Assembly (NCBI RefSeq): GCF_000564855.1
Contig: NZ_AYXG01000084.1
Location: 1 to 47,678, forward strand
Source: Actinokineospora spheciospongiae
GTDB taxonomy: Bacteria > Actinomycetota > Actinomycetes > Mycobacteriales > Pseudonocardiaceae
Length of the DNA stretch: 47,678 nucleotides
Direction of reading: 5' to 3'
A model generated the notes under the pieces. The model had not been told where the DNA came from. It searched no databases and was given only the letters and a program-made list of their open reading frames with translations. Position 1 is the first letter of the stretch. Every line of letters starts with the position of its first letter. The position numbers and the translations under genes are program-made. This document shows, one piece after another, positions 1 through 47,678 of the stretch.

Positions 1-4
1 CCCC

Positions 5-29
5 GCCCAAGCAGATCCACCCACCCGGG
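5..29 (-). repeat. Copy of a dispersed intergenic repeat
   Basis: Read on the minus strand, this stretch matches positions 47636-47660 at the other end of the window. Fifteen bases (15-29 here, 47636-47650 there) are identical as inverted copies, and about 22 of 25 agree over the longer stretch. It lies downstream of the pentapeptide-repeat gene. It is probably a short intergenic repeat of unknown role. Confidence 0.45.
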
Positions 30-90
30 CACGCCCCGAAAACGACCGGGCTCTTGAAACGGCAAGCGGAACCACGCCGCAGGCACCCGG

Positions 91-1362
91 TCAGTCGGCA
101 GTGAGGAACGGAACGACCTCGGCAGGCGGATCAGCAGTGAACTCGGCTTCGGCGAAAGCCGCCGAAGCCCGGAAGTCCACGGCCTCGAAGTCGGCGAATC
201 CGTCGAAATGGGCGCCGGTGAAGTCAGCCGGACCGTCGAACACCGTGTCGCAGAACCGGGCGTGCCTGCGGAACCTGGCGCCCGCCAGGTCGGCCGACCC
301 GGTGACGACGGCATTGCCGAACCACGCGCTCCCCTGGAACTCCGCCCCGGCGAACCCGGCGCCCGCGTCGAACGCGACCCGGCCGTAGGACACGTCGGCG
401 TGGAAGCGGGCGTCGCGGAACTGGGCTTCGGCGGCGAACGCGGCGCGGGCGAAGGTGGTGTCGCCGTGGAAGTCCGCGGCGCGGAAACCGGCGTCCGCCC
501 AGTCGTCGGGGGCGTCGAACCGCACGTCGCGGAAGTCGGCGGCGCTGTGGAAGCGGGCGCCGCGGGCGGCGAGGCCGTCGCGGAAGCGGGCGCCGCGGAA
601 GCGGGCCCGGCCGCCGAAGCGGGTGCGGCGGAAGCTGGTGCGCCCCTCGAACACGGCCTGGTCGAGGGTGACCGCGCGGAGGCGGCAGCCGGTCAGGTCG
701 AGGTCGACCAGGTGCGCGCCGGTCAGGTCCAGGTCGAGGTCCGGCCAGAAGTCCGGGGCCGGGGTGGCGGGGTCGTCGCCGGGGCGCAGGTGCCGGGTCA
801 GCACCCGCTGCACCGCCAGCCGCACCGCGATCTCCCCGGTGTCGTACGGCGCCCGCAGGCACGCGCAGAGCACGTCGACCACGGCCTGCCTGCGGCCCGG
901 GTCGGCGGCGGCGATGCGCTCCAGGGTGTGCAGGCCGCCGAGGCGCACCGGGTCGCGGTCCGCGCCGAGCTGGTCCACCGCGGCGGTGATGCGCTGCTCC
1001 ACCGCCTCCGCCTGCGCGACCGCGGCCATCCGGCGGCGGTGGGCCTGGGTGTCGGCGGCGGCCTCGCGGCGCAGGGCCAGGTCGCGCTCGCGGTGGTCGA
1101 GGTCGGCGACCGCGGTGCGCTGGGCCCGCCAGAACAGCAGCAGCCCGACCAGCCCGCCCACGGCGACCGCGGCCGCCAGCCCGGTCCACACCGCGTTCGC
1201 CCGCGCGCCCGCCGCCGCGTCGCCGCTCACCCCCCACCCGCCGGTCCACCACAGCGTGACCGCCCCCGCCGCGACGCCGACGACCAGGAGCGACACCACC
1301 AGCACCACCGCCCGACCCGCGGGCGGGGTGGGCGGTCGGGAAACGGAACGCGCATCGGTCAC
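91..1362 (-). CDS. Membrane-anchored pentapeptide-repeat protein
   Basis: The 423-residue protein opens with two hydrophobic segments (about residues 10-35 and 50-72), followed by a charged Arg/Ala-rich helical linker of about 100 residues. The C-terminal half is a pentapeptide-repeat region with the A(D/R)F-x-x pattern repeated some 20 times (for example ARFRG, ADFRD, ADFTG). Such repeats fold as a right-handed quadrilateral beta-helix; the function is not predictable. The helical linker could be a signalling or oligomerisation segment. GTG at 1362 was chosen because longer starts run into the divergent PH-domain gene; an ATG at 1398 is an alternative. The ribosome site is weak for either. 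The family assignment is firm and the role unknown. Confidence 0.8.
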   Translation of the reverse strand: MTDARSVSRPPTPPAGRAVVLVVSLLVVGVAAGAVTLWWTGGWGVSGDAAAGARANAVWTGLAAAVAVGGLVGLLLFWRAQRTAVADLDHRERDLALRREAAADTQAHRRRMAAVAQAEAVEQRITAAVDQLGADRDPVRLGGLHTLERIAAADPGRRQAVVDVLCACLRAPYDTGEIAVRLAVQRVLTRHLRPGDDPATPAPDFWPDLDLDLTGAHLVDLDLTGCRLRAVTLDQAVFEGRTSFRRTRFGGRARFRGARFRDGLAARGARFHSAADFRDVRFDAPDDWADAGFRAADFHGDTTFARAAFAAEAQFRDARFHADVSYGRVAFDAGAGFAGAEFQGSAWFGNAVVTGSADLAGARFRRHARFCDTVFDGPADFTGAHFDGFADFEAVDFRASAAFAEAEFTADPPAEVVPFLTAD

Positions 1363-1396
1363 GCTGGCGATGATCCCAGGTCTAAGCTCGTTCACC

Positions 1397-1771
1397 ATGA
1401 TCGACTTTGAGAAAGCCTCCGTCTTCAAGCTCTCCCCCATCGACACGCGCGACATCGGACAGGATCTGGCCCCCGTTCTCATCCCCGGCGAACGACTCGT
1501 CGCCGCGTTCAAGGGCGTCCGCGACTTCGTCGCCTTCACCGACAAGCGGCTCATCACGGTCAACATCCAGGGCATGACCGGCAAGAAGCGCGACTACACG
1601 TCCCTCCCGTACAGCAAGGTGCAGGCCTTCTCGATCGAGACGGCGGGCCACTTCGACCTGGACGCGGAGCTGGAGCTGTGGTTCAGCGGGCTGGGCAAGG
1701 TGCGGCTGGAGTTCCGGGGCAAGGCCGACATCCGGGCGCTGGGGCAGCTGATCGCCATGGGCTCGCTGTGA
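1397..1771 (+). CDS. Bacterial PH-domain protein (YvbH-like)
   Basis: This 124-residue protein consists of one bacterial pleckstrin-homology-like domain. Visible signs are the strand pattern with GERLVAAFKGVRDFVAFTDK, then RLITVNIQG, a Tyr-rich turn (KRDYTSLPYSKV) and a C-terminal strand/helix ending LGQLIAMGSL. Members of this family (PF08000-type) are small cytosolic proteins of unsettled function that oligomerise into rings. It is transcribed divergently from the pentapeptide-repeat gene, and its ATG nearly abuts that gene's longest possible start. Family call confident; no specific role can be given. Confidence 0.8.
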   Translation: MIDFEKASVFKLSPIDTRDIGQDLAPVLIPGERLVAAFKGVRDFVAFTDKRLITVNIQGMTGKKRDYTSLPYSKVQAFSIETAGHFDLDAELELWFSGLGKVRLEFRGKADIRALGQLIAMGSL

Positions 1772-1790
1772 GGCGGTGCTGAGCAGCCCC

Positions 1791-1994
1791 CGAATCAATC
1801 CAACCACCGGGGACCGACAGTGCCGGGGTGGTCGGCAGGGGTTGTCCACAGGCTGAGCGGCGAAGCCCCCGAATCGATCCAACCAGGGGGTGGTGACAGG
1901 AACCGGGCGCGGGCGGAGGTTGTCCACAGGGGGCGGGCCACGGGCGGGAGGCGTCCACGAGGCTCGGGGCGGAGCCCTGGCGGGAGGCGTCCAC
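1791..1994. repeat. Composite direct repeats containing two DnaA-box-like sites
   Basis: Several direct repeats fill the gap between two convergent genes. CGAATCRATCCAACCA occurs at 1791-1806 and 1870-1885. GTTGTCCACAGG occurs at 1841-1852 and 1919-1930. GGCGGGAGGCGTCCAC occurs at 1943-1958 and 1979-1994. The first two repeat with a 78-79 bp period, so the region looks like an imperfect tandem duplication. TTGTCCACA (1842-1850 and 1920-1928) equals the high-GC actinobacterial DnaA-box consensus. Whether DnaA binds here is unknown. Confidence 0.6.
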
Positions 1995-1998
1995 CGGG

Positions 1999-3309
1999 TC
2001 AGGTCAGGGCGCCCAGGCGGCGGTAGTCGTGGCCGGGGAAGACCTTGGCGAGGTTGGCCTCGGTGAGGCCCAGGCGGCGGGTGACGAGTTCGCCGAGGAG
2101 GTCGCGGTGGTCGTTGCTGCCGGGGACGTCGCCGTGGTCCTGCACGTTCTCGGCCAGGCCGTCCCAGGCTCCTGCGATCGTGCGGGGGCGCAGGCCGCCG
2201 CCGAGCAGCAGGGCCACCGAGCCGTGGCCGTGGTCGGTTCCGGCGCTGCCGTTCTCGGCGATGCGGCGGCCGAACTCGGTCATGGTGAGCAGGGTGGTGG
2301 TGTCCAGGGCCGGGCCGAGGTCGGTGGCGAAGGCGTCGAGGGTCTTGCCCAGCTCGGTGAGGTTGCGGGTCATGTCGGTGGCCAGGTCGGTGTGCATGTC
2401 CCAGCCGCCGAGGTCGACGCAGGCCACGCGCAGGCCCGCGCCGGACTTGATCAGGCGGGCCACGTCGGCGAGGGACTTGCCGAAGGCGCCGTCGGGGTAC
2501 TGGGCGGCGGACTGGTAGGCCGTGGTGGCGATGGTGCCCGCCGTCCGCAGCGCCCCCAGGGTGGTCGCCGCCTGGGCGGCCAGGGGGTGGTCCAGGCCGG
2601 TGTAGAGGGTGGTGAGGGCGGCGGTGGTGCGCTCGTGGGCGCCCTCCCAGCCCGCGAGCCGGAACCCGTCGATCCCGCGCAGGGCCACCGCGCCCGAGGT
2701 GCCGACCAGGGACCTGGGCAGGGTGCTGGCCTCGCCGACCGCGCGGAAGGTGGTGCCCGGTCCCATCTCCGCCAGGACCCGGTCGAGCCACCCGGAGCTG
2801 GCGGCGCCGCCGCGCTCCAGCACGTCCTGGGCCTGGAAGTGGCTGCGGGAGACGTCCGGTGTCGACAGGGCGGGGACGGCGGTGAACCTGCCCGCGTCCC
2901 AGTGCTTCTTGAGCGGTTCCAGGGCCGGGTGCAGGCCGAAGCCGCGGGCCAGGGGCAGCGAGCCGGACACCGCCGTCCTCGGGCGGGCGGCGCGCAGGAC
3001 CGGGTCGTCGGCGGGGACCAGGACCGACAGGCCGTCCATGCCGCCGCGGAGGAACACCACGACCAGGGCGCCGGGGCCGGGGGCGCCGAAGGACACCCGG
3101 GTGGTGACCAGTTGGGCGCCCAGCGCCGCGACCCCCGCCATGCCCGCGCCCGCCAGCACCCGCCTGCGGGTGAAGCCACCGCTCCACAGGCGGTCCCGGG
3201 TGCCGTTGTCGTGCTCGACGCGGGCCGCTCGGGCGCGCAGCAGGGATTCCTCCCGGTTGGGGCCGAGGCGGGCGGTGTCCGGGCAGTCGGGGTGCAGGTG
3301 ATCAGTCAC
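1999..3309 (-). CDS. Exported DUF1501 family protein (copy 1)
   Basis: This 436-residue protein belongs to the DUF1501 family, which has an alkaline-phosphatase/sulfatase-like fold. A Tat-type signal is visible around residues 47-70 (FTRRRVLAGAGMAG followed by a hydrophobic stretch), preceded by an unusually long N-terminal tail. Family hallmarks are FLRGGMDGLSVLVP, SHFQAQD, LGGWDMHTD and EFGRRIAENG...GTDHGHG near the C-terminus. GTG at 3309 has a GAGG ribosome site. It lies 7 bp after the DUF1800 gene, the usual partner order, so the two are surely co-transcribed. Biochemical function is unknown. A second DUF1800-DUF1501 pair lies at 16634-19159. Confidence 0.88.
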   Translation of the reverse strand: MTDHLHPDCPDTARLGPNREESLLRARAARVEHDNGTRDRLWSGGFTRRRVLAGAGMAGVAALGAQLVTTRVSFGAPGPGALVVVFLRGGMDGLSVLVPADDPVLRAARPRTAVSGSLPLARGFGLHPALEPLKKHWDAGRFTAVPALSTPDVSRSHFQAQDVLERGGAASSGWLDRVLAEMGPGTTFRAVGEASTLPRSLVGTSGAVALRGIDGFRLAGWEGAHERTTAALTTLYTGLDHPLAAQAATTLGALRTAGTIATTAYQSAAQYPDGAFGKSLADVARLIKSGAGLRVACVDLGGWDMHTDLATDMTRNLTELGKTLDAFATDLGPALDTTTLLTMTEFGRRIAENGSAGTDHGHGSVALLLGGGLRPRTIAGAWDGLAENVQDHGDVPGSNDHRDLLGELVTRRLGLTEANLAKVFPGHDYRRLGALT

Positions 3310-3316
3310 GGCGACC

Positions 3317-5044
3317 TCAGCGCAGGGCGAAGTAGGGGGAGTCGAGCACGACGGGGACCAGGTGCGGGGCGGCCTGCGCGGCGGTGGCGCCGTCGAAGAA
3401 CGCGACGAGGGCCTGGCGGTGCGCCGGGCTCATCCGCTGCAACAGCAGGCGTTCGCACAGCGCGTCCACATAGGACGCGGCTGAACCCTTGGTGGGGACC
3501 AGGTCTTCCGGTTTGGTGTAGGTCAGGCCCTTCCACCAGCCCTGCACGAGGCCGCGGTGGCGGTTCCACACCTGCAGCATCGACCCGGCCGACGCCCACG
3601 CGCCCGCCACGTCCGGGTAGCCGTTGGGCGGCGCCCAGCCCAGCGGGCGCTGGCCGACCTCGTCGAGGCTCCAGTACAGGTCGGCGACGGACTTGGCGGT
3701 GTCCGACCCCGGCCGCACGTCCAGCGCGCGGGCCGAGGCGACGACGTTCTCCAGCGGGCGCCGCGTCTTCTGCCCGACCGACGCCCAGAACTCCCGCGAC
3801 GACAGCAGCGCCTTGAGCACCGGCACGATCTCGGTGTCGGACTCCAGGTACACGGCGGCGAGCCGGTCGACGAGCGCCTTCGGCGGGTCGTCGGCGACGA
3901 ACCGGACGGCGAGCTTGCGGGCGATCTGCCGCGCCGTCGCCGGGTGGGTGGCCAGGTAGGCGAGGTAGCGGTCGCCCAGGGCGAGGCCGCCGGGGCCGGA
4001 GGCGTTGGCGTCGCCGAAGCCCAGGACGGTGACCGGGCCGGTCCAGTGCCACTTCGGGTCGTACTTGAACTCGCCCTCCTTGGTGGTCGTGCGGCCGGTG
4101 AGCAGGAAGGCGCTGTTGCGCACGTCGTCCTCGGTGTAGCCCGCGCCGACGCCCACGGTGTGCAGTTCGAGCAGCTCGCGGCCCAGGTTCTCGTTGACCG
4201 ACTCCCGGCGCGACTCGTCGTTCGACAGGTAGCGCAGCATCGCGGGGTGGCGCATGGCCGCGGTGAGCATGGCGCGGAAGGAACCCAGCGCGTGCGCCCG
4301 GATCACCGTGTTGTGGTACGACGGGCCGACGTCCCAGGCGCCGTCGCTGGGCAGGGTGACGTTGAGGTGGTTCGCCCAGAAGTCGACCACGACCTCGTGG
4401 ACCTGCCGCCGCGACCACAACTGCCTGGCGAGGGTGGCCTGGGCGTGCGCGAGCATGGCGTCCCAGCCGTACTCGCGCACCGCGCCGCGCACCTGGGCCG
4501 GTGACATCGCCGCGAGCGGGAACACCCGCCACGCGGCGTCGCCCTCGGCGTCGGGCACGGTGTCCGGGGCCAACTGCGCGGCCAGCCAGCGGTCGATGCC
4601 GACCTGGCGGACCTCGGCCACGGTCCGCGGGTTCGGCCCGAAGGTGAAGCGGCGCAACAGGTGCAGTTCGGGGGCGGAGGTGTCGAGGATGGTGGACACG
4701 GTGACCTCCGTGGCGGCCGCGGCGGCGGCCGGGCCGGAGAACAGCTCCGCCGGGTCCGGGGTGGCCGAGCCCGCCTGCCCGCCCGCGCCCGCGGTGTAGC
4801 TGTCGTCGCGGTCGAGGTAGGTGCCGCCGTCGGCGGGTGTGGTGGCCGCCTTGCGCGGGGTGCCGTCGGCGCGCGACCGGGGCGGCTGGGGTTCCTCGTC
4901 GTCGGGGGCGAACAGGCCGCTGCCGATGACCGGGACGCAGGCCGCCGCACCGAGGCCGCCGCCGATCAGCGCGGCGAGGAGCTTGCGCCTGCTGCCCGCG
5001 CCCTGACCCTGACCACCTGGCTCATCGTCCGGCGAACCGTCCAC
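3317..5044 (-). CDS. Exported DUF1800 family protein (copy 1)
   Basis: The 575-residue product is a DUF1800 protein. Its N-terminus carries a twin-arginine motif (SRRKLLAALIGGG) and a small-residue stretch ending AAAC, so it is probably Tat-exported and possibly lipidated. Family signatures include LLRRFTFGPN, FWANHLNV (about residue 220), RHPAMLRYLSNDES, NENLGRELLELHTVGV and FLLTGRTTT. The partner DUF1501 gene follows after 7 bp. GTG at 5044 was chosen because it gives a compact Tat signal and lies downstream of a TATACT -10 element at 5152-5157; a longer reading frame to 5197 would begin upstream of that promoter. Function unknown. Confidence 0.85.
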   Translation of the reverse strand: MDGSPDDEPGGQGQGAGSRRKLLAALIGGGLGAAACVPVIGSGLFAPDDEEPQPPRSRADGTPRKAATTPADGGTYLDRDDSYTAGAGGQAGSATPDPAELFSGPAAAAAATEVTVSTILDTSAPELHLLRRFTFGPNPRTVAEVRQVGIDRWLAAQLAPDTVPDAEGDAAWRVFPLAAMSPAQVRGAVREYGWDAMLAHAQATLARQLWSRRQVHEVVVDFWANHLNVTLPSDGAWDVGPSYHNTVIRAHALGSFRAMLTAAMRHPAMLRYLSNDESRRESVNENLGRELLELHTVGVGAGYTEDDVRNSAFLLTGRTTTKEGEFKYDPKWHWTGPVTVLGFGDANASGPGGLALGDRYLAYLATHPATARQIARKLAVRFVADDPPKALVDRLAAVYLESDTEIVPVLKALLSSREFWASVGQKTRRPLENVVASARALDVRPGSDTAKSVADLYWSLDEVGQRPLGWAPPNGYPDVAGAWASAGSMLQVWNRHRGLVQGWWKGLTYTKPEDLVPTKGSAASYVDALCERLLLQRMSPAHRQALVAFFDGATAAQAAPHLVPVVLDSPYFALR

Positions 5045-5151
5045 AAGACCCCGACTTCCCTTGCGCCGCAACCACTCGGGTGGGCAGCGACCGTTCGGAT
5101 GCCGGGAACGGTAGCCACCGGGGCACCACGCGGATACCCCCGAACGGCGCA

Positions 5152-5157
5152 AGTATA
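5152..5157 (-). promoter_or_regulatory. -10 element upstream of the DUF1800-DUF1501 operon
   Basis: On the minus strand TATACT stands about 105 bp before the DUF1800 start, in a locally AT-rich patch. No good -35 box sits 17 bp upstream; a TTGATA is present at about 21 bp. The rest of 5045-5323 holds no gene that I can support. Confidence 0.4.
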
Positions 5158-5323
5158 TCAACGCCGTGACCGGGGCGTTATCAAGTCGAGACAACACCCC
5201 GGTTGCGCGGGCGACCGGTGGGCGTCATCCGAAGGTCAAGGGCGAACTCGTCGACGTCATCGGGTGGCTGGACGACACCCTCTCCACCTGCGCAGGAGTT
5301 GTCGGGCGGCCTTGGGGGCAGGG

Positions 5324-7639
5324 TCAGGGGCGGGTGCTGATCCAGGCGGCGATCTGGGAGCGGTTGGTCAGGTTGAGCTTGCGCAGGATGTGGTCGACGT
5401 GGCTTTCCGCTGTGCGGCGGGCGATGACCAGGCGTTCGGCGATGTCGCGGTTGGTCAGGCCCTCGGCGACCAGGGCGGCTATCTCCAGTTCGCGCTTCGT
5501 CAGGGTGCCGCGCGGTGTCGCGGCCGGGGTGGGCTGCAGGGCCGCTGTGGGGGAGGTGCGCAGGCCTCGGGCGTAGGCCTGGTCGTAGCGGGTGCGGCCC
5601 AGTTCGGCGCGGACCGCGTCGACCTCGGTGGTGTGGGTGGTGCCGATGGCGGGGTAGGCGTCGGGGCTGGAGCCCATCAGGGCCCAGATGCCGCCCGCGA
5701 CGCCGAACAGGAACGCCGCCTGTTCCGCCGAGCCCGCTTTGGCCGCCGCGGTGGCGAGGAGTTCGGTGGTGAAGGCGGCGGTGAAGCGGTTGCCGAGGTC
5801 CCACTGGGCCCGCAGGGCCTGGCGGCCGGTGGACTCCGCCTCGGCCCAGTCGCCCTCGGCCAGGCTGACCCGGGCTCTGGCGTAGAGCAGCCAGCCGCGG
5901 AAGTAGTGCTCGCCGCAGGCGCGGCTGAGGGCCGTGCCCTCGGTCAACAGGGCCTTGGCTCCTTCGGTGTCACCGGAGAGGCCGAGGGCCTGGGCGGCGA
6001 AGACCAGGGCGAACAGGCGGTCCGGCACCAGGTCGTCGCGGGTGCGGAAGACCGTGAGCGCCTTGTCCAGCAGGGTTCGCGCCGCCGCCAGTTCGCCGCC
6101 GTAGACCGAGGCGATGCCCCAGGTGCTGGCGACGCGGGCGCGCAGGGCGCGGTCGCCGTGCTGCTTGGCGACCGCGCCCGCGGCGGTGAGGTGGGCGGCG
6201 GCGGCCGGGACGTCGGTCTGGCCCAGGGCGGACAGGCCCGCCAGCCACAGTGCGGTGCCGCGCTCGGGGGCGTCGTCGGGGATGCCGGGCAGTGCGCGGT
6301 CCATCCACATCCGGGCCTCGCTGAGCAGCCCGTGCAGCGTCCAGTGGTGCATCATCGCCAGGCCCATGCGGACGGCGACGACCGCCTCGCCGGGGGTGCT
6401 GACGCAGTACTCGGTGGCGACGCGGAAGTTGGGCTGGTCGCGCCACAGCCTGCGCACCCAGGTGAGCTGGTCGGGGCCCAGCCAGGCGGCGGCGAACCGG
6501 TCGGCCACCACGGCGAACCAGTCCCGGTGCAGCCGGGCCACCGCGGCGCGCTCCCCGGCCGACTCCAGCCGCTCGGCGCCGTACTCGCGGACCGCGCCGG
6601 ACATCCGGTAGCGGGCGACGCCGTCGTGCTCCTCACGGGTGAGGACGGACTTGTCCAGCAGACCGTCGATGGCGGCGAGGACGTCGTCGGGGCCGCCGCC
6701 GCCGTCGGGGCCCGCGCACACGTGCTCGGCGGCGTCGAGGTCGAAGGTGCCGGAGAAGACCGAGGCGCGGGCCCACACGCGGCGCTCGGACGGGGAGCAC
6801 AGGCCGGAGCTCCAGTCGAGGGTGGCGCGCAGGGTGTGCTGGCGCTGCGGGGCGGTGCGCGAACCGGCGGTCAGCGTGGGCAGGCTGCGGGTCAGGCGCT
6901 CGGCGAGCTGGCCCGCCGACAGCGCCCGGATGCGCACCGCGGCCAGTTCGATGGCCAGCGGCAGGCCCTCCAGCCTGCGGCAGACCTCGGCGACGTCGGC
7001 GGCGTTGTCCCCGGTGACCGCGAACGCCGGGACCACCGCCTGCGCCCGGTCGACGAACAGCCGCACCGCGTCCACCTCGACCAGCGCGGCGACCGGCAGC
7101 GGCCCCTCCCCCGGCACGGCCAGCGGCGGCACCGGCAGCACCCGTTCGCCGTCGACGCCCAGCGACTGGCGGCTGGCGGCCAGCACCGCCACCCGGGGGC
7201 AGCCCCGCGCCAGCGCCCGCACCAGGTCCGCGCACGCGCCGACCAGGTGCTCGCAGTTGTCCAGGACCAGCAGCAGGGCCCTGTCGCGCAGGTGGTCCAC
7301 CACGACCTCCAGCGCGGGCCGCGGCGAGCGGTCGTGCTGGATGAGCTGGTGGGCGACGACCTCGGCCACCATCGCCGGTTCGCGCAGCCCGGCCAGCTCG
7401 ACGACCGCGCGGCCGTCGGGGAACCGGTCGGCGGCGTGCGCGGCGACCCGGTCGGCGAGCCGGGACTTGCCCACCCCGCCCGGCCCGGTCAGCGTGACCA
7501 GCCTGCGCGCGCCCAGCAGCCGGGCGCCCTCGGCGATCTCCGCGGTGCGGCCGACGTGGCTGCTCAGCCCCCACCGCTCGGCGGGGTCGGGGAAGCCCGC
7601 CGGGTCCGGCGGGAGCGGGTCACCGTCCACTGCGCACAC
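5324..7639 (-). CDS. LuxR-type regulator with NB-ARC-like ATPase (paralog 1)
   Basis: This 771-residue regulator has an N-terminal STAND-class NTPase. The Walker A is GPGGVGKSR (about residue 55), the Walker B LLLVLDNCEHL (about 125), then a sensor region SRQSLGVDGERV and the GLPLAIELAA motif typical of NB-ARC. A long helical middle resembles TPR repeats (about 400-680). The C-terminus is a LuxR/FixJ helix-turn-helix with LTKRELEIAALVAEGLTNRD and RRTAESHVDHILRKL. Such proteins couple nucleotide-dependent oligomerisation to transcription activation. It is a clear paralog of the protein at 9394-11664, and the two flank a secreted protein. GTG at 7639 is likely; GTG at 7630 is also possible. The ligand is unknown. 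Confidence 0.9.
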   Translation of the reverse strand: MCAVDGDPLPPDPAGFPDPAERWGLSSHVGRTAEIAEGARLLGARRLVTLTGPGGVGKSRLADRVAAHAADRFPDGRAVVELAGLREPAMVAEVVAHQLIQHDRSPRPALEVVVDHLRDRALLLVLDNCEHLVGACADLVRALARGCPRVAVLAASRQSLGVDGERVLPVPPLAVPGEGPLPVAALVEVDAVRLFVDRAQAVVPAFAVTGDNAADVAEVCRRLEGLPLAIELAAVRIRALSAGQLAERLTRSLPTLTAGSRTAPQRQHTLRATLDWSSGLCSPSERRVWARASVFSGTFDLDAAEHVCAGPDGGGGPDDVLAAIDGLLDKSVLTREEHDGVARYRMSGAVREYGAERLESAGERAAVARLHRDWFAVVADRFAAAWLGPDQLTWVRRLWRDQPNFRVATEYCVSTPGEAVVAVRMGLAMMHHWTLHGLLSEARMWMDRALPGIPDDAPERGTALWLAGLSALGQTDVPAAAAHLTAAGAVAKQHGDRALRARVASTWGIASVYGGELAAARTLLDKALTVFRTRDDLVPDRLFALVFAAQALGLSGDTEGAKALLTEGTALSRACGEHYFRGWLLYARARVSLAEGDWAEAESTGRQALRAQWDLGNRFTAAFTTELLATAAAKAGSAEQAAFLFGVAGGIWALMGSSPDAYPAIGTTHTTEVDAVRAELGRTRYDQAYARGLRTSPTAALQPTPAATPRGTLTKRELEIAALVAEGLTNRDIAERLVIARRTAESHVDHILRKLNLTNRSQIAAWISTRP

Positions 7640-7743
7640 CCATCGCCCGCGACACCGCTCCCGTCCGCCGGGCCCGGTCGGGCACGGCCGGGTGACCGTA
7701 TCGGTTGCTCCGGTCGGTCACCAACCACGCGTCCACCTGGCGG

Positions 7744-7783
7744 AAAAAAAGCCTGCCCCCTCCCGGGTGGGGAGGGGGCAGGC
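7744..7783 (-). terminator. Intrinsic terminator of the (TTPP)12 protein gene
   Basis: A perfect 14-bp stem (arms 7751-7764 and 7770-7783, 5-base loop) is followed on the minus strand by seven T residues (7744-7750). This is a textbook rho-independent terminator just after the stop codon at 7799, unusually canonical for such a GC-rich genome. Confidence 0.9.
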
Positions 7784-7798
7784 CGTGACAGGAGCTGA

Positions 7799-9076
7799 CT
7801 ACTTCTTGATCGCCAGGTCGATGTCGATGGTGTTGCCCGAGCTGGTCACGAACGGGCCGATGAAGTCGCTGAGCGGACCGCAGTTCGTGGTCTGCGCCAG
7901 GTTGTAGGTGCCGGTGATCTTGCCGCCCTTGAGGACGTCGAAGTTGCCGACCGACTTCAGCGAGATGTCGGTGGGGTTCGGCGACTTGCAGGTGTCGCCC
8001 ATGTAGATCGGGATGCCGAACAGGGAGACCTGGGTCAGCACGACGTCGAGCTTGCCGTTGAAGGTGATCGCGCCGGTGGTGACGGTGCCGCTGGCGGTGC
8101 CGACCGGCTTGAAGGCGATGCTGGACTCGGCGGGCAGGAAGCCGAGGATCTTGAACTGACCGCTGGTCGGGTTCAGCTTGAGGTCACCGGTGTACTTGCC
8201 CGCGGCCAGGTCGGCCGTGGCGTTGAACTCGCCGCCGAGCTTGACGGTGCCGTTCAGCGACTTGAGCGTCGAGCTGCCGGTGATGTCGTAGTTCACCTTC
8301 ACGCCGTTGTTCGGGGGCGTGGTCGGCGGGGTGGTGGGGGGCGTCGTCGGCGGGGTCGTCGGCGGCGTGGTGGGCGGGGTCGTCGGCGGCGTGGTCGGCG
8401 GCGTCGTGGGGGGCGTCGTCGGCGGCGTCGTCGGCGGGGTGGTCGGAGGCGTGGTGCCACCGCCGCCACCGATGGTGAAGGTGTGCAGCAGGTTGTTCTG
8501 GCCCGGCACCTGGGTGCAGGCCGAGTCGAAGGTGCCCAGGCCGGTCTCGGTGCCGTCGGCCTTCTTCGGGGTCAGGGTCAGCTTCAGGTCACCGACGGTG
8601 ATCTTGGCCTCGCCCGCCTGCTGGAACGACAGCGACGGGGCGGACCCGGTGGCGGTCACGTCGAAGGCACCCGAGGCGGGCACGTTCGTCTTCGGCACCG
8701 TGATCGGCACGTTCACCGGAAGGGTGATGCCGGGGGCGGCGACGGTCGAGGCCGCCTGCGCGGAGCCCTCGACGGTGGTCGCGCCGACCAGGGTCAGGCC
8801 CTGGGTGGCGGTCTCGGGGACCGTGGTGACGGCGGTGATCTTGATTTCGCCGCTCGGCTCGCCGATTCCGATCTTGGTCGGCAGGTCGGTCTTGATGACC
8901 GCCTTGATGTTCTGGTTGCCGATCAGCGGGAACGGGCAGGTGTAGTTCAGCGTCAGCGAGACCGGCTCCGCGGAGCTGCTGCCGCCACCGACCAGCAGGC
9001 CTGCCGCGACGAGCCCGGCGGCCGAGGTCACGGTGATGCCCGCGACCAGCTTCTTCGAGACCTTGCGAGGACTCAC
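7799..9076 (-). CDS. Secreted two-domain protein with (TTPP)12 linker
   Basis: This 425-residue protein has a signal peptide (basic MSPRKVSKK, hydrophobic stretch, cleavage near SSSAEP). An N-terminal domain beginning LTLNYTCPFPLIGNQ resembles the actinobacterial DUF6801-type exported domain. A linker of exactly twelve TTPP units follows, then a second beta-rich domain (NYDITGSSTLKSLNG to the C-terminus). Paired Cys residues suggest disulfides. It is probably a wall-associated or extracellular structural/adhesive protein. GTG at 9076 has a strong AGGAAGG ribosome site. Paralogous LuxR-type regulators lie on both sides on the same strand, and a strong terminator ends the gene. No enzymatic motif is visible. 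Confidence 0.82.
   Translation of the reverse strand: MSPRKVSKKLVAGITVTSAAGLVAAGLLVGGGSSSAEPVSLTLNYTCPFPLIGNQNIKAVIKTDLPTKIGIGEPSGEIKITAVTTVPETATQGLTLVGATTVEGSAQAASTVAAPGITLPVNVPITVPKTNVPASGAFDVTATGSAPSLSFQQAGEAKITVGDLKLTLTPKKADGTETGLGTFDSACTQVPGQNNLLHTFTIGGGGGTTPPTTPPTTPPTTPPTTPPTTPPTTPPTTPPTTPPTTPPTTPPTTPPNNGVKVNYDITGSSTLKSLNGTVKLGGEFNATADLAAGKYTGDLKLNPTSGQFKILGFLPAESSIAFKPVGTASGTVTTGAITFNGKLDVVLTQVSLFGIPIYMGDTCKSPNPTDISLKSVGNFDVLKGGKITGTYNLAQTTNCGPLSDFIGPFVTSSGNTIDIDLAIKK
8312..8455 (-). repeat. In-frame 12-bp tandem repeats encoding (TTPP)12
   Basis: Twelve imperfect copies of a 12-bp unit code for Thr-Thr-Pro-Pro, differing mainly at third codon positions. The tract is a flexible, probably glycosylated linker between the two domains, and copy number may vary between strains. 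Confidence 0.9.
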
Positions 9077-9092
9077 GGTCTTCCTTCCTCAG

Positions 9093-9108
9093 GTATCAAC
9101 AGTGATAC
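9093..9108. promoter_or_regulatory. Small inverted repeat before the secreted-protein gene
   Basis: GTATCA and TGATAC face each other across 4 bases just upstream of the ribosome site of the gene ending at 7799. It may be an operator or a 5'-UTR hairpin. Confidence 0.35.
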
Positions 9109-9284
9109 GTGGACAGGGAGAACCCCGTCCGGGGAAATCAACGAAAGGGTGTCGGTGGCGTGCGGCCAATTCCGCCGCAAAAGCCATCGGGGCTCAGATT
9201 AGCTCCGAAAAAGCGACCCACACAACACCAAGACCTGGGCTTTTCCGAATTTGTCATCTCACCACATGCCGCCGTGAACCGATC

Positions 9285-9318
9285 TCGACCGGTCCAACGA
9301 CTTGCCCGGACCGGTCGA
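9285..9318. promoter_or_regulatory. Operator-like inverted repeat of two GACCGGTC palindromes
   Basis: An 11-bp inverted repeat (TCGACCGGTCC at 9285-9295, GGACCGGTCGA at 9308-9318) is separated by 12 bases. Each arm contains the 8-bp palindrome GACCGGTC, with centres about 22 bp (two helical turns) apart. It lies in the 317-bp AT-richer gap between a LuxR-type regulator and the secreted-protein gene. A dimeric regulator site is the likeliest reading; a terminator hairpin for the upstream gene is possible but no T-tract follows. Nothing else coding is visible in 9077-9393. Confidence 0.55.
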
Positions 9319-9393
9319 TATCGGGACTTCGGGCCTTGAAACAACGTACGTGAAGGGCTGTTGCGAAAAACAACAGGTCGGCAAAAATGAAAG

Positions 9394-11664
9394 CTATTTC
9401 ACCCGTCCGGCGACCCAGGCCGCGATCTGCGCCCGGCCGCGCACCCCGAGCTTGGCCCGGACGTGCGCCACGTGCGTCTCGGCGGTGCGCGGGGCGATGC
9501 CCAGCCGCTCGGCGATCTCCCGGTCGGTCAGCCCCTCGGCCACCAGCGCGGCCACCTCCGCCTCGCGGGCGGTGAGCCCGGGGTCGGCGGGCGCCCGCTC
9601 CTCGCCCAGCGCGTAGGCCACCGCGGCGTCGGTGTCCATGGCCAGGCCCGCGCGGAACTCCTCGGCCGCGGCGGCGGCGCCGATCGCGTCGACGACGAGG
9701 GAGCTGTCGCGGCTGACCGGTGACCCGAACGCGGCGTAGTTGGCCAGCGAGGCGCCCAGCGTGCGGGCGGCCGCGGCGGCGGCGCCGAGCAGCCGCGCGG
9801 ACCGCCGCGGCGCCCCCCGGTGCGCGGCGCAGCCCGCCAGCGTGGCCAGGGTGAAGGTGACCACCGTGCGGGCGTCGACGCGCCGCTGCAACCGCATCAC
9901 CTCCAGCCCGGCGGCCTCGGCCTCGGCCCGGTCGCCGAACAGGTACTCCGCTGCGCTGCGCGACCACAGCGCCCAGGCCAGCCAGCACACCTCGCCGACC
10001 TCGGTGCAGGTGGCGACCGCCGCGGCCAGCACCTCCCGGCCGCGCGGCAGGTTCCCGGCGTGGCACAGCGCCAGGCCCAGGTTGTAGGTCGCCCACACCT
10101 GCCCGCCGCGGTCGCCGAGCGCGCCCAGGGTGTCGGCGGCGGCGCCGAACAGCCCGGCCGCGGCGGCGCCGTCGCCGTCCATCAGGGCCGCGTACCCGCG
10201 CACGTGGCTGGTGTAGGCGCGGGCGTGCCCGTCTGCGGTGTCGGGGATCTGGTCCAGGGCGGTCGCGTAGCCCGCGCGGTCGCCCTGGACCAGGGCGAGG
10301 AACGCGGCCAGCCACAGCGCGTGCGCGCGGCCGGGGGCGTCCGGCGGGGCGGCGTCGAGCAGCCTGCCCAGCCACATCCGGCCCTCGGTGGTCAGGCCGT
10401 GCGCCATCCAGTACTCCTTGGCCGCGGTGACCATCCGCAGGCCCACCACCGCCTCGGCCGGGTCGTGGGCGCAGAAGTCCAGCGCCCGGCGCAGGTCGGC
10501 GTGCTGGTGGCGCACCCGGCGAATCCAGTCGACCTGGTCCGGGCCGAACCAGTGCGCGGCGAAGCCCTCGGTGAGCGCGGCCAGCCGGTCGCGGTGGCGG
10601 CGGCGGGTCGCGGCCTCGCCGCCCAGCTCGCGCAGCCGCTGCTCGCCGTGCCTGCGGACCATCTCCGGCATCCGGTGCCGCACCCGGCCGCGGCGCTCGG
10701 TGCGCAGCAGCACCGACTTGTCGACCAGCCCGGCCAGCGCGTCGAGGACCGCGGCCCGGGGCAGGCCACCGCCCCCGGCGGGGACATCGGCGTCGGCGCA
10801 GACCTCCTCGGCGGCGTCGAGGTCGAACGGGCCGGAGAACACCGAGGCCCGCGCCCACAGCAGCCGCTCGCCGTCGTCGCACAGCTCGTGGCTCCAGTCG
10901 ATGAGCGCGCGGACGCCGGAGTGCCGCCCCGGCCCCCACGGGCGGACCCGGTCGAGCAGGGTGAACCGGTCGGCGAGGCGGTCGGCGACCTGGGCCACCG
11001 ACAGCGACCGCAGCCGGATCGCGGCCAGCTCGATGGCCAGCGGCAACCCGTCGAGCGCCGCGCAGAGCCGGATCACGTCCTCGGCGTTGTCCGCGGTGAC
11101 GGCGAACCCGGGGACGACGGCGGTGGCCCGGTCGACCAGCAGCCGCACCGCGTCGTACTGGCCCAGGGCGGCCGCGGACTCCCCCGGTTCGGGCACCGCC
11201 AGCGGGCTGACCGGGAACAGCCGCTCCCCGGCCACCCCCAGCGACTGGCGGCTGGTGGCCAGCACGGCCAGCCGGGGGCAGGCGCGCAGCAGCGCCTCGA
11301 CCAGGTGCGCGCACGCGTCGACCAGGTGCTCGCAGTTGTCGAGCACCAGCAGCAGGCGGCGGGTGCGCAGGTGGTGGGTCAGCACCTCCACCGGCGGGCG
11401 GGTGGTCTGGCTGCCCAGGCCCAGCCGCTCGGCCACGGTGGGGGCGAGCAGTTCGGCCTCGCGCAGCTCCCCCAGCTCGACGAAGGCCACGCCGTCGGTG
11501 AAGCGGGCCCGCGCGGCGACCGTCGAGGCCAGCCTGGTCTTGCCGACACCGCCGGGCCCGGTGACCGTGACCAGCGCCGCGGACCCGAGCAGCGCGGTCA
11601 GCGCGCGGGTCTCGCCCGCGCGGCCGACGTGGCTGGTGACCCCGGCGGGCACGGATTCGACCAC
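9394..11664 (-). CDS. LuxR-type regulator with NB-ARC-like ATPase (paralog 2)
   Basis: The 756-residue protein has the same layout as the protein at 5324-7639: Walker A GPGGVGKTR (about residue 40), Walker B LLLVLDNCEHL (about 105), SRQSLGVAGERLF, GLPLAIELAA, a helical repeat middle, and a C-terminal LuxR helix-turn-helix (LTAREAEVAALVAEGLTDRE, then RTAETHVAHVRAKLG). The first 300 residues of the two proteins align almost without gaps, so they arose by duplication. GTG at 11664 has no ribosome site but sits 6 bp after a CATAAT hexamer, which suggests a leaderless transcript. It lies 33 bp downstream of the PucR-type gene on the same strand. Confidence 0.9.
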   Translation of the reverse strand: MVESVPAGVTSHVGRAGETRALTALLGSAALVTVTGPGGVGKTRLASTVAARARFTDGVAFVELGELREAELLAPTVAERLGLGSQTTRPPVEVLTHHLRTRRLLLVLDNCEHLVDACAHLVEALLRACPRLAVLATSRQSLGVAGERLFPVSPLAVPEPGESAAALGQYDAVRLLVDRATAVVPGFAVTADNAEDVIRLCAALDGLPLAIELAAIRLRSLSVAQVADRLADRFTLLDRVRPWGPGRHSGVRALIDWSHELCDDGERLLWARASVFSGPFDLDAAEEVCADADVPAGGGGLPRAAVLDALAGLVDKSVLLRTERRGRVRHRMPEMVRRHGEQRLRELGGEAATRRRHRDRLAALTEGFAAHWFGPDQVDWIRRVRHQHADLRRALDFCAHDPAEAVVGLRMVTAAKEYWMAHGLTTEGRMWLGRLLDAAPPDAPGRAHALWLAAFLALVQGDRAGYATALDQIPDTADGHARAYTSHVRGYAALMDGDGAAAAGLFGAAADTLGALGDRGGQVWATYNLGLALCHAGNLPRGREVLAAAVATCTEVGEVCWLAWALWSRSAAEYLFGDRAEAEAAGLEVMRLQRRVDARTVVTFTLATLAGCAAHRGAPRRSARLLGAAAAAARTLGASLANYAAFGSPVSRDSSLVVDAIGAAAAAEEFRAGLAMDTDAAVAYALGEERAPADPGLTAREAEVAALVAEGLTDREIAERLGIAPRTAETHVAHVRAKLGVRGRAQIAAWVAGRVK

Positions 11665-11670
11665 GCGTCG

Positions 11671-11676
11671 ATTATG
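11671..11676 (-). promoter_or_regulatory. -10 element implying leaderless start of LuxR paralog 2
   Basis: CATAAT on the minus strand is followed by six bases and then the GTG start at 11664, which has no Shine-Dalgarno. This spacing puts the transcript start at the start codon. The -35 region is weak. Confidence 0.4.
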
Positions 11677-11697
11677 GCCGCACCCGGGAACCGGTGA

Positions 11698-12813
11698 TCA
11701 GCTCGCGCGCTCGTGGCGCACCTTCGCGCGGACCGCCAGCTCCAGGTCGAAGCGCTTGCGCGGGTCGGCGAGCTGGTCGCCGAACAGCTCGGTCAGCCGG
11801 TTCACCCGGTAGCGGATCGTCTGCTGGTGCACCCCGAGGTGTTCGGCCATGTCCACCACCCGGCCCCGGGTGGCGAACCACTGGTCGAGGGTGGCCAGCA
11901 GCCGCACCCGCTGGTAGTTGCGCAGCGGTTCGAGCGGGGCCAACTGGCGGTCGGCGAGGGTGTCGATGAGGAAGTCGTCGGTGAACAGCGCCAGGCTCAG
12001 CAGGTGCTCGTCGCAGTCGACGACCGGGGCGTCGGGGATGCGGCCCTTCTCCACCAGGTCCAGCGCCCGGGTGGCGACCTCCAGGGCGGAGCGGATGGTC
12101 CCGACCGGGGTGGCCGGGCCGAGCGCGGCCCGCCAGCCGGGCAGGGCGTTCGCCACCGCCTCCGGGTCCAGCCTGCCCGCGGGGGCGATGACGCACGGCT
12201 CGGGACCGTCCAGGTCGAGCAGGACGTCCGGGCCGAGGTCGGCGAACAGCCGGGGGTCGCGCCCCGGGCGGTGGCGCAGGGCGACCACGCGGACCGTGCC
12301 GGGCAGCGGCCACTCCGCCTCGCCCGCCACCTCGGCGAGCTGCGGGCGCCCGGGCGGCGGGTCCTGCAGCAGCAGCCCCACCAGCCGCACCCTGGCCAGG
12401 GCGCGCGACACCGGCGGCGGCCCCGAGTCGGCCATCGCGCCCAGGTAGGCGAAGACGACCTCCGCGCCGCGCGCCACCCGGTCGGCCGGGACGCCCAGCC
12501 GCCGGGCGTGCACCACGGCGATCTCCCACGCGACCCGCGCGCCGACCCGGTAGGCCCGGGCCGCCCGCTCGCGGTGCAGCCCCTCCGGCAGCGCCCCGCG
12601 CCGGGCCCGGAACAGCGCCGCCCACTCGTCGGGGTCGTAGTCGTCGGGGTGCTCCATGACCTGCAGGCACCCGGTGACGGCGGTCCGGATGGTCTCCACC
12701 AGCGGGTCCAGCAGCGCCTGCGGCAGCCCGTCGACCCCCTCCTCGCGCCGGAGGGCCCCGACCACCTCCCGCCGGAGGACGGCGTGCCGCTCGTCCACGT
12801 GCGCTGCGGTCAT
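11698..12813 (-). CDS. PucR/CdaR-type transcriptional regulator
   Basis: This 371-residue regulator ends with the PucR-type C-terminal helix-turn-helix: LATLDQWFATRGRVVDMAEH followed by LGVHQQTIRYRVNRLTELFG (about residues 310-355). The preceding region resembles the GGDEF-like/CdaR middle domain, and the N-terminal 150 residues are a helical sensory domain. Members of the family control purine, sugar-diacid or secondary metabolism genes; the signal here is unknown. ATG at 12813 was chosen for its GGACGGAG ribosome site; an upstream GTG at 12879 is less likely. The 185 bp to the divergent polymerase gene must hold both promoters. Confidence 0.85.
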   Translation of the reverse strand: MTAAHVDERHAVLRREVVGALRREEGVDGLPQALLDPLVETIRTAVTGCLQVMEHPDDYDPDEWAALFRARRGALPEGLHRERAARAYRVGARVAWEIAVVHARRLGVPADRVARGAEVVFAYLGAMADSGPPPVSRALARVRLVGLLLQDPPPGRPQLAEVAGEAEWPLPGTVRVVALRHRPGRDPRLFADLGPDVLLDLDGPEPCVIAPAGRLDPEAVANALPGWRAALGPATPVGTIRSALEVATRALDLVEKGRIPDAPVVDCDEHLLSLALFTDDFLIDTLADRQLAPLEPLRNYQRVRLLATLDQWFATRGRVVDMAEHLGVHQQTIRYRVNRLTELFGDQLADPRKRFDLELAVRAKVRHERAS

Positions 12814-12998
12814 GCTCAGCTCCGTCCGGTGGGGAAACAGGTCCTGAACAACTTGCTGCAAACGGACTAACCGGCACATCGGTAGTACTACCGAGCCGCA
12901 TACCTACGTGGGTGGAATACGTGGGACCACCGGCCTAGACGGTCCGGTCAGGATGGTGTTTCCCGGCGCGGGCACCGGCCGCCGATTACCGTGGCGAC

Positions 12999-13943
12999 AT
13001 GGCAGCCAAGGGGAGCCCCGCCGTCGAACTCGAGGTCGGCGGGCACACCGTGCGGATCTCGAACCCGGACCGGGTGTACTTCCCCGCGCGCGGTGAGACC
13101 AAGCTCGACCTGGCCCGCTACTACCTCGCCGTGGGCGACGGGATCGTGCGGGCGCTGCGGGACCGGCCGTGCATGCTGCACCGCTTCCCAGCCGGGGTGG
13201 GCGGGGAGAAGGTGCACCAGAAGCGGCTGCCGCACGGTGCGCCGCCGTGGGTGCGGACGGTGCGCGTGCACTTCCCCCGGTACGACCGGCACGCCGACGA
13301 GCTGTGCGTCACCCGGCTCGCGGACGTGGTGTGGGCCGTGCAGATGTCGACAGTGGAGTTCCACCCGTGGAACTCGCGGCGGGCCGACACCGAGCGCCCG
13401 GACGAGTGGCGCATCGACCTCGACCCCATGCCCGAGTGCGACTTCGCCACCGTGCGCCGGGTCGCGGGCGTGGCGCGCGAGGTCCTGGACGAACTGGGCG
13501 CGGTGGGCTTCCCCAAGACCTCCGGCGGCGGCGGGCTGCACGTCTACGTCCGCATCCCGCCGGAATGGGAGTTCGGCGAGGTGCGGCGGGCGGCGCTGGC
13601 GTTCGCCCGCGAGGTCGAGCGGCGCACGCGGGAGGCGACCACGGTGTGGTGGCGCAAGGACCGCGACCCGCGCGCGGTGTTCGTCGACTTCAACCAGAAC
13701 GCCCGCGACCACACCGTCGCCTGCGCCTACTCGGTGCGCGGCGTGCCGGAGGCGACGGTGTCCACACCGATCACCTGGGCCGAGGTGGACTCGGTCGAGC
13801 CGGGGGAGCTGACGATCGCGACCGTGCCCGCCCGGTTCGCCGAGCTCGGCGACCCGCACGCGGGGATCGACGAGCACCCGTTCTCCCTGGCGCCCCTGCT
13901 GGAGTGGGCTGACCGTGACGGGGTGGACCACCCGTCCGAGTAG
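12999..13943 (+). CDS. Stand-alone LigD-type polymerase/primase domain
   Basis: The 314-residue protein matches the polymerase domain of LigD, an archaeo-eukaryotic primase superfamily enzyme that fills gaps with NTPs or dNTPs in non-homologous end joining. The metal-binding acidic residues are visible: Asp140 and Asp142 in RIDLDPM, and Asp230 in VFVDFNQN. SGGGGLHVYVRI is the conserved nucleotide-binding strand. The family length is about 300 residues, so this is a complete single-domain protein. No ATP-ligase, 3'-phosphoesterase or Ku gene is in the window, so partners must be encoded elsewhere. The EF-hand gene follows on the same strand after 89 bp. Confidence 0.9.
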   Translation: MAAKGSPAVELEVGGHTVRISNPDRVYFPARGETKLDLARYYLAVGDGIVRALRDRPCMLHRFPAGVGGEKVHQKRLPHGAPPWVRTVRVHFPRYDRHADELCVTRLADVVWAVQMSTVEFHPWNSRRADTERPDEWRIDLDPMPECDFATVRRVAGVAREVLDELGAVGFPKTSGGGGLHVYVRIPPEWEFGEVRRAALAFAREVERRTREATTVWWRKDRDPRAVFVDFNQNARDHTVACAYSVRGVPEATVSTPITWAEVDSVEPGELTIATVPARFAELGDPHAGIDEHPFSLAPLLEWADRDGVDHPSE

Positions 13944-14032
13944 CGCCCCGTACCCGATTGGCGGGTGCACCCGTGCGCGGACCTGGGGAAGATCATGCCC
14001 GATTCGTCCGTGCGTGGGGAAAGGATGGGCCT

Positions 14033-14560
14033 GTGCCCGCACAGATTCAGGAACGCAAGCTGTCCCGGCTCTTCGAGCTGCTCGACAGCGACGGCAGTGG
14101 TTTCGTCGAGGAGAGCGACCTGGAGGACTTCGCCGCCAAGGCGATCGCCGCGGCCGGGGCGGGCGGTTCCCTGGAGGCCAGGATCGTGCAGCGGGAGGCG
14201 TCGTCGCTGTGGCGGGCGCTGCAGCAGACCCTCGACTCCGACGGCGACCAGCGGGTCAGCCGGGCCGAGTTCGTCGCCGCCGCCGACGCCGACGCGGTCA
14301 CCGACGGGGCGATCAAGCTCGGCGTGGTCATCCGCGACATCACCGACATCGACCGCGACGGCCTGATCAGCCTGGGCGAGTGGGTCACCCTGGACGCCAA
14401 GCTGGGCATCCCGCGCGCCGACAGCGAGCAGGGCTTCAAGGCGCTCGACGTCGACGGCGACGGGTACGTCAGCAAGCCGGAGTACGTCCGGGGCGTGGAG
14501 CAGTTCTTCCGCAGCGACGACGAGGCCTCGCCGGGCAACTGGGCGTTCGGCAAGTACTGA
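14033..14560 (+). CDS. Calerythrin-like EF-hand calcium-binding protein
   Basis: The 175-residue cytosolic protein has four EF-hand loops: DSDGSGFVEESD (about residues 17-28), DSDGDQRVSRAE, DIDRDGLISLGE and DVDGDGYVSKPE. Loops 2-4 are canonical with Glu at position 12; loop 1 ends in Asp, which may favour Mg or weaker Ca binding. Spacing and length resemble calerythrin of Saccharopolyspora and the sarcoplasmic calcium-binding protein family, which buffer Ca. GTG at 14033 was chosen for its AAAGGA ribosome site; an in-frame upstream start would add a basic tail without family similarity. Confidence 0.88.
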   Translation: MPAQIQERKLSRLFELLDSDGSGFVEESDLEDFAAKAIAAAGAGGSLEARIVQREASSLWRALQQTLDSDGDQRVSRAEFVAAADADAVTDGAIKLGVVIRDITDIDRDGLISLGEWVTLDAKLGIPRADSEQGFKALDVDGDGYVSKPEYVRGVEQFFRSDDEASPGNWAFGKY

Positions 14561-14661
14561 CCCCGCACCGCCGCCGACACCCCGACCGCACCGGCACCCG
14601 CGCGGGCGTGACCCGCGCCCGTCGCGCCACCGGCCCCCTCCGGTGGTGCGACAATGCCGCG

Positions 14662-15327
14662 GTGGACGCGGCGCGGGTGCTGGTGGTCGAGGACTCCCCG
14701 GCGATCCGGGAGTCGGTGGAGTCGGCGCTGGTCGCCGCGGGCCACCGGGTGCTGGCCCTGCCCGACGGCGCGGCGCTGGAGTCCGCGCTGGCGGGGTTCC
14801 GCCCCGACCTGGTGATCCTGGACGTGCTGCTGCCCGGCCGCGACGGCTTCACCCTGCTCGACGTGGTCCGCCGCACCGTCCCGGCGGGCGTCATCGTCGT
14901 CACCGCCCGCGACGGCGTCGACGACCGCCTGCGCGGCCTGCGCGCCGGGGCGGACGACTACGTGGTCAAACCGTTCGTGCTGGCCGAACTCCTCGCCAGG
15001 GTCGCGGCGGTGCTGCGCCGCTCCGGCCGCGCCGTCCCGGTCGTGGAGGTGGCGGACCTGCTGGTGGACGTGGAGTCCGGGGTGGTCACCCGGGCGGGCA
15101 CCCCGGTCGAGCTGACCGCGACGGAGCTGCGGCTGCTGGCCTTCCTCGCCGCCCGCAAGGACCGGGTGGCGACCAAGACCCAGATCCTGGGCGCGGTCTG
15201 GGGTTACGAGGACTACGCGGCGAACCTGGTCGAGGTCAACATCAGCGCCCTGCGCCGCAAGCTCGAAGCCCACGGCCCCCGCCTGATCCACACCATCCGG
15301 GGCCACGGCTACACCCTGCGCGAGTAG
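14662..15327 (+). CDS. OmpR/PhoB-family response regulator
   Basis: This 221-residue regulator has a receiver domain with acidic pocket Glu10-Asp11, phospho-acceptor Asp54 (VILDVLLPG), and the DYVVKPF lysine near residue 103. A winged-helix domain follows with LTATELRLLAFLAARKDRV and NISALRRKLE...IRGHGYTL. Its probable partner kinase is convergent, with stop codons only 2 bp apart, rather than co-directional as is usual. GTG at 14662 begins directly at VDAARVLVVED, the normal start of a receiver domain; no strong ribosome site precedes it. Targets are unknown. Confidence 0.9.
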   Translation: MDAARVLVVEDSPAIRESVESALVAAGHRVLALPDGAALESALAGFRPDLVILDVLLPGRDGFTLLDVVRRTVPAGVIVVTARDGVDDRLRGLRAGADDYVVKPFVLAELLARVAAVLRRSGRAVPVVEVADLLVDVESGVVTRAGTPVELTATELRLLAFLAARKDRVATKTQILGAVWGYEDYAANLVEVNISALRRKLEAHGPRLIHTIRGHGYTLRE

Positions 15328-15329
15328 GC

Positions 15330-16598
15330 CTACCCCGGCAGCACCAGGCGGAACGCGCCGCCCTCCGCGGGCAGGCAGAAGAGTTCGCCGCCGTGGGCCC
15401 TGGCCAGGCCGCGGGCGATCGGGAGGCCGAGACCCGCGCCCGCGCCGCCGGAGAAGCGCACCAGCCGGTCGAAGACGCGTTCCCGGTTCTCCTGGGCGAT
15501 CCCGGGACCGGTGTCGCGCACGTCGAGCAGCGCGTGCCCGTCGGCCGCGGTGACGGCCAGGGTCAGGGTTCCCCTGCCGCCCATGGCTTTGCGCGCGTTG
15601 TCGGTGAGGTTGGTGAGGACCTGGGTCAGGCGTTCGGCGTCGGCCACCACCGTCGTGGGCGTGCCGGAGACGACGACCCGCACCTCGGGGGCGACCAGGC
15701 GCACCCGGTCGGCGTGCGCGTGGGCCAGGTCGAGCAGGTCCACCGGGGACGGGTCGAGGTCGATGCCCGCGTCCAGGCGGGCCAGGTGCAGCAGGTCGTC
15801 GACCAGCCGGGCGGCCCGGCGGGACTCGCGGATCAGGTGCAGGTGCAGCCGGTCGCGGGTCTCCGGGTCCACGTCCGGGTCGAGGACCGCCTCCACCGCG
15901 GCCTGCACCCCGGCGACGGGGGTGCGCAGCTCGTGCGCGGCGTCGGAGACGAACCGGCGGAGGCGGTCCTCGGCGCCCTCCAGGCTGTCGAGCATCTCGT
16001 TGAAGGCGCGGGCCGTTCGGCCGAGTTCGGTGTCCGGGTGGGTGGGCGCCAACCGCGCCCCCCGCCCACCCGCGGCGGTGGCGCGCGCCAGCCGGGTCAT
16101 CGCGTCCAGCGGCGCGAGCGCCGCCCGCATCCCCCACAGCAGCGCCGACACCGCCGCGAGCAGCGCCGCCGCCCCGCCGATCAGCAGCACCCGGTCCAAC
16201 GCGGACGTCGCACCGTCCACCAGGGCCGTGTCCACGCTGAGCACCAGCACGGCACCGTCGAGCCTGCCCGGCTCGGCCAGGGAGATCCGCACCCTGCGGA
16301 CACCGGGTTCCGGCGGACCCCCGACCTCCCCGAAGCTCTCCCCCGAGGCCAGCGTCAGCCCCACCCGCACCCCGTGGGCGTCCACCCGGCGGACCAGCGC
16401 GGCGGGGCCGACGCCCTCCCGCGCCAACTGGCGCCCGAGCTGCGCCCGGTTCGCCACCAGCCCGTCCAGCCCGCGCTCCACCTGCCCCACGAACACCGTC
16501 CGCACCACGACCCCGAGCGCGATCAGCACGACGCCGACCACCGCGCAGGCCGTGACCGTCACCCGCCACCGCAACGACGCGGTCCGCAACCCGCCCAC
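15330..16598 (-). CDS. Sensor histidine kinase
   Basis: The 422-residue membrane kinase has TM1 (about residues 12-36), an extracytoplasmic sensor of about 100 residues, TM2 (about 135-160) and a HAMP-like linker. HisKA carries His222 in SDAAHELRTPVAG, the N box is NLTDNARKA, G1 is DTGPGIAQE and G2 GAGLGLPIA. It is complete and should autophosphorylate. It likely signals to the response regulator at 14662-15327, with which it converges tail-to-tail. It lies 35 bp after a DUF1501 gene on the same strand, so it may be read through from the DUF1800-DUF1501 unit. GTG at 16598 has GGAGGG upstream. Confidence 0.9.
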   Translation of the reverse strand: MGGLRTASLRWRVTVTACAVVGVVLIALGVVVRTVFVGQVERGLDGLVANRAQLGRQLAREGVGPAALVRRVDAHGVRVGLTLASGESFGEVGGPPEPGVRRVRISLAEPGRLDGAVLVLSVDTALVDGATSALDRVLLIGGAAALLAAVSALLWGMRAALAPLDAMTRLARATAAGGRGARLAPTHPDTELGRTARAFNEMLDSLEGAEDRLRRFVSDAAHELRTPVAGVQAAVEAVLDPDVDPETRDRLHLHLIRESRRAARLVDDLLHLARLDAGIDLDPSPVDLLDLAHAHADRVRLVAPEVRVVVSGTPTTVVADAERLTQVLTNLTDNARKAMGGRGTLTLAVTAADGHALLDVRDTGPGIAQENRERVFDRLVRFSGGAGAGLGLPIARGLARAHGGELFCLPAEGGAFRLVLPG

Positions 16599-16633
16599 GC
16601 CCCACCGCCCTCCGCCGACTCGCCGCTGCCCGG

Positions 16634-17881
16634 TCAGGCGCGGATCAGGTGGTCGACGTTCCCCCGGTGGCCGTCGAGGACGCGCGCGGGGTCGGCGGCG
16701 AGAACCCTGCCCAAGAGGGTCGCGTACACGTCCCGGAAGTCCGTGGTGGCCTTGAGGTCGTCCCCGTCCAGGTCCGCCAGGCCGGGCTGTTCGCCGTGGA
16801 AGCCGCCCGCGACGGGTTCGCCCAGCAGGAAGACCGGGCCCGCGGTGCCGTGGTCGGTCCCCTGGCCCGCGTTGGCGCGGACCCGCCTGCCGAACTCGGA
16901 GTACACCAGGACCACCACGTTGCGCCCCCGGTCGGTCCCGCGCATCCGGTCGGCGAACGGGGTGAGTGCGCCGTCGAGTTCGGTCAGCAGGCGCTGCTGG
17001 GTCCCCCGCTCGTCGGCGTGGGTGTCGAAGCCGCCCAGGGAGACCGAGTAGGCCCGGGTCGGGACACCCGCCTCGATGAGGTTGGCGACCATGGCGAGCT
17101 GCCTGCCCAGGGCCGAACCGCCGCCCGCGGAGGCGCCCTTGGTCGACTGCTCGTCCTCCGGGGCGGACCGGTCCTCGCCCGCGGCGGGCTCGGCGAAGGT
17201 GTCCACGCCGCGGTGCAGGTCGGCGATGGCCTTCGCCGCCCTCGCCCGCCAGGGGTCCTCGCCTTCCTGGGCGTGGCCGAGCGCCTTGAAGGCCTTGCCC
17301 GGGTTGCCCCCGGGCAGGGTCAGGCCGTTGACCGGAAAACTGGCCGCACCGCCCTTCTCGCCCGCGAACAGGGGCGGGGCAACGGGTTCCACCGACAGCG
17401 CGTGCAGGGGGTCACCGTCCAGTGTGTCCAGCCAGCGGCCCAGCCAGCCCGTGGTGGACGCGGACCCCGGGGTGGCGGTCTGCCAGATGGCCATCGACCG
17501 GAAGTGGCTGCGGTCCGGTTCCGGGTAGCCGACACCGCGCACGACCGCCAGCCGCCGCTGGTCCCACAGGCCCTTGAAGCCCGTCATCCCGGGGTTGAGG
17601 CCCAACCCCTCCCCCAGGTCCAGCACCTCCTCCGGCCGGTACGCCAGGTCCGACCGCAGGTCCTGGTACACCGCGTCCCCCGCCGGGACGACCGTGTTCA
17701 GGCCGTCGTTGCCGCCGTAGAGGGTGACCACGACGAGCACGCCCGCGCCCGGGTCCAGCGGGGTGTCGGAGGCCGCCGTCATCAGCGTGCCCCAGTCGAC
17801 CCGGGTGGCCCCCGCGGCGAGGGCACCCGCGCCCGCGACACCGGTCAGGGTCAGGAAACGCCTGCGCGTCACCGAGTCCAT
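16634..17881 (-). CDS. Exported DUF1501 family protein (copy 2)
   Basis: The 415-residue protein begins MDSVTRRRFLTLTGVAG, a clear Tat signal. DUF1501 hallmarks are VTLYGGNDGLNTVVP, DRSHFRSMAIWQ, VSLGGFDTHADE, and YSEFGRRVRANAGQGTDHG followed by FLLGEPV. ATG at 17881 has an excellent GAGGAGGAA ribosome site that overlaps the end of the DUF1800 gene region, 9 bp away. It is a diverged homolog of the protein at 1999-3309. Function is unknown; the fold belongs to the alkaline-phosphatase/sulfatase group. Confidence 0.88.
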   Translation of the reverse strand: MDSVTRRRFLTLTGVAGAGALAAGATRVDWGTLMTAASDTPLDPGAGVLVVVTLYGGNDGLNTVVPAGDAVYQDLRSDLAYRPEEVLDLGEGLGLNPGMTGFKGLWDQRRLAVVRGVGYPEPDRSHFRSMAIWQTATPGSASTTGWLGRWLDTLDGDPLHALSVEPVAPPLFAGEKGGAASFPVNGLTLPGGNPGKAFKALGHAQEGEDPWRARAAKAIADLHRGVDTFAEPAAGEDRSAPEDEQSTKGASAGGGSALGRQLAMVANLIEAGVPTRAYSVSLGGFDTHADERGTQQRLLTELDGALTPFADRMRGTDRGRNVVVLVYSEFGRRVRANAGQGTDHGTAGPVFLLGEPVAGGFHGEQPGLADLDGDDLKATTDFRDVYATLLGRVLAADPARVLDGHRGNVDHLIRA

Positions 17882-17890
17882 GGTTCCTCC

Positions 17891-19159
17891 TCATCCGCTC
17901 ACGACGTATTCGGGGGCACACGCGGCGATCGCCACCAACTGCTTCGGGTCGCCCCGCACCTGTTCCAGCGCCGACCTGGTCCGGTCCGACCAGGAGTCCA
18001 CGCCGAGCAGGACCCGCGCGTCCTCGACCGGGTCGCCGCCGACGGCGGTCAGGTCGGCTCCGGCGACGACGGCCCGGGCCAGGGTGAGCCGGGCGGCGCC
18101 CGCCGAGGTGGTCAGCCACGCCGCCGCGGCGGGCCAGCCGCCGACGCTGGGCGGGCGCAGCGGGACCTGCCCCATGCCCGCCAGTCCGATCCGGACGCGC
18201 TTACGGGTCTTGTCCGGCAGCGCGGACGGCCGCACGTCGACCGCCCGCAGCAGCCCGACCAGCCACTCCACCGGCTGTTTGACCAGCGTGGTGGCCGAGT
18301 CGCGGAAGGCGGGTTCGGCGGCGATGGCGCGCAGGGTGGCCGCGACGTCGCGACCGGGGCCGTAGGCGGCGGTGAGGCGGTCGAGGACGTCGGCCGGGGG
18401 CGGGGACGACGACACCAGCCGGAACCACAGCCGCCCCACCACGAACCCGGCCGACTCCGGGTGGGCCAGCACCGCGGCCACGAAACCGGGGGCGTCGAGC
18501 GGACCGGTCCGGCCGAACAGCGTGACCGCCGACCGGTCGTGCCGCTTGTCGGTGAACCGGGCCGCGTCCTGCTCGCGGGTGGCGCGCCAGCCGGTGAGCG
18601 CCTTGGCGGCCTCGCGGACGTCGCCCTCGCTGTAGTGGCCGATGCCCAGGGCGAACAACTCCATGAACTCGCGGGCCAGGTTCTCGTTCGGCGCGGCCGC
18701 GGTGTTGTCGTTGCCGTCGAGCCACAGCAGCATGGCCGGGTCCACGACGAGCGCGCCCGCCAGGTCGGTGAAGGAACCGAGGGCGTGCGCGCGGAAGGTC
18801 CGGTTCTGCGCGAGCATGGCCCGGGGGCTGCGCACCTTCTGCTCGCTGGTGGCGAAGTGGCCGTGCCAGAACCAGGTCAGCCGCTCGGTGGCGGTCGGCT
18901 CGGCCACCATGCGGTCGAGCCACCACCCCGCGAACCGCTCCTCCTGGTCGGCGCGGGCGGCGTTGGCGCGCTTCTTGGCCTCCTGGTTCCCGGCAGGCCG
19001 CTCCGGCGCGGGCAGGTCCGGGGCGGCGACCGGCGCGGCGGGCGCCAGGAGCCGGTCGAGGGTTTCGGCGAACCCCCGGTCGAGGTCGCCCCGGCGCGGG
19101 CCGAAGCCGAACCGGTCGAGCAGCCTGCGCACCGCGGCGCGGTCCTCCAGTGCGGTCAT
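17891..19159 (-). CDS. DUF1800 family protein (copy 2)
   Basis: This 422-residue DUF1800 protein carries RRLLDRFGFGPRRGDLDR at the N-terminus, RLTWFWHGHFATSEQKV, LRALSF-type segments rendered here as RAHALGSFTDL, NENLAREFMELFALGIGHY and KALTGWR. Unlike copy 1 it lacks an obvious signal peptide and would start almost directly in the domain. It may therefore travel with its Tat-exported DUF1501 partner or act in the cytosol. ATG at 19159 is preferred; ATG at 19171 is possible. It lies 9 bp before the DUF1501 gene and 74 bp after the P450 gene on the same strand. Confidence 0.85.
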   Translation of the reverse strand: MTALEDRAAVRRLLDRFGFGPRRGDLDRGFAETLDRLLAPAAPVAAPDLPAPERPAGNQEAKKRANAARADQEERFAGWWLDRMVAEPTATERLTWFWHGHFATSEQKVRSPRAMLAQNRTFRAHALGSFTDLAGALVVDPAMLLWLDGNDNTAAAPNENLAREFMELFALGIGHYSEGDVREAAKALTGWRATREQDAARFTDKRHDRSAVTLFGRTGPLDAPGFVAAVLAHPESAGFVVGRLWFRLVSSSPPPADVLDRLTAAYGPGRDVAATLRAIAAEPAFRDSATTLVKQPVEWLVGLLRAVDVRPSALPDKTRKRVRIGLAGMGQVPLRPPSVGGWPAAAAWLTTSAGAARLTLARAVVAGADLTAVGGDPVEDARVLLGVDSWSDRTRSALEQVRGDPKQLVAIAACAPEYVVSG

Positions 19160-19233
19160 GCCCCCGAGCATGGCGCGGCCGACCCCCACCGCGCAGGGTG
19201 CGGCGGGGGTTCTTCAGGTGATCCGCAGGGTCC

Positions 19234-20499
19234 TCAGGTGAGGACGGAGATGGACTCCACGCCGTAGACGATCGACGTCTCGCGGAAGGCCAGCGGCCCC
19301 GCGGTGGGGTCGAAGCGCAGGTCCGGGAAGCGGCGGACCAGGGCCGGGTAGGCCGCGCGCAGCTCCATCTTGGCCAGTTCGGCGCCGATGCAGCGGTGCG
19401 CGCCGAAGCCGAAGGCCACGTGCGCGCTGGGTGCCCTGGTCGGGTCGAACTGCCGGATGCCCGCGCCGAGGCCGGACTCGTCGCGGTTGGCCGCGTTCAG
19501 CGAGCACGCCACCACGTCGCCCTCCAGGACGGTCTGACCGCCGATGACCATGTCCTTGCGGGCGAAGCGCAGGAACGCCACCTGCACCACGGTCAGGTAG
19601 CGCAGCATCTCGTCGACGAACGGGTTGATGGCGCTGTCGTCCTCGCGCAGCAGGGCGGCGGTCTTGTCGTCGCGCAGCAGCACCAGGGCGCCGAGGGCGA
19701 GCATGCTGGCGGTGGTCTCGAAGCCGCCGGTGAGCACGCCGTCGGCCAGGCCCGCCAGCTCGTCGTCGTCTACGTCGTCGCCGTGCTCGCGGATGATCAT
19801 GCCGATCAGGCCGTCGCCGGGCTGCTCGCGCTGCTGCCGCACGACCCGCTTGAGGTAGGCCAGCGACTCGGAGATGTGGCCGAAGCCCGCGCCCGCGCCG
19901 CCGAACAGGTCGAACCGCGCCTCGGCCAGCCGCTGGAACTCCTCGCGGTCGGCGTAGGGGACGCCGAGCAGCTCGCAGATGGTCAGCGACGGGATCGGCA
20001 GCGCGAACTTCTCCACCAGGTCGACCGGGCCGTCGGCGGCGGCCATGTCGTCGAGGCAGTCGGCGATGATCTCGTCGATGCGCGGGGCCAGCCGCGACAG
20101 CCTGCGCATGGTGAACTCGGGCGTGAGGACCTTGCGCAGCCGGGTGTGCACCGGCGGGTCGGCGAAGCCGAGGCCGCCGGGGTTCTGCTCCAGCTCCAGG
20201 ATCTTGCCCAGGTGGGAGAAGTCGTTGCTGAAGCCGGTGCTGTCGGCCAGCACCTGCTTGCACTCGTCGTAGCCGGTGACCAGCCACAGCCGCACCCCGA
20301 ACGGGGCGGGCAGCAGGGTGAGCGGTGCCCGGTCGGCCAGTTCGTCGAGTTCGGTCACCGGTTCGAGGTCGTCACGGCGCAGCGGCACCAGCAGGTTGTC
20401 GGGCAGCAGGGACAGCGCCCGCGGGCCCACGCGCTTCAGCACCGCGCGCGCCATCGTCTTGCGCACCCACGTCAGCGCGCTTTTGCCCATGGTCACCAT
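19234..20499 (-). CDS. Cytochrome P450 monooxygenase
   Basis: The 421-residue soluble bacterial P450 contains the I-helix motif GGFETTASM (the Ala/Gly-Gly-x-(D/E)-T-T region), the ExxR motif in EMLRYL, and the heme-binding loop FGFGAHRCIGAEL with Cys370 as axial ligand. Substrate cannot be told from sequence. No ferredoxin gene is adjacent, so electrons must come from a general ferredoxin/reductase. ATG at 20499 was chosen for GGGGAG 8 bp upstream and because longer forms run through the SOS-box region. The gene is divergent from the LexA-box gene and co-directional with the DUF1800-DUF1501 pair. Confidence 0.9.
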   Translation of the reverse strand: MVTMGKSALTWVRKTMARAVLKRVGPRALSLLPDNLLVPLRRDDLEPVTELDELADRAPLTLLPAPFGVRLWLVTGYDECKQVLADSTGFSNDFSHLGKILELEQNPGGLGFADPPVHTRLRKVLTPEFTMRRLSRLAPRIDEIIADCLDDMAAADGPVDLVEKFALPIPSLTICELLGVPYADREEFQRLAEARFDLFGGAGAGFGHISESLAYLKRVVRQQREQPGDGLIGMIIREHGDDVDDDELAGLADGVLTGGFETTASMLALGALVLLRDDKTAALLREDDSAINPFVDEMLRYLTVVQVAFLRFARKDMVIGGQTVLEGDVVACSLNAANRDESGLGAGIRQFDPTRAPSAHVAFGFGAHRCIGAELAKMELRAAYPALVRRFPDLRFDPTAGPLAFRETSIVYGVESISVLT

Positions 20500-20602
20500 G
20501 TCGGCCACTCCCCACCCGGTTTCGGGGGTCACCGTATCCCGTGGTCGCTGAGACCCCGTTGAGGTCCTCCTCGCGGTGACTCTACGCACAGCTCCACCGC
20601 AC

Positions 20603-20632
20603 TCGAACGCATGTTCGAATCGATGGTAGTGT
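20603..20632 (+). promoter_or_regulatory. Perfect LexA/SOS box overlapping a promoter
   Basis: TCGAACGCATGTTCGA (20603-20618) matches the Gram-positive/mycobacterial LexA consensus TCGAAC-N4-GTTCGA at all 12 defined positions. TAGTGT at 20627-20632 fits a -10 element; with the left LexA half-site in the -35 position the spacing is 18 bp. A start about 7 bp further on falls at the GTG of the small gene at 20639, implying a leaderless, LexA-repressed transcript. The box is also about 104 bp upstream of the divergent P450 start. Confidence 0.75.
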
Positions 20633-20638
20633 CGTGCG

Positions 20639-20998
20639 GTGGGGATGATCAAATCGAGTGGCCGGACCAGCGACAGGACGAGCGATCCGATTCCCGGCGG
20701 GTCGAAAGGGGCGGTGCGGGTCTACCAGCCGTGGGCGGCGCCGGTGCGGGCCGTGGCCTACGACGACCCCTCGCTGCTGTGGGAGATGCGGCGGTGGGTG
20801 GCGGCGCTGCGCGCCGAGGGGAAGGTGCGCGCGGAGTTCTCTGTGGAGTGGCGGGAGGACGTCGCGGTGGGCGTGCTGCGCGACGGCGGGCTGATCGGGG
20901 AGGTCCGACCATCGGACTTCCTGGTGTTCGGCCGCAACGGGCTGTCGGTGCTGACCGCGGCGCAGTTCTGGCGCGACCACCGGGAGATGGGCTGCTGA
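20639..20998 (+). CDS. Small hypothetical protein under SOS control
   Basis: This 119-residue (117 from ATG at 20645) soluble protein has no family that I recognise. After a Ser/Arg/Thr-rich disordered tail of about 25 residues comes a compact alpha/beta region: VRVYQPWAAPVRAVAYDDPS, LLWEMRRWVAALRAEGKV, a strand/turn with VEWREDVAVGVLRDGG, and SDFLVFGRNGLSVLTAAQFW. No membrane segment or nuclease motif is visible. Its promoter carries a perfect LexA box, so DNA damage should induce it. GTG at 20639 fits a leaderless start. A strong hairpin lies about 110 bp downstream. Confidence 0.75.
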   Translation: MGMIKSSGRTSDRTSDPIPGGSKGAVRVYQPWAAPVRAVAYDDPSLLWEMRRWVAALRAEGKVRAEFSVEWREDVAVGVLRDGGLIGEVRPSDFLVFGRNGLSVLTAAQFWRDHREMGC

Positions 20999-21104
20999 CC
21001 GGGACGCGCTCCCGACTCGCGGAAGCGTTGTGACGGAACAGAAGCGCGGGTTTCGACCACGACCGGCACCGCGCGGCGGTGTCCGGGACGGACAGTGCTC
21101 TGAG

Positions 21105-21140
21105 GCGACAACGGCCTCCCCCCGGGGAGACCGTTGTCGC
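21105..21140. terminator. Bidirectional hairpin between convergent genes
   Basis: GCGACAACGG (21105-21114) pairs with CCGTTGTCGC (21131-21140), and an inner CTCCCC/GGGGAG pair extends the stem after one mismatch. It sits between the SOS gene (ends 20998) and the MFS gene (ends 21155, opposite strand). No T-tract follows on either side. Confidence 0.65.
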
Positions 21141-21154
21141 GTTCGGCAACCCGG

Positions 21155-22381
21155 TCAGCCGACCGAGCGGACCCGCCGCACCAGCAACCCGCCGACCACC
21201 GCCACCACCGCCGTGACCAGGTACAGGCCCCGGTAGCCGGACACCGCGAGCACCGGCACCGCCAGCACCGGGGCCAACACCTGCGGGGCGGCGTTGGCGA
21301 TGGCGAAGACGCCGAGGTCGCGGCCGGTGTCGGCGGCCGAGGGCAGCACGGTGGCGATCACGGCGAGGTCCACCGCGAGGAACGTGCCGAAGCCGAGGCC
21401 GACCGCGCCCGCCGCGACCGCGGTGACCGGCCAGGCGGGCACCAGGGCCAGGAACAGCGCGCCCGCGCCCATCAGCGCACCACCCACCGCGACGAACACC
21501 TTGCGCCTGCCGAGGCGGTCGGACCAGCGGCCGGTGACCAGGGCGGAGACCATGGCGCCGAGCACGGTGACGGCGGTGATGACCAGCACGCCGCGCTGCG
21601 GGTCGGCGAGGGCCAGCTCGTCGGTCAGGTAGTAGAGCAGGTACTGGGTGACCAGGGCGAAACCGAGGGTGACCAGGAAGCGGCTGGCCCACGCCCAGGC
21701 CAGGTCCGGGGTGATCTGGATGGTCGACCTCCGCCCCGTGCGCACCGGAGCGGGCAGGTCCCGCGGCTCCCGGTACCCGAGCAGGAACGGCACGACCGCC
21801 AGGACGGCCACCGCCGCGCAGGCCAAGTAGCCGGGGGCGAGGTCCTTGACGACCTGGTTGACCAGCAGCGTGCCCAGCAGCGCGCCCAGCATCTGCGTCA
21901 TGCCCGCCCACCCGGCCACCAGGCCGAGCTGCGGGCGCGGCACCCGGTCGGGGATGGTCGCGACCAGGCCCGCCTGCACCGCGGAGAGCCCCACCTGCGC
22001 CAGCACCCAGCCCAGGACCAGCGACACCGCGCCCTGCGCGCCCGCCAGCGCCACCAGGCCCGCCGCCGCGACGGCGATGCCGCCCGCGACCCACGGCCGC
22101 CGACGGCCCCACCGGGTGCGGGTGCGGTCGCTGAGGGCACCGAACACCGGCACCGCGACGGCGGTGACCGCGGCACCGACACCGGTGGCCAGGCCGAGCA
22201 GCGCCGCCTTGCCCACCGGGTCGAACAACTCGGCCTGCCGGGCCAACTGGGCCTGCGCGGGCGTCAGGAACGCCAGCCACATGCCGGTGCTGGCGATCGC
22301 GTACCGCGCGGTCCAGCCCCGGGAGACGGGCGGCCGGTCGTCGACGACGACACCACCCCGGGTCGTCACATCCTCGCTCAT
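21155..22381 (-). CDS. MFS transporter
   Basis: The 408-residue membrane protein shows about 12 transmembrane helices and the MFS loop 2-3 signature twice: GALSDRTRTRWGRRRPWVAG (about residues 80-100) and TGRWSDRLGRRKVFVAVGG (about 280-300). The shape with an RxRxGRRRPW loop resembles the glycoside/sugar-type MFS branch, but substrate is open. It begins 60 bp after the acyltransferase gene on the same strand, so the two may form an operon in which the transporter exports an acylated product. Start ATG at 22381. Confidence 0.85.
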   Translation of the reverse strand: MSEDVTTRGGVVVDDRPPVSRGWTARYAIASTGMWLAFLTPAQAQLARQAELFDPVGKAALLGLATGVGAAVTAVAVPVFGALSDRTRTRWGRRRPWVAGGIAVAAAGLVALAGAQGAVSLVLGWVLAQVGLSAVQAGLVATIPDRVPRPQLGLVAGWAGMTQMLGALLGTLLVNQVVKDLAPGYLACAAVAVLAVVPFLLGYREPRDLPAPVRTGRRSTIQITPDLAWAWASRFLVTLGFALVTQYLLYYLTDELALADPQRGVLVITAVTVLGAMVSALVTGRWSDRLGRRKVFVAVGGALMGAGALFLALVPAWPVTAVAAGAVGLGFGTFLAVDLAVIATVLPSAADTGRDLGVFAIANAAPQVLAPVLAVPVLAVSGYRGLYLVTAVVAVVGGLLVRRVRSVG

Positions 22382-22441
22382 GCGGCCAGCGTGTCCGCGC
22401 GGGCGGCGGGTGCGGCTTAAGCGGCCCTGAAAACGACCCGG

Positions 22442-23785
22442 TCAGGCCAGTCTGCGGATTCGGGTGGCCAACTCGGGGACCTCGGTGCCCGCCGGGCGGT
22501 GGGCGTGCAGGAGGGCCTGCCCGGCGGGGGTGCGGAGCCTGGCCGCCAGCTTCGCCGGGAGGGTCAGGGTGCACAGCAGGCCGGAGTCGTCGAAGCCCTC
22601 CACCAGCCAGCCGACCCAGGGCAGGGCCAGGTTGGTGGTGGGGCTGAAGAACGCGGGCGCGGTGCCGTCGAAGACGACGCCGTAGACGCCGAAGCGGCTC
22701 CAGTTGGTGATCGACAGGGTGCGGTTGCCCGGGTCGAACCCGATCGGCACGCACTCCAGCACCCTGGCCGGGCCGACCCGGCGGACGAACTCGCGGTTGG
22801 CCCGCAGGTTCAGGTGCCGGGAGGCGAAGGCGTCGACCTCGGTGCGGATGGCCACCGCGTGCGCGGTGCGGTCGGCCGGGGCGGGGAGGAAGACCTCGCC
22901 GACGAAGTTGCCGACGACGTCGTCGGGCAGGCCGAGGGTGCGCCGGACGTTGACCGGCATGGCGAACCAGCGCACGGCGGTGTCCCCGTCCAGGGCGCGG
23001 ACGGTGCAGGCGACGTGCGCGCAGACGACGTCGTTGGTGGACAGCCCGCGACCCGCGTCGGCGGTCACCGCGGCGCGCAGGGCGTCGACCTCGGGCCGGG
23101 GGAAGTGGATCTGGGTGGTGCGGTTGGCCCGGGTGGCGGCGGCCAGGTGCCGATCGAGTTCCGCGGCGTGCTCGCCCTCGGGCAACTTGAAGCCGGGGCG
23201 GTCCGCGCCGCCCTCCGGCAGCACGGTGTCGAGGTAGGTCTCGCGGTCGGTGACCAGGTCGGTCACCGGGGGTTCGCCGCCCTCGGTGAAGGCCGACCAG
23301 GCGCGCATGAAGACCATGAACGCCGCCATGTCGCCGACGGCGTGGTGCCAGGAGCAGCCCAGCGCCATGCCGCCGTCGGAGAGCAGGCTCACCCGGACGG
23401 TCAGCAGCGGGTCGGCGCCCGCGCGGGCCCGGGGCGCGTCGACGTGGTCGACCTGGCCCGCGGCGGGCAGCGTGGCCCTGGCGATGGCCTCGGGCAGGGT
23501 GTCGTCGAGGTCGTAGACGGCCAGCGGCACGCCCGCGTCGTCGCAGGCGATCTCCAGCGAGTCGCCGGTCGAGCGCAGCCTCCCGCCGAAGGTGGGCACG
23601 TGGCGCAGCGCCCCCGCCAGCCCGTCCGCGAGGCGCCCGAGGTCGGGGGCGACCCGGTAGAAGAACACCACCGACACCGGCAGGCCGGACAGCATCATGT
23701 CGGTGAGGCTGCACGACACCACTGTCCCCAGTGGACTGCCCGAGCGCACCACCCGGGTCTCGCGCAACTGCGGCCAGGCGCTCAC
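22442..23785 (-). CDS. BAHD-like acyltransferase
   Basis: The 447-residue protein resembles the BAHD/transferase family (PF02458) within the CoA-dependent acyltransferase superfamily. The catalytic HxxxD motif is His148-A-V-G-Asp152 in SWHHAVGDM. The plant DFGWG signature is altered to SRFGVYG within NWSRFGVYGVVFDG, as in diverged bacterial members. Two chloramphenicol-acetyltransferase-like lobes are implied by the length. Such enzymes acylate alcohols or amines using acyl-CoA. GTG at 23785 was chosen because GGAG lies 6 bp upstream; an in-frame GTG at 23833 is less well placed. Downstream is an MFS gene. Confidence 0.75.
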   Translation of the reverse strand: MSAWPQLRETRVVRSGSPLGTVVSCSLTDMMLSGLPVSVVFFYRVAPDLGRLADGLAGALRHVPTFGGRLRSTGDSLEIACDDAGVPLAVYDLDDTLPEAIARATLPAAGQVDHVDAPRARAGADPLLTVRVSLLSDGGMALGCSWHHAVGDMAAFMVFMRAWSAFTEGGEPPVTDLVTDRETYLDTVLPEGGADRPGFKLPEGEHAAELDRHLAAATRANRTTQIHFPRPEVDALRAAVTADAGRGLSTNDVVCAHVACTVRALDGDTAVRWFAMPVNVRRTLGLPDDVVGNFVGEVFLPAPADRTAHAVAIRTEVDAFASRHLNLRANREFVRRVGPARVLECVPIGFDPGNRTLSITNWSRFGVYGVVFDGTAPAFFSPTTNLALPWVGWLVEGFDDSGLLCTLTLPAKLAARLRTPAGQALLHAHRPAGTEVPELATRIRRLA

Positions 23786-23986
23786 CGGCTGCTCCGAACG
23801 GCCGCCAGCCGAACGGATGCACCTGTGCCACAACGGTTCCCGACGTCCACGGGCCCTCCTCCTGCGCGAAGTACGCCGAACCTAGACCGCCCGGCCCGCC
23901 CGAACCAGACCCCCGGCGCCGAAAACTCCCGACCGGCTCGGCGCCCACCCGGGGGTGCCCGACCGACGCGCCGTCCCGGAGTGCGG

Positions 23987-24004
23987 GCACCCGGCCCCGG
24001 GTGC
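23987..24004 (+). promoter_or_regulatory. Perfect hairpin ahead of the ABC transporter operon
   Basis: GCACCCGG and CCGGGTGC are separated by two bases and end 15 bp before the likely start of the substrate-binding protein. It may be an operator or an RNA hairpin limiting translation; no ribosome site is recognisable here. Confidence 0.4.
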
Positions 24005-24019
24005 GCCATGATGGCCCAC

Positions 24020-24865
24020 ATGCGTACGACCGCTCTGCTCCTCGCCGCCGTCACCCTGGCGGGCGGGGTCGCCGCCTGCGCCCCCACCGACGAGGGCACC
24101 GCCCGCTCCGGCGGTGACTGCGCCAAGTCCTCGCTCAAGACCCGCACGGCGGGGAAGTTCACCTTCGCCACCGACGAACCGGTGTACCAACCCTGGTACG
24201 TCGACAACGACCCCACCTCCGGCAAGGGCTTCGAGTCCGCGGTGGCCTACGCCGTGGCGGGCAGGCTCGGCTACACCCGCGAGGAGGTGACCTGGACCAG
24301 GGTCACCTTCACCGCGGCGATCCAGCCCGGCCCCAAGGCCTTCGACGCCAACCTCACCGAGTTCTCCATCACCGACGAGCGCAAGCAGGCCGTCGACTTC
24401 TCCACGCCGTACTACGACGTGGCCCAAGCCGTGGTGGCGCTCAAGACCTCCCCCGCCGCGGGGGCGAAGTCGCTCGCGGACCTGCGCGAGGTCAAGCTGG
24501 GCGCCCAGGTCGGCACCACCTCCTACACCGCGGCGACCGCGCTCGACCCGGAGCGGGAAGTGGCCGTCTACAACACCAACGACGACGCCAAGGCCGCCCT
24601 GGGCAACGGGCAGGTCGACGCCCTCGTGCTCGACCTGCCGACGGCGTTCTACGTGACCTCCGCCGAGCTGACCGACGGCGCGATCGTCGGCCAGCTCCCG
24701 CGCGGCGGCGGCGAACCGGAGCGGTTCGGCGCCGTGCTGGACAAGGGCAGCCCGCTGACCGCGTGCGTCTCCGGCGCCGTCGACGCCCTGCGCGCCGACG
24801 GGACGCTGGCGCGGCTGGAACAGGAGTGGCTGGCCGCGGCGGGCAACGCCCCCGAGTTGAAGTGA
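24020..24865 (+). CDS. ABC transporter substrate-binding lipoprotein (polar amino acid type)
   Basis: The 281-residue lipoprotein has a signal peptide with lipobox GVAAC, so it is anchored outside the membrane. The rest is a family-3 solute-binding fold: FTFATDEPVYQPWYVDN at the start, GFESAVAYAVAGRLGY, FDANLTEFSITDERKQAVDF (the conserved ligand-binding segment), LGAQVGTTSYTAA and ALGNGQVDALVLDLPTAFYV. Likely ligands are polar amino acids or related small molecules. In-frame ATGs at 24008, 24011 and 24020 compete; 24020 gives the best signal peptide. Its TGA overlaps the permease GTG by 4 bp. Confidence 0.87.
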   Translation: MRTTALLLAAVTLAGGVAACAPTDEGTARSGGDCAKSSLKTRTAGKFTFATDEPVYQPWYVDNDPTSGKGFESAVAYAVAGRLGYTREEVTWTRVTFTAAIQPGPKAFDANLTEFSITDERKQAVDFSTPYYDVAQAVVALKTSPAAGAKSLADLREVKLGAQVGTTSYTAATALDPEREVAVYNTNDDAKAALGNGQVDALVLDLPTAFYVTSAELTDGAIVGQLPRGGGEPERFGAVLDKGSPLTACVSGAVDALRADGTLARLEQEWLAAAGNAPELK

Positions 24866-25692
24866 CCAGCGACCTCCAGCGGGAGCGCCTGGCCTACCGG
24901 CGCTCCCGGGCCAGGCGCTCCACCCTGGTCGCGCTGGCCTCCACGGTGGTGTTCGCCGCCGCCGTCTGGTTCGGGGTGACCGGCGCACCGGGCTGGCCGC
25001 GGGTGCGCGACTCGTTCTTCGACTGGCGGGTCGCGCTGCGCTCCCTGCCCGCGGTCGCCGGGGGCCTGTGGCTCAACGTCCGGGTGCTGGTGGTCTGCGA
25101 GGTCGCGGTCCTGGTGCTGGCCCTGCTCGTCGCGGCGGCGCGGACGCTGCGCGGCCCGGTGTGGTTCCCGCTGCGGGCGCTGTCGACGGCCTACGTGGAC
25201 CTGTTCCGCGGTCTGCCGCTGCTGATCTGCCTGTACCTCGTCGGCTTCGGCCTGCCGGGGCTGCGGCTGTCCGGCGTCCCCACCGACCCGGTGGTGCTCG
25301 GCGGGATCGCCTTGGTGCTGGTGTACTCCGCCTACGTGGCCGAGGTGTTCCGCGCGGGCATCGAGTCGGTGCACCCGTCGCAGGTGGCGGCGGCGCGGTC
25401 GCTGGGCCTGGACCACCGCCGCACCCTGCGCCTGGTGGTCCTCCCGCAGGCGGTGCGGCGGGTTCTGCCCGCCCTGCTCAACGACTTCGTGGCGCTGCAG
25501 AAGGACTGCGGTCTGATCTCGGTGCTGGGCGCGGTCGACGCGGTGCGCGCGGCGCAGATCGAGTCGTCACTGGCCTACGACTTCACCCCGTACGTGGTGG
25601 CCGGGCTGCTGTTCGTCCTGCTGGCCGTCCCCTCGGGCAGACTGGCCGACCGGGTCGCGCGCCGGGCGGCGCGCAGGCAGGGGGCGCTGTGA
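24862..25692 (+). CDS. ABC transporter permease (polar amino acid type)
   Basis: The 276-residue inner-membrane permease belongs to the HisM/GlnP group. An N-terminal TM precedes the core with YVDLFRGLPLLICLYLV, then the EAA loop: AAARSLGLDHRRTLRLVVLP (about residues 175-195), which contacts the ATPase, and DFVALQKDCGLISVLG. It overlaps the upstream stop by GTGA and the downstream ATPase start by GTGA, so the three genes are translationally coupled. Confidence 0.9.
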   Translation: MTSDLQRERLAYRRSRARRSTLVALASTVVFAAAVWFGVTGAPGWPRVRDSFFDWRVALRSLPAVAGGLWLNVRVLVVCEVAVLVLALLVAAARTLRGPVWFPLRALSTAYVDLFRGLPLLICLYLVGFGLPGLRLSGVPTDPVVLGGIALVLVYSAYVAEVFRAGIESVHPSQVAAARSLGLDHRRTLRLVVLPQAVRRVLPALLNDFVALQKDCGLISVLGAVDAVRAAQIESSLAYDFTPYVVAGLLFVLLAVPSGRLADRVARRAARRQGAL

Positions 25693-26465
25693 ACGTGCTG
25701 AGCGTCACCGGACTGGTCAAGGAGTACGGCGGCAAACGGGTGCTCGACGGGGTGGACCTGGAGGTCGCCGAGGGCGAGGTGGTCGCCCTCATCGGCGCCT
25801 CCGGCTCCGGCAAGTCCACCCTGCTGCGCTGCGTGAACCTCCTGGAGGACATCGACGACGGGCAGGTCTTCCTGCTCGGCCGCGACGTCTCCGACCCCAG
25901 GGTCGACCCCGACCTCGCCCGCCGCGACATGGGCGTGGTCTTCCAGGCGTACAACCTGTTCCCGCACATGACGGTCCTGGACAACATCACCCTGGCCCCC
26001 CGCGTGGTGCACGGCGTGCCCCCCGCCGAGGCCACCGCCACCGCCATGGACCTCCTGACCCGGGTCGGCCTGGCCGACCGCGCCACGGCCTACCCCGACC
26101 GGCTCTCCGGCGGCCAGCAGCAACGGGTGGCCCTGGCACGCGCACTGGCCTACGACCCGAAACTGCTGCTGCTGGACGAGATCACCAGCGCCCTCGACCC
26201 GGAACTGGTCGGCGAGGTCCTGGCCCTGGTCCGGGAGATCGCCGCGGCGGGCCGCACCATCCTGATGGCCACCCACGAGATGGGCTTCGCCCGCCAGGTC
26301 GCCGACCGCATCTGCTTCCTCGACGGCGGGCGGGTCGTCGAGTCCGGCCCCGCCGCCCAGGTCCTGGGCAACCCGGAGCAGCCGCGCACCCGCGAATTCC
26401 TGCGCCGCGTGATCGACGCGGGCCGCCTCCAGGACCCGCGGCCCGACCGGGGTGGGCGCGTCTGA
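25689..26465 (+). CDS. ABC transporter ATP-binding protein (GlnQ-like)
   Basis: The 258-residue ATPase has Walker A GASGSGKST (about residue 37), Q-loop VVFQAYNLFPHMTVLDN, ABC signature LSGGQQQR, Walker B LLLLDEITSALDPE, D-loop and the switch histidine in ATHEMGFA. This completes a three-gene polar amino-acid importer with the substrate-binding protein and permease. A short C-terminal tail (about 15 residues) exceeds the usual family length. The convergent SLOG-type gene ends 9 bp away, with no room for a separate terminator. Confidence 0.92.
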   Translation: MNVLSVTGLVKEYGGKRVLDGVDLEVAEGEVVALIGASGSGKSTLLRCVNLLEDIDDGQVFLLGRDVSDPRVDPDLARRDMGVVFQAYNLFPHMTVLDNITLAPRVVHGVPPAEATATAMDLLTRVGLADRATAYPDRLSGGQQQRVALARALAYDPKLLLLDEITSALDPELVGEVLALVREIAAAGRTILMATHEMGFARQVADRICFLDGGRVVESGPAAQVLGNPEQPRTREFLRRVIDAGRLQDPRPDRGGRV

Positions 26466-26474
26466 CCGCCGCCG

Positions 26475-26957
26475 TCAGTGGCTGCGTTCCGCGCCCGCGG
26501 GCCAGACGACGGTGACGGGTGTGCCACGTCGGTGGGCGGCCTCGACCACGTCACCTGTGCCGCCGCTCCCCGTCGACGGCGCGCCGTCCCAGACGGCCAC
26601 GATCGCCTCGACGGTGCTGAGCACGTGTTCGCTCGCCGCCAGGTAGGCGGAACGATCCGAGGTGTCGAAGGGCATCGTGTGCACCAGGTGCGCCGCGTCG
26701 ACGAGGGCGTCGAAGTCGACGGCGTTGTCGGGTTTGACCTTGCGCTCGCGGTAGTCGGCCGCGGGCAGCACGACCTCGACCACCCCGCCGAGTCCGAGGA
26801 CGACACGGGCGAAGATCTGGTCGGCACCACGGGCGAGGCAGGTGACACCGACCAGGTTCGAACCCCGGTATGCGCGGAGGGTGTCGCGGAGGGCGTCGGC
26901 GATGAGGGTGGTGGTGGCGGTGGTCAGGTTGCTGTGACCGGTGATTCCTATGCGCAC
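26475..26957 (-). CDS. SLOG/Rossmann-like nucleotide-binding protein
   Basis: This 160-residue protein looks like a single Rossmann-type domain of the SLOG/LOG-like kind. Signs are an N-terminal strand and turn RIGITGHSNL, CLARGADQIFARVVLGLGG (a Gly-rich helix cap), EVVLPAADYRERKV, a central LVHTMPF...YLAASEHVLSTVEAIVAVWDG, and a C-terminal GTGDVVEAAHRRGTPVTVVWP. Proteins of this shape bind nucleotides or nucleotide-derived signals; catalytic residues are not certain. GTG at 26957 has GAGGA 5-6 bp upstream. It overlaps by 10 bp a short open frame that continues from the TerC stop. Family assignment is by eye and moderate. Confidence 0.65.
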   Translation of the reverse strand: MRIGITGHSNLTTATTTLIADALRDTLRAYRGSNLVGVTCLARGADQIFARVVLGLGGVVEVVLPAADYRERKVKPDNAVDFDALVDAAHLVHTMPFDTSDRSAYLAASEHVLSTVEAIVAVWDGAPSTGSGGTGDVVEAAHRRGTPVTVVWPAGAERSH

Positions 26958-27130
26958 GAGGTTCCTCGGGAAGAGCGGTGGATGGGAACGAGATCGGTGA
27001 TCGCGTCGCGGATTCCGCGCACGGCGGGGTTGCTCACCAGGACCGCTGATTCGCGGTGGAAGTCGACGAGTTCGGAACCGACGCGTCCGGACATCCAAGG
27101 GACGGCCGAGGACAGCACCTTGTCGATCAA
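26948..27130 (-). CDS. Doubtful small ORF downstream of TerC
   Basis: An open stretch with coding-like third-position GC lies between the TerC and SLOG genes. From a TTG at 27130 it would give 60 residues (IDKVLSSAVPWMSGRVGSE onward), but the same frame is open all the way up to the TerC stop, about 88 codons. No ribosome site is seen and the sequence is not recognised. It could be a small protein with a poor start, a decayed gene, or chance. Its last codons overlap the SLOG gene start by 10 bp. Confidence 0.3.
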   Translation of the reverse strand: MIDKVLSSAVPWMSGRVGSELVDFHRESAVLVSNPAVRGIRDAITDLVPIHRSSRGTSCA

Positions 27131-27214
27131 GCAGGCGGCGCGGTCGGCGTCGTGCTGTCCGGCGGTGACCGCGCCGCAGCCGCCCGGCAGGCGGCGACGA
27201 GCCGGGTGCCGGAG

Positions 27215-28219
27215 TCAGCCCTGCTCCCCCTCGCGGGGCTTCGAGGCGCGCAGGGAGCCCGGCTTGGCCTTGGCCGCCGGGTCGTTGCGGGTCTTGACCA
27301 GGCTGGCCACCGTCACCACGACCAGGATGCCGATGATCACCATGAGGCTGACCGGGGTGGAGATCTCCGGGACGCTCGGGTTGATGTCCACGTGCGCCCA
27401 GTGCAGCACCAGCTTCACGCCGATGAACGCCAGGATGATCGCCAGCCCGGTCGAGAGGTACACCAGGCGGTCGAGCAGGCCCTTGACCAGGAAGTAGAGG
27501 GCGCGCAGGCCGAGCAGGGCGAAGGCGTTCGCGGTGAAGACGATGTAGGCCTCCTCGGTCACCCCGAAGACCGCCGGGATGGAGTCGAGGGCGAAGAGCA
27601 GGTCGATGCCGCCGATGGCGACCAGCACCAGGAACAGCGGCGTGGCGACGCGCTTGCCGGTGACCCTGGTGAACAGCTTGCCGCCGTCGTACTCGTCGGA
27701 GACGGGGAAGGCCTTGCGGGCGATCTTGACGACCGCGTTGTCCTCGATGTCGGGTTCCTCGTCGCGGTGGCGGAAGAGTTGGACCGCGGTGAACATGAGC
27801 AGGAGGCCGAAGATCAGGAACATGAACGAGAACAGGTTGAGCAGGGCCGCGCCGAGCAGGATGAAGATGGCGCGCATGACCAGCGCGAGGACGATGCCGA
27901 AGGTCAGCACCTTGTGCTGGTGCTCCTCGGGGACCGCGAACGTGGACATGATGATCACGAACACGAACAGGTTGTCGACGCTGAGGCTCTTCTCGACGAT
28001 GTAGCCCGCGAAGTACTCGGTGCCGAACTCTCCCCCGGCGACCACGGTGAAGACCACCCCGAAGGCGACGGCCACCAGGATGTAGAACACCGACCAGGCG
28101 ACGGCCTCCTTGAAGCCCACCCGGTGCGGTCGCCACGCGGCGACCGCCAGGTCCAGGGCCAACAACGCGACGATCACCGCGATGGTTCCCGCCCAGGCGA
28201 GCCCACTGACCTCCAGCAC
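27215..28219 (-). CDS. TerC-family integral membrane protein
   Basis: The 334-residue protein has about nine transmembrane helices and the TerC hallmarks: EKSLSVDNLFVFVIIMSTF (about residues 65-83), with the conserved acidic pair, and GGIDLLFALDSIPAVFGVTE (about 205-225). Family members (Alx, MeeF/MeeY) export manganese or support metalation of exported enzymes and tellurite resistance. The tail is charged and cytoplasmic. GTG at 28219 was chosen because GGAGG lies 6 bp upstream; longer frames add an implausible Arg/Pro-rich tail. I did not see a clear yybP-ykoY manganese riboswitch in 28220-28456. Confidence 0.9.
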   Translation of the reverse strand: MLEVSGLAWAGTIAVIVALLALDLAVAAWRPHRVGFKEAVAWSVFYILVAVAFGVVFTVVAGGEFGTEYFAGYIVEKSLSVDNLFVFVIIMSTFAVPEEHQHKVLTFGIVLALVMRAIFILLGAALLNLFSFMFLIFGLLLMFTAVQLFRHRDEEPDIEDNAVVKIARKAFPVSDEYDGGKLFTRVTGKRVATPLFLVLVAIGGIDLLFALDSIPAVFGVTEEAYIVFTANAFALLGLRALYFLVKGLLDRLVYLSTGLAIILAFIGVKLVLHWAHVDINPSVPEISTPVSLMVIIGILVVVTVASLVKTRNDPAAKAKPGSLRASKPREGEQG

Positions 28220-28456
28220 CGACAACCTCCGCGTCCGACCTGCACCGACGCTGCCGAGGGTAGTTGAATTCGGACAAATGCGCCGCGCCCGGGGGTTGAC
28301 AGGGCCCGTTCGGGTGCCCTGAGCAGCAGGCGGTGGGCAAACCCTTGATCGACTCGGGTGAGGGGGCAACGGCGTGGTGGCGCGGCGGGAGAGCACGGGC
28401 CGTGAGGGGGTGGTGACCGCGAGTCCACACCGGACTTCCCCGGCGAGTCTCCCGGG

Positions 28457-28485
28457 TCCCGGCCCACCCACCGGGTGGGCCGGGA
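28457..28485 (-). terminator. Second hairpin of a tandem terminator
   Basis: A perfect 13-bp GC-rich stem (28457-28469 with 28473-28485, loop ACC) lies 4 bp beyond the first hairpin at 28490-28522. Together they should stop transcription from the lipid operon before TerC. The rest of the 28220-28538 gap shows no gene. Confidence 0.65.
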
Positions 28486-28489
28486 ACGA

Positions 28490-28522
28490 CGAAGGCCGCT
28501 CCCCGAGGGGGAGCGGCCTTCG
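28490..28522 (-). terminator. First terminator hairpin of the lipid operon
   Basis: A perfect 15-bp stem (28490-28504 with 28508-28522, loop GAG) lies 16 bp after the esterase stop codon. On the minus strand it is followed by TCGTTCC rather than a long T-tract. Confidence 0.8.
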
Positions 28523-28538
28523 CGTGGAGCGGGTGGGC

Positions 28539-29615
28539 TCAGATGCCGAGGCCCTTGGCCAGGACCGGCCAGGAGTTGTGCAGTGCGCGCTCCCAGTAGG
28601 GCCAGCTGTGGGTGCCCTTGCCGTAGTAGTCCACAGTGGCCGGGATACCGAGCTGCTTGAGCCGGTCGGTGAAGCTGCGCGAGGTCAGCAGCGTGGACGC
28701 GTCCAGCGGGTCGCCGCCCTTGCCGGGCGGGTCCAGCGGGCCCACCTCGCCGTTGCCAGAGCTGATGTAGAGGTTGGTGCCGCGGAACTTCTCGATGTTG
28801 TTGTACGGGTTGTGCGCCTGCCAGATCCAGAAGGTGACCATCTCGTCACCCCACAGGTCGGCCGGGTTCCAGAAGCCCTCGCGGACCAGGATGCCCTTGA
28901 TCACGCCCGCGGTGCCGACGAACATGGTGTTCGGGATGCCGCTGTAGGAGGCGACGGAGGCGAAGGTGCCGGGGAAGCGGAAGCCGTAGGCCAGGGCGCC
29001 GTAGCCGCCGATCGACACGCCCGCGACGGCGCGCTTGGTGCCGCCCTTGTAGCCGCGCTCGATGATCTGGAGGACCTCCTTCATGTGGAAGGCCTCCCAG
29101 TTCGCCGTCTTGCGCAGGCCGAGGTTCCACCACTCGGAGTACATGCCCGCCGGGCCGTCGGTGGGCATGACCGTGATGACGCCCTTGTCGGCGGTGAACG
29201 CCTTGGCGTCGGTCATGGAGTCCCACGACTTGTAGTCGAGGTCTTCGCAGCAGCCGTGCAGCAGCCACAGCTGCGGCCAGGTGCGGGTGGCCGTCGCCGA
29301 CCAGTCGGTGGGGAGGTAGACGCGGACCATGCCGTTCTTGAGCAGCGCCGGGCTCTGGATCTCCAGGTCCAGGGTGCGCTCGTCGATCCGGGTCTCCTTG
29401 ACGACCTTGGCGCCGTCGTCGGCGGTGACCTGGGGGGCGCCGGAGGGGAGGGTGGCCGCGGGGGCCGCGGTCGTGGTGGTCGGGGTGGGCTTGGTGGGCC
29501 ACCACGGCCACGCGGCGTTCGCCGGGCTCTGCACCAGGGTCGCCGACACCACAGTGGTCAGGACGACCGCCGCGCCCGCGATCACGCTGCGGCGTAAGCG
29601 GCGTGGGCGCGACAC
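28539..29615 (-). CDS. Exported antigen-85/esterase-D-like hydrolase
   Basis: The 358-residue protein has a Sec signal peptide (VSRPRRLRRSVIAG, a hydrophobic stretch, cleavage after ANA) and a Pro/Thr-rich linker (PTKPTPTTTT) suggesting wall residence. The alpha/beta-hydrolase domain belongs to the esterase D/antigen 85 group (PF00756): LHGCCEDLD oxyanion region, nucleophile Ser201 in GVSIGGYGA, and a C-terminal His in GKGTHSWPYWERAL, the position found in mycolyltransferases. It is the last gene of the FAAL-PKS-AccD operon, 54 bp after accD. By analogy with mycobacterial Fbp proteins it may transfer the lipid made by the PKS, or it may hydrolyse it. GTG at 29615 has AGAGG 5 bp upstream; ATG at 29639 is an alternative. 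Confidence 0.82.
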   Translation of the reverse strand: MSRPRRLRRSVIAGAAVVLTTVVSATLVQSPANAAWPWWPTKPTPTTTTAAPAATLPSGAPQVTADDGAKVVKETRIDERTLDLEIQSPALLKNGMVRVYLPTDWSATATRTWPQLWLLHGCCEDLDYKSWDSMTDAKAFTADKGVITVMPTDGPAGMYSEWWNLGLRKTANWEAFHMKEVLQIIERGYKGGTKRAVAGVSIGGYGALAYGFRFPGTFASVASYSGIPNTMFVGTAGVIKGILVREGFWNPADLWGDEMVTFWIWQAHNPYNNIEKFRGTNLYISSGNGEVGPLDPPGKGGDPLDASTLLTSRSFTDRLKQLGIPATVDYYGKGTHSWPYWERALHNSWPVLAKGLGI

Positions 29616-29669
29616 GTCACCTCTTTGTGTCCGTGGCATGGGCTGGCACTCCGTTCTTGTCACATTCCC

Positions 29670-31271
29670 CTACAGGGGGATGTTCCCGTGCTTCTTCGCG
29701 GGAAGGGTCTGCTTCTTGGTGCGGAGCGAGCGCAGCGCGCGGGCGACCTGGACGCGGGTCCGCGACGGCGGGATCACCATGTCGACGTAGCCGCGCTCGG
29801 CGGCGACGTACGGGGTGGTCTGCCACTGCTGGTACTCGTCGGTCAGCTTGCGGCGCAGCGCTTCCCGCTCGGGCTCGGGTGCGGCGTTGAGCTCGCGGCG
29901 GTGCAGGATCTGCACCGCGCCCTGCGCGCCCATCACCGCGATCTCGGCGGTGGGCCAGGCGATGTTGACGTCGGCGCCGAGGTGCTTGGACCCCATCACC
30001 GCGTACCCCCCGCCGTAGGCCTTGCGGACCACGACCGTCACCATCGGCACGGTCGCCTCGGAGTAGCTGTAGATCAGCTTGGCGCCGCGCCGGATGATCC
30101 CGCCGCGCTCCTGGTCCATACCGGGCATGTAACCAGGAACATCGACAAAGGTCACGAGGGGGATGTCGAACGCGTCGCAGAAGCGAACAAAGCGAGCTGC
30201 CTTCTCCGAGGCGTCGATGTCGATGACGCCCGCCTGGTGCAGCGGCTGGTTCGCCACCACGCCGACCGTGCGGCCCTCGACGCGGCCGAACGCGCAGATC
30301 ATGTTCCTGGCGAAGCCCGCGTGGATCTCGGTGAACTCGCCGTCGTCGAGGACCCGGCTGATGACCTCGTACATGTCGTAGCCCTGGTTTGGCGAGTCCG
30401 GGACGATCCGGTCGAGCACCCGGTCGGAGGCGGTGACCTCGGGGTCGCCGTCGAAGTCGTAGACCGGGGCGGGCTCGACGTTGTTCGCGGGCAGGTAGCC
30501 CAGCAGCGTCTGCACCCACTCGATGGCGTCGGGCTCGTCGACCGCGCGGTAGTGGGCGTTCCCGGAGACCTCGCTGTTGACCCCCGCGCCGCCGAGCTGG
30601 TCCTGGGTGACCCGCTGCCCGGTGACGGCGTTGACCACCTCGGGGCCGGTGACGAACATGTGCGAGGTGTCGTCGACCATGACGGTGAAGTCGGTCATCG
30701 CCGGGGAGTACACCGCCCCGCCCGCGCACGGGCCGAGGATCATCGAGATCTGCGGGATGACCCCGGAGGCGTGCGCGTTGCGCCTGCCCAGCTCGGCGTA
30801 GTACGCCAGGGAGACCACGCCCTCCTGGATGCGCGCGCCGCCGGAGTCGTTGATGCCGATGATGGGGCAGCCCAGGGTCATCGCCAGGTCCATCACCTTG
30901 AGGACCTTGCCGCCGAACACCTCGCCCATGCTGCCGCCGAAGACGGTGAAGTCCTGGGAGAACAGGCACACCTGGCGGCCGTCGATGGTGGCCTCACCGG
31001 TGACCACGCCGTCGCCGTAGGGGCGCTGGGCGTCCATGCCGAAGTCGGTGGTGCGGTGCCGGGTGAACATGTCCAGCTCGGTGAACGAGCCGGGGTCGAC
31101 CAGCAGGTCGATCCGCTCGCGCGCGGTGAGCTTGCCCTTGGCGTGCTGCCGGTCGGCCGCCCGCTTCTCGGCCAGGCGGACCACCTCGTCCTGCCTGCCG
31201 GTCAGGTCGGCGATGCGGTCGGCGGTCGTCGGGGCGAAGGAACGTCCGTCGAACTTGTCTTCTCCGAACAT
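29670..31271 (-). CDS. accD4: Acyl-CoA carboxylase carboxyltransferase subunit (AccD4-like)
   Basis: The 533-residue beta subunit transfers carboxyl groups from biotin to an acyl-CoA. The N-terminal half carries KLTARERIDLLVDPGSFTE, the oxyanion segment INDSGGARIQEGV and LGPCAGGAVYSPAMTDF. The C-terminal half has FVDVPGYMPGMDQERGGIIR, KAYGGGYAVMG and the final NIPL common in actinobacterial AccDs. It lies 60 bp downstream of the PKS, as accD4 follows pks13 in mycobacteria, where it makes the carboxyacyl-CoA extender. The AccA3-type biotin subunit is not in the window. ATG at 31271 has GGAAGG upstream. The AccD call is firm; the AccD4 label rests on context. Confidence 0.88.
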   Translation of the reverse strand: MFGEDKFDGRSFAPTTADRIADLTGRQDEVVRLAEKRAADRQHAKGKLTARERIDLLVDPGSFTELDMFTRHRTTDFGMDAQRPYGDGVVTGEATIDGRQVCLFSQDFTVFGGSMGEVFGGKVLKVMDLAMTLGCPIIGINDSGGARIQEGVVSLAYYAELGRRNAHASGVIPQISMILGPCAGGAVYSPAMTDFTVMVDDTSHMFVTGPEVVNAVTGQRVTQDQLGGAGVNSEVSGNAHYRAVDEPDAIEWVQTLLGYLPANNVEPAPVYDFDGDPEVTASDRVLDRIVPDSPNQGYDMYEVISRVLDDGEFTEIHAGFARNMICAFGRVEGRTVGVVANQPLHQAGVIDIDASEKAARFVRFCDAFDIPLVTFVDVPGYMPGMDQERGGIIRRGAKLIYSYSEATVPMVTVVVRKAYGGGYAVMGSKHLGADVNIAWPTAEIAVMGAQGAVQILHRRELNAAPEPEREALRRKLTDEYQQWQTTPYVAAERGYVDMVIPPSRTRVQVARALRSLRTKKQTLPAKKHGNIPL

Positions 31272-31331
31272 CACAGCCTTCCTTCCTCACTCAGGTCATC
31301 AGGGGCACTCGGGTGGGGTGTTCCGTTGTTC

Positions 31332-34300
31332 CTAGTGAGCTGGTGAGCGCGGGTGGTCGAGTGCGGCGCGCAGCTCCCGCGCGATGACGGCGACGTTCGG
31401 CGGGTCGATCATGCTGAGGTGGTCGCCGGGGACCTTGACCACCTCGAGGGCGGGGGCGAACTCGTCCCAGCCCAGGGTGTCGTCGGTGCGCTTGTAGCGC
31501 GGGTCGAGCTGCGTGGTGAGCGGGTGCGGCTCCTTGGCGCGGAACAGCACGACCCGGCCGCCGTAGGGGCGCGGCTGGTAGTTCTCCGCGACCCGGGCGT
31601 CCACGTAGGACGTGTACTGGTGGTGCAGCACCGCGGCGCCCATGCCGGAGACGTTGGCCGCCAGGGTGTCGATGATGTAGCGGATCTGCTGCTCGTCGTC
31701 GAGGCCGCCGAGCTTGTCCGCGCCGAGGTCGAGCTTGACGCCGTAGGTCTCCTCGATGTGCTCGGCGAAGCGGCTGAACCGGTCGAGGATCAGGTCCTGC
31801 TGCGAGATCGGCTCGGCCGATTCCAGCGGCAGGATCGTGTCGATCATGGCGACCAGCTCGACGTGCTCGCCCGCGGCGGTGAGCAACTGGGCGATCTCGT
31901 AGGACAGCATCCCGCCGAAGGACCAGCCGCCGAGCCGGTACGGCCCGCTGGGCTGGACCTCGCGCAGCAGCTCCAGGTAGCGCCGCGCCTTCTCCTCCAG
32001 CGTGTCCACGTCGTCGAGCCGCTCGAACCCGTAGACCGGCACGCCCTCGCCCATGAGCTGCACCAGCGAGCGGTAGACGCTCGTCGGGCCGCCCGCGGGG
32101 TGGAACAGGAAGACCGGGGTGCCGGTCTCGCAGGCCCGCAGGACGCGCAGCGGCTTGCCGCCGTTGCCCTCCACCTGGTCGCGCAGCAGGTCGGCCATGG
32201 CCGCCACGGTGGGCTCGCTGAACAGCGTGCCGTAGTCGGGCACCGAGTCCAGTTCGCGTTCGATGGCGGCGTAGACCGCGTCGGCCTGGGCGGCGTCGCC
32301 GAGGGCGAAGAAGTTGTCGTCGACCCCCGGTTCCCCGCTCTCCAGCACGTCCTGCCAGATCCGGGCAACCCACCGCTCGGACGGGTCGCGCGGGCCGACC
32401 TTCGCCGGGGCGCTGCCCGGCTTGCGGGCGGCCCGGTCGGCCGGGTCGGCCTCGCCGAGGCCGGACGCCTCGGCCAGGTGGTCGGCGATCTCGGCGAGGC
32501 TGGCGCCGCGCAGCAGCAGCGGCACCGGCAGCGGCAGCCCGAAGTCGCGCTCGACCGCGCCCCGGGCCCGCATGGCCAGCAGCGAGTCGAGGCCGAGCTG
32601 GGTCAGCGGCACGTACCGGTCGATCCGCTCGGCGGCGAAGCCCATCAGCTCGGCGATGATGGCCACCAGGTGGTCCTCCAGCGCCTGCCGGGCCGCGGCG
32701 GGTTCCAGCGCGCGCAGCTCGGACATGCCCGCCCAGGCGGGGCCGCCGGTCTCGGCCGCCTGCTCGGCGGGCCGGACCAGCTCGAAGAACGGGCGGGTGG
32801 CCAGTTGCGGGAACAGCGACATGGTGGTGCCCAGGTCGAGCCGGGCGATGCCGGTCGCGGCCCGGCCGCTGGCCAGCACCGCCTCCAGCGCCTCCATGCC
32901 CTCCTGCGGGCCGAGCGGGTCGAGCACCGGGTTGTCCCGGCCCACGGCGCCGCCGACCTCGGCCCACGCGCCCCAGTTGACGGTGGTGGCGGTCAGGCCC
33001 CGGGACCGGCGCCAGGTCACCAGCGCGTCGAGCCAGGCGTTGGCGGTGGCGTAGGCGCCCTGGCCGGGCGAGCCGAACAGCGCGGCGGCCGAGGAGTACA
33101 TGAGCCACCAGTCCAGGTCGTGGCCCAGGGTCGCCTCGTGCAGCGCGAGCGCGCCGGTGGCCTTGGCGTGCCAGACCTTGGCGACGTCGGCACCGTCCAG
33201 GGTGGCGGTGGCGCCGTCGGCGAGGACACCGGCGGCGTGCAGGACACCGCGCAGCGGGACACCACCGGCGGTGGCGGCGGCGACCAGCCGGTCGGCCACC
33301 CCGGCCTCGGCGACGTCGCCCGCGACGACCTCGACCTCGGCACCGAGGCCGCGCAGCTCGGCGACCAGCGGTTCGGTCTCCTCGGTCAGGCCGCGGCGGC
33401 CGGAGAGCACGACGCGGGTGGCGCCGTTCTCCGCGAGCCACTTGCCCGCGAGCAGGCCCAGTCCGCCGAGACCACCGGTGACGACGTAGCCGCCGTCGCG
33501 GACGGTGTGCCCCTCGCCGCGCTCGTCGACCTGCTCATCGATCTCGGCCTTGGCGAGCTTGGCGATGTGCCGCGCGCCGCCGCGCCAGGCGACCTCGTCG
33601 GCGGCGTCGTCGGCGGTCAGCTCGGCGGCCAGTTCGGCGACCCAGTCCCCCTCGACATCCAGGTCCAGGGCCGTGGCGCGCAGTTCGGGGTTCTCGAAGG
33701 CGAGGACCCTGGCCAGGCCGCGCAGGGCGGCGAGGTCGGGCGAACCGGCCTCGTCGGCGCCGACCGCGGCGGCGCCGCGGGTGACGATCCACAGGCGCGG
33801 AGGCTGCCACCCGGGGTCGACCTGGTCGGTGAGCTGCGCCACCAGGCTCGACACGGCGAGCACGTGCGCCTGCGCCGCCTCGGGGGAGAGCCCGGTGCCG
33901 GGTTCGGCCACGAACACCACGCCCGCCGGGGTGCGCCCGGCCAGGGTGAGCTGGTCCACGCGCGGCAGGCACAGCACCTCCCCGCCGGGGAGCCGGTCGC
34001 GCAGCCCGGTCAGCCAGTCGCCCGGCTCACCCTCGGCCACGACCACCCAGGTCTGCCCGTCGGCGGCGGTGTCGTCGAGGTCCCCCCGCTCCCAAGAAGC
34101 CTCGAAGGCCTTGGCGGACAACGGGAGCGGCACCGACGAGCGCTGCATCCGGCGCACGTAGACACCGGCGACGTCGACGACGACCGCCCCGTCCGCGTCG
34201 ACCAACTGCACGGCGCCGACCAGGCCGTCGAGCCCCTCGTCGAGGGAGTCCAGCCGGGCGTCGACGCGCACGGCGGTGCCCGGGTCGCCGAGGACCCGGA

Positions 34301-37300
34301 CCGCGCCGAGCGACAGCGGCAGGTAGGTGCCGCCGCCCGCGCTGATCCGGTCGAACGCGGCGGCGGCGAGCGCGTGCAGGCTCGCGTCCGACAGCGCCGG
34401 GTGCAGCACGTGACCGGTCGCGCGCCCGGCTTCCTCGGGCAGGGCGATGGCGGCGGAGGCGGTGCCGGAGCCCGCCACCACCGACCGCAGGCCGCGGAAG
34501 GCGGGGCCGTAGGCCTGGCCCATCTCGGCCAGCGCCGGGTAGAGGTCGACGGCCCGGCCGTCGGTGGTCTCCCCCAGCGGGGTCACGGCGGCGTCGCCGC
34601 GGCGCACGGTGGCCGAGGCGTGCCGGGTCCAGGTGCCCGCCGCCGACTTGGCCGAGACGGTGACGACGCCGGCGTGCTTGCCGGTGAGCGTCAGCGAGGT
34701 GGTGATCTCGGTGTGCGCGGCCAGCGGCAGGACCTGGGTGAGTTCGACGTCGCGGACCTCGACGAGGACCTTGCCGCCGAAGGCTTCCCGGGCGGCGGCG
34801 AGCGCCAGTTCCAGGTAGCCGGTGCCGGGGAAGATCGCCACGCCGTGCGCGGCGTGGTCGCTCAGCCACGGGTGGGCGTCGGTGCCGACGTCCGCGCGCC
34901 AGACGTGCCGGTCGCCCTCGGGCAGTTCGATGTGGACACCCAGCAGCGGGTGCCGCCCGGCCGGGGCGGTCGCCGAGGCGCGCTTGCGCGGCCAGAAGGC
35001 GTGGTGCTCCCAGCGCGGGCCGGGCAGCGAGACCGGCGGGGCCGCGGCGTGCCGGGCGGCCAGCGCGGTCGGGTGCCCGGTGGTGTGCAGGGCGGCGAGG
35101 CTGGTGAGGAACGTGGTGCGCTCGTCGTCCTTGCGGTGCGCGCTGGGCAGCCCCAGCACGGTGACGTTGCGGGCGCCACCCGCGGTCTGCTCCAGTGCCG
35201 CGAGGGCGATCGGGTGCGGGGAGACCTCGACGAACCGGGTGTGCCGGTCCTCGATCGCCGCGGACAGCGCGTGCGCGAAGCGGACCGGGCGGCGCAGGTT
35301 CTTCACCCAGTACTCGACGTCGAACGCGGGCGCTTCCCTCGGGTCGTCCAGCACGCTGGTGTAGCAGGGCACGGTGGCCCGGCTCGGCTCCAGGTCCGCC
35401 AGCCCGGCGCGGAACTCGTCGAGCACCACGTCCACCGCGGGCGAGTGCCCGGCGCCGCCGACCTTGAGGCGCCGCGCCAGGCGGCCCATGCCCTCCACGT
35501 GCGCCACCAGCGCGCCCACCTGGTCGGCGTCGCCGCTGACGGTGCACTGGGTGGGCGAGGCGTAGACGGCCACGGTGATGCTGGGCCACTGGGCCTCCAG
35601 CTCGGCCAGCTCCGCCGGGGACAGCTCGACCACGGCCATGGCGCCGACCCCGGAGGCGTCGATGCCCGAGAGCAGCCGGGCGCGGGTGGTCATCACCCGC
35701 AGGCCGTCGGCGACGGTGAGCGCGCCCGCGACGACCGCGGCGGCGACCTCGCCCATGGAGTGCCCGACCACGGCGGCGGGTTCGACGCCGTGCGCGCGCC
35801 ACAGCGCGGCGAGGGCGACCTGGATGCCGAACAGGGTGGGCTGGGTGGCGGCGAGGTCGGGAAGCTGCTGCTCCCCGGCCAGCACCGCGCGCAGCGAGAA
35901 TCCGGTGACCTCGACGAAGGCCGGGTCCAACTCCTCCACGGCGGCGCGGAAGGCGGGTTCGGTGGCCAGCAGCGTGCGGCCCATCCCGTCCCACTGCGAG
36001 CCGTAGCCGGAGAAGACGAACACCACGTCGCTGTCATCGCGCCGGGCTGTGCCGGTGCGCACGTCCGGGCGGGGCTCCCCGGCGCCGAGCGCGCGCAGGG
36101 CGTCCACGAGGGACTCGCGGCCGGTGCCGACGACGGCGCCGCGCACGGCCAGGTGCTCGCGGCGGCGGGCCAGGGTCGAGGCGACCGCGCCGAGCGCGAC
36201 CCCCGCGTTCTCCTCGGCGGCGAGCCAGTCGGCCAGGTCGGTCGCGCGCTGGGCCAGCGCGGTCGCCGAGCGGGCCGACAGCGCCAGCACGTGCGTGTCC
36301 CGGTCGTCGCCGCGCGGCACGCGCTTGCGCTTGGCGGGCCACTCCTCCAGCACCACGTGGGCGTTGGTGCCGCCGAAGCCGAACGCGGACACGCCCGCGC
36401 GGGCCAGGCCGGAGTAGCGCGGCCACGGGGTGGGCTCCGGGATGACCCGCAGGCCGTTGCCGTCGAAGTCGATGTTCGGGTTGGGCGCGGTGTAGTGCAG
36501 GCTGGCCGGGAGCCGCCCGTGCTTCATCGCCAGCACGACCTTGATCAGACCCGCGATGCCCGCGGCGCCCTCCAGGTGCCCCAGGTTGGACTTCACCGAG
36601 CCCAGCAGCAGCGGGCGGTCGGCGGCGCGGTCCCTGCCGAGCACCGCGCCGAGCGCGCCCGCCTCGATCGGGTCGCCGAGGAAGGTGCCGGTGCCGTGCG
36701 CCTCGACGTAGTCCACACCGGACGGGTCCAGTTCGGCCACCGAGTAGGCGTCGCGCAGCAGCGCGGCCTGCGCGTCGGGGTTGGGCGCCATCATGCCGTT
36801 GGAGCGGCCGTCGGAGTTGACCGCGCTGGCGCGGATGACCGCGAGCACCCGGTCGCCGTCGCGGCGGGCGTCGGTCAGCCGCTTGAGCACGACCACGCCG
36901 CAGCCCTCGCCGCGCACGATGCCGTCGGCGGCGGCGTCGAACGCCTTGCACCTGCCGTCGGCGGCCAGCACGCCCGCGCTGGTGAAGTTGGCGAACACCG
37001 CGGGCGAGAGCAGCAGGTTGACCCCGCCGACCAGGGCGTGGTCGGTCTCACCGCGCTGCAGGCTCTGCACGCCGTGGTGCACGGCGACCAGCGACGACGA
37101 GCACGCGGTGTCGACGGTCATGCTCGGGCCGCGCAGGTCCAACTGGTACGACAGCCGGTTGGCGGCGATGCTCGCCGCCGCGCCGGTGCCCGACCACGCG
37201 TCGATGGTGGGCAGGTCGACCATGGTCAGGTGGCCGTACTCGGTCGCGGACAGTCCCACGAAGACACCGGTGCGGCTGCCGCGCAGCGAGGCGGGCGCGA

Positions 37301-37883
37301 TGCCCGCGTCCTCCAGCGCCGCCCAGGAAACTTCCAGCAGCAGCCGCTGCTGCGGGTCCATCGCCTCGGCCTCGCGCGGGGTGATGCCGAAGAACGCCGC
37401 GTCGAACCCGGCGACGTCGTCGAGGAAGCCGCCGAGGCGGGGCAGGCCGTCGAGGTCGGCGGCGGGCGCGAAGTCCTCCCACCGGCCCGCGGGCACCTCG
37501 GAGATGGCGTCCTGGCCCGCGGACAGCAGCGACCAGAACGCCTCCGGCGAGTCGACGCCCCCGGCCAGCCGCACACCGAGGCCGACGACCGCGACGGGCT
37601 CGCCGGGCGCGACCGCGGCCGCGACCAGGGGCTGGTCGCGGCCGGTGTCCTCGCCGGTGAGCGCGGCCACCAGCGCGGAGATCGTCGGGCTCTCCCAGGC
37701 CAGCGTCGGCGGGAGTGGTCTGCCGAGCAGCTTGCCCAGGTCACCCGAGAGCGTCACCGCGTCGCGGGAGGACATCCCCAGTTCGGTCAGCGGCCGGTCC
37801 GGGTCCACTTCCCCGACCGGGAGGTTGCGCAGTTCGGCGACCCGACCCACCAGCCAGGCGAGCAGGTTCTCCTGGGAGGTCAT
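31332..37883 (-). CDS. Pks13-like type I polyketide synthase with added DH and KR
   Basis: This 2183-residue megasynthase has domains in order: N-terminal ACP (Ser39 in GMSSRDAV); KS (about 90-515; Cys261 in DTACSSS, then EAHGTGT and KSNLGH); AT (about 590-890; Ser709 in GHSMGEV, specificity loop GAGHS at about 812, neither YASH nor HAFH); DH (about 965-1235; His1010 in HAAHGVAIFP, Asp1166); KR (about 1465-1650; GGLGGLG, Tyr1611); ACP2 (Ser1767 in GLDSLLAM); a carrier-like domain (about 1830-1895) reading FFALGDAAQ without the serine; and TE (Ser1988 in GWSFGG). There is no ER or methyltransferase. An N-terminal ACP fed by an adjacent FAAL, plus a terminal TE, is the Pks13 design; DH-KR is extra. 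Its ATG overlaps the FAAL stop (ATGA). Confidence 0.9.
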   Translation of the reverse strand: MTSQENLLAWLVGRVAELRNLPVGEVDPDRPLTELGMSSRDAVTLSGDLGKLLGRPLPPTLAWESPTISALVAALTGEDTGRDQPLVAAAVAPGEPVAVVGLGVRLAGGVDSPEAFWSLLSAGQDAISEVPAGRWEDFAPAADLDGLPRLGGFLDDVAGFDAAFFGITPREAEAMDPQQRLLLEVSWAALEDAGIAPASLRGSRTGVFVGLSATEYGHLTMVDLPTIDAWSGTGAAASIAANRLSYQLDLRGPSMTVDTACSSSLVAVHHGVQSLQRGETDHALVGGVNLLLSPAVFANFTSAGVLAADGRCKAFDAAADGIVRGEGCGVVVLKRLTDARRDGDRVLAVIRASAVNSDGRSNGMMAPNPDAQAALLRDAYSVAELDPSGVDYVEAHGTGTFLGDPIEAGALGAVLGRDRAADRPLLLGSVKSNLGHLEGAAGIAGLIKVVLAMKHGRLPASLHYTAPNPNIDFDGNGLRVIPEPTPWPRYSGLARAGVSAFGFGGTNAHVVLEEWPAKRKRVPRGDDRDTHVLALSARSATALAQRATDLADWLAAEENAGVALGAVASTLARRREHLAVRGAVVGTGRESLVDALRALGAGEPRPDVRTGTARRDDSDVVFVFSGYGSQWDGMGRTLLATEPAFRAAVEELDPAFVEVTGFSLRAVLAGEQQLPDLAATQPTLFGIQVALAALWRAHGVEPAAVVGHSMGEVAAAVVAGALTVADGLRVMTTRARLLSGIDASGVGAMAVVELSPAELAELEAQWPSITVAVYASPTQCTVSGDADQVGALVAHVEGMGRLARRLKVGGAGHSPAVDVVLDEFRAGLADLEPSRATVPCYTSVLDDPREAPAFDVEYWVKNLRRPVRFAHALSAAIEDRHTRFVEVSPHPIALAALEQTAGGARNVTVLGLPSAHRKDDERTTFLTSLAALHTTGHPTALAARHAAAPPVSLPGPRWEHHAFWPRKRASATAPAGRHPLLGVHIELPEGDRHVWRADVGTDAHPWLSDHAAHGVAIFPGTGYLELALAAAREAFGGKVLVEVRDVELTQVLPLAAHTEITTSLTLTGKHAGVVTVSAKSAAGTWTRHASATVRRGDAAVTPLGETTDGRAVDLYPALAEMGQAYGPAFRGLRSVVAGSGTASAAIALPEEAGRATGHVLHPALSDASLHALAAAAFDRISAGGGTYLPLSLGAVRVLGDPGTAVRVDARLDSLDEGLDGLVGAVQLVDADGAVVVDVAGVYVRRMQRSSVPLPLSAKAFEASWERGDLDDTAADGQTWVVVAEGEPGDWLTGLRDRLPGGEVLCLPRVDQLTLAGRTPAGVVFVAEPGTGLSPEAAQAHVLAVSSLVAQLTDQVDPGWQPPRLWIVTRGAAAVGADEAGSPDLAALRGLARVLAFENPELRATALDLDVEGDWVAELAAELTADDAADEVAWRGGARHIAKLAKAEIDEQVDERGEGHTVRDGGYVVTGGLGGLGLLAGKWLAENGATRVVLSGRRGLTEETEPLVAELRGLGAEVEVVAGDVAEAGVADRLVAAATAGGVPLRGVLHAAGVLADGATATLDGADVAKVWHAKATGALALHEATLGHDLDWWLMYSSAAALFGSPGQGAYATANAWLDALVTWRRSRGLTATTVNWGAWAEVGGAVGRDNPVLDPLGPQEGMEALEAVLASGRAATGIARLDLGTTMSLFPQLATRPFFELVRPAEQAAETGGPAWAGMSELRALEPAAARQALEDHLVAIIAELMGFAAERIDRYVPLTQLGLDSLLAMRARGAVERDFGLPLPVPLLLRGASLAEIADHLAEASGLGEADPADRAARKPGSAPAKVGPRDPSERWVARIWQDVLESGEPGVDDNFFALGDAAQADAVYAAIERELDSVPDYGTLFSEPTVAAMADLLRDQVEGNGGKPLRVLRACETGTPVFLFHPAGGPTSVYRSLVQLMGEGVPVYGFERLDDVDTLEEKARRYLELLREVQPSGPYRLGGWSFGGMLSYEIAQLLTAAGEHVELVAMIDTILPLESAEPISQQDLILDRFSRFAEHIEETYGVKLDLGADKLGGLDDEQQIRYIIDTLAANVSGMGAAVLHHQYTSYVDARVAENYQPRPYGGRVVLFRAKEPHPLTTQLDPRYKRTDDTLGWDEFAPALEVVKVPGDHLSMIDPPNVAVIARELRAALDHPRSPAH

Positions 37884-39673
37884 GCGGGGCGTCCGTCCTT
37901 GAGGGTGCCCTCGGCCCAGCGCTTGCGGCACACCGCGCGGCTGACCTTGCCGCTGGAGGTGCGCGGGACGCCACCGGGCTCGACGATGAGCACGTCGTGC
38001 AGGGACAGGCCGTGGTGGTGCGACACCGCGGCCTTGACCGCGCTGGTGACCTCGTCGCGGTCGAGGTCGGCGGCCTCGACGACCTTGGAGCGCTCCACCA
38101 TCACCATGACCTGCTCGGACTGGCCGTCGAACACCGAGAACGCCACCAGCGAGTGCTTGCGCACCGCCGGGTGCGCCTGCTCCACGGTCGCCTCGATGTC
38201 CTGCGGGTAGTGGTTGCGGCCGTCGACGATGATCAGGTCCTTCATCCGGCCGGTGATGTAGAGGTCGCCCTCGTGCAGCACGCCGAGGTCGCCGGTGCGG
38301 AACCAGCCGCGGCCGTCGACGCCGGAGCCGTCGAAGCCGTCGTCCTCCAGGGTCTGGCCGAAGGACTCGGCGGTCTGCTCCGGGCGGTTCCAGTAGCCCT
38401 GGGCGATGTTGACGCCGCTGAGCCACAGCTCGCCGACCACGCCCTCGTCGAGCAGCTTGCCCGACTCCGGGTCGACGATCCGCAGTTGCTGGTCGAACGC
38501 CCGGCCGCAGGAGACCAGCTCGGTGGTGCTCGGGGTCTGCGCGGTGGCGACCACGGCCAGGCCGCGGGTCAGCGCCTCGCGGTCGAAGGTGACCGCCTTG
38601 GGCAGCTCGCCCGGGGTGCCCGACGAGATCAGCACGACCGCCTCGGCCATGCCCATCGACGGGCGGTGGGCGGTGCGCGGCAGGCCGCACTCGGCGAACG
38701 CGTCGGCGAAGCGGTTGATCGACTTCATGCTGATCGGCTCGGAACCGTCCACCAGCGACACCACGTCGGACAGGTCCAGGAACGCCTTCTCCCGGTCGCT
38801 GACCCGCGACGCGGCGTAGGCGTAGGCGAAGTTCGGCGCGGCGGTGGTGGCGCCCTCCGCGTTGGCCATCGCCGCGACCCAGCGGATCGGGCGCTCCAGG
38901 AAGGCGATCGGGTCCATCATCACGACCGGGCGGCCCGACCACATCGGCACGGCCACCGCGAGCACCAGGCCCATGTCGTGGAACAGCGGCAGCCAGCTCA
39001 CCAGGGTGCCGTAGTCGTCCTCGTCGGTCATGTAGCACTCGGTGTTCTGCCGGGCGTTGGTCACCACGTTCCGGTTGGTGATCATCACGCCCGCCGGGAT
39101 GCGGGTGGACCCGGAGGTGTACTGCAGGTACGACACGGCGTCGGGCTCGGGCACGAACGGCGCGTAGTCGGCGGCCCTGGAGTCGGGCACGGTGTCGATG
39201 GAGGTGACGTGGGCGACCCCGATGCCCTTCTCGGCGAAGTAGGAGTCGAGCAGTTCGCGCTGGTCGTCCAGGGTGAGCGCCAGGGTCGGGGAGCAGTCGG
39301 CGAGCACCGCGGCCAGCCGGTCGGCGTGCCCCGGCAGGTCCGGCTGGAACAGCGGAACCGCGATCCGGCCCGCGCGCATGGCCGCGAGCAGCGCCACGAC
39401 GTACTCGGTGGACTGCCGGGCCAGGATGACCACCCGGTCGCCCTCGGCCGTGTGCGCCTGCACCTCAGCGGCGACCGCGCTGACCTTGGTGTCGAACTCC
39501 GACCAGGTCAGCGAGGTGGCGACACCGTCGACGCTGAAGCGGTAGTCCAGGTAGGTGATGGCGACCTCGTCGCCGTGCTCCTGCGCCCACCAGGCCAGCA
39601 GGGTCGCCAGGGAGTCGTTGCCGACCACCGGCCCCGCCACGGGGCTGTCGGTCCGCACACCACCAGAAGTCAT
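37880..39673 (-). CDS. fadD32: Fatty acyl-AMP ligase (FadD32-like)
   Basis: The 597-residue adenylating enzyme activates a long-chain fatty acid as acyl-AMP and should load it on the N-terminal ACP of the next gene's PKS. Visible are the ATP P-loop YLQYTSGSTRIPAG (about residue 165), LPLFHDMGL, the A5 region SMGMAEAVVLIS, GWFRTGDLGVLHEGDLYITG, the hinge GRMKDLIIVDGRNHYPQDIE and the C-terminal catalytic Lys in PRTSSGKVSR. FAALs carry a short insertion that disfavours CoA transfer; length and PKS partner fit. Position directly before a Pks13-like gene with ATGA overlap mirrors mycobacterial fadD32-pks13. ATG at 39673 has GAGGACGG upstream, and a promoter lies about 140 bp upstream. Confidence 0.9.
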   Translation of the reverse strand: MTSGGVRTDSPVAGPVVGNDSLATLLAWWAQEHGDEVAITYLDYRFSVDGVATSLTWSEFDTKVSAVAAEVQAHTAEGDRVVILARQSTEYVVALLAAMRAGRIAVPLFQPDLPGHADRLAAVLADCSPTLALTLDDQRELLDSYFAEKGIGVAHVTSIDTVPDSRAADYAPFVPEPDAVSYLQYTSGSTRIPAGVMITNRNVVTNARQNTECYMTDEDDYGTLVSWLPLFHDMGLVLAVAVPMWSGRPVVMMDPIAFLERPIRWVAAMANAEGATTAAPNFAYAYAASRVSDREKAFLDLSDVVSLVDGSEPISMKSINRFADAFAECGLPRTAHRPSMGMAEAVVLISSGTPGELPKAVTFDREALTRGLAVVATAQTPSTTELVSCGRAFDQQLRIVDPESGKLLDEGVVGELWLSGVNIAQGYWNRPEQTAESFGQTLEDDGFDGSGVDGRGWFRTGDLGVLHEGDLYITGRMKDLIIVDGRNHYPQDIEATVEQAHPAVRKHSLVAFSVFDGQSEQVMVMVERSKVVEAADLDRDEVTSAVKAAVSHHHGLSLHDVLIVEPGGVPRTSSGKVSRAVCRKRWAEGTLKDGRPA

Positions 39674-39818
39674 CGTGTCCCGTCCTCGGGGTTGTCAGGG
39701 GTTCGAACGCCCGCCGCTGAACATTCGACCGGAATTCAGATTGCGGCCAAATGTGAATCGACAATTGAGGTCCGACAGATCCGGTCGATCTGAGAATAGA
39801 ATTCGACCACCCACCGCC

Positions 39819-39848
39819 ACCATATTTTCCGGTGCCACGGGGTGTCAA
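39819..39848 (-). promoter_or_regulatory. Promoter of the FAAL-PKS-accD-esterase operon
   Basis: On the minus strand TTGACA (39843-39848) and TATGGT (39819-39824) are separated by 18 bp, close to the housekeeping sigma consensus. The transcript would start near 39812, giving a leader of about 140 nt before the FAAL start. The 351-bp gap 39674-40024 is markedly AT-richer than its surroundings and holds only this promoter and the terminator of the R2lox gene. Confidence 0.7.
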
Positions 39849-39990
39849 CCATTCGGGTTTACGCCACAAACGCCCAATTGCATAAAACAATGTTTCTTAG
39901 CGTTCGGAGGTGAAAACTCGCGCCCTCGTTGTCAACGCGGTGACAAGTCATCCACCCTCCCGACCACTCGTACGACCCACGCGCCCCGCC

Positions 39991-40018
39991 GCACCCCGCG
40001 GGCGCGCCCGCGGGGTGC
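39991..40018 (-). terminator. Terminator hairpin after R2lox
   Basis: A perfect 13-bp GC-rich stem (39991-40003 with 40006-40018) with a 2-base apex lies 6 bp after the R2lox stop codon. No T-tract follows. Confidence 0.65.
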
Positions 40019-40024
40019 CGCCGA

Positions 40025-40990
40025 TCACCCCTGGGCCGCCGCGGCGGTGTCCTCGGTGTGGAACTGCTCTTCGAGCTGCTCGGGGCTGTAGTCCAGGTCG
40101 ATCGCGGCCACGGACATGCCGCGCGCGCCCTCGATCGCCCCGAGCCTGCGCAGCGCGTGGTTGCCCGCGTACTCCATGACCCCGTCGAGCTTCATGTCGA
40201 ACGGGTCGCCGTCGAACTGCTTGGTCGTCCACTCGATCTGGGTGATCGCGTGCGGCAGCAGCCGCTGCATCTCGTCCTGCACGATCTGCCAGTTCGCGTC
40301 GTCGGCGGCCACGTGCCTGCGGCAGGTGAAGGTGCCCCAGGCCATGTGGCGGCGCTCGTCGTTGCCGATCGAGCGGATGAGCTGCTGCAACCCGGGCAGG
40401 ATGCCGTTGCTGCGGCAGGCCGCGTTCCACACGTGGTAGCCGGTGAGCGCCAGCACGCCCTCGACCACGTGGTTGTAGACCACCGAGGCGCGCACCTGGT
40501 TGGCCGGGCTCGGGTCGGAGGAGAGCCGGTGCAGGGCGTTGGGCAGGGCGTCGTAGAAGATCGCCCGGTAGCCGGGGTTCTCCTCGACGTGGGAGTGCAG
40601 GTCCTCCTTGACCCCCACCGCGTCCAGCCACAGCCGGAAGGCCTGGGTGTGCTTGGCCTCCTCGAACAGGAATTGGGTCAGGTACATCTCGTCGCCGAAG
40701 CGGCCCTCGGCGCCCATGGCCTGGATGAACGGCTGGATGTCCTGGGTGACGGCCTCCTCGCCGCCGACGAACTGGGCGCAGAGCATGGTGGCGATGAAGC
40801 GCTGCTCGTCGTTGAGGTTGGCCCAGTCCTCGGCGTCCTGCGAGAAGTCGATGGCGGCGGGGTCCCAGAAGCGGCGGTTGCCCTTGGCGAACAACCGCAG
40901 CGGCAGGGAGTCCCAGTCCATTCCGGCCTTGCTCAGTGAGTGGAACTGCGTCCGGCGCTCGGTGGCGGCCTGCTCGCTGACGTCGGTCAC
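40025..40990 (-). CDS. R2-like ligand-binding oxidase (R2lox)
   Basis: The 321-residue ferritin-fold protein has the complete R2lox metal site: Glu78, Glu111, His114, Glu177, Glu212 and His215, from GGEEAV, FEEAKH, NHVVEG and NDERRH. It also keeps Val81 and Tyr172, the pair that forms the Val-Tyr ether cross-link typical of R2lox; all sit at a constant offset of +10 from the Mycobacterium tuberculosis Rv0233 numbering as I recall it. R2lox assembles an Mn/Fe cofactor and binds a long-chain fatty acid in known structures; its reaction is unsettled. It is often annotated as ribonucleotide reductase beta, which these features argue against. GTG at 40990 has GAAGGAG upstream. Confidence 0.9.
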
Positions 40991-41033
40991 GGGACTAACT
41001 CCTTCAGGTGTTCTCGGGGAGGGTCGAGCGGGG

Positions 41034-42653
41034 TCACCCGGCGAACGGGACATCGATCCAGGACGGGTCCGCGGGCGAGGACAGGAAGCCCAGCTTGCCG
41101 CCGTCGGTGTTCTTGTCGATGAACAGCGCGTCCTTGGAGTCGACCACCAGCGCGAGCCGGTGCCCGGCGGCGAGGTTGTACGCCGTGGGGGTGAACCGCA
41201 GGTCGAGCGGCAGCGGTGCGCCGGGGGTCGCGCCGCGCCAGGTGTAGGGGGTGTAGTTGATCAGCTTGCCGGTGCCGAACCGGTCGACGTCGTAGACGTA
41301 GGCCACGACGGTGCCCTGCGCCTTCGGGGGGCTCACGACCAGGTGGGCGGTGATGTAGCCGCGGATCTTCTGCGCCGAAGCCGCCTTGGGGCCGTTCCAC
41401 ATGCCGCCGCTGGAGCGGTCGAGCACCTGCAGCATCGCCGTGGGCGGGTTGCCGCTGAGCGCCTCCAGGCTGTAGGTCGCCAGCGGGATGCCCCCGTTGG
41501 CCAGGGTGTCCTTGTTGGCGTTGACCTCGGTCTTCCACGCCGCCGGGGGCGCCGAGGGCAGTAGCTGGGCGTCGCCGCCGAACATCCCGGCGGGCTTCGC
41601 GCCGAGGTAGAGCTTCTGCTGCCGCTGGCCCTGCACCGCGGCCCAGTCGCCCGCGGGCTCGGCCTTGTTGGTGCCCGGCCGCGGCACGACCTGGATCGGG
41701 GCCTCGGCGGCGATCGCGGTGTCGGTGCCCGCCACGTGGGCGTCGAACCAGCGGTAGACCGAGTTCCACACCCCGCTGGGCAGGCCGAGCAGGCCGCCGG
41801 ACTCGGTGGCGGCGTGGTCGCCGGGCAGGATCTCCAGGCGCTTGGGACCGGTGAGCTGGGTGTACAGGTCGGCCATCTGACCGGGCTCGAAGACGGTCTC
41901 GCTCCAGGTCTGGATCATCAGCGTCGCGGGCTGGTTGCGGTTGATCTCGGCGACCCGGTTGATCGGCGACCGCTGCTGCGACCACGCCTTGATCGCGTCG
42001 TCCTGCGCGTCGGTGAGGTTCGGGTCGTAGATGCCCGCGAGCATCTGGTCGGACTCGAAGCTGAGCCTGCCGTTCTGCTTGCCGGACAGGTGCAGGACCA
42101 GGGCGGTGAGGCTGTGCCGGGTGTTCTCGGTCGACAGCGACCGCACCAGGTCGCTCCAGCCGCTCATCGAGGCCACGGCCTTGATCCGCGGGTCGGTGCC
42201 GGAGGCGAGGACGCCGATGCCCGCGCCGTAGGACACGCCCGCGACCCCGATCCGGTTCGGGTCGGACTCGGTGTTGGCCAGGCCCCAGTCGATGACGTCG
42301 GAGACGTCGGTGAGGTCCTGCCTGCCCGCGACCTGCACTTCGCCGCCGGACTCGCCGAAACCGCGGGTGCCGTAGGCGAGCACGGTGTAGCCCTTGTTCG
42401 CCAGGTTCACCGCGGGGACGGTGTTCTGCGTGACCCCACCGCCCCAGGCGCTGATGACGATCGCCAGCGGGTGCGGACCGGGCGACTTCGGTTCCATCAC
42501 CATCGTCCGCAGCAGGACACCGTCCCGCGCGGGCAGGTCCACGAAGCGGGTGTCGAACCCGCTCGCCTGCGCCCCGAAGGCACCGGGCACCCAGGCCACC
42601 AGTGCGGCGAGCATGGCGACCGCCGCGAGCACCGCGGCACGTTTGCGCGACAT
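41034..42653 (-). CDS. Exported CocE/PepX-type serine hydrolase
   Basis: The 539-residue protein begins with a signal peptide ([15 protein letters not shown], cleavage near GAQA). An alpha/beta-hydrolase domain follows with [12 protein letters not shown], nucleophile Ser141 in [10 protein letters not shown], Asp in the [11 protein letters not shown] region and His in [12 protein letters not shown]. The C-terminal 200 residues form a jelly-roll domain of the PepX/CocE kind (about residues 340-539). Family members are X-Pro dipeptidyl peptidases or esterases; the N-terminal signal puts it outside the membrane. It lies 43 bp upstream of R2lox on the same strand and they probably share a transcript. 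ATG at 42653 is chosen; 42665 is possible. Confidence 0.83.
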
Positions 42654-42780
42654 CCGAACACCCATTCCGATGTGACGAAGAATTCCCACGCCGCCGTGAA
42701 TGGCATTGACGATTCGGCCAAAAGCATTCAGAGAAGGCACAGGAACAAACCGCATTCCTTTATAAAACACCGACAATGGA

Positions 42781-42809
42781 AAGGTAGCATCGGTAAAATT
42801 TTGGGTCAA
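42781..42809 (-). promoter_or_regulatory. Promoter of the CocE-R2lox unit
   Basis: On the minus strand TTGACC (42804-42809) and TACCTT (42781-42786) are separated by exactly 17 bp, in an AT-rich region. The start would be near 42774, leaving a leader of about 120 nt. Confidence 0.65.
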
Positions 42810-42986
42810 GACTGAGGAGAGACCGATACAGATCTTGCGGTTGACACACAAAAAACTCCCGAACCCTGCTCACGATCGAAGCAGCCCAAAACGTGAAAAA
42901 AACCCGAGTGGTCTTCACTTCCGACCGGTTGTCGCCACGCGGAGTCACCTCGGACACACCGGCCGAGACCAGCGGCGCAGGGTTGG

Positions 42987-43075
42987 GGTACCAAGCGGTC
43001 CGTTCGGGTACCGCACAGTCTCATTTTCACCGAGAAGATCGGATAAAAGATCACAGCGTTACGAAAGGCGTTACG
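42987..43075 (+). promoter_or_regulatory. Regulatory region before the CBM48 gene with paired motifs
   Basis: The 42654-43171 gap (518 bp, low GC) has no convincing gene. It holds two GGTACC palindromes 20 bp apart (42987-42992 and 43007-43012) and two GCGTTACG repeats 12 bp apart (43056-43063 and 43068-43075). A related GAAAGGTTACGA lies at the ribosome site of the small gene at 43172. The spacings fit regulator binding on one face of the helix. Confidence 0.4.
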
Positions 43076-43171
43076 ACTGTGTAAGCAACCGCGACGCGCC
43101 CGGGCCAGAGCGAGCGGGGCGGCCCGATCCCCGGCATCCTGGCTGCCGTCGACCGTACGGAAAGGTTACGA

Positions 43172-43453
43172 GTGATCAGCACCAAGGCACTGCCGTTCAA
43201 CAAGTACCGGGTGACCTTCACCCTCGACCGCGACGACCCGCCCGGCCCGGTCAGCGTCGTGGGCTGCTTCAACGACTGGACCCCGGGCTCGCACCGGCTG
43301 CGCAACCGCACCGGCGGCCTGCGCTCGACCACCGTCGTGGTGCCCGCGGGCTCCACCGTCTCGTTCCGCTACCTGGCCGCGGACGGCACGTGGAGTGACG
43401 ACCCGGACGTGGCCGACCGGGACGAGGACGGCAACGCCGTCATCACCGTCTGA
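43172..43453 (+). CDS. Stand-alone CBM48/isoamylase-N-like domain protein
   Basis: The 93-residue protein is a single early-Set/CBM48 immunoglobulin-like domain, as found at the N-terminus of glycogen branching and debranching enzymes and in AMPK beta. Diagnostic segments are KYRVTFTLDRD, VSVVGCFNDWTPGSHRLR and VSFRYLAADGTWSDDPDVA. There is no catalytic domain and no signal peptide. Similar tiny proteins are common in actinobacteria and may bind glycogen-like glucans or regulate their metabolism. GTG at 43172 has AAAGG 8 bp upstream. A hairpin terminator begins at its stop codon. Confidence 0.85.
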   Translation: MISTKALPFNKYRVTFTLDRDDPPGPVSVVGCFNDWTPGSHRLRNRTGGLRSTTVVVPAGSTVSFRYLAADGTWSDDPDVADRDEDGNAVITV

Positions 43454-43492
43454 CGCCCCGCGACCCGGGCGCGCACGGCCGTCGCGGGGCGT
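43453..43492 (+). terminator. Terminator hairpin after the CBM48 gene
   Basis: A perfect 12-bp stem (43453-43464 with 43481-43492, 16-base loop) begins at the last base of the stop codon. It lies between convergent genes and could serve both strands. Confidence 0.7.
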
Positions 43493-43602
43493 GTGGGCGC
43501 TGCAGGCGCGGCCCGCGCCCCCGGCCCCACCGGGCCCGGCCGCCACCGCCGAGCAGGCGCGCACCCGCCCGACCAGGTCGGGCGCACCGGGCGGGACCAC
43601 CG

Positions 43603-44211
43603 TCACGGGTGCCCCACCCCGCCGCCGATCTCGCCCAGCAGGGCGTCGAAGGCGGCCGCCACCGCCGGGGTGAGCGCGTCCGGGTCGCTCCCGGCCTGCT
43701 CCCGGCCCGCCTGGAAGCAGGCCCTGGCCAGCCACGGAGCCAGCACCGCGGTCCGCTGGTCGGCCCGCATCCCGCGCAGGATGTCGCGGGCCAGCTCGAC
43801 CAGCCGGTCCAGCTTGCGCCCACCGCGGTCGGCCAGCTCGGGGTTGTCGCCGATGAGCTGCTCGCGCAGCCGGTAGTTCTCGCCGTCGACCACCGACTCG
43901 GCGCAGATGGACAGCACCAGCCCGCGCATCAGCTCCAGGGCGGTGCGCAGGTCGGGGGCGCGCTGCACCGGCACCGGCTCGTAGCGGGCGCGCACCTCGT
44001 CGAGCAGCTCCTGCTCCCCGGCGAACACGACCTCCTGCTTGTCGCCGAAGTACCGGAAGAACGTGGTGCGGCCGACCTCGGCCCGGTCGGTGATGTCGGT
44101 GACGGTGACGCCCGCGTAGCCGCGTTCGGCGAACAGGGCGTAGGCCGCGGCGACGATCTCCTGCCGGGCCCGCTGCCTCTTGCGCTCGCGCAGTGGTGGC
44201 CGGTCGTCCAT
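43603..44211 (-). CDS. TetR-family transcriptional regulator
   Basis: The 202-residue regulator has the N-terminal TetR helix-turn-helix: EIVAAAYALFAERGYAGVTV, then TDITDRAEVGRTTFFRYFGD (about residues 18-58), with the conserved FFRYFGDKQE. The C-terminal helical ligand domain belongs to the MftR/TetR_C-like type with an acyl-regulator look but no assignable ligand. ATG at 44211 was chosen because translation could not start earlier: a TACACT -10 element lies only 6 bp upstream and no Shine-Dalgarno exists, pointing to a leaderless transcript. A 16-bp palindrome upstream may be its own operator. Confidence 0.87.
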   Translation of the reverse strand: MDDRPPLRERKRQRARQEIVAAAYALFAERGYAGVTVTDITDRAEVGRTTFFRYFGDKQEVVFAGEQELLDEVRARYEPVPVQRAPDLRTALELMRGLVLSICAESVVDGENYRLREQLIGDNPELADRGGRKLDRLVELARDILRGMRADQRTAVLAPWLARACFQAGREQAGSDPDALTPAVAAAFDALLGEIGGGVGHP

Positions 44212-44217
44212 GGCGGG

Positions 44218-44264
44218 AGTGTATCGAGTACGAATCGGTACGCGGTACCACTCGGCACCGAGTG
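44218..44264 (-). promoter_or_regulatory. TetR gene promoter with palindromic operator
   Basis: TACACT (minus strand, 44218-44223) lies 6 bp before the ATG. Upstream is the perfect inverted repeat CACTCGG-CA-CCGAGTG (44249-44264) and a neighbouring pair of GGTAC motifs. Operator size and position fit autorepression by the TetR protein. Confidence 0.55.
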
Positions 44265-44323
44265 CGTCGAGGCATCGAAGACGTGATCGACCCATGTGTC
44301 GTGGACCACAGTGGCCAGGAACG

Positions 44324-44360
44324 CGCGTGCCCCTCCGACCGGTGGTCGGAGGGGCACGCG
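44324..44360 (-). terminator. Terminator hairpin of the M4-M28 protease gene
   Basis: A perfect 17-bp stem (44324-44340 with 44344-44360, loop GGT) lies 8 bp after the protease stop codon. It is the longest perfect stem seen in the window. Confidence 0.85.
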
Positions 44361-44368
44361 TGGGGTCG

Positions 44369-47302
44369 CTACGCCGACCGCAGGGAGATATCGTCGAGGA
44401 CGAAGCTCGTCTGCAAGGACGCGTCCTCGACACCGGTGAACTTCAGCGCCACCGTCTGCCCGGCGAACTGGCCGACGGGGACGGTCCGCTGGGTGAAACC
44501 GGCCGCCGCGTCCACGTTCGACAGGGTGGCCACCGACGTGCCGCCCACGGTGACGGTGAGCCGGTCGTACACGCGGGTGCCGGTCTCGGCGGTGTCCACG
44601 TGCGCCCAGTAGGTCAGCACCGCGCCGGTGCACCCGGCGGGGATGGTCACCGTCTGCGCGGCGCTCTCGGTGTTGGCGCTGCCGCTCCCGTTCAGCCACG
44701 CCTTCCAGGTGCCGGTGCGCGGCGCCTGGGAGGTGGAGCTGTCGCGGACCCCGGTGCTGAGGGTCCACGGCGTGGTGCCGGACTCGAAGCCGCCGTTGAC
44801 GACCAGCTCCGCCGGGGTGCAGGTGGTGCCGCCGCCGCTGGAGACCGCCTGCGCCCAGATCGTGTGCGCCACGCCGTCGGCGGTGCGGTCCAGGGCGGTG
44901 GCGTTGATGTTCGCCGTGGTGTCGCACGAGCTGTGGTAGCAGGCGTCGTACGCGGCGCCCGCGGTGCCGCCCCACTTGGCGGCCTGGGCGCTGGTCTTGC
45001 GCGCCGAGGCGCCGGTGGCGTAGCCGGAGGAGGGGATGCCCGCGTTCTTGAACGAGTAGTCGTCCGAGCGGCCCGCGCCCTCCACGTTCTCCTCGGGCGC
45101 CAGGCCCAGGGAGTCCCAGTACGCCTTCATCGGGGCGGAGACGGCGGTGGAGATGTTGTTGATGAAGTAGCCCGCGTTCCGCGACCCGACCATGTCGAAG
45201 TTGTAGTACGCCTTAATGGCCGTCCGCTGCGCCGAGGTGAGCGAGTTGACGTAGAAGCGCGAGCCGAGCAGGCCGGACTCCTCGTCGGTCCACCAGGCGA
45301 ACCGCACGTGCTTGGCCATCGCCGGGTTCGCCGCGGCCAGTTGCAGGGCGTTCTCCAGCAGCACCGCGGACCCGGAGGCGTTGTCGTTGATGCCCGGTCC
45401 GGCCGAGACGCTGTCGAGGTGCGCGCCGAACATGACCGTCTGGCTGGTGTCGCCACCGGGCCAGTCGGCGATCAGGTTGTTGGAACGGTAGTTGCAACTG
45501 GTGCAGGTCTGCTCGGCGACGGTGAAGCCCGCCGCCTGGAGCTTGCCCTTGAGGTAGGCGACGGAGGCGGTGTAGCCCGCCGAGCCCGCGCGCCGGTTGC
45601 CGCCGTTCTGCGTGGCCAGCGCGTTGAACTGGGTCAGGTGCGCCTGCACCTTGGCCACGTCCACGTTCGGCGCGGCCTGCGCGGAGGCGCCACCGAGGAC
45701 GTCCACCGCACCGATCGAGTCCACCGCGCCGATCGAGTCCACAGTGGAGCCCCTGGCGAACGCGGTGCACGTCGGGTCGGCGGTCTGCGCGGGGACGCTG
45801 ACGGCGTTCCACGCGGCCTTGGTCCGGTTGTAGAGGTTGCAGGTGGCGTCGAGGTTCTTCGCCGCGGTGAGGGTGGCGGTGCGGTACCTCTTGTAGGTCA
45901 TGCCGCTGGTCTTGAGCAGCATTCCCCCGTAGAAGACCTTGCCCGCCGCCTGGATGCCGATCCCGGTCACCGAGCTGCTGTCGCAGGTCGGGCTGACCGG
46001 CTTGCCGCCGCCCGGGTTGGAGCCCTCGGCCAGCAGGTAGAACCAGTGGTTCAGCGGCCCGGCCGCGGCGTGCACCTCGGTGCTCGGGATCGACGCGGAG
46101 TAGCAGTTGGGGTGGTTGTTGACCAGCGACGGGTTGTACATGTTGCGGATCGGCCCGTTGCCGGTGAGGTTGACCTTCTCGCCGACGAGGTAGTCGCCCG
46201 GGGTGTCGTACGGGGCGGGCTCGTTGGCGTATGCCTCGGTCAGCGCGCCGAAGATGTCCCCTGTGCCCTCTCCGAGCCCGGCCTCGCCGTTGGCGCCGCC
46301 GGGGGTGAACTGGTCGAGGCCGTGGCCGTACTCGTGGCCGACGACGTCCATGGCGCCGATCCACTGGCCCGCGCTGTTGCGCCCGATGGTGACGCTGGAG
46401 CCGTTCCAGTACGCGTTGGTGGTGTTGTAGCCCACGCGCGCGGGCCAACTGCCGCCGGAACCGGTGTGGCCGTTGCGGCCCAACCAGTTCTTGAGCATGT
46501 CGAACTCCTTCTGCGCCGCCCACATGACGTCGACGCAGCCGGTCTCCTTGCTGGTGGCGTTGCCGGTGCCCCAGGTGTCGGTGGTCTTGCTGAACACCTG
46601 GCCGGTGCTGTAGTCCGCGCACTGCAGGCCCGGGCGGGTGGTGTCCTTGAGCAGGTACCGGCCACCGGACTGGCTGGTGGTGATGGCCAGCGGGCTGGGG
46701 CCGTTCCACTGGCTGGTGCCGGTGCCGTGCTCGACGTCGTCGTGCCGGTCCAGCACGGTGCCGGTGACCGCGTCGACCCAGACCGTCAGGTGGCTCTCGC
46801 CCTCGGCGGTGGCGCCGCCGAGCACGGTCTGCCAGGCCAGCTTCGGGGTGTCGCCGGTCAGCTTCACCACCAGCGAGCGGGACTCGACCGCGTCGACCCT
46901 GGCCAGTTCACGCCTGGCGGTGGCCTCGGCGGCCTCACCGGTGACCGCAGGCGCGGTGCCGATCCGCACCGTCACACCGCTGGCCTTGGCACTGGCGCGC
47001 ACCGACCCGTTGCCGTCGGTCAACACGGTCGCGTCACCGCCGACGACCGGCAGGCCGCGGTAGGTGCGCTCGTAGGCGACGGAGTGGAGGCCGTCCACCC
47101 ACGGGGTGACCAGGCCCCGCCGGTAGACCTCGTCCGGACCCGCGCCGAGCGCGGTCGCCGCGACCCGGTCGGCCGCGCCCAGGGCGCGGGTCTGCGCGTC
47201 CGGGACGTCCGGGACGACCGGGGCGGCGGAGGCGGGGGTTCCCACCGCCGAACCAGCGAGGACGACCAGGGCGAGCCCGGCCGTCACCGTTCTGCGTGTC
47301 AT
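44369..47302 (-). CDS. Secreted fusion protease: M4 metallopeptidase plus M28 aminopeptidase
   Basis: The 977-residue protein has a signal peptide ([17 protein letters not shown], cleavage near ASA), an FTP/PepSY-like propeptide (about 30-205), then an M4 thermolysin-type catalytic domain with His323-Glu-Tyr-Gly-His327, the downstream Glu in GEGTGDIFG and [16 protein letters not shown]. After a linker with a duplicated VDSIGA segment comes an M28 domain of the Streptomyces aminopeptidase kind: His628 in [27 protein letters not shown] and YHSSCDT supply two-zinc ligands. The C-terminal 160 residues are a jelly-roll/CBM-like domain ([13 protein letters not shown]). Both active sites look intact. 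ATG at 47302 has GAGGAG upstream. Normally these are separate enzymes. Confidence 0.88.
45704..45739 (-). repeat. 18-bp tandem duplication in the protease linker
   Basis: Two copies of an 18-bp unit (45704-45721 and 45722-45739) differ at one base and encode VDSIGA twice, in frame, between the M4 and M28 domains. Confidence 0.85.
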
Positions 47303-47412
47303 CGATGCTCCTCGTGGCAGGGTTGCACGCCCGGGTCGAGCGGGGACACGCCCCAACCGGGCCCCACGAGCATCCGCACCCGGCACAGCACGGGTCAACA
47401 CGGCGGCGGAAT

Positions 47413-47431
47413 CCGTCAAAGAACCGTCAAA
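47413..47431 (-). promoter_or_regulatory. Direct-repeat box upstream of the protease gene
   Basis: CCGTCAAA occurs at 47413-47420 and again at 47424-47431, an 11-bp period (TTTGACGG on the minus strand), about 110 bp before the protease start. Such spacing is typical of OmpR-family or other dimeric activator sites. A further TTGACC is at 47394-47399. The 47303-47678 gap has no supported gene. Confidence 0.45.
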
Positions 47432-47555
47432 CCCCCTGACGGCACAACGCAAACCGGTCAACACGGCAAATCCGACACCGAGACCCGCCAACGTAGCCGC
47501 CGACCACCCGACACACCGACACACCGACGGCCCGGCGACTCGGCCACACAAACGC

Positions 47556-47587
47556 CGGGCAGGCGGATGCGCGGGCAGGCGGATGCG
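47556..47587. repeat. 16-bp perfect tandem repeat
   Basis: CGGGCAGGCGGATGCG is present twice head-to-tail (47556-47571 and 47572-47587). The surrounding sequence resembles the repeat at 47636-47660, so this is part of the same intergenic repeat family. Confidence 0.75.
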
Positions 47588-47635
47588 ATTGGCCAGCCGG
47601 CCACCCCCGAAACCGGCGGCCCGACCAAGCAAACG

Positions 47636-47660
47636 CCCGGGTGGGTGGATGTGTTTGGCC
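47636..47660 (+). repeat. Copy of a dispersed intergenic repeat
   Basis: CCCGGGTGGGTGGAT and the following ten bases match positions 5-29 in inverted orientation (22 of 25). A diverged copy lies about 80 bp upstream at 47556-47600. Confidence 0.45.
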
Positions 47661-47678
47661 GGGGGTGGCGATCATGTG

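Follow-up and report, generated by a model that had tools for sequence, protein, structure and literature searches.

What is an apparent relative of the mycolic acid condensation locus doing in an order regarded as mycolate-free? In the part of PMC6194230 that is cited here, the Pseudonocardiales are described as being without mycolic acids, with arabinogalactan present in some of their species. The same part calls it a mystery how the mycomembrane arose, and dates the mycolate genes to a point after a late node in the tree of the actinobacteria. We take up this question for Actinokineospora spheciospongiae (Pseudonocardiaceae), in the window NZ_AYXG01000084.1, 1-47,678, by which we mean the whole stretch of 47,678 nucleotides that was analysed. 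Genes for an S15-type hydrolase, an R2-like ligand-binding oxidase (R2lox), a fatty acyl-AMP ligase (FAAL), a reductive polyketide synthase (PKS), an acyl-CoA carboxyltransferase (AccD) and a mycoloyltransferase-like esterase (Est) all lie on its minus strand. A preliminary description of this DNA had named the last four, in the position and order that we find, but had overlooked the R2lox and S15 hydrolase genes in the same interval.

Gene order and the reductive synthase

The stop codon of the FAAL gene is overlapped by the ATG of the synthase gene. The gene order of the window is also found in all eight named relatives, one of which has it split across contigs, and the FAAL-PKS-AccD order recurs in 11 of 20 further loci, so the arrangement is more than chance. 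The reductive synthase is a recurrent family and not a one-off. Its thioesterase (TE) is matched in 85 of 297 family genomes, and the counts of reductive loci across the host order are lower bounds, with three candidates scored per genome. A TetR-type regulator ORF (43603..44433, minus strand), whose true start is probably inside the called ORF, has NCBIfam TetR-family matches of at best 55 bits, below cut-off; a TetR gene also adjoins the locus in L141 and L142. MFS/MMPL-type transporters adjoin some relatives of the locus. In the genome, 11 stretches on 6 contigs match the MMPL family, counted at family level.

The FAAL (37880..39673, minus strand, 597 aa) is FadD32-like in the sense of best-hit kinship only. 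FAAL subfamily models are its top matches, yet all stay under their cut-offs (NF009124, 598 against 922 bits; the FadD32 equivalog, 564 against 975). The FAAL tree, built without L217, carries long-branch warnings, as do the AccD and Est trees.

The synthase (31332..37883, minus strand, as are all its domains; 2183 aa) has the order nACP-KS-AT-DH-KR-ACP-pseudoACP-TE. The N-terminal ACP (37629..37883) has its Ser in GMSSRD, and the KS (36324..37601; PF00109/PF02801) has the motifs DTACSS, EAHGTGT and NLGH. The AT (35049..36041; PF00698) contains GHSMGE, with GAGH at what we take to be the selectivity position. His1010 and Asp1166 of the DH (34119..34961; PF21089/PF14765, PKS_DH_N/PS-DH) lie in HAAHGVAIFP and DASLH, and the KR (32904..33566; PF08659) has GGLGGLG at 1470, the Ser, and Tyr1611 in YATAN. 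These DH residues, the KR Tyr and the Rossmann motif had all been named before and are present, as are the Pfam domains behind the claim that a DH and a KR are inserted into a Pks13-like architecture. The earlier domain list had missed a carrier-like (pseudo-ACP) domain and linker (32109..32441; PF00550, 25 bits, cut-off 20.8). This domain is found between the C-terminal ACP (32439..32681; PF00550, GLDSL) and the TE (31332..32141), and has no phosphopantetheine Ser at the aligned site. The best solved match of the TE is the Pks13 TE (8tqv, E 4.7e-50). No enoyl reductase is among the 13 Pfam families listed.

The family is variable at several of these sites. The DH is broken in L182 and L183 and has Glu for Asp in L149 and L150, while the KR has His for Tyr in L197 and Ala for Ser in L199, and beta-processing may therefore differ between members. 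The AT motif is GAAH in L181, L190, L191 and L194, AAAH in L197 and L199, and VAAH in L185 and L196. Nine Pks13 rows have GASH or GAGH (GAGH in three), and three other PKSs (L192, L193 and L198) have VASH.

The synthase does not reach the cut-off of the Pks13 model NF040607 (2100 bits), scoring 723 bits, or 1383.5 bits for the entire ORF. When the entire synthase is compared with solved structures, MAS comes first with 1003 bits and Pks13 follows with 932. Of the 48 rows in the KS tree, nine from Pks13 and 24 from reductive synthases share one clade (support 96), a grouping towards which the choice of L181-L200 as matches to the Pks13 model introduces a bias. Outside this clade fall the three other PKSs and eight KSs taken from the 62 KS matches of the host genome; for that sample, the tree rules out an ordinary modular PKS identity for the KS. 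In a tree of KS, AT, ACP and TE (40 rows) the 24-row reductive clade is the sister of Pks13 (96/94) and does not lie inside it. The phylogenetic check proposed in the preliminary description thus came out, on a limited sample, on the side of Pks13. A single clade of all 26 reductive rows was rejected by the AU test (p 0.029, with long branches flagged), because L185 and L196 lie outside.

The carboxyltransferase and the exported esterase

The acyl-CoA carboxyltransferase beta subunit (29670..31274, minus strand; PF01039) has a pocket of the MccB/AccD4 type. Over its length it is most similar to MccB (5inf, 824 bits), then to PccB (761) and AccD4 (528). In the window and in all eight relatives, Gly is found at the position of MccB-161 and Ala at that of PccB Asp421, and Gly/Ala pocket residues are reported for the alkylmalonyl-CoA-forming MccB in the portion of PMC5187497 cited. 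The same pair occurs in 10 of the 11 other AccD-bearing reductive loci and in eight of nine Pks13-linked AccD4s, the exceptions (L184 and L208, respectively) having Ser/Ala. Two host paralogues have Phe/Asp (L211) and Ala/Ala (L212). The PccB chains that we aligned have the Phe and other residues in the place of the Asp, so the PccB-type Asp rests on that portion of PMC5187497 and on L211. A plain PccB identity is ruled out by the pocket residues. The earlier label 'AccD4-like' is therefore apt for the pocket, which matches most Pks13-linked AccD4s, but not for overall similarity, which is nearer to MccB and PccB. The AccD tree does not resolve a sister relation to AccD4, and L212 falls in the same unresolved group. 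Left out of the AccD comparison are L210, which duplicates the window, and L217, which gave no match at the threshold used.

Est (28539..29663, minus strand; PF00756) has a signal stretch by eye. PS1 is its best solved relative (E 5e-46), with Cmt1 and Ag85A-C also matched, and the catalytic Ser and His are present in all 31 aligned rows; L210 and L219 (duplicates) and L142 (whose match begins just ahead of a stop codon, leaving a frame of 3 aa) were set aside. The claim of an Ag85-fold esterase is in keeping with these matches. Judged by sequence, Est is a relative of PS1 and Ag85 for which mycoloyl transfer is only predicted, and it could be an ordinary esterase. Taken together, the grouping of the KS with Pks13, the matching AccD pocket and the kinship of Est to PS1/Ag85 support the first naming of this locus, as a mycolate-type condensation locus whose synthase is Pks13-like and reductive, in the sense of kinship and type of chemistry.

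An R2lox linked to the synthase

The R2lox (40025..41053, minus strand) scores 541.6 bits against NF006199 (cut-off 286) and its start is likely the GTG at 40990, behind AAGGAG. A ribonucleotide reductase subunit was considered and rejected, as those models reach only 18.6-40.3 bits. The top PDB matches are 7qbp and 3ee4. Motifs that align between the window protein and 3ee4 are presumably those of the metal ligands and the Tyr-Val cross-link. Next to it is an S15/CocE-type alpha/beta hydrolase (41034..42770, minus strand; PF02129 and PF08530; TIGR00976 105.5 bits, cut-off 66.3), with an N-terminal hydrophobic stretch that by eye is a signal peptide.

Do these two genes belong to the pathway, or are they a neighbour pair that travels with the cluster outside its chemistry? 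In at least 17 of 297 family genomes, with five genus codes and two arrangements, an R2lox (matches of at least 441 bits) and the synthase TE are no more than about 9 kb apart, and the S15 hydrolase adjoins the R2lox in all 15 linked loci examined. The 16 PKS-linked rows form one clade of the R2lox tree, with none of 73 free rows inside. L055 was counted as linked although its contig ends beyond the R2lox, the FAAL-PKS-AccD-Est genes of that genome being on a separate contig (L143); L228, which repeats the position of L057, was not included. The number of linked genomes and the exclusive clade rule out an accident of one genome, and together with the two arrangements they argue against a bystander pair, as do five named species that carry another R2lox without such genes in the stretch examined (L097, L102, L116, L119 and L127). 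That said, R2lox was not found in the 20 further loci nor in L229, from the same genus, and is therefore accessory and not core. Core FAAL-PKS-AccD-Est loci without R2lox speak for bystanders, and in genus code g93 the pair is on the opposite strand, some 3-4 kb past Est. On balance we find it doubtful that the pair is a bystander.

In the part of PMC10867098 cited, alkanes are proposed as the substrate of one Geobacillus R2lox, octadecanoic acid is an unlikely substrate for GkR2loxI, and the natural substrate is unsettled. If a whole clade of R2lox proteins belongs to a single lipid pathway, that pathway would offer a defined candidate substrate.

A predicted pathway and its relation to known systems

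We consider it probable that the locus directs a single Pks13-like condensation, with reduction and probably dehydration in the synthase, release by the TE, handling outside the cell and oxidation by R2lox. The FAAL would adenylate a fatty acid and load it onto the N-terminal ACP. AccD, with the general biotin subunit of the cell, would form an alkylmalonyl-CoA by carboxylating another acyl-CoA; the AT would load this extender onto the C-terminal ACP, and the KS would couple the two units one time. The KR would then reduce the beta-keto group and the DH would probably dehydrate it; in mycolate synthesis, this reduction is the task of a separate enzyme, CmrA. The Pks13-type TE may release or transfer the chain, for Est to handle outside. 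In a subset of genomes the dedicated R2lox, with the exported S15 hydrolase alongside, may oxidise the precursor or the product. From this we infer a long-chain alpha-branched lipid made by mycolate logic, with its single condensation, dehydration, chain lengths, acceptor, surface location and R2lox step.

The same genes might instead make a small product that diffuses away, a branched acid or a lactone, which the exported hydrolases would modify or degrade and which would have no envelope role. The patchy distribution of the TE match, a PKS-rich genome and the transporters beside some relatives are consistent with such a secondary metabolite. We regard it as unlikely, as the KS groups with Pks13 and away from the host KSs sampled, and a mycoloyltransferase relative and an AccD4-type pocket belong to the same run of genes. 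An iterative highly reducing PKS, which would add several malonyl units to the FAAL starter and yield a fatty acid that is polyunsaturated or hydroxylated, AccD being a spare malonyl or methylmalonyl supplier, would fit the lead of MAS over Pks13 and a KR and DH that would leave double bonds for want of an enoyl reductase, but is very unlikely given trees that place the synthase closer to Pks13 than to L192, L193 and L198, a GAGH shared with three Pks13 rows in place of their VASH, and an AccD without the Phe/Asp of the PccB-like paralogue.

A bolder reading is possible, which we put forward tentatively: that Pseudonocardiaceae and relatives regarded as mycolate-free make a second mycolate-like envelope lipid, and that the mycolate locus is a simplified sister. 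This lipid would be alpha-branched, reduced or unsaturated, and in some species oxidised by a dedicated R2lox; a PS1-like transferase would esterify it outside. Pks13 would have lost the DH and KR, with reduction moved to CmrA, and the FAAL-PKS-AccD operon would therefore predate mycolic acids. A sister operon with the same gene order, in hosts regarded as mycolate-free, is a concrete object for the question of mycomembrane origin. Which product did the common ancestor form, and did the lineage leading to Pks13 lose reductive domains? Among the matches listed from the open-access literature, none described a reductive Pks13-like synthase or a link between R2lox and a PKS.

Known systems resemble the locus in part. 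MccB, of the stambomycin medium-chain acyl-CoA carboxylase (5INF), is the best solved relative of AccD and has the same Gly/Ala residues, but feeds a modular macrolide PKS according to the portion of PMC5187497 cited, whereas AccD of the window has a FAAL and a synthase akin to Pks13 in its own gene row. The R2lox shares its family model and motifs with known R2lox proteins (3ee4 from M. tuberculosis, 7qbp and Geobacillus 4hr0; PMC10867098, in the part cited), and differs in being a PKS-linked, monophyletic paralogue. Est resembles PS1, Cmt1 and Ag85 in sequence, in the Ser and the GTHSWPYW-type His motif and in an apparent signal for export, but mycolates are not known from its host group. 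The synthase does not fit the ACP-KS-AT-ACP-TE order of Pks13, which is without reductive domains. The comparison with fadD32-pks13-accD4 made at the outset is right for the FAAL-PKS-AccD order, common to the locus and all nine mycolate loci, but not for the esterase, which is downstream of AccD here and has its relatives upstream of FAAL in all nine. The DH, the KR and the Ser-less carrier domain before the TE set the locus apart, while the N-terminal ACP, KS, AT, ACP and TE, the AT motif class, the AccD pocket, a nearby mycoloyltransferase relative and the sister synthase are alike. By these sequence comparisons the locus is, among those compared, the nearest relative of the mycolic acid cluster.

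The synthase and its gene row

The locus is encoded entirely on the minus strand and comprises, in order of reading, a TetR-type open reading frame (44433-43603), an S15/CocE-type hydrolase (S15, 42770-41034), an R2-like ligand-binding oxidase (R2lox, 41053-40025, probable start 40990), a fatty acyl-AMP ligase (FAAL, 39673-37880), the synthase (PKS, 37883-31332), whose start codon overlaps the FAAL stop, an acyl-CoA carboxyltransferase beta subunit (AccD, 31274-29670) and an exported mycoloyltransferase-superfamily esterase (Est, 29663-28539). A TerC/Alx-type membrane protein (28471-27215, minus strand) lies 3' of Est; it is also found in two Actinokineospora loci, L141 and L142, and was not detected in the other locus stretches searched. 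By eye, a long open reading frame at 44369-47524 resembles a secreted metallopeptidase carrying an additional peptidase domain.

The domain order of the synthase is nACP-KS-AT-DH-KR-ACP-pseudoACP-TE. The DH residues His1010 and Asp1166 and the KR Tyr1611, claimed in the preliminary description, are present in the window protein, as is the KR Ser. The other catalytic residues examined are all in place (nACP Ser, KS Cys/His/His, AT Ser, ACP Ser and TE Ser/His). The pseudoACP, which precedes the TE, matches PF00550 above the cut-off in all three segments scanned; its phosphopantetheine-site Ser is absent from the window protein and from every other reductive synthase (Pks13-like, with DH and KR inserted) alignable there, and tblastn did not detect the domain in L190, L191 or L196. 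The AT motif is GAGH in the window and in eight of the nine loci L221-L229, L229 having no match to the pattern. Pks13 rows carry GASH (six) or GAGH (three), eight other reductive rows GAAH, AAAH or VAAH, and L192, L193 and L198 VASH. DH residues are missing from L182/L183 and substituted in L149/L150, and L197 and L199 have substituted KR residues, which counts against fixed beta-processing.

Spread of the locus and its association with R2lox

A scan of genome contigs gave 513 R2lox loci, of which the best 80 were taken. S15 adjoins R2lox in each of the best eight (L053-L060), and seven have FAAL and PKS within the stretch examined. For the eighth, from A. thermalba (L055), the stretch stops at a contig end and FAAL-PKS-AccD-Est is on a different contig. 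Est is immediately 3' of AccD in all eight genomes. The remaining 72 loci, some with short stretches, yielded no match to FAAL, PKS, AccD or S15 at E 1e-20, and a single Est match (L125).

Among 20 further loci chosen from Pks13-model matches, 11 (L181-L184, L186-L191 and L194) combine a FAAL-PKS-AccD row with matches to DH and KR, the DH match being only partial in L182/L183, and seven of these also have Est. The 11 belong to the order's family codes f1, f2 and f13. FAAL and a reductive PKS, with no AccD within the stretch examined, are found in L185, L196, L197 and L199; L192, L193 and L198 are other PKSs. FAAL with plain Pks13 architecture is found in L195 (G153 C160) and L200 (G112 C1), both from the window's own family, as nACP-KS-AT-ACP-TE without DH or KR and with a divergent Est relative. 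The window's genome (7,526,218 bases) hosts a second FAAL-reductive PKS-Est locus (L199, G000 C103), as do A. bangkokensis and A. pegani (L149, L150). AccD was not found in these stretches; the KR Ser is Ala in L199 and the DH Asp is Glu in L149/L150. In a same-genus genome, L229 (G013 C6) comprises FAAL-PKS-AccD-Est, with no R2lox or S15 in the stretch examined.

The nearest R2lox matches are from A. bangkokensis and A. pegani (83%). R2lox is present in 163 of 297 family genomes (E 1e-60), and a TE query matches 85, a count that takes in non-reductive relatives. Judged from contig coordinates, by which named and coded loci were also equated, R2lox and the synthase TE share a contig, about 9 kb apart at most, in at least 17 of the 297 (genus codes g1, 3; g48, 4; g16, 2; g77, 3; g93, 5); in G281 they are on separate contigs. 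S15 adjoins R2lox in all 15 linked loci examined (the window, L053, L054, L056-L060 and L221-L227), that is, all but those of G173 and G343. Genomes of g93 carry S15 and R2lox as a pair on the opposite strand, some 3-4 kb past Est. In an 89-row R2lox tree, built by a quick method without bootstrap, the 16 PKS-linked proteins form one clade (support 99) that includes none of the other 73. The system recurs beyond the mycolate family code and includes a subtype that bears R2lox.

The Amycolatopsis relatives have an MMPL transporter frame directly upstream of S15 (L056:6312-8387) and, between R2lox and FAAL, an MFS transporter (L057:10934-12355). In Saccharopolyspora a divergent gene adjoining S15 (L058:7001-8227, L060:6971-8206) encodes an apparently exported protein, lipase-like by eye.

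The passages cited from PMC10867098 give R2lox substrates as undetermined. They report that fatty or hydroxy fatty acids co-purify with R2lox proteins, that GkR2loxI is a proposed alkane monooxygenase for which octadecanoic acid is thought an unlikely substrate, and that two other R2lox showed no aldehyde-deformylating activity. R2lox would fit here as an enzyme that oxidises the product or a fatty acyl precursor.

Predicted chemistry

Against solved structures AccD scores highest with MccB (5inf, 824 bits), then PccB (761), AccD5 (675 and 671) and AccD4 (528), the AccD4 and AccD5 names being those of the 9t97 chain labels. MccB converts medium-chain acyl-CoA to alkylmalonyl-CoA, its pocket opened by Ala in place of PccB Asp421 and by Gly161, where enzymes handling at most four carbons have Phe (PMC5187497, passages cited). 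The Gly and Ala are shared by the window AccD, all eight R2lox-linked relatives, 10 of the 11 other AccD-bearing reductive loci, and eight of nine AccD4s adjoining Pks13; the exceptions, reductive locus L184 and AccD4 L208, have Ser/Ala. Own-genome paralogues have Phe/Asp (L211), Ala/Ala (L212) and Phe/Ile (L213) and, among more distant ones, Phe/Tyr (L214, L215) and Gly/Ala (L216, poorly aligned).

Est matches PS1, a Corynebacterium glutamicum protein, best (E 5e-46), followed by Cmt1 and Ag85A-C. The best TE matches are Pks13 TE structures; over its whole length, the best solved match of the synthase is MAS, not Pks13. Taken together, the AccD pocket, AT motif, TE and Est matches point to one round of Pks13-type condensation with an alkylmalonyl extender as the best reading. 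Ketoreduction would be built into the synthase through its KR, as would dehydration, if the DH works.

Kinship with mycolate synthesis

A 48-row KS tree, rooted on eight of the 62 KS matches in the same genome, bears out the proposed relationship: one clade (96) unites nine Pks13 with 24 reductive rows. In a 40-row KS+AT+ACP+TE tree, rooted on the three other PKSs (L192, L193 and L198), Pks13 (100/100) and the reductive clade of 24 rows (97/94) are sisters (96/94), and L195/L200 and L185/L196 lie outside both. As reductive synthases are placed within this grouping as well as beyond it, a loss of DH-KR on the way to Pks13 would be the simplest reading, one that depends on two long-branch loci (L185/L196) and the chosen root. 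In the AccD, FAAL and Est trees, all with long-branch warnings, mycolate-locus rows keep together in a single clade that excludes the window's gene; in the AccD tree, branching among AccD4, the reductive loci and L212 is not resolved.

Of 150 genomes searched in the order, at least 19 have a Pks13 scoring above the cut-off, and every one of these 19 belongs to family code f8. The window's synthase falls outside Pks13 proper, lacking two defining features of that family. A search of the open-access literature found no description of a reductive Pks13-like synthase or of an R2lox-PKS link. The passages cited from PMC6194230 describe Pseudonocardiales as without mycolic acids, report arabinogalactan from some species, and assign the reduction step of mycolate synthesis to CmrA.

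The mycolate-type locus with a reductive Pks13-like synthase of the preliminary description is real, and holds as kinship and as a type of chemistry, its product being a prediction. All nine examined of the 19 Pks13 loci have the FAAL-PKS-AccD row, with Est relatives upstream, and the locus described here is a variant of the mycolate condensation system.

What the first reader, a model, noticed from the sequence alone, without database searches (positions are those of the whole stretch)
28539..42809. Mycolate-type condensation locus with an unusual, reductive Pks13-like synthase
FAAL, PKS with an N-terminal ACP and C-terminal TE, AccD4-like carboxyltransferase and an Ag85-fold exported esterase follow one another as in the mycobacterial fadD32-pks13-accD4 region. 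Mycobacterial Pks13 is ACP-KS-AT-ACP-TE; here a DH (His1010, Asp1166) and a KR (Tyr1611, intact Rossmann motif) are inserted. Ketoreduction is a separate enzyme in mycolate synthesis. The predicted product is a long-chain alpha-branched beta-hydroxy or alpha,beta-unsaturated acyl chain, released or transferred by TE and delivered outside by the esterase. No other mycolate genes are in the window. This may be a distinct branched-lipid system.
Basis: partly seen in the sequence, partly recalled or inferred. Interest (0 to 1): 0.82.

Follow-up and report, generated by a model that had tools for sequence, protein, structure and literature searches.

The report
Reducing sister of mycolate synthase Pks13
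A soil bacterium from a group not known to make mycolic acids carries a close relative of the enzyme set that builds the mycobacterial outer coat, with two extra enzyme domains that the mycobacterial enzyme appears to have lost, so it may show where mycolic acid synthesis came from.

Summary
[quoted passage not shown] The PKS is ACP-KS-AT-DH-KR-ACP-inactive ACP-TE, catalytic residues as stated. The genome is Actinokineospora (Pseudonocardiaceae, reported to lack mycolates). KS, AT and FAAL trees put the locus with Pks13/FadD32. It is not a one-off: 43 of 74 named loci hold all four genes (27 in Amycolatopsis; also Saccharopolyspora, Frankia). The 'inserted' DH and KR are probably original: Pks13 keeps a dead half-dehydratase (published as DH*) that matches this family's DH at 96.8% profile probability (controls 13.1% or less) and shares the inactive ACP. 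A wider KS tree nests Pks13 inside the reducing forms, but a smaller tree does not, and an AU test does not decide (p 0.178). KR-less and DH/KR-less relatives exist. Predicted product (inferred): a 2-alkyl-2-enoyl lipid handed on by the TE and the exported transferase. Function is untested.

The parts
41034..42851 (-). S15/CocE-type hydrolase with a signal-peptide-like N-terminus (ORF; true start probably further inside); overlaps R2lox by 20 bases
   Evidence: Pfam PF02129 106 bits, PF08530 58 bits; TIGR00976 105 bits, cut-off 66; next to R2lox in the 9 locus-linked cases
40025..41053 (-). R2-like ligand-binding oxidase (R2lox)
   Evidence: NF006199 541.6 bits, cut-off 286; best solved relative 7qbp R2lox 483 bits; locus-linked set apart at 100/98
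37880..39673 (-). Fatty acyl-AMP ligase, close to FadD32
   Evidence: FadD32 model 564 bits, cut-off 975; top PDB hits are FadD32-type ligases; tree 91/84
31332..37883 (-). Type I PKS, 2183 aa: ACP-KS-AT-DH-KR-ACP-inactive ACP-TE
37650..37871 (-). N-terminal ACP (Ser38), approximate limits
36129..37601 (-). KS (Cys261) with C-terminal extension
   Evidence: PF00109 310 bits; trees
35076..36023 (-). AT (Ser709; GGAGHS motif)
   Evidence: PF00698 291 bits; motif count; tree
34140..34952 (-). DH, His1010 and Asp1166 present
   Evidence: PF21089 85 bits, PF14765 97 bits; N-half of the family's DH matches the Pks13 AT-ACP stretch
32958..33494 (-). KR, Tyr1611 and Asn1615 present
   Evidence: PF08659 184 bits
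32475..32672 (-). C-terminal ACP (Ser1767)
   Evidence: Ser in 70 of 70 aligned relatives
32199..32405 (-). Inactive ACP (GDAAQ, no serine), approximate limits
   Evidence: aligned with the serine-less stretch of Pks13
31374..32117 (-). Thioesterase (Ser1988, His2155), Pks13-type, approximate limits
   Evidence: PF00975 81 bits; tail matches Pks13-type synthases in f8 genomes
29670..31274 (-). Acyl-CoA carboxyltransferase with Ala at the position recalled as PccB Asp422
   Evidence: PF01039 630 bits; Ala in 20 of 20 locus rows and 4 of 4 rows from Pks13 loci
28539..29663 (-). Exported Ag85/PS1-fold acyltransferase
   Evidence: PS1 6sx4 161 bits, Cmt1 84, Ag85A 66; GVSIGG and GTHSWPYW present; signal-peptide-like start (by eye)
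28491..28521 (.). G+C-rich perfect hairpin after the esterase, terminator-like
   Evidence: sequence read

Best explanation
The locus is a Pks13-type lipid-condensation system that kept its reducing domains. Inferred mechanism: the FAAL activates a long fatty acid as acyl-AMP and loads it on the N-terminal ACP, then the KS. The carboxyltransferase, with a biotin carboxylase from elsewhere, makes a 2-carboxyacyl-CoA with a side chain larger than methyl, which the AT puts on the C-terminal ACP. One condensation gives an alpha-alkyl beta-keto acyl chain. Unlike Pks13, the same enzyme then reduces it (KR) and dehydrates it (DH) to a 2-alkyl-2-enoyl chain. The TE passes this to an acceptor, and the exported Ag85/PS1-fold protein moves it to a final acceptor at the surface. 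In this genome an R2lox of a locus-linked type and a secreted S15-type hydrolase accompany the pathway, and R2lox probably oxidises the acyl chain. In evolution this reducing form is the older one; Pks13 lost the KR and half the DH and kept a dead DH stub, after which a separate reductase was needed. Shown here: gene order, domains, residues, trees, remnant. Inferred: substrates, product, acceptor, direction of loss, role of R2lox and S15.
For: KS tree 97/91, AT tree 98/100, FAAL tree 91/84 join the locus with Pks13/FadD32; reference rows L075, L077, L078 are Pks13 by NCBIfam (2583, 2240, 2800 bits; cut-off 2100). The 4 Pks13 loci fetched (L075-L078) hold relatives of the same four genes. Both synthases have a serine-less carrier stretch before the TE (PMC11649247 passages). 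A cryoEM study describes in Pks13 a dead domain, residues 1074-1172, equal to the N-terminal half of a DH (PMC11649247 passages). The AT-ACP stretch of 20 Pks13-type synthases matches the DH N-half of the long synthases at 98.3% profile probability, 96.8% with the post-AT linker cut off; controls: DH C-half 13.1, KR 0.1, KS-AT 0.2, TE 0.3, reversed 7.2, 40 column shuffles at most 1.9. A wider KS tree nests Pks13 inside long synthases (96/83, 88/79, 93/88). AT motif xGAGH in 25 of 38 long and 7 of 9 Pks13 rows, 0 of 21 others (some rows repeat a locus, one 'other' row, L082, is a long synthase). Carboxyltransferase Ala as in the Pks13 loci.
Against: In the first, smaller KS tree the long rows form one side of a branch next to Pks13 (86/75; 88% of 200 bootstrap trees), and in the wider tree the AU test does not reject long plus short forms as one clade (p 0.178), so the nesting is not proven. 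The carboxyltransferase is overall nearer to PccB and 5inf than to AccD4; its tree does not resolve a tie to AccD4. The DGxR-type motif seen in L075-L078 reads HGCC in the esterase, so the acceptor may not be trehalose. The trait is patchy (45 of 150 family genomes), which suits an accessory or secreted lipid as well as a wall component. Of 36 non-Pks13 loci, carboxyltransferase lies in the stretch in 25, esterase in 26, all four genes in 17. S15 and R2lox join only a minority (9 of 74 named loci). Against single DH sequences the Pks13 profile scores weakly (window DH 18.9%).
Confidence: 0.62

Rival explanations
1. Secondary-metabolite locus: the enzymes make a small diffusible lipid (signal, siderophore tail, antibiotic) and the esterase and hydrolase are maturation or self-protection enzymes, not envelope builders.
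For: Patchy distribution, 45 of 150 family genomes; several copies in one genome (G200 three, G090 three matches); a gene cluster whose scanned representative is an MFS transporter occurs in 19 of 40 neighbourhoods; the genome is PKS-rich (62 matches to the KS family, weak ones included).
Against: KS, AT and FAAL group with Pks13/FadD32; the window holds one KS match only and no NRPS domain was found in the ORFs scanned; a relative of the exported mycolyltransferase-type enzyme lies in 59 of 74 named loci.
Confidence: 0.22
2. DH and KR were inserted into a Pks13-like ancestor, and the DH-like stub of Pks13 is unrelated to them.
For: The smaller KS tree has the long rows on one side of a branch (86/75); the AU test does not reject one clade of long and short forms (p 0.178).
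Against: The stub matches this family's DH N-half and not the other parts; KR-less (L236, L238) and DH/KR-less (L183) relatives exist; the outside PKS L187 also has a KR and a weak DH match.
Confidence: 0.13
3. The synthase works iteratively like mycocerosic acid synthase and makes a multiply methyl-branched unsaturated acid for an acyl-trehalose-like lipid.
For: The best single PDB score for the PKS is MAS (1003 bits against 932 for Pks13).
Against: No ER domain; the AT motif is not the YASH type; Ala at the carboxyltransferase position points away from propionyl-CoA (meaning recalled); the MAS match includes the DH that Pks13 lacks.
Confidence: 0.15

Closest known systems
Pks13 (mycolic acid condensase) with FadD32, AccD4 and Ag85 of mycolate-producing actinobacteria
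   Same: Gene set; N-ACP-KS-AT, C-ACP, serine-less carrier and TE; KS, AT and FAAL close; Ala at the carboxyltransferase position.
   Different: Complete DH and KR here; below the Pks13 and FadD32 model cut-offs; host group reported to lack mycolates (PMC6194230); R2lox and S15 genes added.
PKSs named 'phthiocerol/phenolphthiocerol synthesis type-I polyketide synthase D' in Amycolatopsis and other records
   Same: Among the 120 listed homologues several bear this name and share the domain set.
   Different: The name is the sources' own; KS and AT trees place this synthase with Pks13, apart from the FAAL-linked PKS cluster of G207, which I take (recalled) for Pps-like.
Mycocerosic acid synthase (MAS) and Pks2
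   Same: KS-AT-DH-KR order; MAS is the best PDB score, 1003 bits.
   Different: No ER, has N-ACP, inactive ACP and TE; Pks2 model 1191 bits against a cut-off of 2400.
R2lox of M. tuberculosis and Geobacillus (GkR2loxI, reported alkane hydroxylase, PMC10867098)
   Same: R2lox model over cut-off; PDB 3ee4 421 bits.
   Different: Belongs to a set tied to this lipid locus and separate from the other 21 R2lox treed.

Membership tests
Pks13 (NF040607) | Curated score of at least 2100 bits | tested here: not met
   1384.9 bits; three Pks13 rows 2240-2800
Pks13 (NF040607) | No working DH or KR between AT and ACP | tested here: not met
   DH and KR complete with catalytic residues; activity not shown
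Pks13 (NF040607) | KS and AT group with Pks13 | tested here: met
   97/91 and 98/100
Pks13 (NF040607) | Condenses two long chains and passes the product to trehalose | not testable with these tools
   needs biochemistry
FadD32 (NF038339) | Curated score of at least 975 bits | tested here: not met
   564 bits; two FadD32 rows 1108 and 1214
AccD4 | Groups with AccD4 among carboxyltransferases | tested here: inconclusive
   unresolved tree; PDB scores favour the PccB type
AccD4 | Ala at the position recalled as PccB Asp422 | tested here: met
   20 of 20 locus rows, 4 of 4 rows from Pks13 loci; Asp, Cys or Ile in 11 of 13 other rows, Ala in L296, Tyr in L301. Also Ala in 5inf and 3ibb; three otherwise alike PccB chains read Ala, Val and Leu there, recalled as engineered. 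So the residue is not specific to AccD4
Ag85/PS1/Cmt mycolyltransferases | Fold by sequence, GxSxGG serine and GTHSW histidine | tested here: met
Ag85/PS1/Cmt mycolyltransferases | DGxR motif (its role at the trehalose site is recalled) | tested here: not met
   HGCC in the window; DG[ML]R in L075-L078
R2lox | Curated R2lox model | tested here: met
   541.6 bits, cut-off 286
Mycolate pathway as a whole | Separate mycolate reductase (CmrA) and MmpL3 in the genome | tested here: inconclusive
   11 MMPL domain matches in the own genome, none assigned to MmpL3; CmrA was not searched

The most novel reading that the evidence does not exclude
Mycolic acid synthesis arose by decay of a reducing lipid synthase of this kind. 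The intact ancestor-like system survives in Pseudonocardiaceae and Frankia and makes a dehydrated mycolate analogue (2-alkyl-2-enoyl lipid) that an Ag85-type enzyme attaches at the surface of bacteria reported to have arabinogalactan but no mycolates. A dedicated R2lox oxidises its acyl chain.
Probability: 0.33. Interest if true: 0.9.

Novelty: new variant of a known kind. Interest (0 to 1): 0.74.

Why it matters
It gives a testable origin for mycolic acids: Pks13 would be a stripped-down reducing synthase, which would explain its dead dehydratase and dead carrier domain. It predicts a class of alpha-branched lipids in a large group of antibiotic producers. It also gives R2lox, an oxidase whose natural substrate is still debated, a pathway in which to look for it.

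Tried and rejected
Considered and rejected or left open: (1) KS/FAAL belonging to ordinary modular PKS: the trees say no. (2) Carboxyltransferase as a plain AccD4: similarity says no; one pocket residue agrees, but it is not specific. (3) R2lox as a chance neighbour: 8 of 150 family genomes have it within 10 kb of the synthase tail on one contig, a ninth (G294) has it at a contig edge; the 9 are set apart in the tree; my own rough estimate of chance neighbours is about 0.1. (4) MmpL as a constant partner: a relative of the L066 MmpL is in 7 of 74 named loci and a few others. (5) Structured RNA in the window: none over Rfam's gathering score. (6) tRNA: none.

Results against my reading: long rows on one side of a branch in the first KS tree (86/75); AU test p 0.178; L066 and L074 have ATs outside the Pks13 group; 6 of 16 other FAALs fall among the locus FAALs and FadD32; single-sequence DH comparisons are weak: family members and the likely member L185 3.4-63.5%, other DHs 0.2-1.6%; Ala at the carboxyltransferase position also in non-AccD4 proteins.

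Rows chosen or dropped before counts: the trees used 25 of the 36 non-Pks13 loci plus the window; near-duplicate loci were left out. One 'otherPKS' row (L094) is a second copy of a Pks13. One search used 19 of 74 named loci, 8 of 20 Pks13-type and 5 short forms. 4 of 74 named loci (L200, L248, L262, L265) gave no PKS long enough to align, so residue counts there are of 70. L061 and L063 (DH residues lost) were left out of the DH profile. Only three of the 20 Pks13-type synthases were scored with the Pks13 model. The R2lox tree holds the loci of the 30 best matches given, not every match.

Not done: no structure prediction, no scan of viral contigs or metagenome contigs, CmrA and biotin carboxylase not searched, DH and KR not traced by their own trees. 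The names of families f2, f9 and f13 are not known to me; f8 is called mycolate-type because the three of its synthases scored are Pks13. Amycolatopsis for genus code g3 rests on matching contig lengths.
Full report
WHAT IS THERE. The window is contig C83 of a 7.5 Mb genome. Its PKS tail is 98% identical to a protein of Actinokineospora sp. PR83, so the organism is most likely an Actinokineospora, family Pseudonocardiaceae. On the minus strand, in order of transcription, lie an S15/CocE-type hydrolase, R2lox, a FAAL, a PKS, an acyl-CoA carboxyltransferase and an Ag85/PS1-fold esterase. S15 and R2lox overlap by 20 bases, 351 bases separate R2lox from the FAAL, FAAL and PKS overlap by 4 bases (ATGA), and a hairpin follows the esterase. 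The next gene downstream is a TerC/Alx metal-transport relative.

THE PKS. It has 2183 residues. Pfam gives KS, AT, DH (both halves), KR, two PP-binding stretches and TE. Ser38, Cys261, Ser709, His1010, Asp1166, Tyr1611, Asn1615, Ser1767, Ser1988 and His2155 are in place; the third carrier domain has Ala1864 where a serine belongs. In the 70 of 74 named loci that could be aligned, DH His is kept in 69, DH Asp in 66, KR Tyr in 63, C-ACP Ser in 70; the third carrier has a serine in that column in 2 (2 more have gaps).

KINSHIP WITH PKS13. The tail of the PKS (ACP, inactive ACP, TE) was searched in 298 genomes of the order: 84 match at 1e-40, of which 24 are in the own family, 53 in family f8, 2 in f2, 4 in f13 and 1 in f9. 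In f8 there is one match per genome save one genome with two, with open frames of at most 2013 codons; the three of these synthases scored are Pks13 by NCBIfam. The KS tree (55 rows) joins Pks13 and the long synthases at 97/91 and leaves out the other PKSs sampled; the nearest outsider is L083 beside a FAAL in G207. The AT tree gives 98/100 for Pks13 with 24 long rows; the ATs of L066 and L074 fall outside. The FAAL tree gives 91/84 for FadD32, the 26 locus FAALs and 6 of 16 other FAALs against the rest. The window PKS and FAAL score below the Pks13 and FadD32 cut-offs (1385 of 2100 and 564 of 975 bits), so they are relatives, not members.

DIRECTION OF CHANGE. A 2024 cryoEM paper on Mt-Pks13 (PMC11649247; passages seen) reports a non-functional ACP before the TE and a catalytically dead domain at 1074-1172 that equals the N-terminal half of a dehydratase. 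The passages seen give no evolutionary explanation, and words beginning 'vestigial' or 'ancest' do not occur in its main text. I aligned the AT-ACP stretch of 20 Pks13-type synthases and compared it with parts of the long synthases. DH N-half: 98.3%, and 96.8% over 83 columns once the shared linker was cut off; the catalytic-histidine stretch falls in a gap. Controls: DH C-half 13.1, KR 0.1, KS-AT 0.2, TE 0.3, KR structural part 0.1, reversed 7.2, 40 column shuffles at most 1.9. With single sequences the signal is weaker. In the first KS tree the long rows are one side of a branch (86/75). A wider KS tree (60 rows) nests Pks13 within the long synthases (96/83, 88/79, 93/88), but an AU test does not reject one clade of long plus short forms (p 0.178). 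Other stages of loss exist: four Solirubrobacteraceae/Patulibacter MAG loci lack the KR by length, and the two scanned have a DH but no KR; L061 and L063 lack the DH catalytic residues but keep the KR Tyr (L061 scanned); five Amycolatopsis-type loci (L072, L073, L182-L184) have neither DH nor KR in the alignment to this PKS (L183 scanned). Loss in Pks13 is the better reading, not insertion here, but it is not settled.

SUBSTRATES AND PRODUCT (inferred). The AT motif is xGAGH in 25 of 38 long and 7 of 9 Pks13 rows and in none of 21 other rows (some rows repeat a locus, and one of the 21, L082, is a copy of a long synthase). The carboxyltransferase has Ala where 4 own-kind propionyl-type rows have Asp, in 20 of 20 locus rows and 4 of 4 rows from Pks13 loci; the own-genome L296 and the solved 5inf also have Ala (the meaning of the position is recalled). 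This suits an extender larger than methylmalonyl. With KR and DH present the expected product is a 2-alkyl-2-enoyl chain. Pks13's TE is stated to load mycolate onto trehalose (PMC11649247); the same is possible here. The esterase keeps the serine and histidine motifs but not the DG[ML]R stretch seen in L075-L078, so its acceptor may differ.

DISTRIBUTION. Of 36 non-Pks13 loci fetched, FAAL is near the PKS in 36, carboxyltransferase in 25, esterase in 26, all four genes in 17. Of 74 named loci from genome contigs, FAAL is found in 71, carboxyltransferase in 54, esterase in 59 and all four in 43: Amycolatopsis 27, Actinokineospora 5, Saccharopolyspora 5, Streptoalloteichus 2, Herbihabitans, Frankia, Parafrankia and Streptomyces 1 each. 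Saccharothrix, Kutzneria, Actinopolyspora, Pseudofrankia and MAGs of Solirubrobacteraceae and Patulibacter have part of the set. The scan used two short peptide patterns, so it is not a census. Of 150 family genomes 45 have the tail at 1e-60, in 18 of 46 genera. Pseudonocardiales and Actinopolysporales are reported to include arabinogalactan producers and to lack mycolic acids (PMC6194230; passages, section 8).

R2LOX. 84 of 150 family genomes have an R2lox at 1e-70. In eight (G000, G200, G132, G335, G376, G388, G323, G347; four genus codes) it lies within 10 kb of the synthase tail, and in G294 at a contig edge. In these nine an S15-type gene is next to it. Among named loci S15 and R2lox occur together in 9 of 74 and never singly. 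In a tree of 30 R2lox the nine locus-linked ones are separated from the 21 others at 100/98. GkR2loxI was reported to co-purify with hydroxy fatty acids and to hydroxylate alkanes (PMC10867098; passages). Oxidation of the acyl chain is thus a fair guess, no more.

LITERATURE. Searches for Pks13 with Amycolatopsis (6 papers), Pseudonocardia (3), Frankia (1) and pseudo-dehydratase (1), for R2lox with polyketide synthase (1) and with gene cluster (3), for mycolyltransferase with Amycolatopsis (0), for fatty acyl-AMP ligase with Saccharopolyspora (8), for Actinokineospora with mycolic acid (21, 10 listed) and for mycolic acid with Pseudonocardiales and related words (114 held four of five terms, 20 listed) gave no title or abstract start that describes this locus. 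Passages were also seen of PMC12159101 and PMC7413640, neither about it. The library holds open-licence papers only, so this does not show that it is unpublished.

VERDICT. A real, conserved locus; a reducing relative of Pks13; product and function untested.

Noticed in passing
window 40025-42851: S15-type secreted hydrolase and R2lox form a pair that joins the synthase locus in Actinokineospora, some Amycolatopsis and Saccharopolyspora.
   Followed up: yes
window 27215-28471: TerC/Alx-family metal-homeostasis membrane protein directly downstream of the locus; R2lox uses Mn/Fe, so a link is conceivable. No riboswitch over the Rfam threshold in the window.
   Followed up: partly
window 1999-5197 and 16634-19189: Two separate DUF1501-DUF1800 gene pairs.
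   Followed up: no
window 44369-47632: One ORF holds both thermolysin (M4) and M28 peptidase domains.
   Followed up: no
L236, L238, L240, L245: Solirubrobacteraceae/Patulibacter MAG synthases shorter between AT and ACP; the two scanned have a DH but no KR, a possible stage between the long form and Pks13.
   Followed up: partly
L183:8705-12907, L072, L073, L182, L184: Amycolatopsis-type synthases without DH and KR, with a FAAL and an Ag85-like gene nearby, and in L183 and L073 a glycosyltransferase.
   Followed up: partly
genome contigs C103, C154, C144: The own genome holds one more long synthase locus (C103) and related FAAL and KS pieces on C154 and C144.
   Followed up: partly
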